Position numbers and translations under genes: made by a program. This document shows positions 1 through 64,000 of a DNA stretch of 64,000 nucleotides, one piece after another; the first letter of the stretch is position 1, and every line of letters starts with the position of its first letter. Source of the DNA: Citrus sinensis (Eukaryota; Streptophyta; Magnoliopsida; Sapindales; Rutaceae). The DNA lies in NCBI RefSeq assembly GCF_022201045.2, contig NC_068559.1:2082501-2146500 (forward strand), written 5' to 3'. The notes beneath the pieces are model-generated. The model did no database searches. It was not told the DNA's origin and saw only the letters and a list, made by a program, of their open reading frames with translations.

Positions 1-265
1 TCTAGTCTAACTATAGATTTGACCAATACATCCGCAAAATTTATCATGACACGAGTTTACAAAAATATGGAAGAATTGAAAAAATTATTCTTCTTTCCCG
101 TAATGCCACACAATTGCCTCATTTGGGAGGGAAAAATTCTCAATGTTGTTCATTTTTATCAAAATAAACAAAAAAAAAAAAAAACAGGGAATCATATAAT
201 ACTAATAATAAAAAAACAGATAGAATTTTAATTAATGAAAGCGATACAAAAATAAAAACAAAAGT

Positions 266-423
266 GTATACTTTGGGGCAGCATTTGCCGTTCCGACGCT
301 TGAAGGTCTGCCACAGAAAAAAAAAATATAATAAATCAAATTTATATTAAATAAAAACAATTCTTCTTTTTTCAATAATAATATTTTTGGAAATCAGAAA
401 GATAAAACATTTTCGCAAACCAT
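266..423 (-). pseudogene. RPS26 (eS26) 5' fragment, decayed duplicate
   Basis: This is the left-hand duplicate of the intact S26 gene at 25,098-26,552. The ATG-only first exon (421-423, followed by a GT donor) and part of exon 2 (272-307, both splice sites kept) can be aligned. Exon 2 has lost 57 bp between two GCCG repeats, so only 12 of 31 codons remain; the loss is in frame. Just upstream of the ATG the copy joins directly to sequence matching about 27,140 of the other copy, so roughly 560 bp holding the 5'UTR and probable promoter is missing. The later exons would lie left of the window and were not seen. Loss of function is inferred; expression cannot be judged. Confidence 0.85.
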
Positions 424-2043
424 TCTGTTTTCTTCAAGGGATGATCTCCCCTTTCCAATTTTTGACAACCACGCCTAATCCAATCATCATTTCTTCTGAA
501 GTTGACATTGCTGCATGAGTAAAAAAGAATGTTAAAATTGAATTATTCATTTGGAAGAATATCATGACGCAATTAAACAAAAACTGAATATTTTATCTTT
601 CGTACTCTCTCAATAATTTTGACTGCATACTTTTTCTGAAAAAAAAAAAAAAAAAACTCATATCTAGATTCAGTCACAAAGCCAAATCTCTCTAATCATA
701 CGTCTATATTAAGAAACACAAATAAGAGATTCCAAGAACTTGTTAACACCCTTTTGGAATAATTGATTCTGGATTTTCATACTTGGATAATGGCTTTTGC
801 TTGGATATCTCTCCAATCACTCAAACCCTTTCACACAATTGATTGAATCTCACTTGCTTGATTTATATTACATCGAGATTTTGAGCCTGGCATGGTTAAG
901 GAGTTTTAAAAGTGTAAAAAATTGAGTGATTGAAAAATGGGAGAAACCTGTAGTGTAACTGTGGTACTGTGCCAAAGTTGCATTCAGTCGTTGGATGTCA
1001 GTGGATCCTACTAATCTAAGTGCATCCAACGGCTGGATACAACTGTGGCATGGTACCACAGTTGCACCGTAGCCTGATCCTGAAAAATAATAGAGCTGAA
1101 AATGAGAGAAAATTTAGAATTATGGGAATTTTATTGGGGAAGAAAAAGTATTGTAAACTCAATGATGGGGTGATTAAGAAATAGGCCGAATAAAAAATAA
1201 AAAGAATTTAAATATCATCACTCAAATTTAATTGTATTTTTATTAAAAACATTAACCGGTGATTTCTATTTAAAGGAATAATATTTAAGTCCCTCAAATT
1301 TTTTATTTTTAACTGCTTGTATCTTTTTCTAAAACTTATTATACTCATAAGATATCAATATTTAATGTTCAAAATGACTTTTTCTAAATATTAAAACAAT
1401 TATTATTATTATTATTATTATTTGTTGTAATATAGTGGTAGGGATAAAAATCTAAGGGTGACAAAAAAATTGGTATTTAATAGAATTTTCGTAATGACAA
1501 AAAGTAAATGGACCCAAGTGATAAAACAATATAATTGATGGACAAAAGATCATTTTTCATTTGTGTTGCCGACACCGTAGTTTGGTTTACGCTTCCCGAC
1601 CCATGATATTCAAGTCCCGGTACCTTTGTCATCCCATAAAATTGTCCATAATTAAAATAAGGCATGTTTTATATTCTGTGGCTAATATTTAGAGCAAATG
1701 AATTTTCCAAGTCCTCCCATAAAGATATCATATCCCAACATAATCTTCAACCATTTTAATGGTTAAAATTACAAGAGAAGTCGTATCTATGTTTTATCAC
1801 AATTGTTTGGCAACCACCAAATTGGCCGTATAAAGCCATTGATGAATCAGAAAAAGATACCATTGTCGAAAACTTGGCCATTGTGGTCCCTGATGTATAA
1901 AACTGACCATAGGATTAGCAAAGGTTTGTCAGCTAGCGGAACTTACGTGTACGTCATGCACACTTAAATGTTATCTATATACTGTGTAGGCATTGCTCTG
2001 AACTAACCTCTTCATTCAGAGTCCCCGAGTCAGCTGCAAGGGA
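424..2043. other. Intergenic, 5' flank of P450 copy A
   Basis: No coding sequence is supported. Most of the stretch aligns with the flank of the second P450 at about 27,140-28,670, with small indels. A difference of roughly 250 bp around 930-1,180 includes a MITE. The last 150 bp are nearly identical in the two copies, including a CTATATA motif about 65 bp before the P450 start, so the proximal promoter is shared. Confidence 0.7.
951..1068 (+). mobile_element. MITE with ~28-bp inverted termini (family copy 1)
   Basis: The ends form an imperfect inverted repeat built around AACTGTGGTAC and its complement. The centre contains CTAATCTAAGTGCAT. A second copy in opposite orientation lies at 63,469-63,584; its reverse complement aligns along the full ~117 bp. 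No protein is encoded. The superfamily is unclear because no target-site duplication could be set with certainty. Confidence 0.75.
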
Positions 2044-3353
2044 ATGGCCATGAATAATCTTTCAGCAGAATCAACTGTTGCTGCAGCAATTTCAGCCTTA
2101 GTGATATTCCTCTCAATTTTCCTCTTGATTTCAAGAAATGGGCAAAAAAGGACACTCAAGAATAAGCAAGCTCAACAAGCACCGGTAGCAGAGGGAGCAT
2201 GGCCTTTGATAGGCCACCTACATCTCTTACGAGGGCCAGAGCCAGCTCACAGAGTTTTGGGCAACCTGGCTGACAAATATGGAACAATATTCACTATGAA
2301 GTTGGGGGTGAAACATGCTTTAGTGGTGAGCAACTGGGAAATTGCCAAGGAGTGTTTTACCACAAATGACAAAGCTTTTGCAGGTCGCCCCAAAACAATG
2401 GCCGTAGAGCTTATGGGGTACAACTTTTTGGTCATAGGCTTCGCACCATATGGCAACTACTGGCGTCAGTCACGTAAGATAGTGACAATTGAGCTTCTGT
2501 CAAATCGTCGCCTTGAGAAGCTCAAACACGTACGTGAATCTGAAGTGAAGGCTTCAATCCAGAGGTTATACAAGAATTGCATAAGTAGCAGCAGTTCACG
2601 TAAAGTAGTTTCGGTGGAGATGATCCATTGGCTCGAGGGCACAGCACTTGACATTATTTTGAGAATAATTGCCGGAAAACGTCACACTTCACAATCAGAA
2701 GAGGCTAATGATTGGCAACAGCAAATAACAAAGATCGCTGCCTTGTCTGGTCAGTTCGTGGTGTCCGATGCGTTGCCCTTTCTGAGACGGTTAGATATCG
2801 GTGGATATGAGAGATTAATGAGCAAGACAGCTAAATATTTTGACATCATTTTGCAAGAATGGGTGGATGAGCACAAGATGAAAAGAGTTTCTGGTGAAGT
2901 TAAGGGCGACGAGGATTTCATATATGTGTTGTTGTCCCTACTTGATGATAATGCAGAGCAGCTTCCCGATTGCGAAGCTGACACTGTCATTAAAGCAATC
3001 TGCTTGGTATAATATATCCTCATGAAATGCTTGTGGTGTGTTTGTGTTTGTATTGTAATATGAATGTCACAGATTTCTTACTGCTTTTAATTTGCAGACT
3101 CTAATCGTAGCGGCTGCAGAGACCACAGTAGTTACATTGACATGGGCTATTGCTTTACTTCTCAACAATCCCGAGGTTCTGAAGAAGGCACGAGATGAAA
3201 TAGACATTTAGGTTGGCACTGAAAGGCCAGTGAATGAATTAGACACGAGAAATTTGGTTTACTTGCAGGCCATTATCAAGGAAACAATGCGTTTATACCC
3301 TGCTGGACCACTTTTACTACCTCACGAGTCTATAGAAGAATGCGTCGTCAATG

Positions 3354-3358
3354 GTTAC
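3354..3358 (+). repeat. Target-site duplication of copia element (left)
   Basis: GTTAC directly before the 5' LTR; the same five bases follow the 3' LTR at 21,261-21,265. They belong to the P450 exon and mark the insertion point. Confidence 0.95.
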
Positions 3359-4023
3359 TGTGAGATGAATGAATCAAGTTTGGTTCCAGAAACGACCACG
3401 TTTTGGAGCTGTAAAGCTTCATTAAACTCACGTGCTTCTCAGCTGGTTAGCAACAGAAAACGAATTGATCAAAACGACAGGACTTGAGCGCGTTTTGCAT
3501 ATCAGTTTAAGTAACCACGTGAGGAAGCATGTGACGAAGGTTATCAGAGTTCGTTAAGGTTGTTAAACCACGTGGCATCGAGCTGTTTATTCTGGAAATC
3601 AAGCTGGCTACCTAGAACAGAGTATAAAGGCTGAGTTTCTGAGGTGATTCATGACGATCTTCATGAGTCTTGCAGAGAGGGTTTGCAAAGAGAGAAAGTG
3701 TTAATCTGTTCTCTGTAACGTCTGTTGTAAGGCTCTGTAACAATCTCCATTGTAATATCAATAAAGCTCATCTTGAGGCTTCTCCCGTGGATGTAAGCTG
3801 AGCATTCCATGCTCAGCTGAACCACGTTAATCTTGGTGTCTGTGGTTCTTTTCTTGGTTCTTGTTTCAGTTTCTTGTTTGTGTTCATTGCTATTGTGCTT
3901 TGTTGTTCTTGGGTGAATTCGTCTGAATAAATCTTGGGGGTGTGCAACTTGCATTGACTAAATCACAAGCATCCTAGGGCAGTGGTCAGTTTAGTTTGGT
4001 TATAGGCTTGCTGATTCACTACA
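3359..4023 (+). repeat. Copia 5' LTR
   Basis: It begins TGTGAGATGAATG and ends GATTCACTACA. It holds a TATA box (TATAAA, 3,623-3,628) and an AATAAA at about 3,759. After that comes a perfect 10-bp hairpin at 3,796-3,818. CACGTG/CCACGT motifs occur several times upstream of the TATA box and may be bZIP/bHLH sites. Confidence 0.95.
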
Positions 4024-4025
4024 AT

Positions 4026-4037
4026 TGGTATCAAAGC
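4026..4037 (+). other. Copia primer-binding site
   Basis: TGGTATCAAAGC lies two bases after the LTR. It matches the usual plant initiator-methionine tRNA primer site TGGTATCAGAGC with one mismatch. Confidence 0.85.
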
Positions 4038-4064
4038 TGTGGTGTTCTGTGATCAAGTCCAAGT

Positions 4065-7000
4065 ATGGTGTCTTCTAAGGTCGATATAGAAAAATTCACA
4101 GGCAAGAATGATTTCAATATGTGGAAGATTAAAATGGAAGCCTTGCTGATCACTCAGGGTTTGGGAGATGCATTTGAGCCTGAAATGAAGGAAGGTAAAG
4201 GGGTTTCTTCATCAAAGACTCCAGAGGAATTTGCTGAAATTCATAAAAAGGCCAGGAGTACAATAATCCTGAGTCTTGGTGATTCTGTCATTAGAGAAGT
4301 GGCCAAAGAAAAGACAGTGGCTGGATTATGGAGCAAACTGGGAAGTCTTTATATGACCAAGTCTCTTGCAAATAGACTCTACATCAAGAAGAGGATGTTT
4401 ACACTGAAAATGGTGGAAGGAGCTTCACTGGAAGAACACATTGATGAGTTTAACAAGGTATGTGATACCCTGGAAACCATTGATGCAGCTTTGGATGATG
4501 AAGGGAAGGCTCTCTTGCTTATCAGTTCATTACCAAAGTCCTATGAAAACTTGGTTGATGCCCTGATGTATGGAAGACAAACCCTAACACTTGATGAAGT
4601 AAAATCTGCCCTGAATACTAGGGAACTTCAAACTAAGCAAGGACATTTGGAGAATAGTGGAAGTGAAGGACTGACAGCAAATGTGAAGACTAACAAGAAG
4701 AAGAAGAAAGGCAAATCCAAGAACAAAGAAAGAGATCTAAAATGCTTTCAGTGTCACAAAGAAGGCCATTTTAAGAAGGATTGCCCAGAAAAGAAATCAA
4801 AGACAAAAGATTCAAGAAATCAAAGTGGAGATGCTGCTGTAGTAGAAGAGGAAGGATATGAGTCTGCTGGTGTATGTGTGGCAACAGAAAACAGCCAAAA
4901 AGGTAAATGGGTTCTGGACTCTGGATGTACCTTTCACATGTGCCCTTTTAGAAATTACTTTAATGAATATCAAGCATTTGATGGAGGTAGAGTGATGATG
5001 GGTAATAACTCTATTTGTAAAATCATTGGAATTGGGAATGTAAGTCTTAAACTACATGATGGTTCTATAAGAGTACTTAGGCAAGTCAGGCATGTACCAG
5101 ACTTGAAAAGAAATCTAATTTCTCTTGGAGTGTTGGACCAAATAGGGTGTAGAATTAAGCTTGAATCTGGTGAATTGAGTGTTCTGAATGGTTCAAACCT
5201 AGTCATGAAAGGGACTAGGAAGAATGGGGTTTACATCTTAGATGGTGAGGTGATATCTGGAGTAGCTGATGTATCCATTAAGCATACTGAAGATAAAACC
5301 AGGCTATGGCATATAAGGTTGGGGCACATGAGTGAGAGAAGGTTAAAAGAGCTAGCAAAACAAGGGTTGTTTGGTTCTGACAAGATTGGAAATCTGGAGT
5401 TTTGTGAAGATTGTGTTCTAGGGAAGTCTTCAAGGGGAAGCTTCAAAAGGTCTAGTCAGAAATCAAATGAGAGGCTGGATTATGCACACTCAGACTTGTG
5501 GGGGCCTGCACAATGTGTATCTCTGGGAGGGAATAGGTATTTTTTATCCATCATAGATGATTTCTCTAGGAAAGTCTGGGTATATGTGTTAAAAAACAAG
5601 GATCAGACTTTTGAGAAGTTTAAAGAATGGAAACAGATGGTAGAAAACCAAACTGGAAAAAGATTGACAAAACTGAGGACTGATAATGGTCTTGAATTCT
5701 GCAACCAGCCATTTGACAACTTTTGTGCAAATGAGGGTATAGCAAGACACAGGACAGTAAGGATGACCCCACAACAGAATGGGTTAGCTGAGAGGATGAA
5801 CAGGACCCTTATGGAGAGGGTAAGATGTATGCTGATTCAGTCCAAACTCCCAAAAATATTGTGGGCAGAAATCTTACTCACAGCTTGTTACCTTGTCAAC
5901 CTGAGCCCCTCTACTGGAATCAATTTCAAAACACCTTTCGAAACGTGGTCAGGGAAAACTGCTGACTATGGGATTCTTAAAGCTTTTGGCTGCCCAGCTT
6001 ATGTTCATGTCAGTCAAGGTAAGCTAGCTGCTAGAGCCTTGAGAGGCATTTTCATAGGCTATCCAGAAGGAGTCAAAGGGTTTAAAGTTTAGTGCACTGA
6101 CCTTAATCTACCAAAATGTATAGTAAGCAGGGATGTGGTGTTCAATGCGGGCAGTTTGATGAAGATGAATCATGAACCTGATCTGGAAACTGAAAATTCA
6201 AGACTAACAGAGAAGTTAGAGTTTGAGGTGGAGCCATCTACTTTCAGAAACACAACTGAAGCTGCAGAATCAGATGATGTTCCTGAAATCACTGATGACA
6301 CACAGGCACCTCAAGATCAGTCAAGTTCTCAGGAGCAAATCAGAGAATACCAGCTCACCAGAGATAGACAAAAAAGGCAGATTAAACCAACAAGAAGATA
6401 TGGCTATGCAGATTTAATAGGTTTTGCTCTTGCAGCTGCAAAAGATATAGATGATGAGGAACCAAAGAATTTTAAGGAAGCAACCCAGAGCCTGTTCAAA
6501 GAAGAATGGCAGAGAGCTATGGATGATGAAATGGCCTCCCTCTATAAAAACAACACATGGGAGCTGGTTAAGAAGCCTGGAAATAGGAGAGTGGTTGGCT
6601 GCAAATGGATTTTCAAAATCAAGGAAGGCACAAATGGATCTGAACCAAGGAGATTCAAGGCCAGACTTGTGGCCAAGGGTTATACACAAAAGGAGGGGAT
6701 AGATTTTAAAGAAGTGTTTTCTCCAGTGGTCAGACATGCCTCAATTAGAGTTATATTAGCCATAACAGCTGTGCAAGACATGGAGCTTGATCAACTCGAT
6801 GTCAAGACAGCATTTCTGCATGGAAGGCTTGAGGAAGAAATACTGATGTCCCAGCCTGAAGGGTATGAGATCCCAGGGAAGGAAGACCATGTGTGTCAGC
6901 TAAAGAAGTCACTCTATGGGCTTAAGCAGTCTCCCAGACAGTGGTACCTCAGATTTGATGAATTCATGCAACTACATGAGTTTATCAAATGCAGCTATGA

Positions 7001-8030
7001 CTGTTGTGTTTACTACAAGACAATCAAGGATGGTTTGTACATATACCTCCTTCTATATGTAGATGACATGTTGGTTGCTTGCAAAGATAGAGAAGAAATT
7101 GATAAGCTCAAGGTGCTGCTGAATTCAGAATTCGAAATGAATGATTTGGGGTATGCAAGGAAGATTCTAGGAATGGAGATCAGAAGAAATAGAAGTAAAG
7201 GGATCATGTTTCTATCACAAGAAAAATACTTGAGAAAGGTGTTAGAAACATTTGACATGAGCAAGGCTAAACCTGTGCAACTACCATTGGCTTCACATTT
7301 CAGGTTAAGCAATTTACAGTGCCCTCAAACAGAAGCTGAAAAGCAAGATATGGCAAGTGTACCCTATGCAAATGCAGTAGGCTGCCTTATGTATGCAATG
7401 GTCTTAACTAGACCAGACACATCTCATGCTGTCAGTGTAGTCAGCAGATACATGGCACAACCTGGGGAAGACCATTGGAAGGCAGTAAAATGGATACTCA
7501 GGTATCTCAATGGCACTGTAAATTGGGGTCTGATGTATGGCAAAACAGGAGCAAGTAATGAGGTTCTGAAGGGGTATGTTGACTCAGATTATGCAGGGGA
7601 TTTAGATAGGAGAAGGTCTCTTACAGGATACTTGTTCATGTTAAATGGTTGTGCTGTAAATTGGAAGGCAACACTACAAAGTGTAGTAGCTCTTTCAACT
7701 ACTGAAGCTGAGTATACAGCTGCTACAGAAGCTGTAAAAGAAGAACTTTGGCTCAAGGGGTTGGTGACAGAGCTGGGATTACATTAGAAGTCAGTATCAG
7801 TCTATTGTGACAGCTCAAGTGCCATACACTTGAGTAAAAACCCTGCACACCATGAAAAGACAAAGCATATAGACATTAAGCTCCATTTTATCAGAAATGA
7901 AGTGTCAAGGGGTGCTGTGAAAATGGTGAAGATTCATATTGATGAGAATCCTGCAGATGCATTTACAAAGGTGATTCCTGTGGCTAAGTTCAGAGCTTGC
8001 CTGGACCTAGCTGGCTTGTGCAGTCAGTAA
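4065..8030 (+). pseudogene. Copia gag-pol polyprotein, two in-frame amber stops
   Basis: One reading frame of 1,322 codons runs from the ATG at 4,065 to the TAA at 8,028. It is broken only by TAG at 6,090-6,092 and TAG at 7,785-7,787. Domains in order: UBN2-type gag; CCHC knuckle CFQCHKEGHFKKDC near residue 227; aspartic protease DSGCT near 285; integrase zinc-binding region near 416 and its acidic triad (HSDLWGP near 475, RTDNG near 538, AERMNR near 573); reverse transcriptase YVDDM near 998; and RNase H with DSDYAG near 1,173 and KHIDIKLHFIR near 1,267. From family conservation the first stop probably replaced Trp and the second Gln. The first stop falls between integrase and RT, so only gag, protease and integrase could be made. 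Confidence 0.95.
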
Positions 8031-8034
8031 TATG
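8030..8034 (+). repeat. Target-site duplication of gypsy element (left)
   Basis: ATATG; the first A is the last base of the copia stop codon. The same five bases follow the other LTR at 20,534-20,538. Confidence 0.95.
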
Positions 8035-9394
8035 TGTTGTGCAAATTTTAATGTACTCGCAAGCGCACGAATCTATTGTAGTATAGACTAATGGTGACGA
8101 GTGTCGATCCCACGAGGAGGTGGATTTTAATTATATGTAGAATTAATTTTGTAAATGGGTAGTTGGATTTATGGTGGAAATGATTTGGAATATACTAATA
8201 ATTAAATTAAAATGGCGAGAATAAATTCTAAAATTGGAATTGCAATTGAGAGAATAAATTGAAGAGAAAATCTATTAAATTGACGTACTTGGGTATCTGG
8301 ATCCGTATCAACATGCATCATGGGCTAAATATTCCTTAGTAATACCAATTAAATCATGAGGGGGGAATCCACACCTCATGAACCACGCTCTAATCAATAT
8401 GGTGCTAAGGGCTTATCGTGCCAAATAATAATAACCTTGTACCAGAGGGCCGGTGAAACCAAGGCGGTACTAGACAAGATTAGTATTATTTGTCGACGAG
8501 AAGTCAAAACATCCACAAAAACTAGAGGGGAAGAGAAAATAAATTTACCAAATTAAGCCCGTGACACATGTTGAGACTTCACCTTCAACCCAAGCTTGAA
8601 AGAAAATTAGCCACTCATAATTGAACTAGGGGCAAAATGGGAATTTATTAAAATACAAAGAAAATACAAGATGGAGAGGGAATTACAGAAAATGGATCCC
8701 AAAAATGGATTCAGAGATATCAAATTAGGGGGGGGAGGCCCCCTTTTTATAGATACATGGAGTAAATCATGGCCATCGGATTAAAAACAGTTTGGACGCT
8801 CAGGATTGCGCCACGTCATCAGTCAACAGTCCACGGTTTGACCACGCGGATGAACAGTAACACGGTTTGACCCGACTTTGAACAGTAACGCGGTTTGGTT
8901 GAAAATAATCCTGTGTGATGCATGCACCGTACGCGAGATTTTTCGTCCACTGATATGCTGCCACGTCACCATCAACAGTGCATAAGAATTTTAGTCCAAC
9001 AGGATCGTGACACCTCATCAGTCAATGCCACATCATCGGTCAATGCCACGTCATCATCCGTTTATGTGAACAGTGTCGTGAACAGTAACGTATACAGTAC
9101 CGTACACGTGAATAGTACCGTACATGTGAATAGTGCCATTTTTCCTTTTATGCTCCTCCTAAGGTTTTCGACCGTCCTGAGTTCAAAAGTGATGTCCGTT
9201 TTGCCGTCTGATCTCTCCTTTATTGTGAAATGACTATAATGCCCCTAAAATACATAAAATACTTAATTAAAATAAAACACATGTAATTAAATCACAAGAA
9301 GGTTAAATATATAACAGTAAGGGTTGTTAGTAAGACTTAAAATGTAAAATGACGGTTTTCTCCTTTATAAATATGCATTTTCTAACACTCAACA
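8035..9394 (-). repeat. Gypsy 3' LTR
   Basis: 1,360 bp. On the minus strand it begins TGTTGAGTG and ends CACAACA. A TATA box (CTATAAAAAGG, minus strand) lies at 8,742-8,752. The region 8,810-9,140 is rich in repeated GAACAGTAACG, CGGTTTGACC and ACGTCATCA words that look like stacked regulatory sites. This copy lacks one 26-bp unit present in the 5' LTR. Confidence 0.95.
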
Positions 9395-9406
9395 CACCCC
9401 CCAACC
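9395..9406 (-). other. Gypsy polypurine tract
   Basis: On the minus strand GGTTGGGGGGTG abuts the 3' LTR, the expected position and composition for plus-strand priming. Confidence 0.85.
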
Positions 9407-11320
9407 AGCTTATTGCTAGTCCCTAGCAAATAAAGCGAAAATAAAATTCAAATTCAAAATATATATATTTTTTTAATAGAAACACTCGTATTTATTCCAT
9501 CAGATTAATGATAGCAATCAAATAAAAGTATAAGCATTATCTCCAGTCTAAAGCAACATCACACCCACATCAACCATCCACATGAATTAGCCCAGTAGAC
9601 TTTGTTTTAGCTACTCTCAAGAATGACATGTCAAACCCCAAAATCTCACTGGAAGTAGTGACACTCTCACAAATAAATTAATCCCAATAAAAATAGTCAC
9701 TCCAATGAATGGTAATTGAGAGAGAAAATAATAAAGAAGTGATATCACATGCTCTCACCAAGATGAAATAAATATGCCCTCAGCTTAGAAATAATACGAT
9801 CTCAAGTCAAATAAAATGTTAGTCAACCCACTTTATTTATCTTTTTTTTTTTTAATTATGCATCACTACATCTTTTTAGCCCATATAACTATCTTCTACT
9901 TCGGACTATAGTTCCCTAAAATCAAGAAGGACTTTTATTAGGACGTAACGTAGGCTAGGGACATGGTTAACAAAGAAGGGAAATAAGGAAAACAAAGTGT
10001 ATGTTTGAGAAAAATGCAGAGAATTTTTTTTTTTTTTTTGGAAGTTGCAAGGTGGATTTCACCTATTTTTATTCTTTTGAAACAACAACTTTTGTTTTTG
10101 TTTTTGTTTTTGTTTTTTTGTTTTTGTTTTTTTTTTTTTTTGCTTTTATTTGGCATAACTTCACTGAACAAAATAATTATTTACATTTTCTCAAACATAA
10201 ATAGGTGATGGAACTTATAAGACATCGGGTAATACTCCAAATCGGAGTGGGTCAAGATGATAAGTTGACAAAGAAAATGTTTTTTTTTTTTAAAGGCTCA
10301 AAAGGGTTAACTATGGATATTTAATAAAATGGATGGCTAGAAAGGCTCAAACGGATCAAAGATGGCCTTTCCATCGTCTTTTATGGCTCTGAATAACCTT
10401 CCATATCTACTAGTTAGATGGGCCTCCAAATGTAGCAACACACTTTTTTTTTTTTTATTAAGGGTTAACTCAAAAGAAATTTAGAGATCGTGTATACAAT
10501 AATAAACTGTTAAGCTGTATAAAGAATGGGCAAAAGGGTTACTCTCCAAGAAAAATGATAGGCTCAAAAACTCACTTGGTACTTATTATGACATGTTCAT
10601 TCCTTCAAGCAACTCATATATGTCTCCAACATCAACATGTAGAGTAGCAAACATAATGTAACATCACTTAAGACCAAAGATAATACAAATACTAAAATTT
10701 AAATTAATCATGTCACCCAATGTTAAAACAAATCAAAAAAAAATTTTTTTTTAAAAAAAACATTCTACCCCCCAACCTATTCTAAACATAAAAAAGAAAA
10801 AAATATGCATGCAGAAATGTGAAAATGATGTAGAAAAATTAATTTAGAAAAGTTACATTTAAAATGATAGAAAAGAAAATGATTTTTTTATTATTTTTTT
10901 TAAAGAAGATGCGTTTCTAGAGGAACTACACTCCATATTCAGCCATCTTCGACTCAAAAGTTGGAAAATGCATTTTTATAGAGGATAAATTAAAAAGAAG
11001 AAAAATAAACATAAACACATAATAAAGAAAAAAGAAAATGTCTTAATTTTTTTTTTTAAGTTTTTTTTTTTTAATTTTTTTTTTAAACTATGAAGATGCG
11101 TTTCTAGAGTCACTACACTCCATATTCAGCCATCTTCAACTCAAAAAGTTAGCAACAGTTAGTTTCTACAACAAAAAATTAGTAAAAACTTAACCAAAAT
11201 TTCATAATTGTCGACTATTCCCTCCCCCCAACCAGAACGAAACATTGTCCTCGATGTTTGAAATGAAAGAAGTAGAGTTTAGAAGACATCACCTGGGTGG
11301 TGCAACACAGAAGAAAATAT
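9407..11320 (-). other. Gypsy 3' noncoding region with direct repeats
   Basis: No coding sequence is supported. The stretch is AT-rich with long T runs on the plus strand (10,026-10,040, 10,090-10,141, 11,048-11,084). A ~58-bp unit, starting GAAGATGCGTTTCTAGAG and ending near CATCTTCRACTCAAAA, occurs twice at 10,905-10,961 and 11,092-11,150. Each unit is itself partly self-complementary (GAAGATG/CATCTTC). Confidence 0.7.
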
Positions 11321-11989
11321 TTACAGGCGGAGAGTTAAATCTAATTTGTACTTCTTACTGCTGCTACTGTTACCATCATTATTTGGGCGCTCCAACACAA
11401 AGGTCCAGGGGTCTAGCTCCGGTTTATACGCTTGTAACAGATCAAGTAGCTCATTAGCAGTGTGAGCACAAATAAAGAGTTTTTTCACATTAGCGGGAAT
11501 GAAATAGTTTTTTATTGCATGGTTAAGAAATGCGATAAAGCCATCATAAAAGTTATTGACATTTAACAAACCGATGGGTTTTTGGTGGATGTGCAGATGG
11601 GCCCAAGATGCTAGCGTGATAAGTGCCTCTAGTGTTGCAAGATCTCCTGGAAGGAAAATAAAAGCATCAGCATGATTAAGCATTTCAGTTATTCTTTCTT
11701 GCATACCTGAGACGACTAACTCTTCTCCAGTTGATGAGTCAGACGAACTGCCCAATGGTTTTAAGACTCTTGGGATGATGCCTAACACTTGACTTCCTCT
11801 GATAAAAGCTGCTTCTGAGACCATTTTTGATAACCCTCGATTACCTCCTCCATACACCAAGTGTAATTTTCTCGCTGCTATGCTTCGACCAAGATCTATG
11901 GCTGCCTCAACGAACTCTTTATGTTTGCCATAGGTAAATCCAGAAAGCACACAAATGTTCTTGAATTGTCTATTGGAAGTAGCTGCCAT
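11321..11989 (-). CDS. LOG-like phosphoribohydrolase homologue carried by the retrotransposon
   Basis: This is an intronless ORF of 222 residues with LONELY GUY (TIGR00730, Rossmann-type) architecture over its whole length. The ATG at 11,989 was chosen because it sits in a good plant context (CACAATGGCA) and gives the usual LOG length; the frame is open upstream without an ATG. Visible blocks: N-terminal NICVLSGFTYGKHKEF (family: CVFCGSS), YGGGNRGLSKMVSEA at 46-60, GIIPR at 70-74, the catalytic-type Arg99 in MQERITEM, and PGDLATLE at 114-121 in place of PGGxGTxxE. Glu121 is kept but two glycines are lost. IHQKPIGLLNVNNFYDG follows at 134-150. Family members release active cytokinin bases from their riboside monophosphates; whether this variant does is unknown. 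Host LOG genes have introns, so capture of a processed mRNA is inferred. Confidence 0.88.
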   Translation of the reverse strand: MAATSNRQFKNICVLSGFTYGKHKEFVEAAIDLGRSIAARKLHLVYGGGNRGLSKMVSEAAFIRGSQVLGIIPRVLKPLGSSSDSSTGEELVVSGMQERITEMLNHADAFIFLPGDLATLEALITLASWAHLHIHQKPIGLLNVNNFYDGFIAFLNHAIKNYFIPANVKKLFICAHTANELLDLLQAYKPELDPWTFVLERPNNDGNSSSSKKYKLDLTLRL

Positions 11990-12309
11990 TGTGATACTTC
12001 TCGAAAACAATTTGTGAGTGCTTGACAAAAAAGAAATCACATTTAAGAGTCTTGGTGATAGTGGGTCATGGTTGTGTATGAGGTAATATGTCAGTGTCAA
12101 ATAACGCGTAAAGCACGTGGCTCGCAAGTCAAAAAGAAAACAGTAAAAAGGAAAAAGCAAACAGTAATAAAATTATTAAAGACAATAATGCAAACAATAA
12201 GACAATAGTGAAATAAAATAACAATAAAGTAAAAGGATATTTACAGGTAGTTGCGACTGTGGCTCACATCTTCCTCTGGTTTTACGTCCAGAAACGGCTT
12301 GAACGCCCT

Positions 12310-12867
12310 CTATGGGTCGAGGATAGGCTTCCTATCCAGTTTTCTTATAAACTGGCAAACAGGGTCGTTTATAGTCAGATTCCCGAGACTATATCGTGCA
12401 TGCTCTTTCTGGAATAACGGCCATAACTGGAGAATCGCTCCTTGCACATATCCACTGGGATGCGTTTCAAGAGACAAAAGGATATCATCCAATGACTCCT
12501 TATTCAAGCCATCCCTAATGAATTGAATCTTATCTTCCCTGTTATCAGACACCATTCCTAAAGAACATGGGTTTTTATTGCAACTCATTCTGGCACACTT
12601 ATGACAAGCAACAGAAATTCTTCGAGCTCGTCGTTTTCTTGCATAATTTCCTTTACCACAACCAGGCATGTATGCAATAAATTTTGGAGGTAACTCACCT
12701 GCCGATCGTACTTTAGCCTCGATTAACCAACGGATGTCAGCAGGTATGTTATTCCTCATGAGTAATCGCATGCGTTCGGACCGAGCTTTATAGATCGTAA
12801 GGAGGGCATTCTGAGGAAGTGAAGGGAATCGCTTGTGAAGCTTCGCTAGAATCTCGTTTCTGTCCAT
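12310..12867 (-). CDS. 185-aa basic four-cysteine protein in retrotransposon (NABP/CRP-like)
   Basis: This is an open frame from ATG to TAG on the element's coding strand, between the small ORF and the LOG-like ORF. The first 60 residues look helical (FPSLPQNALLTIYKARSERM). A glycine-rich turn leads to a strongly basic run NYARKRRARR (75-83), which could be a nuclear or RNA-binding signal. A possible zinc site follows: Cys88-x2-Cys91-x4-Cys96-x4-Cys101, then KIQFIRDG. The order YAR-basic run-four cysteines-FIR-G resembles the cysteine-rich nucleic-acid-binding proteins of carlaviruses (Viral_NABP), several of which suppress RNA silencing. This is my reading of the pattern, not a search result. 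The 80-residue C-terminal tail is not recognised. It is not an Athila env-like protein by any feature I can see. Confidence 0.6.
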   Translation of the reverse strand: MDRNEILAKLHKRFPSLPQNALLTIYKARSERMRLLMRNNIPADIRWLIEAKVRSAGELPPKFIAYMPGCGKGNYARKRRARRISVACHKCARMSCNKNPCSLGMVSDNREDKIQFIRDGLNKESLDDILLSLETHPSGYVQGAILQLWPLFQKEHARYSLGNLTINDPVCQFIRKLDRKPILDP

Positions 12868-13008
12868 ACCTTCGCCTCAGAATATCAGTTATTATGGGAA
12901 ACTGAAGTAACCGACTTGATTGTCACGGAGTACCGTTATCCGCCATTTCACCGGGGTAACAAACTAAAGCACACAAATAGAAAAACAAATTAAAACACAC
13001 AAAGAAAA

Positions 13009-13242
13009 TTAAAATCGTCCTCTTATTGAATTTACCTCAAGCTCCAACTGGATGTCGTAAACACTTCTCTCAATGTCTCTGAGTTGGTGTTCTAAACCCT
13101 CAACATAGGCTACTAACTCTGGTGGTTGTAGAGCCCAAATGCGATGTGTTTTACAAAATTGAATCTGTCTTTTGAGATGAGTTTTGACACGTTGAAGTGG
13201 TTTAAGAATGTTCAGGAGGAACGGTCTAAGTATGAGACTCAT
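13009..13242 (-). CDS. Small basic protein with hydrophobic N-terminus, in retrotransposon
   Basis: 77 residues from the ATG at 13,242. The frame stays open upstream and would add a more hydrophobic stretch (FILPLSFLLSFLI) if a spliced or non-AUG start were used. The N-terminus is hydrophobic (SLILRPFLLNIL). A Lys/Arg-rich middle follows, and then an acidic helical end with heptad-like spacing (VEGLEHQLRDIERSVYDIQLELEV) that could form a coiled coil. It lies 127 bp after the end of pol and on the same strand. No family is recognised. Its position matches the env-like region of Athila elements, but the protein is far too short for an envelope. Confidence 0.45.
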   Translation of the reverse strand: MSLILRPFLLNILKPLQRVKTHLKRQIQFCKTHRIWALQPPELVAYVEGLEHQLRDIERSVYDIQLELEVNSIRGRF

Positions 13243-13369
13243 GATTAAAAATGATAAGAGAAAACTTAATGGTAAAATAAACACACTTATGCAAAAACAA
13301 TTTCAATTAGCAAAAGAATAATAATAAAAAGAAAGAAAGAAAAATCAAATCAACGAAAAGAAAAAAAAA

Positions 13370-16300
13370 TCAATTCAAATTTGGTGGGTCACTCAAATTT
13401 ATTTCGGTGTCTTCTTCATGTGGTTGGTACTCTAGATATGGCTTTAATCTTTGACCATTAACTTTAAACGTGACACCGTTCTTTGGGTCTTTAATTTCAA
13501 TTGCCCCATGTGGAAAAACAGTATGAACAATAAATGGGCCAGACCATCGAGAGCGTAACTTACCTGGGAATAGGTGCAAGCGAGAATTGAATAAAAGCAC
13601 TTTCTGACCTAGGGTGAAAGATTTTCTCATAATTTGCTTGTCATGGAAGACTTTCATTCGTTGCTTGTAAATCTTGGCATTTTCGTACGCGTCATTGCGA
13701 ATTTCTTCAAGTTCTGCCAGCTGTAATCTTCTTTCTGAGCTGGCTTGCTGCATGTCAAAATTGAATTTCTTGATGGCCCAATACGCACGATGCTCGAGTT
13801 CCACAGGTAGGTGGCAAGCTTTTCCATACACTAGCCTGTAGGGTGACATCCCAATCGGGGTCTTGAAAGCCGTTCTATATGCCCATAATGCATCATCAAG
13901 TCTTAATGACCAATCTTTTCTGTCTGGCCTCACCGTTTTTTCTAATATGTGCTTTATTTCTCGATTGGAGATCTCAACTTGGCCACTGGTTTGCGGATGA
14001 TACAGGGTCGCCACTTTGTGTGTGATTGAATACTTTGTCAAAAGAGCCTTGAATGCTTTGTTACAAAAGTGGGCACCACCATCACTGATTATCGCTCGAG
14101 GGAATCCAAAGCGTGAAACAATGTTGCTTTTCAAAAATCCTATCACCACTTTGTGATCATTGGTCCTACATGGAATTGCTTCTACCCATTTCGAGACGTA
14201 GTCAACACCAACCAATATGTATTGATGGCCAAAAGAAGGGGGAAAGGGTCCCATGAAGTCGATACCCCATACGTCAAAAATCTCAACCACTAAAATTGGA
14301 TTTAGTGGCATCATGTTTCTTCGTGTAATGCTCCCCATTCGTTGACACCTATCACATGAAGAACAGAAAGTGTAAGCATCTCGAAATATAGTTGGCCAAT
14401 AGAAACCACATTGTAAAACTTTTGTAGCTGTTTTCTTAGCACTGAAATGGCCTCCACACGCTTGTTCATGGCAGAATGAAAGAATATTCTGAATTTCATT
14501 TTCAGGGACACATCGTCTAACAATTTGGTCTGCACAATACTTGAACAAATATGGGTCATCCCAAAAGAAATTCTTTATTTCTGCAAAGAATTTAGCCTTA
14601 TCTTGCTTGGTCCAATGCTCTGGAAGTTTACCTGTAACAAGATAATTAACTATATCAGCATACCAAGGTAATACTTCCACATTCATTAATTGTTCATCTG
14701 GAAATGACTCATTCAATGGTAATGATTCTGTAATTGTGTCAAAATGGAGACGAGAGAGGTGGTCCGCCACAACATTCTCTGTCCCTTTTTTATCTTTGAA
14801 TTCCAAGTCAAATTCCTGCAAAAGTAACACCCAACGAATTAGTCTGGCTTTTGCATCTTTCTTTGTGAGAAGATATTTAAGAGCAGCATGATCTGTAAAT
14901 ATAATTATTTTACAACCAATGAGATATGATCGAAATTTTTCCAATGCAAACACTACTGCTAGCATTTCTTTTTCAGTAGTTGAATAGTTCAACTGTGCAT
15001 CATTCAATGTCATACTAGCATAGTAAATAACATGGGGAATTCGATCAACTCTTTGTCCTAATACTGCTCCTACTGCATAATCAGATGCATCACACATTAG
15101 CTCAAATGGTAAGTTCCAGTTTGGGGCCTGAATGATGGGTGATGATGTCAACAAATGCTTTAATTTTTCAAATGCCACAAGACATGAATCATTAAAGACA
15201 AAAGGTGCATCCTTAGCAAGTAAATTGCATAAGGGTCTAGAAACTTTGCTAAAATCTTTAATGAAACGTCTATAAAAACCAGCATGCCCAAGGAAAGATC
15301 TTACTTCTCTGATTGTTTTAGGTGGAGGAAGATTAGAAATGAGATCCACCTTGGCTTTGTCAACCTCAATACCTTTGCTCGAAATGATGTGACCGAGAAC
15401 AATACCTTGTTTTACCATAAAATGGCATTTCTCCCAATTTAAGATCAAGTTCTTCTCGATACATCTCTGCAGAACTAGTGTTAGATGATGTAAACATTGA
15501 TCAAACGAGTCACCAAAGACAGAAAAATCATCCATAAAGACTTCAAGGAATCGTTCAACCATATCAGAAAAAATGCTCAACATGCATCGTTGAAATGTAG
15601 CAGGTGCATTACATAATCCAAATGGCATTCTCCTATATGCAAATGTGCCAAAAGGGCAAGTGAAAGTAGTTTTCTCTTGATCTTTTGGTGCTATGGGAAT
15701 CTGATTATATCCTGAGTAACCATCTAGAAAGCAGTAAAATTCATGGCCTGCTAATCTATCAAGCATTTGATCAATAAATGGTAAAGGAAAATGGTCTTTA
15801 CGTGTGACAGAATTCAATTTTCTATAATCAATGCATACACGCCATCCTGTAGTCACTCTAGTGAGTATCAATTCATTATCAGCATTGGTAACTACTGTGA
15901 CTCCTGACTTTTTAGGGACAACTTGTACAGGACTGACCCATGAACTATCAGAAATTGGGTAAATGATACCTGCATCTAATAGCTTAAGGACTTCAGTTCT
16001 AACCACTTCTTTCATATTAGGATTTAACCGACGTTGCATTTCCCTAGTAGATTTAGCATTTTCATCAAGGTGAATGTAATGCATGCAGTCTACTGGATTT
16101 ATACCTTTGATGTCTGCTATGGTCCATCCTAATGCTCTTTTGTGCTCTTTTAAAACATCCAACAACTTACCTTTTTGTTCATCATTTAGGGATGATGAGA
16201 TGATTACCGGCAGAGTACTTTCTTCTCCCAAAAACGCATATTCCATAGTGTTGGGCAATGGTTTGAGCTCGAGTTTCGGTGGTGATTCTGATGATGGAAT

Positions 16301-18762
16301 GAGTTGCTTCTCTGATGGTGCTAGTTGCTCAACTCTTGACTTCCATTTATTAGTATCCATAGATGGTGCTGAGTCAAGCAGGGCGTTGACCTCATCAACC
16401 GATCTGTCAATATCAAAATCAAAACCAAAGTGAGTTAAACATGTTTGTAAATGATCATCACTAAGGTTTGAAAGAAAAGTGTCATCAACTAATGCTTCGA
16501 TTAAATCCACATCAACAATTCCATCATCTGCACTGTGAGGTTGTTTGGCAATGTTGAAGATGTTCAACTCCATAGTCATGTTGCCGAAGGACAATTGCAT
16601 ATTTCCGGTCCTACATTGAATGTGAGCATCCGCAGTTGCCAAGAAAGGTCGGCCTAGAATAATGGGGATGTGCTTCCTTGAATCCTGTATTGGTTGAGTG
16701 TCAATTACAATGAAATCAACAGGAAAATAAAACTTGTCTACCTGGATAAGCACGTCCTCCACAATACCACGAGGTATTTTCGTGGACCGATCTGCAAGCT
16801 GTAACACCACTGGAGTTGGGTGTAATTCTCCCAGTCCAAGTTTCACGAATACAGAGTAAGGCAAAAGATTTACACTAGCTCCTAAATCCAACAAAGCATT
16901 CTCAATTGTGTGGTTCCCTATACTACATGAGATAGTGGGGGAGCCTGGGTCTTTGCATTTTAAAGGAATTTTATGTTGGAGTATAGAACTAACGTTTTCT
17001 GTTAAAAATGCCTTCTTTTGAACATGCATGTTTCTCTTTTTAGTACACAAATCTTTAAGAAACTTGGCATAAGATGGAACTTGGTTTATAGCATCAAGTA
17101 AAGGGATGTTAACACTTACCTGTTTGAAGATTTCGAGAATCTCACCTGTAGATTTTCCCTTTTTTCCTTTCGCTAACCTCTGAGGAAATGGAGCTTTGGG
17201 AACGTATTCTCGTGGGTTGGCTTCTTCTCTCTCCTCCGGTGGTGAGTCCTCAACATTCACAGGTACAATTTGATTTTCTTTTGTCACCGGCATCTCCACT
17301 TTGTTGTCGACTTCTTTTCCTTTTCGCAAGGTCATTACTGCTTTGACTTCTCCATGCTGCTGTGGTGAACTGGTACTTGCTTCATGCACTCCTTTAGGGT
17401 TAGGCACTGGTTGACTTGGAAACTTACCTTTCTCAACGGTCATTGCCAAGGTCTGAACTGAAGAAGCAAGTTGTCCCACCATCTTCTCAAGGCTTGAAAC
17501 TGATTGAGCTTGTGAGTTGAAGCCTGCTCTCAACTCATTTCGTAGTCCATCAATGGTGCGGTTCTGTTGCTCAATCGTGGAGTGAGTAAGATTCTTAAGA
17601 TTCTGGAATGAATCCTCCCATGGTCTGGGCTGAGAGTAATTCTGGTTCTGATTGTATGGTCTAAATGGTGGCTGAGAGGCTTGAGAAGTTTGAGAAATTT
17701 GTTGCATTGGTGGAGCTGGAGCTGCTGGTCCATTCTGTTGGAATCCTTGAGACCATGAAAAATTGGGGTGATCTCTCCATCCAGGGTTATATGTGTTGGA
17801 GTATGGGTTGTAATTTGATGGCTTTCTCATTACACCTATGGCATTGGCTTGATCTGAGTATGAGTCATGGTCATGTGGTTCTGTTGATTTAGCAGTCGAT
17901 AATGATGCTATTTGTCGAGCAAGACCTTCAACCATCTCCTTGACTTCTTTGATTCCTGAAGTTGACTCGCCAATGTGAACCTCATTCACTCCTTTAATCC
18001 TTCTAGTATTCCTGAGTGATCGACTCCGTTGTTGGGAATTGTCCGCTTGTCGCTGGAAGAATTCCCAAATTTCTGACACACTTTTTGACATTAGCTCTCC
18101 TCCACTTGTTGCCATTAGCCATTCTTGCACATTCGGCAATAATCCCTCCAAAAAGTATTGGCATTGGTGCCATTTCTCGTACCCATGATGTGGACACTTC
18201 AAGAGTAGCCCATTGAATCGCTCCCATGTTTCAAAAAACTGCTCGTCCTCTCTCTGGGTAAACTCCGAGATTTCCCTGCGAATAGCGTTGGTTTTATGCA
18301 CTGGGAAATATTTATTTAAAAATTTTGTAACCATTTGTTCCCATGATGAAATGCTATTGGCAGGTAAATTATTTAACCATGAACGAGCTCTATCCTTTAA
18401 AGAAAATGGGAATAGTCTAAGTTTAACATCATCGTCTGAAAAATTTTCATATTTAAAAGTTTGACAAATGGCATGAAAATCGTTCAGTGATTATATGGAT
18501 CCTCATTTTCTAGGCCATAAAATGTGGGGAGACAATTTAGCACACTAGGTTTTAGTTCAAAGCTCCTAGCAGCTACATTAGGGTATCTTATGCATGATGT
18601 GCTCAAATTAGCTAAAGGACTGAAGTAGTCCTTAAATGGCCTCTCTTGTGGTTGCAAATCCATTTCAAATTTATTTTTAATGTGCTTTTGTGTGCGAAGT
18701 GTTTTTTCTAATTCAAGGTCTATAGGTTCAAGATTAGGTAATAATGACCTACGACCATGCAT
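13370..18762 (-). pseudogene. Athila-type gag-pol, one frameshift in gag, pol intact
   Basis: The likely start is the ATG at 18,762 (MHGRRSLLPN). The gag frame ends at a TGA at 18,484-18,486, just after ENEDPYNH, where one base appears to be missing. The following frame is open from there to 13,370 (1,654 residues from its first ATG at 18,334). Domains, counted from 18,334: retrotransposon gag 1-130; the Athila [17 protein letters not shown] segment near 175; protease LLDLGAS near 476; RT with CIDYRKLN and catalytic FMDD near 931; RNase [14 protein letters not shown] near 1,083; integrase zinc region near 1,290 and D-D-E (GIDFMGPF near 1,355, SDGG near 1,414, QVEISNRE near 1,452). No chromodomain is visible. 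Ribosomal frameshifting at the break is not suggested by any slippery site I can see. Confidence 0.95.
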
Positions 18763-19123
18763 GCAAAACAAATAAAAAGAAAATAAAGATGGGAACAAAA
18801 CAAATAAAAATAAAGAAGAGGGAGAAATTACGATACTAACCTTATTGCGCTATTACAACCTTACTATAAAAATACACAAAAACAAATATGTGAAATAAAT
18901 TAACTAAAAATAAATTAATAAGATAAACAAAAAAAAATTACAAAGAAAAATAAATTAAAAATTAAATTACAGAATTTTACAGAAGAGAAAAAGAAAAAAA
19001 AATACTAACCTTTAAATGCAGATTCAATTTTTTTTTCTTTTTTTTTTAATAAAAAAAATTACAAGAAAATAATTAAAAGAAATTGTTCACAAAAATTAAT
19101 TCTATGAATTAAAATTACTTACC
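18763..19123 (-). other. Gypsy 5' leader between PBS and gag
   Basis: AT-rich, with A/T runs on both strands. It corresponds to the untranslated leader and packaging region. No ORF or clear hairpin stands out by eye. Confidence 0.6.
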
Positions 19124-19141
19124 TCCCCGGCAACGGCGCCA
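19124..19141 (-). other. Gypsy primer-binding site (tRNA-Asp)
   Basis: The minus strand reads TGGCGCCGTTGCCGGGGA, an exact complement of the 3' end of plant tRNA-Asp(GUC), six bases from the 5' LTR. This primer is typical of Athila elements. Confidence 0.95.
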
Positions 19142-19147
19142 AAAACT

Positions 19148-20533
19148 TGTTGTGCAAATTTTAATGTACTCGCAAGCGCACGAATCTATTGTAGTATAGA
19201 CTAATGGTGACGAGTGTCGATCCCACGAGGAGGTGGATTTTAATTATATGTAGAATTAATTTTGTAAATGGGTAGTTGGATTTATGGTGGAAATGATTTG
19301 GAATATGCTAATAATTAAATTAAAATGGCGAGAATAAATTCTAAAATTGGAATTGCAATTGAGAGAATAAATTGAAGAGAAAATCTATTAAATTGACGTA
19401 CTTGGGTATCTGGATCCGTATCAACATGCATCATGGGCTAAATATTCCTTATTAATACCAATTAAATCATGAGGGGGGAATCCACACCTCATGAACCACG
19501 CTCTAATCAATATGGTGCTAAGCGCTTATCGTGCCAAATAATAATAACCTTGTACCAGAGGGCCGGTGAAACCAAGGCGGTACTAGACAAGATTAGTATT
19601 ATTTGTCGACGAGAAGTCAAAACATCCACAAAAACTAGAGGGGAAGAGAAAATAAATTTACCAAATTAAGCCCATGACACATGTTGAGACTTCACCTTCA
19701 ACCCAAGCTTGAAAGAAAATTAGCCACTCATAATTGAACTAGGGGCAAAATGGGAATTTATTAAAATACAAAGAAAATACAAGATGGAGAGGGAATTACA
19801 GAAAATGGATCCCAAAAATGGATTCAGAGATATCAAATTAGGGGGGGGAGGCCCCCTTTTTATAGATACATGGAGTAAATCATGGCCATCGGATTAAAAA
19901 CAGTTTGGACGCTCAGGATTGCGCCACGTCATCAGTCAACAGTCCACGGTTTGACCACGCGGATGAACAGTAACACGGTTTGACCCGACTTTGAACAGTA
20001 ACGCGGTTTGACCCGGATGAACAGTAACGCGGTTTGGTTGAAAATAATCCTGTGTGATGCATGCACTGTACGCGAGATTTTTCGTCCACTGATATGCTGC
20101 CACGTCACCATCAACAGTGCATAAGAATTTTAGTCCAACAGGATCGTGACACCTCATCAGTCAATGCCACATCATCGGTCAATGCCACGTCATCATCCGT
20201 TTATGTGAACAGTGTCGTGAACAGTAACGTATACAGTACCGTACACGTGAATAGTACCGTACATGTGAATAGTGCCATTTTTCCTTTTATGCTCCTCCTA
20301 AGGTTTTCGACCGTCCTGAGTTCAAAAGTGATGTCCGTTTTGCCGTCTGATCTCTCCTTTATTGTGAAATGACTATAATGCCCCTAAAATACATAAAATA
20401 CTTAATTAAAATAAAACACATGTAATTAAATCACAAGAAGGTTAAATATATAACAGTAAGGGTTGTTAGTAAGACTTAAAATGTAAAATGACGGTTTTCT
20501 CCTTTATAAATATGCATTTTCTAACACTCAACA
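19148..20533 (-). repeat. Gypsy 5' LTR
   Basis: 1,386 bp, the partner of 8,035-9,394. It carries one extra 26-bp unit near 20,010 (ACCCGGATGAACAGTAACGC...), a tandem copy of the neighbouring GAACAGTAACGCGGTTTG word. At least five substitutions separate the LTRs by my reading. The TATA box is conserved near 19,860. Confidence 0.95.
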
Positions 20534-20583
20534 ATATGCAAAAGGGTTGGAGAAGGATTTAGAGTGAGGATAAACTTTGATTC

Positions 20584-20595
20584 AAGGTGGAGAAT
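20584..20595 (+). other. Copia polypurine tract
   Basis: AAGGTGGAGAAT lies immediately before the copia 3' LTR, where plus-strand synthesis is primed. Confidence 0.75.
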
Positions 20596-21260
20596 TGTGA
20601 GATGAATGAATCAAGTTTGGTTCCAGAAACGACCACGTTTTGGAGCTGTAAAGCTTCATTAAACTCACGTGCTTATCAGCTGGTTAGCAACAGAAAACGA
20701 ATTGATCAAAACGACAGGACTTGAGCGCGTTTTGCATATCAGTTTAAGTAACCACGTGAGGAAGCATGTGACGAAGGTTATCAGAGTTCGTTAAGGTTGT
20801 TAAACCACGTGGCATCGAGCTGTTTATTCTGGAAATCAAGCTGGCTACTTAGAACAGAGTATAAAGGCTGAGTTTCTGAGGTGATTCATGACGATCTTCA
20901 TGAGTCTTGCAGAGAGGGTTTGCAAAGAGAGAAAGTGTTAATCTGTTCTCTGTAACGTCTGTTGTAAGGCTCTGTAACAATCTCCATTGTAATATCAATA
21001 AAGCTCATCTTGAGGCTTCTCCCGTGGATGTAAGCTGAGCATTCCATGCTCAGCTGAACCACGTTAATCTTGGTGTCTGTGGTTCTTTTCTTGGTTCTTG
21101 TTTCAGTTTCTTGTTTGTGTTCATTGCTATTGTGCTTTGTTGTTCTTGGGTGAATTCGTCTGAATAAATCTTGGGGGTGTGCAACTTGCATTGACTAAAT
21201 CACAAGCATCCTAGGGCAGTGGTCAGTTTAGTTTGGTTATAGGCTTGCTGATTCACTACA
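20596..21260 (+). repeat. Copia 3' LTR
   Basis: 665 bp, the same length as the 5' LTR. Two differences are seen: CTTCTCAG versus CTTATCAG, and CTACCTAG versus CTACTTAG. It is followed by the GTTAC TSD at 21,261-21,265 and the rest of the P450 exon. Confidence 0.95.
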
Positions 21261-21628
21261 GTTACCATGTCCCCGCAGGCACCCAACTGTTTGTTAACGC
21301 TTGGAAGATTCAACGCGACCCAAGTGTATGGGAGGAGCCATGTCAGTTTCAGCCAGAAAGATTTCTTACGAGGTATAAGGATATTGATGTTAGGGGGCAA
21401 AATTTTGAATTGATACCATTTGGCAGTGGAAGACGAATGTGTCCTGCAGTGTCATTAGGCCTCCAAGTTGTGCAACTAACGCTTGCTTCATTAGTGCATG
21501 CGTTTGATTTCACAACCCCATCAGATGAACCGGTTGACATGGGAGAGGCAATGGGCCTAGCCATTGCTAAAGCTACACCACTTGAAGTGATTCTTAGTCC
21601 ACGCCTTTCTGCTTCTTTATATGGTTAA

Positions 21629-24600
21629 AATTAGCTTGTGTACTTGTTAAGGCAAAAATAAGTTGTACTTTTCAACAATTTAGGGTGCGTTTGGGACATG
21701 TATTGTATTATGTTTTATTGCATTATTTTAATATTAGTGTATTGTATTATGCTGTATTGCATTAAGACTGTATTATAATAATATTATGCATGTTTGGTTC
21801 TACACTGTACTGTAATAATTTTTTTGATTAATTTAAATTAAATATTATATTATATTATAGTATATTAATATACTTATATTGTATTAATATTTTATATTAT
21901 TATTAATTTTAAATTAATATTATTCAAATTTAACTATTTATTATTAGTTATAATAAATTATAAATTTATTAATAAATTATAATGTAAAAAAAATATAATA
22001 TAATAATATTGAATAATAAATTACATGTTTATTAATTTATATTAATAATTATAATATAAAAATAATATTAAATTAAAAGTTATATTTAATAATAATAATA
22101 ATTATTATTATTATTATAAAGTAAAAGTCAAAACGCAAAACTCAAAAAGCAAGACTCCAGCGATAGTTGCAAAAGCAAAAAAGGGAGAGAGAGAGAAAAA
22201 AAAAAAAAACAAAACAAGCAGCAATTGCTGCATTAAGTTAAACCCGACTGTGAGTCGGGTAGCTAATGCGGCAATTGCCGCATTAGTTTGGACTTTTAAT
22301 ATGATGGCCCTGTAGCTTTTTATTTGCTAAACATGAGCTTGTGTTTATATCAATGGGTGTCATCACCGTGCGTTTATCACATTGTATTATATTAAAGGTG
22401 AGTTTGACATATTATATTACATTGTATTATTTAACGTTTGATAAGTTGCTTTTGACTGTATTATGTTAACATTATATTATATTAATGTTATATAATATTT
22501 GATATTATACTGTACTATATTAATTTTTATTTATTTTATGTTTGGTGTTGCATTGCATGGCATTATATTAATTGTTTTGGTGAAAAATTTAGATTACAAG
22601 TTGGGAAAAAAATATTAATTAGTACTTAGAAAAAAATGATAAAGTAGATGTTGTAAATTTTATAATTTTTTACATCAATTATATTTTAGTATAAATGCAA
22701 AAGATATCACAATTCTTTTGAATATATGTAAAATTAAAAAATTCTAAAATTTTTTGTGTGTATATATACACACACAGGAGCAGTTCTCAAATATATATCT
22801 TGTGAAATAAAGATCAAAGAAAATAATTCAATCAAATAATCTCTAAAAATTATCATAACATAAATAAATAGATAAAAGCCATCTCATGATAAAGATGACA
22901 ACAAAAGAATTTACATATACCACAACAAACTAGAACCCTAATCACTAAATAAAATGGATTGAACAATGCACCAAACTCAGTTCAATTTATAGCTGGAGGA
23001 CGTTCTAATTCTGTTGGTTCTTCCAGGGCTCTGGCTCACTGGTGGTGCCATAAGCCCCTATGGACGGGCCCTCTTCATGATGTTACACACATCACAGAAA
23101 TTAAATTCAGCTGAGAAGTGGGATGGGTTGGTAATGGCACATGAACTGATCTGGGAAAAATTTTATCACGGATGATAGATGGAAGTGACCCCAGATTGCC
23201 ATTTGGATACATCAAACTGGAAGAGGTCCTTGACTTACGTTAATTTCTTCGGTTTGTTAAATGACAATCCTATTCTTCTGTCATTTATTCTGCATTGTTG
23301 TGTTGAAATTCCATGTAGCTGGTGATTTTTCTAACTTCATTAGATGGCAAGCCGTGCAAAGATTAATTCTCCTTCCTTAGAGACCATGATGAGCGCCATG
23401 CAAAAGGTATTCTTGCAGTAGACTCTTTAAAGTGTTTATTACATACCAAGCCTTTGTGTCATATGAAGGATTGATATCTTGGGAAAGCTGTAAAATAAGG
23501 CAGCTATTCTTCCCTCAACTGGGCATAAAGAAACGATGTCCACAGCTCCATTCTGCATTTCCTTGTATGACCATGCCTAGTGACTATTGCAGGAGGGATA
23601 CGTAGCAAGTAGGTCACACATTGCTTCCAATGCAATCAAGACAAATTGTCCCATGGTAGTATGCATCAGGATTGCCAAGGAACTTCAGGGCTGCCAAAAA
23701 ACATAGGCTAAGTGATGTTGGTATGGACAAGACTGGCAGCAGAAGCCATGCCTAGCTTTTCCGGAAGCAATCAGAATTTAGCGATGTAACTGCGTCTCCG
23801 TAGACAGGAGTTGACTGCCCATATGCACCCAAGGGATACAAATATTTTTTTTTTAGGCCAACTGCAAGATTTTGAACGGAACGAAGGCCGCAATGAATTA
23901 TGAAAAGGGTGGATTAAAATGATTTTAATTATATTGACTTGGAAGAAACCGATTCCTGAGTTTCAGTAAAAAATCATGAATTGATTTTAATATAGTTTCA
24001 TACAAGGTATACTTTGACGCAATTATCACCGATTAACTAATATAACATAATTAAATTTAAAGTCATTTTGTTTAAATAAATCAATACACATCATAGCTGA
24101 AAATATAGACTTAGGATTCTTTCCTAGTCTTTTTTTTTTCCCTCTCGTAGTCTCTCTCAATATTCCAATTCTAGTTAAAAAAAAATTGACTTAATAGTAA
24201 ACAAAGTGAAACAAGTCTGCCTAAATTATTAACATTAAAATTCAAAAAATTCAAGAGTCAAGACTACTCATTTTAGAGGCTATTAGAGAAAAAAGATTTG
24301 AAGAGGGTTCACGTTCAAAAATATAAATAATACATCATACAAGATCCTTAAACATTATTTGATATGTCATTACATTTATAAATGACAAGTCATTCAATTT
24401 TCACTCTAGAGTAAAGATTATACAAAATGTTATCTGCCATAAAATTATAAACAACATATACCGTATCTGACGAATTTCAAACAAATAATTTAACTCCAAG
24501 TAAGAATCAACAACATTTTACCTATTTAGTATCTTAATTTCTTTTGAATTCCAACTGAAATAACATTTATTTATTAAATGGTAAATTAAAAATTTCATGA

Positions 24601-25097
24601 GTTATGAAGTTCATCATAATGAGTCATATAATATTGAGAGTCAAGTTGAAACTCAAATATTAAAACTCCTAAATTAGCTAACATAAAATTAAGAAACTCA
24701 TTAAATATGTATAAATGTTTATAATTAACTTATTTTGCAGCTAATTTTTCCAACTTGAAAACATGTTAATTCCAAAGGTCCCTTAAGATGAAGATTCCTA
24801 ATTTCACCTTAACCTTGGTGTGACAGTAAGCTTGACTTGATAACCTTAAAAGGGTTAACAACTAGAGCCTATCAAACTTAATGGAACAAGTGTGAAATAC
24901 CTTCTCAATATACTGAAATGAATTCCTACCACTACAAAATTTTATAATTGTCATTGAAATTAAAAATCCCAAAATTTTAACAATAATTCTTAAGACTTTG
25001 AAAAAGAATAAGCGGGAAACATTGAAACTTCCTACACAAAATTCAAGTGCTTGTAGGTATCTAAAACCATAATAGCAGATTAAGAATGGAATAGACT
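21629..25097. other. Intergenic between duplicated blocks
   Basis: From 21,629 to about 22,975 the sequence is the 3' flank of P450 copy A and aligns with about 30,346-31,050 of copy B. An extra ~650 bp at about 21,684-22,345 is seen only here. It is very AT-rich, with TATTATA-type words, a GAGAGA run and a perfect 22-bp palindrome at 22,264-22,285. The next part, 22,980-23,850, is less AT-rich and looks like decayed coding or transposon remains, but I recognise no protein. The rest to 25,097 is AT-rich with no supported gene. Confidence 0.55.
22264..22285. repeat. Perfect 22-bp palindrome
   Basis: TAATGCGGCAATTGCCGCATTA, preceded by the related GCAGCAATTGCTGC (22,219-22,232) and the small hairpin CCCGACTGTGAGTCGGG. 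It lies in an insertion absent from the paralogous block, so it probably belongs to a small transposon. Confidence 0.7.
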
Positions 25098-26552
<1,455 letters not shown>

Positions 26553-28670
26553 TCTGTTTTCTTAAAGGGATGAAGGCGGCGACAGGCGAGATTTGGTTGT
26601 TTGCTCGACTCAAAGTGCGGCAGGGCTTCTGAAAGTACAAGTTACGCGGCACTTTTATACGGAGGAGTGACTTTCCATAATTGCGAATTGAGGCCTCTTT
26701 TTTATAATATTTTCACATTGCCCCTATTATCTTGGATGGTGAGGATTGGATTATGATTATAGATAAGTAAATTCGGACGGACCGTTTGAGACTTAACGAG
26801 ATAATGATAGATTTTTAAAAAAATTAAAATTTGATCATATTTTATAAAGGTAAATAGTTATTTTTATTTTTAAAAATTTAATAAATAACTATATTTGATC
26901 TCTTTTTATTTCTTTCGCCAACCTCCATCACTCAGTTAAACTTATGATAAATTTTTAAATAATTTGCTATCTCTCAACATAATTCAATACTCATAATATA
27001 CCATTAGTCGAGACCTACTGTGATCTTCGAATACCAGATAATTTAATACACTAAAAAAAAAATACCATTATCATCAGTTCAATCCTTTTACACACACTCT
27101 TTCAACTTCTGCCAACTCTATATCTCCAGCAAAAGAAGTAGTGATGATCTCCCCTTTGCAATTTTTGACAACCATGTCTAAAGCCCAACCATCATTCCTT
27201 CTGAAGTTGAGATTGCTGCACGAGTGAAAAAGAATATTGAAATTGAATTATTAATTTGGAAGAATTTCACAACACAATTAAACAGTTATTGAATGTATTT
27301 GAGTCATTTGACCGTATATTTTTTTGTTAAAAAAAACCCATATCTAGGTTCAGTTACAAAAGCCAAATCTCTCAAATCATGTGTCTAGATTCAAGGACCA
27401 CAAACAAGAGATTCCAAGAACTTGTTAACACCCTTTTAGAAAACTTGATTTTGGATTTTCATGCTTGGACAATGGCTTCTTGGATTCCTCTCCAGTGACT
27501 CCAATTTTGTCATACAATTGATTGAAATTGAATGGCTAATGCTCGATTGATACTCTTAAGTCTTATCGAGATTTTGAGCCCGGCATAGTTTAGGAGTTTT
27601 ATAAGTTTAAAAAATGGGGTGGCTGAAAAATAGGCTGATGAAGAATTTAAACAAAAAAAAAAAAAGTTCGAATATCACTCAAATTTAATTCTTTTTTATT
27701 TAAAAAAACTGATGATTTTTATTTAAAAGAATAATATTAAGTCCCTCAAGTTTTTTATTTTTAACTATTTGTATCTTTTCTTTAAAACTTATTATACTCA
27801 TAAGATATCAACAGTCAATATTCAAAATAACTTTTTCTAAATATCAAAACAATCATCATAATCATTATTATTATTATTTCGTGTAATATAGTTAAAGGGA
27901 CAAAAATCTAAGGGTGAAATAAAAGTGGTATTTAATAGAATTTATATAATGACAAAAGCCAAGTGGACCCAAGTGATAAAACTGTTTAATTGATGGACAG
28001 AAGATCAATTTTCATTTGTGTTGCCGACACCACAGTTTGGTTTACGCTTCCCGACCCATGATATAGGAGAAGTCTATGTTACAGCTTCTGTAAGTAGCAG
28101 CAGCCAATAGGGAACTTCCACGGGTGCTAGAGGAGAGAGAAAGAGGTCCCAATGCAAGGTGATGGAAATGGGAAAGTTCGAAGCTGTTACTTGCAGCTTC
28201 TGCACCTTAGCCATGTCCGGATATTCAGGACCATGCACTTTTGTCATCCCAGACAATTTTTCATAATTAAAACAAAACAAGTGCTGCGTCCTGTGGCTGA
28301 TATTTAGAGCAAATGAAGTTTACCAAGTCCTCCCATAAAAATATCATATCCCACCATTTTCTCCAACCATTTTAAAGGTTGAAATTACAAGAGAAGTCGT
28401 ATCATATCTATGTACTATGTTTATCACAATTGTTTGGCAACCACCAAATTCGCCGTATAAAGTCATTGATTAATCAGAAAAATATACCATCGTCGAAAAC
28501 TTCGCCATTGTGGCCCCTGATGTATAAAACTGACCATAGGATTAGCAAAGGTTTGTCAGCTAGCGGAACTTACGTGTACGTCATGCACACTTAAATGTTA
28601 TCTATATACTGTGTAGGCATTGCTCTGACGTAACCTCTTCATTCAGAGTCCCCGAGTCAGCTGCAAGGGA
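26553..28670. other. Intergenic between RPS26 and P450 copy B
   Basis: This contains the RPS26 5'UTR and promoter (about 26,553-27,140, missing from the left copy) and the P450 promoter. No coding sequence is supported. A CTATATA motif at 28,602-28,608 lies about 65 bp before the P450 ATG and is the likely TATA box. Confidence 0.65.
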
Positions 28671-30345
28671 ATGGCCATGAATAATCTTTCAGCAGAATCA
28701 ACTGTTGCTGCAGCAATTTCAGCCTTAGTGATATTCCTCTCAATTTTCCTATTGATTTCAAGAAATGGGCAAAAAAGGACACTCAAGAAGAAGCAAGCTC
28801 AACAAGCACCGGAAGCAGGGGGAGCATGGCCTTTGATAGGCCACCTACATATCTTACGAGGGTCAGAGCCAGCTCACAGAGTTTTGGGCAACATGGCTGA
28901 CAAATATGGACCGATATTCACTATGAAATTGGGAGTGAAGCAAGCTTTAGTGGTGAGCAACTGGGAAATTGCCAAGGAGTGTTTTACCACAAACGACAAA
29001 GCTTTTGCAGGTCGCCCCAAAACAATGGCCACGGAGCTTTTGGGGTACAACTTTTTGGTCATAGGCTTCGCACCATATGGCAACTACTGGCGTCAGTCAC
29101 GTAAGATAGCCACAATTGAGCTTCTGTCAAATCGTCGCCTTGAGAAGCTCAAACATGTACGTGAATCCGAAGTGAAGGCTTCAATCCAGAGGTTATACAA
29201 GAATTGCATAAGTAGCAGCAGTTCACGTAAAGTAGTTTCGGTAGAGATGATCCATTGGCTCGAGGGCACAGTACTTGACATTATTTTGAGAATAATTGCC
29301 GGAAAACGTTACACTTCACAATCACAAGAGGTTAATGATTGGCAACAGCAAATAACAAAATTCACTGCCTTGTCTGGTCAGTTCGTGGTGTCCGATGCGT
29401 TGCCCTTTCTGAGATGGCTAGATATCGGCGGCTATGAGAGATTAATGAGCAAGACAGCCAAATATTTTGACATCATTTTGCAAGAATGGTTGGATGAGCA
29501 CAAGATGAAAAGAGATTCTGGTGATGCTAAGGGCGACGAGGATTTCATGTATGTGTTGTTGTCCTTGCTTGATGATAATGCAGAGCAGCTTCCTGATCGC
29601 GATGCTGACGCTGTCATTAAAGCAATATGCGTGGTATATTATATGCCCATGAAAAGCTTTTGTGTTTGTGTTTGTATTGTTATATGAATGTCACAGATTG
29701 CTTACTGCTTTTAATTTGCAGACTCTAATCGTAGCGGCTGCAGACACCTCAGTAGTTACGTTGACATGGGCTATTGCTTTACTTGTCAACAATCGCGATG
29801 TTCTGAAGAAGGCACAAGACGAATTAGACATTCAGGTTGGCACTGAAAGGCCAGTGAATGAATCGGACGCGAGAAATTTGGTTTACTTGCAGGCCATTAT
29901 CAAGGAAACGATGCGTTTATACCCCGCTGCACCACTTTTACTACCTCACGAGTGTATAGAAGAATGCATCGTCAATGGTTACCACGTCCCTGCAGGCACC
30001 CAACTGTTTGTTAACGCCTGGAAGATTCAACGCGATCCATGTGTTTGGGAGGAGCCATGTCAATTTCAGCCAGAAAGATTTCTTACTAGGCATAAGGATA
30101 TTGATGTTGGGGGACAAGATTTTGAATTGATACCATTTGGCAGTGGAAGAAGAATGTGTCCTGCAGTGTCATTTGGCCTCCAAGTTATGCAACTAATGCT
30201 TGCTTCATTAGTGCATGGGTTTGATTTTACAACCCCATCAGATGAACCGGTTGACATGGGAGAGGCAATGGGCCTAACCATTGCTAAGGCTACTCCGCTT
30301 GAAGTGCTTGTTAGTCCGCGCCATTCTGCTTCTTTATATGGTTAA
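28671..30345 (+). CDS. CYP82-like cytochrome P450, intact copy B
   Basis: Membrane-bound haem monooxygenase of plant specialised metabolism, expected in the ER. Exon 1 is 28,671-29,633 and exon 2 is 29,722-30,345; together they encode 528 residues, normal for CYP82. The N-terminal anchor is near 12-30. Motifs: proline hinge APEAGGAWPLIGHL near 46, C-helix WRQSRK, I-helix AAADTS, K-helix [14 protein letters not shown], and haem loop FGSGRRMCPA. The last position of the haem loop is Ala where Gly is usual, and the I-helix has Ala where Gly is usual; both P450 copies share these. CYP82 enzymes act on coumarins, terpenoids, flavones or alkaloids, and the substrate cannot be read from the sequence. 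The two copies are highly similar, so duplication is fairly recent. Confidence 0.95.
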
Positions 30346-31123
30346 AATTAGCTTGTGTACTTGTTAATGCAAATAATTAAGTTGTACTTTTCAACAACTT
30401 AGTCATAAAGGTGCGTTTATCTCTTTTAAGTGTCATGTCACTGCGTTTAGCACACTGCATTATGTTAATGTTAATGGTAAGTTTAATACATTATATTGTA
30501 TGTTAATTATTTAATATTTGTTATCTTCCATTAAATTGTATCATATTGACGTTGTATTGTATTAATAGTGTATAATATTTGGTACTATATTGTATTATAT
30601 TATTTTTTATTTATCTCATATTTGGTACTGCATTGAATTATATTAATTATTTAGATAATTAATTTAACTTATAAGTTGGGAAAATTCTTTTTTTTAAAAA
30701 AATACTAAATATTGAAGTTATAAATTGTAGAATTTTTCAATTTTCACATCAATTATTTTCAGTCTAAATATAAAATGTATCATAATTCTTTTGAACACAT
30801 GTAAAATTAACAATTTCTAAAATTTTCTCTAGCATAACTTTTGTTTGTTCAACATTTCTCAAATGCATACCTTTTCAAATAAAGATCCAATCAAATAATC
30901 TAATCAAATAAATTCTAAAAAATCATAACATAAATAAATAGATAAATAGTCATCTAAACGTTAAGGATGCTAATAAAAATTTTACATATGCTACAACATA
31001 CTAGGACCCTGATCCCTTAATAAAATGGATTGAACAATGCACTAAGCTCCTCATCCAACAATGAAAAAAAAATTACGTGAGTTTTTTTTTTTTTTGAAAT
31101 TTATAATCTTTCATTAAAGAAAT

Positions 31124-31348
31124 TTACGAGATACATAACAGGCATGAAACTTTGGCTACATTGGTTCCAAACCTTATGGCTTTAGCCTTTGCCAATTCCA
31201 TCTCCTCTAGAAATTCAATTCTATTCATTGACCCCGTCATCAACTCTCCTCTTGAGTTTCTAATCACAACATCTACGCCTTTAACAACATCACAACTTCT
31301 AATAGCTGCATCCGGATCCCAAGTTAAATTCTCTGGATTGCATGTCAT
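31124..31348 (-). pseudogene. RNase H-like (RVT_3) fragment of a non-LTR element
   Basis: A 74-codon open stretch reads LTWDPDAAIRSCDVVKGVDVV, then RNSRGELMTGSMNRIEF and ELAKAKAIRFGTNVA. This is the shape of the RNase H-like domain that ends many plant LINE polyproteins (VVVRN..GE, AEAKAI). It is short, lacks the start of the domain, and has a T run next to it. It is a relic; the assignment rests on motif resemblance only. Confidence 0.5.
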
Positions 31349-31389
31349 TTAAGAAGAAAAGCTTCACTTAACTACTTTGTAGGACTCTA

Positions 31390-31680
31390 AGGATGCATTT
31401 GAAATTGAGTTGGGCAGCTGTAACTTAAAAACTATAACATAAAAATATTTGGTAAACACTGGCTACTATAACTTTTAAGTTATGTTGATATGATTTTTCA
31501 CTTGTATAATGAAAAATTTATTATATGTTTAATAATATTATCAAAATTATTATTTAAAATTTATATTTACTATATATTATTAACTTTTGTTTGATAGTTA
31601 TAATTTTTTTTCTACAACAGCTATAACTTAAAAGTTACATCACCACAGTTCCAAACAAAACCTAAAAAATATTCAACACA
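31390..31680. mobile_element. Possible MITE (AT-rich, inverted ends)
   Basis: The left part (AGCTGTAACTTAAAAACTATAAC) and right part (CAGCTATAACTTAAAAGTTAC) form imperfect inverted repeats around an AT-rich core without coding. Exact ends and TSD could not be set. Confidence 0.35.
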
Positions 31681-33429
31681 TCTCCATAAACCATAATTCT
31701 TTCTTGGTCTACAACGCAGTGATCATAGTAAATCTATTAGTTGCTAATATGTTTCTCAATATACCTTAATTCTTCTTATAACTAATACACTTTACAGGCC
31801 AAATTATACATTTGAAAATATTTTTAAGGATCACACAATTCAATTCAACTGTAAGATTATTGAACATCCATATCTAGACAAATTATCCAGGGTTTCCAAT
31901 AGCACAAAGCCCAACTACCCATGTTACAACTTTTAACGTCAAATAAATGCAAAAGGCAAAACCCGAAAAGATCAAACACTTCCATTAAAGCTCTTATAGA
32001 GCCCAACTCCATATGAACTGAGCAGAACATGTCATAACCCCTTAATTAAACTCCATGATAAAAAAATTGGAGAAGCATTAAGTTTAATTTTTTATTTTTT
32101 CAAGTCTTGATACTAAGACATGAAAAAGATCTCGTTACTGCTGTCTAACTATGGATATAATCAACAATTCAAATCAATTCCCTAAATTAATTCAAGCTTA
32201 AGATCTGTTGTATCAAACTTAGAATAAGCCCAAAAAGTCCACATAAGTATAGGCCCAATAAAAAATAACTTTAGCACTTAAAAAATATTTTTAAGTAAAA
32301 TGTTTAAAGGGCGAATCTTTTACAAAATATTAAAGGCTTGATTATATTAAAAGTGACCTAAGTCCATTCTTTGTAAATAATTACTTAGATTCATTTTCTA
32401 CAAATATTATAGGCCCAACAAAATAAATGACCTAAATATTTAAGGGGTGAGTTTTCGATTAAGCGCCAAAGGCGTGATTCCACAAAGAGTGACCTACATT
32501 CATTTTTTTTTTGGTAAAAAATGACCTAAGTCAATTTTCTATAATAAATGATCTAGGTCCATTATTTACAAATAATAAACCAAACACTTAGAATATATTT
32601 ATAAGTAAAACATTCAAATGGTGAGTTTTCGACAAAGGACCATAGGCGTGGTTCTACAAAGAGGGACCTACATCTATTAATTCTTTATAAAGAACGACTT
32701 AAATCCATTCTTTAGATTCTATTTGTAAAAATTTAATTCAAAAGATTGACTTGAGAATCAAAGGATTATACGGCAACCTCGGCACTCTTTGACAATTTGT
32801 TTTCTTTTGCAAAGCCTTTGACAAAAAAAATCCACATCTTAAGTTAAAATAGTCCATAAAGCTTAACGTAGAAGGATATTCGAAATAAAAAGTTAATTAT
32901 TACGTACCAAGCAAAAATTTGCAACGACAAGATTCAATTCTTAAAATTTAGAAATCAATATCAAATCAGTAACATAATCAGCCATTCAAATCACACCTCA
33001 AATTAATTTAAGATATAGTAATTAAACCTTAACACTAATCTGTTGTTTGACGATTCAGGCGATGAAGATCAGGCACAGCGGTGAGGTAATGACTATAGTA
33101 TCGCACGATGTAGAGAAAGTAGATTAGTACTTATGGTATCATGCAGCAAGTTGAAGGCGCAACAAATGTGAACTCCATGGTAGTATCAAGCGGTTGTGAT
33201 AAATTAGGTGATGATGTTAGTGATAAAAGGAAGGAAAGGTTAAAGATTTGTTTCGATAGGTGGATGATGAAAAAAAATGAGATTTTGTTTTTTTTTTTGT
33301 TTTTTTGTTTTTTTTATATATAATACGAGCACGCCTAAACCCACACCCGCAAGTGGATTCGTTAATGCGTTAGTTGTAATAAACTCCTTAATGCGTTGTT
33401 GATGTATCGTATTAGTCTAACGCTATCAT

Positions 33430-33745
33430 ATTCGAAGCTTAAATACCATTTCCAACTTTTAAGTTGTTAAAGTTGTCTATATTGTGATGCTGGAACTTTT
33501 AAATTGTCAAGATGTAGAAATAAAACTACAACGATAAAATAAAAATTAATAGTATATAATAAATATAATTTTTAAATAATAATTTAAAAAAATAAAAATA
33601 TTATAAATTTTTTATCATAAAAATAATTAATCAAATCAGCTTAATTTTTAAATTAAAATAATTAATATTTACCAAACACTTTAGTTGTAACTTTTAAACT
33701 ACGGTTGTTCGACCTCAATACCAAATCGGCCAAACAGGGCCTACA
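33430..33745. mobile_element. Possible MITE (AT-rich, inverted ends)
   Basis: It begins near CCAACTTTTAAGTTGTTAAAG and ends near TTAGTTGTAACTTTTAAACTACGG, then GGCCAAACAGGGCC, which resembles hAT-type MITE ends. The core is AT-rich and noncoding. Borders are uncertain. Confidence 0.35.
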
Positions 33746-34080
33746 TATTATATAATTCAGGTCCCAAGCTTGGACTTGAACAAAGCATTGATGATGTTAC
33801 GCCATTAAACAAATAGAAAATAGAAACCCAATCATACATATTCACAGATCCGTGCACATAGTGAGATACAAAAAGAGCATAAACCCCAATATTATTTTGG
33901 ATGTCACATAAGGGATACACAAGTAACACTCACTGCAAAAGAAAGGGTGTCTGTCATCAGTTGCAAATTATCGTTTTATTGTCACTTCAGCGTGAAAAGC
34001 TGCAAGGGTATTCGCCTCTTGAACCCAAGAGAGAACCCAGATCAAACAAAGAACTCCATGCTCAAGGAAGAGCTCCAAGC

Positions 34081-36231
34081 TTAAGGGCATTCTTTCTGAT
34101 ACACATCACTAGCATACTTCCAGTTCATTACGTTCCAAATGTTTTTCAGATAATCTGGTTTGACATTCTTGTACTGCACATATAAATAAGAAAAATTATC
34201 TCAAACCAAGTAAAGAATCATTGCTGACACTAAATTAGTACATTTTCAACTCAAGATTACCAAACAGAATTATGGATCTCATCATTACCGATGCTAATAC
34301 CCTACAAGTTTCTAAGATAAAAAAATTAACCACACAGTACAGGGAATTAAACTCTGCAAAATTACCTGTAGGTAGTATGCATGCTCCCAAACATCTATAC
34401 CAAGCAAAGGAACCAGAGTTGGGGCTTTAGTCACCAGTGGATCCTGCAGCAGCAGTTCATAATTTATGCATTGCTTAGACAGTTAGAGAAGTTTTTTTTT
34501 CACTGATTACACAAGTTCATAGATTAAGTACAAAAGCAAATTCACCAGTCAAGCCACTGCCAACCGCCAACTCATGAAAAATTTAGATGTGTATATTATG
34601 TTCAGGGGATTAGGGTGATTTTAACCCCAAAAAAAAAATAATAAATAACAGTTCCTGGCATGCCACCCAGGCCGTCAGTCCTCATCCCCTGTCATGGGGG
34701 TAATGAGTTCAAGTCCTAATGGACTTGAAATTCCAACCTTGAAACTATTTGTAAGTGTAAGGTAGATCTTGCCTTTATTCAGCACAGATTTTTTTATCTA
34801 TGCTCAATAGACCCCCAGGCTATGCTATTGTTGCAATGATTTAGTTTTAATAACAATAAATTGTAATGTACTACTAAAAGAAAGAATAAAAAACCACTTT
34901 TGATATGATAGTGAATCTTCTATATATATTTAAAACAAGGGCTAAGCACAAAATCATTACTATTACTTTGACTTGAAAATTCAATAGAAATAACTGGAAC
35001 TGTTAAATTGAACAACATTAGAAACTTCAGACGGTCATTCCTTGAATGCCTTCTAAAAAAAAATGCTGTGAAATTCTTACCAAATTGGAGAATCTCATAA
35101 AATTACCTGATTTGCAGTAGTTTCAACCACAAGCCTTTTAAACTCTGTATCTAAACCAAGCCACTGCCAAAAGGAAGCATGTAAAGAAGCAAAGAATAAA
35201 ATGCAAAGATGCACATTGGCTGACACATAGAGGCAATGACTAGAGATAAAGAATGAAACAATTGTAGAGACTTGAAACCAACAACAGTGATGAAACAATT
35301 GTAGAGACTTGAAACCAACAACAGTGCTTACCACCCATCCAGAGCCCTGCAAAGCTGCACCCTCAGCACTCATCTTTTGTATCAATGCTTCCAGAGAACC
35401 AAAATGCGTGTCAATAGCCCAACCAAGGGAACTATGTGGTGGCTCGCCACCTCCTTCCTGGAATAATGAATGTAGCATGTTAAAACATTAGACAACAGAT
35501 TTTAAAAAAGGCCTTACGAAAACAATCTATAGAGAAGTTCAACTTACGTGAACAGGAGCAAGATTCTTCCAGAAAATTGAGTGGTTGACATGACCTGCAT
35601 GACATATTACCATTTGACATGAACCAAATCAATAACAGATATCAAAACAAGAGCGATCATGGTTGAAGAGGATCGTAGGAAGCTTAACGGTAGCTGTTAG
35701 CCTGATATTTGTTCTTTAATTTGATAGATATTGAATATGAACTATTATGTTTCTCAACACTCTTCTTAAGCAGCATTTATTAACTTGAATAGTAAAATAC
35801 TCATAACAAAATGAACTACGTTAAACATGATTGTTTCCCAATCACTTGTATTTCTAACACTACTCTCTCTAATGACCTACGGTTGGCTGGTATTTAAAGA
35901 TTATGCATTTGCTTACTGCTGATAATACATTGAGAATGAACACACATTTGATAATTATCCTATGAATATCCTTTATCATTATTGTTCAAAGTAGCTATCT
36001 CAACACACCAAACCTCAAGTCCTGAGATGCAGTGCCTCTAAGAGCCACATCAACAAGAAAGAATTCTAAAAGAATCTCCAAATGAGATAGTGCATATTAA
36101 AGAGAGAGAAACACTATGTGATTCAGAGAGTCTTTTGAAACCTTTAATTTAATGTTATATTTTTTTTATCTCATAATTTAAGAAAAGTGTTATAATTATT
36201 ATTACTTTTGTAGAGAAAAAAATTGATTAAG

Positions 36232-36281
<50 letters not shown>

Positions 36282-36803
36282 CTTTTGAAAAATGACCTCC
36301 TTTTTCACTTTTCCAAATAAAAATTAGAATTTTTGGTGATGCTCTAAAAATTAATTCAATAATCATTCTAACACTAAATATTAATTAATAAAATTGATAT
36401 AAAAATAAATCAAAATCAGTTCTTTCTTCTTCAAGTTCAGTTAAAATACAATAATTCAACAACATATACCTAAAATACAGTGAAAAAAAAATCAACAATA
36501 AAAAAAAGCTATCTAACCTCCGCCGTTGAACTTGATAGCGCCCTGCAACTGGACGACGGTGGAAGTGTCGACTTTGTTCAAAGCTTGAAAAAGCTGCTCG
36601 ACCGCCTTGTTGTAGTTAGTAACGTAAGCCTGGTGATGCTTCTGGTGATGAAGCTGCATAATCTCTCCGCTAATCGCCGGCTCCAAAGCGCTGTAATCGT
36701 ACGGAAGATCAGGCAGCGTGACCGTCTGCAGTCCACGTAGCCCTAATCCTACGGATTTACCCAAGCCTATAGCTTTTCTGGTGGCGAGCGAACGGAGAGC
36801 CAT
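34081..36803 (-). CDS. MSD1: Superoxide dismutase [Mn], mitochondrial
   Basis: Converts superoxide to hydrogen peroxide and oxygen in the mitochondrial matrix. Six exons: 36,518-36,803; 35,548-35,594; 35,332-35,457; 35,107-35,163; 34,366-34,443; 34,081-34,173. All phases agree and give 228 residues. The ATG at 36,803 gives [16 protein letters not shown], a typical mitochondrial presequence, before [13 protein letters not shown]. Metal ligands are visible: His52 in QLHHQKHH, His100 in VNHSIFW, and Asp189 and His193 in [12 protein letters not shown]. The C-terminus is [11 protein letters not shown]. Intron 1 carries a (AT)n microsatellite near 36,233-36,280, and intron 4 a SINE-like piece. All key residues are present, so the gene should be functional. 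Confidence 0.97.
34600..34830. repeat. SINE-like fragment in MnSOD intron
   Basis: GAGTTCAAGTCCTAATGG resembles a tRNA-type B box (GGTTCRANNCC). It lies after a GC-richer stretch (GGCATGCCACCCAGGCC) that stands out from the AT-rich intron. The 3' end GACCCCCAGGC is followed by AT-rich DNA. A tRNA-derived SINE is a guess. Confidence 0.3.
36233..36280. repeat. (AT)n microsatellite
   Basis: About 48 bp of uninterrupted AT repeat within intron 1 of the MnSOD gene. Confidence 0.9.
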
Positions 36804-38893
36804 CGCGAATGAAACGGTGACGTTTCTTGATCGTTCGAAATTCAACCGAGACGAGCTAAATTAAGTCCAAGACGAGAAAGCTCGAAGTGTTGAATTTATA
36901 GTGGAGAGTATCGGGGAAAACAACCCACTGCCCACAGAGTGCCAAGCATTCAGCTGACTAATACGTGTACAAGAAGGCTTGGATAGACTTTTCAATGCAT
37001 AATAATAATAATAATAATCATAATCATAATCATAATCATAATCATTATTATTAGCGTAATTTTTGTGATTAATTTTGTGATTACAAGAAGTATTTTATAA
37101 TATTTAGATCAGTAAAATCTCTCCTCCATCACACAATTCACAAGTCTCAATTGATTTCCAGAGTTGGATAAGATGGCTGCTTCATTAAAACATGTTCTCC
37201 TTTTAATTTACACAGACCAATTTGGGCCAGCACATGTTATTCTTTTAAGTTATGTGGCCTTTTTTTTTTTTTTTAATCTTTGAAATGTAAATATTTTTAT
37301 ATTTATACTCTTGTAAATTATAAATATTAAACAAATAATAAATATCTCAAAGAATAAATATAAAATAATAAATTATAATCAATTGAATACAACTCTTTAA
37401 TATTCTATATTATATATGTTAATCAATTTTAATTTAGTTTTTGATGTTTTTATATGAAAAATTTCATAAAAAATTATGAAGATAAATAATGCTAATTTGA
37501 AGAAAATAAAAAGATTAAAATAATATAGTCTACCACTATATATTATCACAAGTTATATAGAAATGGATAATAATGCTAATTGTTAAGTTTTATTTAGGTA
37601 ATGATGATAATTAATTAATTAGATAGAGATATTTTGGATAATATTTTTTAATGATATCATCCATACTTTTTAGATTAAATAAAAAGCTAAAATAATTAGC
37701 TTAATAAATTAATGATTTAATGACTGAAAATTTTCATTAAGTTAGAAAAATAATCATACTTAATGACTTAACTAATTAAAATTAAGTCATTAAGTCAAAA
37801 AATAAACGGCTCCTTAGAATTGGACTTGCATTTGTGAAAGGCCAAGGGTGGTGATATTTTCTCTCAAAAAAATGTGTAAAACTCCACGTCCCCACCCACT
37901 TTAAAATAACAATGATAATATAAGTTCTTAACAATTTGGAATAAAGAAGAAATTTAGATAATTAAATAATTAAATAATCATTTTTTTAAAAATATATAAT
38001 CATAAAATTATTTTAACTTCATCGAAGCTTAATTGGTACTAGTACTATTTCCTAATGAGATTATTAATTTTCAATTAAATTAATAAAAAATTGTATTATG
38101 GCACATTTTTTTGGGACAATTTAGTCATTTTTTGTGATAAGGATGAACATAATAAATTAAATTATGTTAAAAACAACCTTCAAGGTCAAGGATGGTTAAA
38201 ATACCTAAATTAAAAAAAGAAGAATATTAAGTGTTAAAATTTTTTTTCTCTATTTAAATTTTTAAAGATAATGTGAATTTTCTTTATTTTCTATTTTAAA
38301 TGAAATCGGTCTAATTCTGTGGGGGTAGAACCGTCCCCACCCTTTTTGGTTCATAGGCGAAACCATTAATCCCCTCATTAGAAAATGGTAAAAGAGAATA
38401 TGTTGCTAATGGTAGCTGAGTGCCCCTTCCACATACCCAAAAATGCTTAGATTGAACTCAAGTGACAAGTCGTCCGATGCAAATTTGGCTTATATTCTAG
38501 ACAAACAAATTGTTAAATATTGAAATCTTCTGTCTCTTCAATGGAGCTTGCCAGCTAGCTGCATTTTCCTTGACAAAAAACCAAGTGCCTGGTCTAGTGA
38601 ACTTTCCTTGTTTTTTCAATAAATTCTATTTATATCACTCGATGCAACAGTTCAAATTTGTCTTGTAATACCGTCTTGTCGTTAGAATGAACACCACAGA
38701 CTAATTTTGGAATAATATTGAAGGTAACAAAATGGATTTAGAAATACAAAGGATGTTCCTAATTTAAATATAAGTTTATCATGCAAGTGTTACTATATAT
38801 ACATGACCCTGAAACAAGACAGTACATCATCAAGTTAATCTTCTGTTTTTCCATTTCTCTTCACCATTCCGGTCTTGTTTCTGACATTCCACA
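36804..38893. other. Intergenic, MnSOD 5' flank and MATE promoter
   Basis: No coding is supported. It contains a (TAA)n(TCATAA)n microsatellite at 37,005-37,055 and long AT-rich tracts. A CTATATATA box at about 38,793-38,801 lies about 95 bp before the MATE start and is its probable TATA box. Confidence 0.6.
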
Positions 38894-41883
38894 ATGCCAT
38901 CTTCAAGTGAATCCCCAGAATTGAACTCGGAAATGGTTGGATGGAGAACCTCCATTAGTGGATTTCTGAACTGGTTGCAGAAGAACAAGGTAAACCTCCA
39001 TTGCACTGGTTCTCGATTAGCTTCATTTTAAACCGTTTCCTCTACTTCAGTGTCCTGTCCTTGTCCCCGCAAAAACTTGAAGACATTTTGCATAAGCCAT
39101 TTTATCATCTCAATTAAAAACGGCTGACATGAAAGACTTAATATTAGTTTCTAAGAAAGATGACACAGAGCGATAGATTAAGGAAAGGCATAGCACAATT
39201 AAGAAATACTGGCCTTTTATAAAGGCATATTAATATTGGAACTCTTAGATGACTGCTTCCGTATTAAAATTGATAAGTAAACATTAACCTTCTTATTCAA
39301 CATCATTTGATTGCTTTGACCTAACTTTACTGAGGAATACTTTCTCATACCGACCAAAGTAATATACATGTGTGCATATGTGTTTATCTTACTTTTATTA
39401 AGACCACAAATAGCAGCCAAGTTGACCAAAAAAAGATATGCATCCACAAAACAGAAAACAAAAATACAGAGTTCAACCAGTCTGTCGTTTTCTGTGTAGT
39501 CTGAGTAAAACAACCGTCGATTTGTCGAGAACGACTCCAAAAATTTCAAAAATCATAGAATTAACAGTAGGGTCATTAAATTTTGTATATATTGTGATAA
39601 CAACCATCACACTCTCTCTTATTCAGCCATTTCAAAATCTAAACTCCAGTTGTTGCTAAAACTCCTGTGACTGAATTACCAAGGCTATCCTGCCATGTTT
39701 AATGAGCCTAGACAAGGTTTGATGCCATAACAAAATTTGATTATTGTGTCTTTGGGTTTCTTCAGCAGTCTGAACATGTATTAGTGTCACTGACTAAGTT
39801 TTCAAGTAATAATTGATAGTAGCATGAATAAATGGAAATGTATGAATTACATATAAGTCACCAGGTTGGCAACCAGTATTCAGTTTTTTTCTCATTCTTC
39901 ACAAACCCAATCTTCCTCCATATCTACAATGGCATTTATGGTACATAACTATTACTTCATAGTTTCCTGAAAAACCCTCTTACGAGTAATGACATTCTAG
40001 GTGACAAATGACAAGTAAGGTTATTAATATGAATTATGAAGAGAATCCATCACCTTGCCACAAATTACCAACTTTTCTAGGTGTCAGTAACTGGTGTCAT
40101 GATTTGGCGAGTGGACCTTCTAGGAAATTATAATTGAAGACAACTCCTTCCACTCCCACCCCCAAACCACCCCCCCCCCCGACCTTTACGGTATATAATC
40201 TGAATCTGATGGCTGGTTCTGATCACATTCGCTAATTTATAGAAGTACATTATTCCTATAGCTGGTGCTTTTCGGTCGAGTTAAATTTAGGGTTGCAAGA
40301 GCAGGTTCTAATTGGAAAAGTAAAAAATCCCTAATTTCTTAATACGGATCTTGGTTGGAGGCAGCCAAATCTCGTGAATCTTGTTGCGTGATAGTAATTC
40401 TTTCAACGTCATGGTAAATAAAATCTCAACTGTATGATGAAGAAGTCATTAAATTTTCCAGCTTTATGTGTTTTACATTGCTTAGCATCTCATGTGTGAT
40501 CTAATGCAGGTAGCAGAGGAGCTGAACTCGCTAAGAAAAATTGCATGCCCTGTAGCAATAACAGGGCTGCTTTTTCAGTTCAAATCCATCATCTCTATGC
40601 TTTTCTTGGGACATCTTGGGGATATTGAGTTAGCTGGGGGCTCTCTCTCACTCGGGATTGCAAACATAACAGGTTACTCTGTTCTTAAGGGGCTAGCCAT
40701 GGGCATGGAACCCATATGCTCGCAGGCATATGGAGCCAAAAAGGGGACAATTCTCAGCCAAGCATGTAGACGAACACTATCCATCCTGATAGTCATAATT
40801 TTTCCGATCTCCATATTATGGGTCAACATTGAACATATCCTTCTTTCCTTAGGTCAAGAGCAAGCCATTATATCAGTGGCCAAGGTATATATCATCTACT
40901 CCATCCCTGAATTAATAGCTCAGGCTCTCCTCAATCCATTGAGGATCTTTTTAAGGACTCAAAATATAAACAAACCCCTCACCATCGCAGCAAGTTTTGC
41001 ATTAATCTTCCACATTGCAATCAACATTATACTTGCAATGGTTTTAAATTTAGGGGTTAGGGGAGTTGCCCTGGCTGCTGCCTCGCACACATTTATTGTA
41101 ATTTTGGGTTTGCTAGTATATCTCATTTTCTCAAGAACAGCACTAAAACCATGGGATTGGCAAGCAGTTGACTCATGCAATCAAGGTTGGTGGTCTTTAT
41201 TGTCCCTAATGCTGCCAAGTTTATTATCTATCTGCTTGGAGTGGTGGTGGTACGAGATAATGCTTATAATGTGTGGCCTACTTAGTGATCCACAGGCAAG
41301 TGTGTCCGCCATGGGAATCCTCATACAAACTACAGGTTTGCTATATGTTTTTCCCAACTCACTAAACCAGGGTCTATCAACGCTTGTCGGACAAGCATTG
41401 GGGGCTGAGCAGCCAGGGTGTGCTCAGCGGACTACCATAATGGGGATCATTGTGGCATTTGTGGGTGGTGTACTGGCCTCTGCATTTGCATTTGCAGTAA
41501 GAGATGCATGGGGGAAGCTTTATACAAGTGAGTCAGCAGTTCTTGCCTTGACAAAAGCTGCTCTACCAATATTGGGTTTGTGCGAGCTAGGCAACTGTCC
41601 TCAGACAGCTGCATGTGGAATCCTATTAGGCTCTGCCCGGCCAAAGCTTGGTGTTTGTATAAATTTCTGTGCTTTCTACATTATTGGTTTGCCAGTTGCA
41701 GCTCTCATGGCTTTCGAACTGAAAATTGGCTTTTTGGGGTTGTGGTATGGGCTGGCAGCAGCGCAGGCTTCATGTGTGGTCATGATGATTATTACTCTGT
41801 TTTGCACTGATTGGAAGCTCCAAGCACAGAGGGCCAAGGAGCTGACTCAGTCCTCAGAAGAGGAAGCCAGTCTTCTTAGTTAA
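38894..41883 (+). CDS. MATE efflux transporter (DETOXIFICATION 48-51 type)
   Basis: Multidrug and toxic compound extrusion protein: a 12-helix antiporter in the plasma membrane or endomembranes. Exon 1 is 38,894-38,989 (32 codons, MPSSSESPELNSEM...) and exon 2 is 40,510-41,883, separated by a 1.5-kb intron (donor GTAAAC, acceptor AATGCAG). The product is 489 residues, a usual length. Family signatures: KIACPVAITGLLFQFKSIIS (first helix), FLGHLGDIELAGGSLSLG, GMEPICSQAYGAKK, IYSIPELIAQALLNPLRIFL, SLLSICLEWWWYEIM and NSLNQGLSTLVGQALGA. The two-exon structure and sequence point to the DTX48-51 clade, members of which influence hormone or iron homeostasis and organ growth. The transported substrate cannot be read here. 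Confidence 0.95.
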
Positions 41884-43964
41884 TTCTATTGCTTTAGAAT
41901 GAATAATAATAAGCACCTAGTATATTGAGATGAGACAGTGATAACTAGAAGAATAGTGAAAAGTTTCTCATTCTTATATTCGAGGGTCAACTTATTATAT
42001 TTCAAATAAATCCAAACAGGAAAACAAATAGAACTAACAAAACTTGTATCTGGAGTTTCGAAAAGCTTCAAATGGATTACACCATAAACTATCAAATTTC
42101 TACTTAGATATAGTGCTGAAGCCAGCAGCAGTGAGGAAAAAGAAGGGACAAACCTGTACAACTAGGAGATTGATGACACAATCAACCTTTCATGCAAATC
42201 TTGAATTCCGGAATCCAACATGTGCATGAAATCCAGACATCTTTATTGCCTGATCTTGGATGCCTTGATTTCATGCACACAAATCTTAGTTCAAGTACCT
42301 AAGGGCCTCCAGCACAGAAACAGACAAAGTCTACTTACCCTGGTAGAAATCAATCAAAAGGTAGGATGACACAGAAACAGAAAGTCCATAAGATGCTGCA
42401 GATTGAAATTCCTACGAGCAGAATGTACAATACACAATGCAATATAACAAGTGATAAATAACAGAAGCTAGTATCTTATACAATTCTGCAACCAAGCAAA
42501 AGCATTTTGCGGACTCACTATCAGTACCTCTAATCGTCCCATAGAATGTCATAATTAAGTATACTCTATATAAATAAAGCTTTAACTAAAACATACCCAG
42601 AGGCTACTAACAAATTCGTCCTCCTAAATCTTAAGCTTCTCGTCCTTGTTTTGCCTGTTCTCTCTCTCTCTCTCTTTCTAACCTATTGTCTTAAAATCAA
42701 ATTCACACCCTTTCGAGAAAATCGAAAATGGGAAATGGGTTGAGCTCAAATTCAGTATACAATGAGATACAATCAAACCATTCAACGATTAAAGGTCAAT
42801 GCAACACAACATCTACTAAAAGTAAATAACCAACAGGTTAAAATGAAATGTGCAGGATAGCGGGTTAGCGATATTACTCAAAAGACTGAACCAAAGAGCT
42901 GACATAAATGATGAAACTTGTAATAGGCAGCAAAAACTTTAAAGAAAATCATTTAGAAAGAGGAAACGAACATTTGAATGAATAGTAGGCGTACCTGAGC
43001 GGAGGCTTCTCAGAACTAAAATTGTGGTGAGAAATTAGAAGAAACGTATTTTCCATTTGCATAACCATTTTTTTTTTCAAATAAAAATCCATGTCGATAA
43101 ATCATTACACAATGGCTAAATAAATGATATAATATGTGCATTAATACAATAAAGAGGTGTGATTTGGTGCACAACGACGCGCACGTTATGATGCTATGTG
43201 ACGTGCGTGGCGAGCTTTCATCTGGGACGTTGGGCGCTGCTGCAGAGCTGTCTCTCAATGAGAGTTCGCCACACTTTGGCGCGCACTAAATCAACATCCT
43301 CCCAATTAAAATACTGACCAGTCGACCCATCGTAATTTATTAAAAAAAAATTTACACACAGTTGAACATTGTAAGATACATGAAGGGGCGCAATGATATT
43401 TAACCCCAATAAAAAATTTGGCGGAGTCGACCTTGACCTGCTCCAATGTTTTAGTCCCGTGAACCACAGTCATTTCAGTTTCGACTTTTCGACATGCTTT
43501 TAGGACGTGTTTGACGCAAATGGTCAAAATTCAACGTAATTCGGTCATAGTTGTCACCCCCATAACTGACGACCAGGGACCTATTGGATATATAAGAAAA
43601 ATTTGTCTTCTTAAGTTAAGAAAAAAAAATTACTAGGGATCCATCTGTTATTACATCTTTTCAAATTTCAATCCGAGCAAAGTTTATCAAATTTATTATT
43701 TTGCAATAGTTATTGCCATGTCAGACAAGAAAGTCGCACAGAGCAAGCGATCTGCTCACCTGGCGAAAACTGCAACCTCTAATCTGTCGACACGTGTCTC
43801 CAAGAACCGTGGCCGCCCGGTCTTCGTAGTTCGAAAAAGGACGATAATAAAATAAATAACTCACAAGATCTAGAGTATTTGTTTACAAGGTCAAAATTGA
43901 TCCCCAGATTTATATGAATTTTGAATGTCGTTTACATTGGCCGCTAAATTTCCGGCGTTGATTG
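41884..43964. other. Intergenic between MATE and reticulon genes
   Basis: No protein gene is supported. It contains an imperfect hairpin at 42,200-42,295 (listed separately) and a (TC)n run near 42,661-42,677. The part after 43,100 is less AT-rich (ACGTGCGTGGCG) and probably includes the reticulon promoter. Confidence 0.5.
42200..42295 (+). ncRNA. Candidate miRNA-like hairpin
   Basis: The arms 42,221-42,241 (TGTGCATGAAATCCAGACATC) and 42,259-42,279 pair at 19 of 21 positions, with two isolated mismatches and a 17-nt loop. The outer ends CTTGAA/TTCAAG (42,200-42,205 and 42,290-42,295) also pair. I do not recognise the mature sequence as a known plant miRNA. A small foldback transposon is the main alternative. 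Strand is arbitrary. Confidence 0.3.
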
Positions 43965-46307
43965 ATGGATAATTCGGCAGATTCGTGCGATATAGTCGAT
44001 CGAGATGGAGACGCAGCTGCCACCAGTTCCTCATCGACATCCGCCCCCGCCGCCGGCGCCGGAGGATTTAAGCTTTTAAATCGGCACGGAACAGTTCACC
44101 AGTTCATGGGCGGCGGTAGAAGTAAGATTCTCGGTGTTAAAAAAAGTCTGATTTTTCCCTTTAAAATAAACCAAAATGGATTCTTTTTAATATTTCGTAC
44201 GGAAAATTATGTTCTTTTTTTTTATTTTGTTTTTAGATGATTGTGCGACTAATTGTTTGACTAAAATTTGGTTATTTGATTATGCTTAGCTGCTGATGTG
44301 CTGTTATGGAAACGACGCCGTGTTTCTTTTGGTGTGATTGTGGTTGCTACCGTTGCATGGCTGATATTTGAGCGGTCTGGGTTACCTTTCTTGTCTGTTT
44401 GTTCGGATGTTTTGCTGTTGCTGATCGTTTTGATGTTCTTTCGTGCCAATTTTGCTGCTTTTAGAAATAAGTATGTGTAATCTGCTCGCTATGTGTTTGT
44501 GGCTTTGTGTTTACGATGCGCATAGGCGCTTCCTAATGAGGCTTACTTTTTCGTATTTTAGCAGACAACTAGAGTCATTACCTGAGTTGGAGGTATCGGA
44601 GGAAATGGTTAATAATGCTGCAGCATCATTTCGTGTTAAAATAAACTATCTGCTCCTTATGGCTCACGACATCACTGTTGGCAAGGATTTTAGACTCTTT
44701 TTCCAGGTCGGTGTAACCCTATTTGGATTAAAGAATTTGTTGAGTGTTCTTGTAGTGCTAGAACTTGGAACCTTGGTGATGTGCAGCGTTGGGAATTTAA
44801 GATTTATTTCTAGCGAAGATAGATAAAGATGAAAGACAGGCATGTAAATCTCTAACTTCAATGCGTACAAGGTAAAAATTGCCCTTTCAAAAAAAAAAAA
44901 AAAGTAAAATTGCCCGACCAATTAAGGTTGAGTTGTATGGATGGAAACTGGTTCAGTAAGCCAAGATTGGATTGGGGTAAGGTAAAGTAAGTGAAAGGGA
45001 GTAGATGCCCAGTGGCTTAGCATAGCTTGTTCGGTAATATATGGGCTAAATTGAAAAAGAATATTTATTTAAAATTAATAGATAAATAATAAATGGGCTT
45101 TGTAAGGTAGATATAAGAAGTCATCCATTCCAAAGTGTGTGTTTATTATAAAAAATATAAACATAAAGAACAAACATTATTGAAGTTTGTGTCTTACAGA
45201 TTCTAGAAGTAGAGAAAATATTTTGTCTAATCCAGATCAATAAAAAATTTAATTACTCATGTGACTAAATGAAAAGAAAAAAATTAAATGGTTTTGCAGA
45301 TATAGAGTAAGAATTAGATGGAATGTGGAAACCCCCCCCCCCCCCCCCCCCCCCCAAAAAAAAAGTATTTATAATTTATATGATAATGTAATAACTTTGG
45401 GTGTACTATGAAGTATTGGGGGGGCTCGACTAGGCTATACCCCAGGATAGCCCTCTGCAGACTCTGCCTTCGTTCTTGTTATGTCATCATTTGGAGTTGT
45501 TGATTTGATGGAGTAACATGCAAACCTCGGTATTTGGGTCACAAGCTCTATTATTTTTTTAGATATCTGCAATTAGTGTATATCCCTTGATATCCATTGG
45601 TATGAAATAATGCTAGTTGTCCATTCTACAGTCTGTGGTGTGGAGTGAATTTTCAGTATGTTTAGAATCTCACCGGACTACTTTTATTTGACAGGTGGTG
45701 GCCTATCTTTGGCTCCTGTCTGCCATTGGTAGCTACTTCTCATTCTTCACTCTAGCCTATATCGGTATGCAGATTCATCCTTTTTTTGTCAACTGAACTG
45801 TTTGGCCTTTTTTTCCCCCACTATTCATTCGTTTTTCTTTATGTTCTCTCTACTACTCCTTAAGAGGGCCTATAAATTCTCAAGCAAATTGCCTTATGGA
45901 TTAGTCTTTTGACCAGAAACATTGTATTATTTCTTTTTAAGATATGTTTGCAAAAGTTTCCGGCTTTTCTTGAAATCATGCTGTTTTATGGCCATTTGAG
46001 TTTTCCCTAAAAAATTCCGTTAGTTTTTGGATTAATAGATGAGCTGTTTTTTCATTTGTGTATTAATTTCCAGGATGGTTCATTTATAGAAATTTCACTG
46101 TGGTGTTCCTATCTACATAATTGCCTTTATTTGTTGACAGGAACTCTCTTATCCATTACAGTTCCTGCATTGTACAGCAGATTTGAAGCACGTGTGGATA
46201 GATATTGCGGGATGATCCATAAGAGTATATCTCAGCACTACAAAGTAGTGGACGAAAATGTTATTAGTCGAATTCCAAGGACTTTATCCAAGGACAAAGT
46301 TTCATAA
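43965..46307 (+). CDS. Reticulon-like protein (RTNLB family)
   Basis: Integral ER membrane protein that shapes tubules through two hydrophobic hairpins. Five exons: 43,965-44,121; 44,290-44,470; 44,565-44,706; 45,695-45,764; 46,141-46,307. They encode 238 residues. The N-terminus is acidic and Ser/Ala-rich. The reticulon homology domain starts at [19 protein letters not shown], with the first hairpin [15 protein letters not shown] / [15 protein letters not shown]. After the loop [15 protein letters not shown], the second hairpin is [20 protein letters not shown] and [16 protein letters not shown]. The C-terminus ends KDKVS. Start at 43,965 is the first ATG of the open frame. Plant RTNLB proteins are usually 200-270 residues. 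The exact subgroup (B11/B12-like) is uncertain. Confidence 0.93.
45332..45355. repeat. Poly-C run
   Basis: About 24 consecutive C followed by A-rich sequence, inside intron 3 of the reticulon gene. A similar run lies at about 25,413-25,431 in RPS26 intron 4 and a shorter one at 40,170-40,180. Confidence 0.8.
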
Positions 46308-48305
46308 CTTTGATATTTTTCTAACAGATGACAGTTTATTAAAAAGGAAAAACAGAACCATAACGGTATGAGTGAATGTCGCAGAATTTTGGAGCATCGA
46401 ATTGATGCAGAGTTGTCAAAGTTTCTCTTCCCCTTGGTAGCCAACTATTTTGAGGTTTCAGTTGCTCTTGTAAGACCATTTTGTGATGTTTCATTTCCGT
46501 TGGACCAGAATGATTTGTTTTCCAATGTTATCTTCATTGAAACTTGAACCAGTAAACTTGCAATCCGCCTAGGCCGCACATCGACATAAGGAGAAAATAT
46601 TAGCCGGCATGTTCAAAATTGCAATTCTGAAGTTTTGCTTTCCTATACATATTCTGTTTATTGATTCTTGAAAGAGCCTCTATTGTTCAGTTAAATTGGA
46701 GAAGATTTCTGTTGTTTCTCCAAGGCCTTCTGTATGATTAAGCAGGGGTGGAGGACATTGGATCAATTTTGCGAGCCTTATCTGTGTAAGTTTGTATGGA
46801 ATAAGCTTGTAATGATAGTAGTTTAGCCTCAGTTGCATGTTACTCTATTGTTGATTTCAGATGCACTGTATTTCTTTGTTGATCTAGGAAGTCTTGAAGC
46901 AAATTTGTTACATTTGAATTTAAAGTTAGTTACCAAAGTTTTACATTCAGAAGTATGTGATCTGATCTTAATTCCTTTTGTTCTGGTGTGTTAACACAAA
47001 TGGTACCTTTAGTGATATCTTTTGCCCATTTTTTTTATTTTTCCAACTAACGGTTAGAAGTTCTGACCATGCATAAAGAAAGGGATATATAGACAAAATT
47101 TCTAGCCCGCTCATTCATTCTTGTCCAAACCTACCAAAGGGAACAAACGCCCAAATAGGTTAAGGGGCAAGAGAAGCAATGATGTTGCACTTTCTGTGCT
47201 TTTCTGCCGTGCTTTTGCTTCTGATGGAGATGAAATGCACGCATACTAGCGCATCATATCTTGCATATCTGTCTATACAAAAACATCACATCTTGATCGT
47301 TGTTATAGGGACAAAAACAAGGAAGATGAAATGCTTCTGCTTCTGACGGTGATTATATCTGCATATATATATATTTTTTCAAAATACTTTGAATGTGTCA
47401 GAAAGGGGTTTAGAGGTTGAAAAAAGAAAAAAATCACATTTAATTTGTTTTGATTGCGTCATATAACTTGTAAATCTAAAACTGACATTGATTTAAAAAG
47501 AATGGAAGTGAAAATCTCTTTACTAGATTATTATGACTGACGTGACGGCCATTAGAAAGAACATTTTTGTGAAATATTATTTGCTTGTTTTGAGTGTTAG
47601 CTTACCCTTTTCAACCAAGAGAGGGCCGCTTCGCACTTATAAATTAGTTAGCGATGAGTAACCTCACAACAGACTATTTATAGACTCAATAGAGGACTAA
47701 ATATCACAGAGACAAACTTTCTGGGTCAAAATGGATTACCAAAATGTATGGGGTAGATAAAATACGCATAAATCCAACAAAAGTATTTTTTTTTTCTACT
47801 TCTCTTTTGATATGGCTGGCATGGCCTTCTCACATTTGTTGTCCAGCTCGCTGAGATGTTATTACACAGCATTTACGGTGCAATTGAGGCTTTCACACAT
47901 CATTTGTGCTTGGCATTCTGCGCACAGTCATAGTACAAATTGGCTGGCGATCTTATGGACTTTGGCTAATATACATCAACAATACGATTCAGCTTAATGA
48001 TCGGTTGGATCCATAGAGATCAAGGACAAAAGTCCAAAAATATGAGACCAATGAAAGATAATGACCGCCCAAATTGATGTACGATGGAGATTATCACTAA
48101 TTGCAGATCCATTTAATAGAACCATTCTTGATATAAAAGTTTGCAATCTAAGGAGATTCATTGTCTTCCAAGCACCAATCTATCCAATCTCAACCAGAGC
48201 TTCAACACATAACATAGTATAACAACTGCATTGATGCTTTCCAGCTTCAACATCCATGCTTCCTTGAAAATGCTAAGATGTTAAGCTATTCAAGCCAATA
48301 ACACG
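46308..48305. other. Intergenic, no gene seen
   Basis: 3' flank of the reticulon gene followed by AT-rich DNA. No conserved protein segment was recognised on either strand. Confidence 0.55.
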
Positions 48306-50288
48306 CTAAGCTTTGAGCAATTCCTTTGCTTTGTTCAGCCAAACATTGTATATGTCATCAGAGAAAAGAACAAAATGCACCTGCAAAGGGCAATCAATAA
48401 GTTTCAAATAACTCTTGTCAATCTCATCAACGGTTTCATCAATAATTTCATTTCGGTAAATGGAGCAGATTAAAGCTTTGGCGAACAAAAACCAACAATC
48501 TAGTTTGAAACAGTTCAGATGGCCTTCACTAGCACCTCCAATCACAACCACAGTGGTCCTTGGGAGCAGATCGATTTTATTTCATCCACAATCTATTATT
48601 AGTTTCAAAAATCTAGAAGCAAATGAAAACATGCAATGATTTAGGGCTGTTATATGAAGCAAAAACATCGGTAATGATACCTCTTTGAAATCATTTGCAA
48701 ATTCTTTGACTGTAGATAGAGCTACCGCGGCTGCTTCCTCATAAGGATATCTGGAAAAATTTTATAGAAGAATGATAAAACGAGAAACAACTAGTTAGAT
48801 ACATGTTATAGACACCTAATACAGAAGACTAGAAATCTGTAAATATTTTGACCAACTCTGATACAAATGAATTAGATGAAATGGAATATTATCCAACACT
48901 TTATAGAAACAGCTTATGAGTTGGGGAAGCCAAAACTAAAGTCAGCCAGCTACACAGATGCAAAAGACTTTCTCCAATCAACCTACTTTCACACAAAGGT
49001 TGAATTGCTGTCTCGAACTCCACGTAGATGAAAAGCTTCCATGCATTTAAAGAGGAAAATGTAAAAAGAGAAAATGGATCCTCAAGTCAAGAACAAATAC
49101 CCATATACACCACATGAGATGGCAGTAAAAGCAATGTATTGAATGTTGTTTTCTTTGGCCACGCTCAAGCTGTTCCTGTAACAAATTGAAGTACACAGAA
49201 TATCAATCTTAGAAAGAAAAATTATACTACTACAACCATAGTTAAAGCAAAGCAATAAACTTACTTGTATGCATTTCTCAGAGAGGCTTCAGGATTACTA
49301 TCCGCATCATAGATAGGACCAACAGTATGGATCACATGCGATGCAGGCAACTTGAAACCTCTGAGCAGTTTTGGGATGTCAGTATGCTCATCACACAAAA
49401 TACTAGACTAGAATGATATAACAGAAGTTCAGTTGGAATAACTTACGGAGTAATTCGTGCTTCTCCGATGGGACAGCGAACTTCAGGTCGGACTTCTGGA
49501 ACCTTACAGCAAGCTTCTCGGAGCTCTGGTCCTGCAGCCCTATGTATGGCTAACAAAATCCATCTAAAGTTATCACCGGGTTGCTTAAATTACATTGACA
49601 ATAACTGATAGAAATTAAAATATAGAGGGAAAGTACCTCCATCTGCACCACCACCTCCAAGCATTCTCTCGTTGGCCGGATTAACCTTCAGTAAGTAGCC
49701 ATTCAATCAGTGAAATCATGCATTTTGAATTCAATTACACAATCAAGCAATCGCTACGTTCAATTGGGCATATTTGATTGAAATTAAAATTACGGTCCAC
49801 AAAATAAAATAAAATAAACCCATCATCAAGGAAAACTGAAACTAGCAAGTTGTGACTGCATTAAAGAGTCCGAAAAATTGATACCAACATTTAAAATTTT
49901 CACCAGTTCAAGCAATCAAAATAAACCCTGTCCAAGATAACATAATAAAAATCGCAAAAGAGAAATACATGAAGGCACTTACAATGGCATCAGACGAACC
50001 ATCGACGGACCACTTAGTGATATCACCTTTCTTGATCACTAGAGCGGCCGATTCAGACAACTTGAAATGACCCTCCTCGCTTCGTTGATCACTCGATAAC
50101 GACATCGTCACACTCACAGCTCTAACACCAACACCACGATCACCAACTGAGATCGTCTTTGCCTTTGCTCTTGTTGCGAGAGAGTTGTCAGAAACTGAAG
50201 TTCTAGATTTCGGGAAAGTTGAAGAATTAGTAGCTTGGGGAAGTTGCGTTGCTGGTAACAGAAATCGTATCAGTCTTCTTGTAAGCAT
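48306..50288 (-). CDS. Macro-domain ADP-ribose-binding/hydrolase protein
   Basis: Appr-1''-p processing / MacroD-type protein: binds ADP-ribose and, in related enzymes, removes it from protein or O-acetyl-ADP-ribose. Seven exons: 49,983-50,288; 49,637-49,685; 49,447-49,549; 49,265-49,360; 49,101-49,175; 48,681-48,750; 48,306-48,380. All phases agree and give 257 residues. An N-terminal Arg/Ser-rich leader ([16 protein letters not shown]) suggests import into mitochondria or plastids. An upstream-free ATG at 50,288 supports this start. The macro core runs from [10 protein letters not shown] through [24 protein letters not shown] and the second loop [10 protein letters not shown], followed by [12 protein letters not shown]. 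The Asn and Gly residues that contact ADP-ribose are present. Confidence 0.93.
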
Positions 50289-51360
50289 GCTATTTGTTGA
50301 CTCTGAAAGTGGGTAATGTAGATGTTGCTAGCGAGATAAATTTTTAATGCAGATATCAACTGGGTTTTTTACACGTGTCCCACAATTAGCATTAGCATTA
50401 TCTTGTAAATTATATTCGATTAACAAAATTAATGGCAAATTGTTGAAGAAAGAAGCTCATATTTTAGTTTTATAAATCGTTTTAGTCGTTCTAATCATTT
50501 TGATCGGTTTAAATGGTATTGTGTGGTATGATATGAATGAAATTTGTGATGGGGCTAATTCTTGCGGCAATGGTATTAACAATGATATGTGACTATCAAA
50601 GGCATACCATTCATTCCTCAAAATTAGGTGGAGAATAAGTAACATAAATATGAGGCCTTTGATTTTGATTTTTTTATCACATTTTTAAGAGGTAATTGTT
50701 TATTTATCATCTAGCCAAAAGACGACGATGAAGACCAAGACGACGATGATGATAATAATAATAATAATAATCATCCATTAACTTTTGGACGATGATGATA
50801 ATAATAATAATAATAATCATCCATTAACTTTTGGTATGATAGAAAACAAAATGTTCTTGAGGTGATTTCTGTTTATAAATTATTTGCACTTGTATTCAAA
50901 TTTATGTAAAAATGAATTAATTTAAGAATAATATCCAAAATTGTGTTATGAATATAATGTTGGTGGAAATCAATTTTTATATAGGTCGGGTTACGTAGTT
51001 TAATAATTTGGAGAGGAAATTTTTTATTTTTCATAAACAAAATTCTGAATTATACATTAAGATTGAAATTTTTTTATCAATAAACTTTTAATTGATGTCT
51101 CAAAAGATAACCAGAAATCACAACGTTGAATGAAATTATACCCGTTCATTCAATTGGAGTAATAACTATATATAGAACACAATCATTTCTATTTATAGAG
51201 GCCTAGCGGGTGCCAACAGACCACCACAGCAACAAGACAGGCCACATCGGCCAGGCCTCAGCCTCACCTACCCCTATTCTCACCCTTTCTCCCTCACAAA
51301 CACAATGCCAAATTCAATTAAATATACAATTTCTGATTCACTTTTTTAAAATCTTAAAAT
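50289..51360. other. Intergenic with tandem 46-bp repeat
   Basis: No coding is supported. 50,742-50,787 and 50,788-50,833 are identical 46-bp units (GACGATGATGATAATAAT... ending CCATTAACTTTTG), each with an internal trinucleotide run. The rest is AT-rich; the right end is the 3' flank of the expansin gene. Confidence 0.65.
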
Positions 51361-52322
51361 CTAAAACTGACCACCCTCAAAGGTTTGCCCAAATTGCCAA
51401 TTTGCAGGCACAACATTGTTGCTAGTCACAGTCCTGCCGTCACTGGCTGTCACTTGGAAAGAAAGACTTTGGCCGTTAAGATAAGAATTGCTCTGCCAAT
51501 TTTGGCCCCAGTTCCTTGACATTGCTTGCCATCCAGTCTTTGAACCCTTGATTGATACTGAATGTACATCTCCTGCTCCTCCGACATTTGTGACCAAAAC
51601 CAGGTTGAAGTATGAGTGTCCATTGACGGTAAACCTTATTCCTCCTTTCTTCGCACACGGGATCCTGATTACAAATCCGGATAGAAACATGTCAAAATCA
51701 GATTCATACAGGCTTACAAGTGTAGTGACATCAACTTTATAATGTGATATGTTGTTACCTTCTGAAGGAAATTGGGACGATGCCGGCGCGGTATTGGGCA
51801 ATTTGCAAGAAAGCGGGCTCAGCCATGTCAAAGTGCTGGAGGGGAGGATTGCACCAACCGCCGTTGTCGTTAGACAGGGCAAGGTTAGGTGGGCAGAAGT
51901 TGGTGGCGGTGACAATGATGGAGCCGGGGAGGCACCACTTGGGGTCATTTTCACATTTCATTTCATAGCATGAACCACAGCTTAGGCCATTGTTGAATAG
52001 AGCGGTACTAAGTGCTGCAGTGTTAGTCCCATAGCCTTGGCTGTACAAATTGCCATACCCACAAGCACCACCTACAGTACCAAGTAGAAAACATCAATTG
52101 CCATCATGGCAAATTGACCAAAAAGTTATGCAACAAAAGAGACAAATGTTTTAACTTGTTACTTATACACTTACCCATTGTGCCGGAAGCATCACCCCCG
52201 CCATAGAAAGTTGCATGGCCACTTTGCCACCCACCACCATAGTCTCCAAATGTGCCACGAAAGCAAAAATTGAGCACAAACAAAAGGAGAGCAACGCTAG
52301 ATGATGCTGCAATATTGGCCAT
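51361..52322 (-). CDS. EXPA: Alpha-expansin
   Basis: Secreted cell-wall loosening protein that acts at cellulose-xyloglucan contacts without hydrolysis. Three exons: 52,175-52,322; 51,759-52,071; 51,361-51,664. They encode 254 residues, standard for EXPA. The signal peptide [20 protein letters not shown] is followed by [15 protein letters not shown]. The GH45-like domain shows [24 protein letters not shown] and the HFD motif ([11 protein letters not shown]). Then come [15 protein letters not shown] and the C-terminal CBM63-type domain with [27 protein letters not shown] and a GGQF end. Alpha- rather than beta-type is shown by the three-exon layout and the spacing of cysteines. A TATA box (TATATAAA, minus strand, 52,424-52,431) lies about 105 bp upstream of the ATG. 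Confidence 0.97.
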
Positions 52323-52423
52323 GGCTGCTACTGCTGGCTGCTTATGTTTATGTGTTTTTTTGTTAAGAAAAAGAGAGATGCTTTGAGTGCTTAGTGCCTT
52401 AGTGCAGGGGGAATGGAGCCTCC

Positions 52424-52431
52424 TTTATATA
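52424..52431 (-). promoter_or_regulatory. TATA box of the expansin gene
   Basis: TATATAAA on the minus strand, about 105 bp upstream of the ATG, in otherwise GC-richer sequence (GGAGGCTCC follows). Confidence 0.65.
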
Positions 52432-53168
52432 GACAGTGAGATGCGGACTTTGTAAAGCTACAGCCACCGAATTAAATCACATTTCGTCAGGCATTGTTAC
52501 AGGGATCAAACTGCACATGCAAATGTTCTTGTTAGAGCACCAACCGCTATCTCAATTGGCCCCACCCCCACATGCATTTATCAACCGTTTCAGTTATCTT
52601 ATATTTGTCATATTTAATTTTCTTCCCTTTCTCACTCTTCAATACTTTCTACATTTGATAATGCATAAATTTCTCCTTAAACTGCCTGAAATACCGCAAA
52701 TCAGCTCAACTTTTAAGCCCTTTGATTAAGGAGACTTGAGGTTAATTTCTTGTTCCTGAGGTCCGTTTTGGTTGGCTGTGGAAAATGTATCATAAAGTAG
52801 TGCTAATTTTGTCAGCATTCTTGTTCTATCGTTGCTGTCTCTAGTCCAAAGTTCAATGTGCTCAAATCTTAATGTTTTTCATTTCTACAAACGCCATGCA
52901 AGTTTCATGTTTAAACCACCCATTAGTCATTTCCTTCCCACATGTATACAGGGATTCAAGTTAATTTCCATGTTTATCACGGAAATGATTTTTCTTTTTT
53001 ACAATTATTTGGTTTTAGGTCCAATTTTTTTGGACTCCGACATCAGACAGAGCTATTTAAGTAATCGTAGTTTTTACTTATGAATGATAGACTAACATTA
53101 TAAACTTTAAATCCTCTTGATATAAAGCTGTTTAGATTGAGTACTGACAAGCTTGTAATTGTAAAAAT

Positions 53169-53294
53169 TACAAGGCAAATGTTAAGTTACATTTAATGTA
53201 ACTTACATCCACTCACATGAACTGTTCATGTGAGTGGATGTTACTTAGGGGCTCCCAAATTACAATTGTCATTATAAAATAAACATGCCTTGTA
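53169..53294. mobile_element. Foldback/MITE with 18-bp perfect central hairpin
   Basis: Ends TACAAGGCA (53,169-53,177) and TGCCTTGTA (53,286-53,294) are inverted. The centre is a perfect 18-bp inverted repeat (53,205-53,222 and 53,224-53,241, ACATCCACTCACATGAAC) with a one-base loop. If TA is the target duplication this is a Tc1/mariner-like MITE. No family is recognised. Confidence 0.55.
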
Positions 53295-54526
53295 TGAAAG
53301 AAATTTTTGCCTAATTGGTCTAAAGATGTCACCAAAAGTGACCAGTTTTGATGCATGAATTGAAACGGCAAGAAAGCATATGCAGGGATTAGGAGGCAAC
53401 CGACTTGCAAGCAAAGAGCATCTCAAATTAAAGCCTTACTTTTCTAGTGCAATGTGCTGCTTGTTTGGTCAGAAAAGTTTTCTCTCAATTTTGTTTAAGC
53501 TTACTGGGTTTTAATTAAAATTTCTCGTACAGGACTATATGTTAATCCCCACAAACCAATCATATTTTAGTATTACAGATGAGGCATCAAAAGATTACAC
53601 AGCAGAAACTCCACGGCGGAATCCCCTCGTCGGTTGTTATAATATGCTTTGTAATAAGGTTTTTAAATCATCAAACATAAAGTAACCACTAGCATATACA
53701 GTATGGAATCGGGATCACACACGTGGTGAAATCTCATAGATCGATGCATTTGGAAATACAAAAATAAGGGTGTAACTTATGATAATTCATCGTTGAAATT
53801 ATTAAACCAAAGTGGGATTATTATAAAATCTCAAGTCAACAATGTATTCATATTTTTTGTCTACAAATTTTGTATGGACTTACGTGGGGAGGGATTTGAT
53901 GAGGGACCTACCATGTTATGAGCACATGCAAGTCCCGAATATCACGGTCAATTGTATTCATACATCATTTTCATATGAATTAGGATGCTTTCATTTCTAG
54001 TTAATTACATTTAGAATATGAGATCAAAGATAATGAGACACCGACTTGATTTGACAAATGATATGGCAAGGGAACAATCAAGATGCTATTTGGCTTGTAT
54101 TTTTATTTGATTAATTGGAATTAGTTAACCAAAACTTCAATGTGTTTCTTCCGTTAGGAATTAGGAATAATATTTTTTATGGAAGGTGTCGACTCAGCGT
54201 TTAAAGATTATCAATCAGCAGCATTAAAATATATTCAGCTGATGCTTAAGTTGTCTATTGATCTTGGTGTCTAAGTTTAATATTTCCCTCTCTTTTAGAC
54301 TTTTACCGGCCGTCCATTGAAATTATTAGTATTATGTAATAAATATTGTTCTCTCTCACTTAACGGTTGGCATTTTTCAAAATGACAGTAGAGCTACTTG
54401 TAAAACTTTAATTGGGCATGCGATTTGATAAAAGAATGTGCTTTATCTTACTTAATATTTTCTGCGTATATAGCTTTTTTTTTTTTTTGAAACTGTTCTG
54501 CTTATATAGTTAACACTACAATTAAT

Positions 54527-55513
54527 TAGGGATGGTAATGGATCACATAGGATTCACGTGATCTAAATACATTTAGATCAAATTTAGGTCGGACTAAAAT
54601 GAATTTGGATATCGATGTGTGGATCTAAGACAGATTTGGAACAAGTCTGGATTATCTTAATATCTAAATCCAGATCCCTATCTACTCACCAGTTAATTTA
54701 ATTTAATTTTAAAAATTTCTTAACAATTATGTAACTATAAATGATAATAAAATTTGTTCATAGCATATTAGTGGCATTTATTTAAGAATCTTAAAATTTA
54801 AAAGTATTTAAATGATAATAAGAAAAAAATTAGGACATCTAGGCCTAATTTTTTTAAAATTTTTCACTATACAATTTAGCCTCTTTCGTTCTCTTTAGTC
54901 TATTATAGCTTCTTCACTTTATTCGAATGCTTGGATCAGTCCTTTAATTGTTAGGAAAATCTCTCAACTTGAGTTTTTTTTTCCTATCATTTTCTCATAT
55001 TTTATTTATGTTGTATAATCACCAATCAGTGGTGACTATCAAATATAAAATAATTATGTTAATCTGATCATATATTTAGTTAAATATGGTCATAATAAAA
55101 ATAACAAAGCACTGAATATAAAAAATCGTATTTAACTTATATGTTATTATTTAATGATATAAGAATGATGATGGTGTGCCGTGAATATCAAGATGGTAAA
55201 AGAGACATTAGAATATTACAATGATCTTATCCTTATAAATATTTTTTATGGATATTTTATTATCTTTCTTATTTTTCTGTTTTGGTGCAAAAGTATAAGC
55301 TACAATACTTATTAGATTTTTTATATAAATTATATAATTTAATTGTTACCAATGCATTTTAGTCTTTATTTTTTTTTCTAAAAAATTATTGCTATCTTAT
55401 TATTGAGATTTAGAATTCATGACGGATTTAGAGCAGCTAAGGATCTTAATTTTTTTTATGGATCTAGATCTGGAATAAAATAAATCCAATCCATATATGC
55501 CCCATTGCCATCC
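54527..55513. mobile_element. Decayed element with hAT-like termini
   Basis: The left end TAGGGATGGTAATGGAT and the right end ATGCCCCATTGCCATCC are inverted (GGATGGTAATGG versus GGATGGCAATGG). The inner ends are rich in GATCTAGATC-type words. No TSD is visible and no protein is encoded. Confidence 0.4.
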
Positions 55514-55592
55514 ATATATCAAATAATGATGATAAAACTATATGATTTGATTGCTATTGATAACTATCAACCTATAAATTATCAAGATAATT

Positions 55593-55770
55593 GGGGTTTT
55601 GGTGTAGTGGCACAAACTGTTGCCCTCAAATTTGAGGGCACAGGAGTTTGGACTCAAATTTTTTTCTTTAGGTTATATAATAATAGATATTTCTCCCTCA
55701 AAATGGTAGGCAGAGTAGATATAACTCTCTAATATTAGTGGGGGATAAATATATTTTAAGTTGTGCAATA
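55593..55770 (+). repeat. SINE-like element
   Basis: GGTGTAGTGGCAC resembles a tRNA A box and GAGTTTGGACTC a B box about 35 bp later. A palindrome CCCTCAAATTTGAGGG lies between. The tail is AT-rich. A tRNA-derived SINE is likely but not proven. Confidence 0.4.
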
Positions 55771-55925
55771 AAAGAGTTGATCTAGATTAATTCATAAGTA
55801 TCTGATAATTAATAAACGTATTATTGTAATTTATCAAAACAAAATCTCGATGAAGGAAGAGTTTTATCTAAAGCTGGGAATTACAGTAATAAGACTTTAA
55901 ATAAATGCGTCGGTCAGACCAGCAA

Positions 55926-55997
55926 GCCCCTATAGCTCAGTGGTAGAGCGCCAGTCTTGTAAACTGGAGGTCTGTAGTTCGATCCTGCATGGGGGCA
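55926..55997 (+). tRNA. trnT-UGU: tRNA-Thr (UGU)
   Basis: 72 nt without intron. The acceptor arm GCCCCTA pairs with TGGGGGC (one T-G pair), discriminator A. D arm GCTC/GAGC. Anticodon stem CCAGT/ACTGG with loop CTTGTAA, so the anticodon is TGT. T arm TGTAG/CTGCA with loop TTCGATC. A and B boxes (TAGCTCAGTGG, AGTTCGATCC) are intact. It is nuclear in type and not a plastid copy. Confidence 0.95.
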
Positions 55998-57799
55998 ATT
56001 TCAAAGTTTTTCATTCAATGCATGTTTTGGGGTTTTCATGTGACACCACCAGCATTAGCAAATTCGGCTTTATGAAGCATTTATTTTCCTTTCCCACATA
56101 ATAAAAATTTTCATGGCTTACAGTTTTTTGATATCTACGAATCCAAGTTCTTCAGACGTAGTGGGATCAAAATATGTGATGCTAGTGCTCTAGACCAAAC
56201 CCTTTCTTCCCAGGAGAGAAAACATATACCAAACTAGTAATAAGATCCACAAGCAAGCATGTCGACTTTATCCAAATGTGTATTCCGTCAACAACAAATG
56301 AAAGTGCCCTTCACAAGGTTAGTTTCGACTCGTTCAGACCCCAAAACATGAATATGGACCACACTCGCCCAATACAAACTTGTGAATAGTCAATTTCTTT
56401 TGGTAATTAATAAATTGGTCACATATATCAGCAGCAAGCAAACAGCTGCACTTGAAATATCCTACATTGACAGCAATTGCATACCCTACTCTAAACACCT
56501 ACCATGTGCATTTTAATAGCAACTTGTTGGGGTAGGCCACCCATGGCTCTGTACAAGCAGACAACTCAAGTCAGTTATCTTAATCTTGGATGCCATAGGC
56601 TCTGATCTCATTAAAGCCTGAGAGAAACAATGTACTTCCACATGGGATGAAGAAGAATCACCTTTCTGCAATAATTGGTATTTTATGATTCTCAGGTGCT
56701 GTCTCAACTTGATTTTCAGTTGTGAAAAGTTAATACGAGACTCAAAAGTTTTTAATCTCTGGCTCTGAATCCATGATGATCAGTTGATCTTGCTGCTGTT
56801 ACCAATCATGAGTATTAAAAGTTGTTGGCGTAACTGGTGAAAAAATGCATGGCAGCCAGATGCCATATAGGTAAACTTTTGATGGCCCGGAGAGTTTCCA
56901 TCGAGATCAATACCAACTTTATGATATGCATGGCAACAACAAAATCACAAGTTGGTCTATGGCTTGTTCGAGGATGGGGATTGCTTGAAATTCAAGTCAC
57001 TACAAGTGGACATGGTCCATTGCAAGATTGTAGGTTATACAAGCATTATTAATTCTCTGGAGAAACATCAACATCACCAACCTCCAACACAATTTGGATT
57101 GAAACAATGATGGAGAGATATAATGAAATTTTAATGTTGATAATATCGAAATCTTTAAGCCTGCAGAGTTGAATTTTGGGGACAGTGTAGTCGTACTAGA
57201 CTAAGCTTACTTTTATTAAATCTTGGCGAGCCTTAGTTTGTATTTTTAACATCATTCATATGATTCTTTTAAATAATGGAGACTCAAATAGTTTAACCAC
57301 CCTTCCAGTTGGGTGATATAGTCAACAAATGACATTTCTGCAACCTTGCATCTACTAAAGTCAATTCATTTTTAACTATCACCGATTGAATATTGTTTGG
57401 TTTGTGGAGGGAGAAGCTGTCAACCAATGCAGAAAATTAACAACGAAAAAAATTTAAAAATTGGAAAATTTTAATTTATTTCCTGTTAATAAAAGTTTAA
57501 ACAATAACAAACAGACAATACAATGGGGGCGCCTAGCAAGAAAATATGCACTTTTCTACTCCTTGAAAAGTAACCTTCTATTCCCTGATGAGTGCCCCTA
57601 AGAAATGAATTTGAATGAAACAAAGAAATAAGTCAAAGAACTCAATGATACCTTGAGACCTGGAAAAGCTACCGAAAAACTAAACTCTCAATCACGTGAA
57701 AGAATGGAATTCAAATACAAAGTACCTTTGTCTGTCAATAAGGTCAGTCTATGAACAATTCAACAAACATGTTGGGACCAAAAATCGGCAGCATTTGCA
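55998..57799. other. Intergenic, no gene seen
   Basis: 3' flanks of the tRNA and of the bZIP gene. Short open stretches near 56,500-57,050 show no recognisable protein. Confidence 0.5.
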
Positions 57800-60728
<2,929 letters not shown>

Positions 60729-61018
60729 TTTGGAGAATTGAGAGAGAGAGAGAGATCCAGATTTCGGAATGAACAGAGAGTGTTTTTTCGTTTTTGTTTT
60801 TATCTTCTTCTACGGTCACGTTGAGAGCAAAGCCTTTTTTTTTTTTTCCGCCTTTTAGATAAAAAAGAATTACAAAAAAGGATACTTTTAGTTGTTGATG
60901 TTGTCATAATTATTATTACCGGAGTTTTTTTTTAAATTTAGTTAGACATTAAAATTTAACCAATAATGTTAAGGTGATTATAATTTATAAGTTTGGGTAT
61001 TCAATTATATCTTCACAT

Positions 61019-61553
61019 TAGGGATGGCAATTTGCGGGTTTGGGCCGGGTTTTTTAAAGTCCATGCCCAAGCCCGCATCATTCAAACGAAGCCTAGGCCC
61101 TTTAAAAGCCCGTTCAACTTGGATGGGCCGAACTCGGGCCGGGCCTAAACGGGCTTGGACCGGGCTCGGGCCGAGCTTGAGTTTTTTAAATTAATTATAA
61201 AATATTTTTTAAATTAAGAAAAAATATTTAAATTAAAGATAATAATCTAATATATAAATAGAATAATGGTCAAATACATGAAATATTAGTAATACAACCT
61301 AATAAAATAACAAATACTAATATAAAAAATTAAACTAATTTAATATTTTAAATTTTTTTTATTTAAATTAAATTTATTTTTTATTCATAAATTTAAAAAG
61401 CCCGGGCCAAGTCCTGGTTTTTTTGCGAAGCCCTTATCCAAGTCCAATATATGTGGGCTTTGTAATTTTTGGGCCCATATCCAAGCCCATCCGTGCGGGC
61501 CTGGGCTGGGCTTGGCCGGGCCTGGACAAGCCCGGGCTTTTTTGCCACCCCTA
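61019..61553. mobile_element. Non-autonomous hAT-type element, 8-bp TSD
   Basis: Inverted ends TAGGGATGGCAA and TTGCCACCCCTA match at 11 of 12 positions. They are flanked by the exact 8-bp duplication CTTCACAT (61,011-61,018 and 61,554-61,561), as in hAT elements. The two ends are strikingly GC-rich and built from repeated GGGCC, GGGCTTGG and CCCGGGC words; the middle ~180 bp is nearly pure A/T. Nothing is encoded. Confidence 0.85.
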
Positions 61554-63468
61554 CTTCACATTTGATGATGAGTTCGAATTGCCCATGCGCATAATGCATC
61601 AATGAGCAAGTTTCTTCTTCTTCTTCTTCTTTCTTGAATGCATAATTTGAAAACAATTTCCATTTATTTTACATTTAGATATATTGATTGTTGTCACGTC
61701 ATTTAATAGATTTTTTTATTATAAGTATGGATATATTTATATTTTTTTAAGAATTACACACACATATATGTCATTAATTTTCAAAATAATACTTTAATAT
61801 TGTTAAAGTAAATGATCGGATTTTTCTCGACACGTTGGACCCTTCTGAATTTAGTAACATATTTTGTTTAATATTTTTCATATGACATTGTTTGGTATGA
61901 TTTTCTTTTTGAATTCTATTGAAATTTTGACTGGATTTATTTATTTTTCATTCATAATTTATATTACTTTGATAGATAAAATATAATATGAAAAAGTAAT
62001 TTAAAATTTTTTAATTCAATTTGTTCAAGACTAAAAATAGCAAAATGGATTTTTTTAAATTTATTTTAAATGATATTAATCATTTTATAATTTATATTTT
62101 GATGGGTAAAAAAATAATAATGAGAAAAAACCAAAGGAAAATTGGCATTTACTTGAACTGTATTCGGGATTTATTTACATAATCGAATATGTACACACAA
62201 AGACTTCAGTGATAAGCCATTAGTAATAGCCAAGTTAGTAAGTAACTAATATTTCGAAAATACTAAAGAGGTTTTTTTAATTATTTTTTTTATTTAACTC
62301 ACCGGCTCACCCCACGCACATCAATGAGTTCGAATTCAAAATCTAGGTCTTAGAGAGATTAATTCTTATCAATGAAACTAATTACGTTTATTTTTTTATC
62401 TGAAATCTAAATATGTCTGAATTTAGTTGAAGTTTGGATGGGTTTGAATGAAAATGTCTAAATAACATGTTTGTTTTTTCTTTTTCAACATCTGGAGAGA
62501 AAAATTTAAAAACTAATAGTTTGATATAAATATTCTTTTAAGTGGTGCATATATTTATTCTTCACAATTTATAATTTTCATAGATTGATTAGTTTGGTAG
62601 AATTAAAAAAAATACTATTATTGTTGATCTTAATTTAATTTAATACTAAAAGATGTAATTATAACATCAACTTTTATTATAAAGTCAACACTGATGTTTT
62701 GTTTTTGATTCATCAAAATGGATATAATTTGATTTGTTCAATATTTCAGTTTAGTTAATGTTATCATGTCAATAAAAATTTAAAGTAATTAAAAAATAAC
62801 TTTATAAATAATAAAAAAATTAGGTTTATACATAATATTAGAAATACATGAATTGTTAAGGGTATTTTTGAGATTTGAAATTAAAATTTTCCGTTTAAAC
62901 TTCAAACTTTAAATAAAAACAAATTTTTTTATTTAGATAAAATTGTCTGAAAATAAGTGATAAGTTAAAAAAAATCTAAAATAAATTAATGTCTGAAAAA
63001 AAATTAAACACACAAATAAATTCCCATGTGAGAATGAATGAGATGTGTGAACAGGCTGAAACCGTGATCAAAATTCCAATTATTGGCTTTCATGGAATTA
63101 AAAAGTTGATGTGAATTTGCCATTTGAACGATAGAGATTGGGAACATTATTGGAGAGACTTGCTCGCTATCACTAAATTATGGTTACGGCACTAATGCCT
63201 CATTCAGCGGCAGTGGGGTATTGATGCCGGCACATTTCACGGCCACCCTACGATTTGAAATAAAGTGATCACAAATGAACTTGAACATAAAATTTTCGTT
63301 CTTCTTCTTCACCTAATAAAGCTGTTGTTTTAATTTGGGGCTAGCAAAGTCGGTGGTGAGGGCATGAAATGGGTTTTGATGGATCATGTATGGAGCTAGT
63401 GCTAGTTAATATAAGAGAGACAACGTGGGCAATTAATGAATGTGGACTAAAATTGGGATCAGACTAAG

Positions 63469-63584
63469 GTGCAACTGTGGTACCGTACCACAGTTACATC
63501 TAACCGTTGAATGCACTTAGATTAGTGGAGTTTATTGGTATCCAATAGCTGGATGCAACTGTGGCACGGTACCACAGTTGCACC
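63469..63584 (-). mobile_element. MITE with ~28-bp inverted termini (family copy 2)
   Basis: Ends GGTGCAACTGTGGTACCGT and ACGGTACCACAGTTGCACC are inverted. The reverse complement aligns with 951-1,068 over the full length, including the core CTAATCTAAGTGCAT. It is closer to intact than copy 1. Confidence 0.75.
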
Positions 63585-64000
63585 ACAGATTTTCCCTTAA
63601 AATTGACAATCTATGGAGCTTTAGCTTTCCGGGCCTTCAATCATTCATGTGCCCGCATAGGATCTGCCCTTCACCGCATGATTTCCATTTTCCAATTGCC
63701 ATGTGCAAAACCCAATCCTGTCTTCGCACACAATCCTCAGGAGTCACGAGGATAAGATTACGCAGTGGAAAAATTTAGCAATTATTTAGTTTTCACAGTT
63801 TCACTTATCATTAATCAAGTTGTGGTGGATTTGTTCCCTCTCCAATAGTTGAAGGCAGCTAGTTTGAGTCATTCTCCTAAATACGAATGAATATGGTTCC
63901 TAACTCATAATATATTATTACTATTAGTATTTTTGTTACATCTTAAAATATTTTGCTATCGATTTTTCACATTACAAATTATACATAATCTATCATATAT

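Follow-up and report, generated by a model that had tools for sequence, protein, structure and literature searches.

A 64,000-nucleotide stretch of Citrus sinensis DNA (the window) carries an LTR retrotransposon that encodes an intronless relative of the plant LOG enzymes. Judged from the sequences compared, the gene is of LOG ancestry, is present in many copies and is under purifying selection, and its copies have in common the loss of the active site and a conserved C-terminal tail. We propose that it probably serves the retrotransposon otherwise than by making cytokinin. Our tentative preference, held at somewhat less than even confidence, is that a captured and catalytically dead LOG is kept by selection as a non-catalytic accessory protein, most likely a nuclear adaptor.

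The LOG-like frame (11321..11989, minus strand; ATG at 11989, stop codon ending at 11321) encodes 222 amino acids. In profile searches it exceeded the cut-offs of PF03641 (E 8.8e-28, 97.5 bits, cut-off 27) and TIGR00730 (E 2.8e-36, 124.9 bits, cut-off 96.35), and it matched the NCBIfam LOG equivalog NF058542 at a score far under the cut-off (91.4 bits, cut-off 300). The closest solved structure is At2g37210/2a33 (E 3.8e-45). An AlphaFold model built from an alignment of 73 sequences (mean pLDDT 80.7, with residues 197-222 below 50; a shallower input of 21 near relatives gave 36.5) superposes on 2a33 with a TM score of 0.93 when target-normalized and 0.74 when query-normalized. Arabidopsis LOG3 (At2g37210) and LOG8 (At5g11950) have both the fold and the overall sequence in common with the element protein. 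A BFVD fold search with the model was uninformative, with a cyanophage LOG family protein and weak SLOG-like folds among the matches listed, and a scan of IMG/VR with the window protein (P0001) found no relatives.

Unlike this intronless frame, three LOG loci of the host genome align to Arabidopsis LOG3 as separate exon pieces. Two of these loci, L031 (C7:1413099) and L032 (C7:1366520), are similar, intron-bearing and about 47 kb apart; L032 may be a pseudogene, with a stop inside the last piece of its match. An earlier description made from the window letters (the sequence-only reading) had placed a full-length, stop-free LOG-like frame on the coding strand of the element, between pol and the 3′ LTR, and had traced it to capture of a processed LOG, given that plant LOG genes have introns and this frame does not. 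The domain and structure matches, the minus-strand orientation in common with gag-pol, the position relative to the 3′ LTR and the exon pieces of the host loci all support that description, and its motif spellings PGDLATLE and LSGFTYG are both correct.

The carrier is a minus-strand element of about 12.5 kb, with LTR ends TGTTG/CAACA, a 5′ LTR at 19148..20533, a 3′ LTR at 8035..9394 and a target site duplication ATATG at 8030..8034 and 20534..20538. A primer binding site, TGGCGCCGTTGCCGGGGA (19124..19141, minus strand), which we take to match plant tRNA-Asp, and a purine-rich (G-run) tract adjoining the 3′ LTR (9395..9406, minus strand) were read from the sequence. One frame (13370..18334, minus strand) encodes gag, protease, RT, RNase H and integrase in that order, followed by an extra ORF region and the 3′ LTR. 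This architecture fits the Athila lineage, and the carrier is provisionally called Athila-like Ty3/gypsy. The two LTRs differ by 5 mismatches over 1,360 aligned sites and one 26-bp indel (K2P 0.0037), which at an assumed rate of 1.3e-8 substitutions per site per year dates the insertion to about 0.14 Myr and marks the element as young. The start of gag (18335-19147) seemingly lies in another frame than the rest of gag-pol, and this copy therefore looks broken outside the LOG-like gene.

Athila elements are abundant in Citrus (PMC7145672). Scanning the genome (299.7 Mb, 11 contigs) with the window protein gave 2,109 places past the first look; the best 150 were scored, and all of them match end to end, or almost so, at 96-100% identity. 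An internal stop is absent from 149 of these best 150 of 2,109, a share biased upward because only the best-scoring copies were counted. A diverged query revealed further subfamilies, many of whose copies contain stops. The at least 150 full-length copies rule out both a chance open frame and a one-off capture, and they support the Athila-type residence claimed by the sequence-only reading, as a multi-copy one; the element copies are closer to the window gene than any of the host LOG loci found.

A second frame, ORF185 (12310..12867, minus strand; 185 amino acids, basic and Cys-rich), lies upstream of the LOG-like frame. It is present upstream of the LOG-like frame at 30 of 30 loci in L001-L030 and gives a near-full match at 25 of 26 in L035-L060, the remaining one (L041) matching over 52 residues; it was not found at the partial locus L033 or at the host LOG loci L031, L032 and L034, and L061-L070 are too short for it to show. 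The window ORF185 weakly resembles PF01623, a carlavirus nucleic-acid-binding protein (16.3 bits, under the cut-off of 20.9), and two of four other ORF185-bearing sequences pass that cut-off (P0050 and P0272 above; P0242 and L039 below). It is a candidate second accessory gene. The LOG-like gene itself is intronless, multi-copy, located at the same place in the element and under purifying selection, as a captured accessory gene should be.

Of 70 loci, 63 with full-length copies entered the selection analysis; the other 7 (three host genes and the partial L033, L058, L060 and L061) were dropped. Pairwise NG86 estimates for 17 representatives of four subfamilies (A-D) gave dS of 0.48-1.0, dN of 0.10-0.19 and dN/dS of 0.14-0.26 between subfamilies, the dS values near 1 being close to saturation; the pooled dN/dS was 0.184 over six non-independent pairs of four representatives. 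For A-B and C-D, whose paths have no branch in common on a tree of 36 proteins, Fisher tests on averaged site counts gave p ~5e-20 and p ~2e-14. Along the protein, dN/dS is 0.21 before the pocket, 0.108 in the pocket region, which is the most constrained part, 0.123 in the part that follows, 0.49 (relaxed) in a 21-codon spacer, and 0.128 in the last 11 codons, this last value coming from small counts (19.5 synonymous, 14.5 non-synonymous). The corresponding range for ORF185 is 0.18-0.29; in five of six pairs the LOG-like gene has the lower ratio, and in one the two genes tie. Comparisons inside subfamily A give 0.08-0.27 and those between old copies inside B and D 0.39-2.3, the latter as expected if copies drift once inserted. 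The ratios between subfamilies, far below 1, rule out plain decay and bear out the earlier view that the frame is under selection; none of the outcomes that the sequence-only reading had named as counting against it was observed.

Published work on the C. glutamicum LOG proposes Arg99 and Glu122 as catalytic residues, lists Gly116, Gly118, Thr119 and Glu121 (an adenine contact) among the AMP contacts, and assigns Met96, His97, Lys100, Glu125 and Trp129 to a putative prenyl site, with Glu125 and Trp129 coming from the neighboring subunit of the dimer (PMC4979012). With the exception of Ser19, replacing an AMP-binding or catalytic residue by alanine leaves almost no activity (PMC4979012). In this numbering, the window protein reads PGDLATLEA (residues 114-122; 11624..11650, minus strand) in place of PGGxGTxxE, with Glu122 changed to Ala, Gly116 to Asp and Gly118 to Ala. 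Position 122 is Ala in 60 of the 63 genomic copies, Val in two, Pro in one and Glu in none. In all 63, Gly116 is replaced by Asp, Gly118 by Ala, Lys100 by Ile, His97 by Gln and Glu125 by Thr; Arg99 (61/63), Glu121 (62/63) and Trp129 (62/63) are kept, and Thr119 is likewise conserved. Among 121 proteins (P0001-P0121), which show scattered substitutions and include partial models, position 122 is Ala in 109 and never Glu, and Arg99 is kept in 102. The 54 host LOGs in the alignment are all canonical at the 13 sites compared.

The sequence-only reading had stated that the catalytic Arg and Glu are both kept. This holds for Arg99; the kept Glu is Glu121, and the position count in PGGxGTxxE together with the published numbering (PMC4979012) rules it out as the catalytic residue. 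Both catalytic residues are described as completely conserved in all LOG subgroups, with same-fold proteins lacking them excluded (PMC5379747); by this definition the element protein, which does not have the pair, is LOG-derived and not a LOG enzyme. Judged from these residues, catalytic activity is very probably absent. The same Glu-to-Ala difference separates the P. aeruginosa LOG chains 5zbj and 5zbk, the latter titled as a complex with AMP.

The protein ends in KKYKLDLTLRL (residues 212-222; 11324..11356, minus strand), a basic cluster followed by LxLxLxL of the EAR-type consensus. This tail, which went unmentioned in the sequence-only reading, is in its family form KKxKLDLTLRL among the most invariant parts of the protein. 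All 63 genomic copies encode LxLxL within their last 12 codons. Among protein sets searched over the final 20 residues, the motif is present in 86 of the 121 proteins P0001-P0121 (the remainder includes partial models and substitutions) and in 27 of 53 proteins that were new among the best 120 of 143 matches. Host LOGs, unlike the element gene, have introns and a canonical PGGxGTxxE, and their C-termini are free of LxLxL: in a set almost wholly of the LOG1/LOG3 type, the motif lies within the last 20 residues in 0 of 120 and elsewhere in 5 of 120. The EAR consensus, LxLxL or DLNx(x)P, is commonest in the C-terminal quarter of proteins, LxLxLxL forms are known, and the C-terminal EAR motif of the effector HaRxL21 binds TOPLESS (PMC9956375). 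By its motif, the tail may bind a corepressor, which we rate as a reasonable possibility short of an even chance, and its basic cluster is a putative nuclear signal.

Named proteins among the 120 matches listed in the first protein search are all from Citrus x changshan-huyou; the rest derive from ENA, JGI and Logan data. A final protein search yielded 143 matches; among the best 120 are seven proteins of Xanthoceras sorbifolium (Sapindaceae, of the order Sapindales like Citrus) at 47-51% identity and five further relatives (P0279, P0280, P0287, P0289 and P0290) at 48-54%. On the 36-protein tree, the Citrus proteins, the five relatives and the Xanthoceras proteins form one clade (97/94), in which Xanthoceras (93/93) is sister to the rest (99/95); that tree resolves no link between the element clade and host LOG lineages. 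The Xanthoceras models P0260 and P0263 are fused to stretches matching the window gag-pol (59% and 52%, E ~1e-7), so an Athila-type setting is likely there too. Searching the window genome with P0279 gave nothing closer than 55-59% identity among 150 places scored, and this protein is therefore not evidently from that genome.

The clade spans a range of active-site states. Six of the seven Xanthoceras models read PGG[FL]GTLEE (P0258 reads PERFGTLEE). The Xanthoceras proteins P0283 and P0284 have the canonical residue at each of the 13 sites, and their C-terminus, SKKRRLA, lacks LxLxL. In all five further relatives Lys100 is Ile, and Glu125 is Thr (four) or Gln (one). A strict LxLxL tail is present in three of the five; P0287 and P0290 have LDIDL. 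The same two proteins keep Glu122 of the motif and have Gln in place of the catalytic Arg99, a second and different route to site loss. A parsimonious order, from sequence, would begin with a single capture, after which the prenyl site was lost, the tail was acquired and catalysis then disappeared on separate occasions.

Under the reading that we prefer, a plant LOG would have been captured as an intronless copy by an Athila-like lineage, become an accessory gene and lost catalysis, with selection on the element retaining a non-catalytic job. The dead fold would supply a dimer and a partner surface, the protein would enter the nucleus, and its basic cluster and LxLxLxL tail would bind a TOPLESS-family corepressor, repressing host genes or titrating the corepressor to the benefit of the element. 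In this complete form, the protein would be a retrotransposon-encoded host-manipulating effector, a former hormone enzyme whose nuclear/EAR tail recruits or titrates TOPLESS, a possible but doubtful proposition. LxLxL is short and arises in the last 20 residues of shuffled P0001 in 3.3% of cases by chance, P0287 and P0290 have only LDIDL, and the Xanthoceras proteins P0283 and P0284 have no such motif. Conservation of Arg99, Glu121, Thr119, Trp129 and the pocket also argues against a dead adaptor, as ligand binding or an unforeseen activity is possible. The conserved pocket region and tail would also suit a role inside the element: the fold would bind a nucleotide, RNA or an element protein and help in packaging, import into the nucleus or integration, and the tail would serve as a nuclear or docking signal with no connection to TOPLESS. 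The adjoining accessory frame ORF185 favors such a role, but the Asp in the phosphate loop speaks against ordinary nucleotide-monophosphate binding and nothing points specifically to packaging, and we consider it rather unlikely.

Conservation of the fold and pocket region, with a prenyl site built from both subunits in LOG dimers (PMC4979012), would also suit a dominant-negative or decoy protein whose dead subunit pairs with host LOG, so that active cytokinin is reduced or diverted at sites of element expression. At about 35-39% identity to host LOG3-type proteins, however, the fit of the interface is doubtful, and the conserved tail is left unexplained, making this explanation unlikely. The sequence-only reading had mentioned a decoy or other role as an aside, which fits better than its main proposal, that the element raises active cytokinin in dividing cells and so promotes its own spread. 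That proposal can draw on the fold, Arg99 and purifying selection, and could hold in Xanthoceras, where P0283 and P0284 are canonical; for Citrus it is disfavored by the replacement of the catalytic Glu122, the phosphate-loop glycines 116 and 118 and much of the prenyl site (Lys100 and Glu125 included) in all subfamilies examined, against a catalytic pair completely conserved in all LOG subgroups (PMC5379747), and we regard it as highly improbable. We give equally little credence to a passenger gene without present function, open only through the youth of its copies. Stops in older copies and the high ratios within B and D are consistent with a passenger, but the low dN/dS between subfamilies, the Fisher tests for A-B and C-D, and a constraint at least as strong as that on ORF185 in six of six pairs are not.

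The presence of a LOG-type (YgdH) domain in Ty3/gypsy LTR elements of C. sinensis and C. clementina is already known (Alvarado-Marchena et al. 2022, PMC9289625); the same paper gives YgdH in P. trichocarpa elements with the filter off and cites Steinbauerova et al. 2011. With the same domain, the same Ty3/gypsy type and the same genus, those elements are almost certainly of the lineage of the window element. In the section on this domain, the account consists of the domain match and the LONELY GUY link, without active-site loss, selection or the tail. It was the only paper with both YgdH and retrotransposon among the matches listed in our literature search, and active-site loss, selection, an EAR tail or Xanthoceras relatives of a retroelement LOG were not found among those matches. 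An AlkB-type m6A demethylase of Phalaenopsis Ty3/gypsy elements is likewise a host-derived domain in an extra ORF, retained across several subfamilies; its cofactor residues are intact and it shows activity in vitro (PMC9289625), whereas the Citrus LOG-like gene has lost its site. Pathogen effectors of the HaRxL21 type resemble the element protein as parasite proteins with an EAR consensus, C-terminal in HaRxL21 as in the element tail (PMC9956375; for EAR-motif effectors see also PMC7446885). TOPLESS binding has been demonstrated for HaRxL21 (PMC9956375). For the element protein, where a transposable element takes the place of the pathogen, such binding is suggested by the motif.

The gene offers a case of a host enzyme retained by a transposable element after loss of its catalytic site, with TOPLESS binding as a directly testable alternative job; if that job is real, TOPLESS would be a target common to pathogen effectors and transposable elements. 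The clade forms a graded series, in which the site is canonical in Xanthoceras, partly lost in the five further relatives and fully lost in Citrus, and is useful for studying the passage from an enzyme to a non-catalytic element protein. Many of the proteins P0002-P0121 carry the UniRef name cytokinin riboside 5′-monophosphate phosphoribohydrolase. On element-borne pseudo-LOGs this name is likely an annotation error, and the element-borne Citrus proteins bearing it are very likely not cytokinin enzymes; misnamed, they would distort hormone-gene counts in Citrus.

Several other features were observed around the gene. Downstream of the LOG-like frame lie two direct repeats of 77 bp (10883-10959 and 11070-11146, 83% identical), in a stretch that also holds two extra G-run tracts resembling the one at the 3′ LTR. 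A Ty1/copia-type element (3359-21260) surrounds the Athila-like one, which inserted about 60 bases before the copia 3′ LTR. The LTRs of this outer element (3359-4023 and 20596-21260) are 99.7% identical and flanked by GTTAC, and its frames of 675 and 550 amino acids lie at 4065-7787 on the plus strand; the copia label is our reading of these frames. This outer element itself interrupts an older repeat (1-3358 and 21261-22978), a second copy of which, 75-95% identical, lies at 26079-31049.
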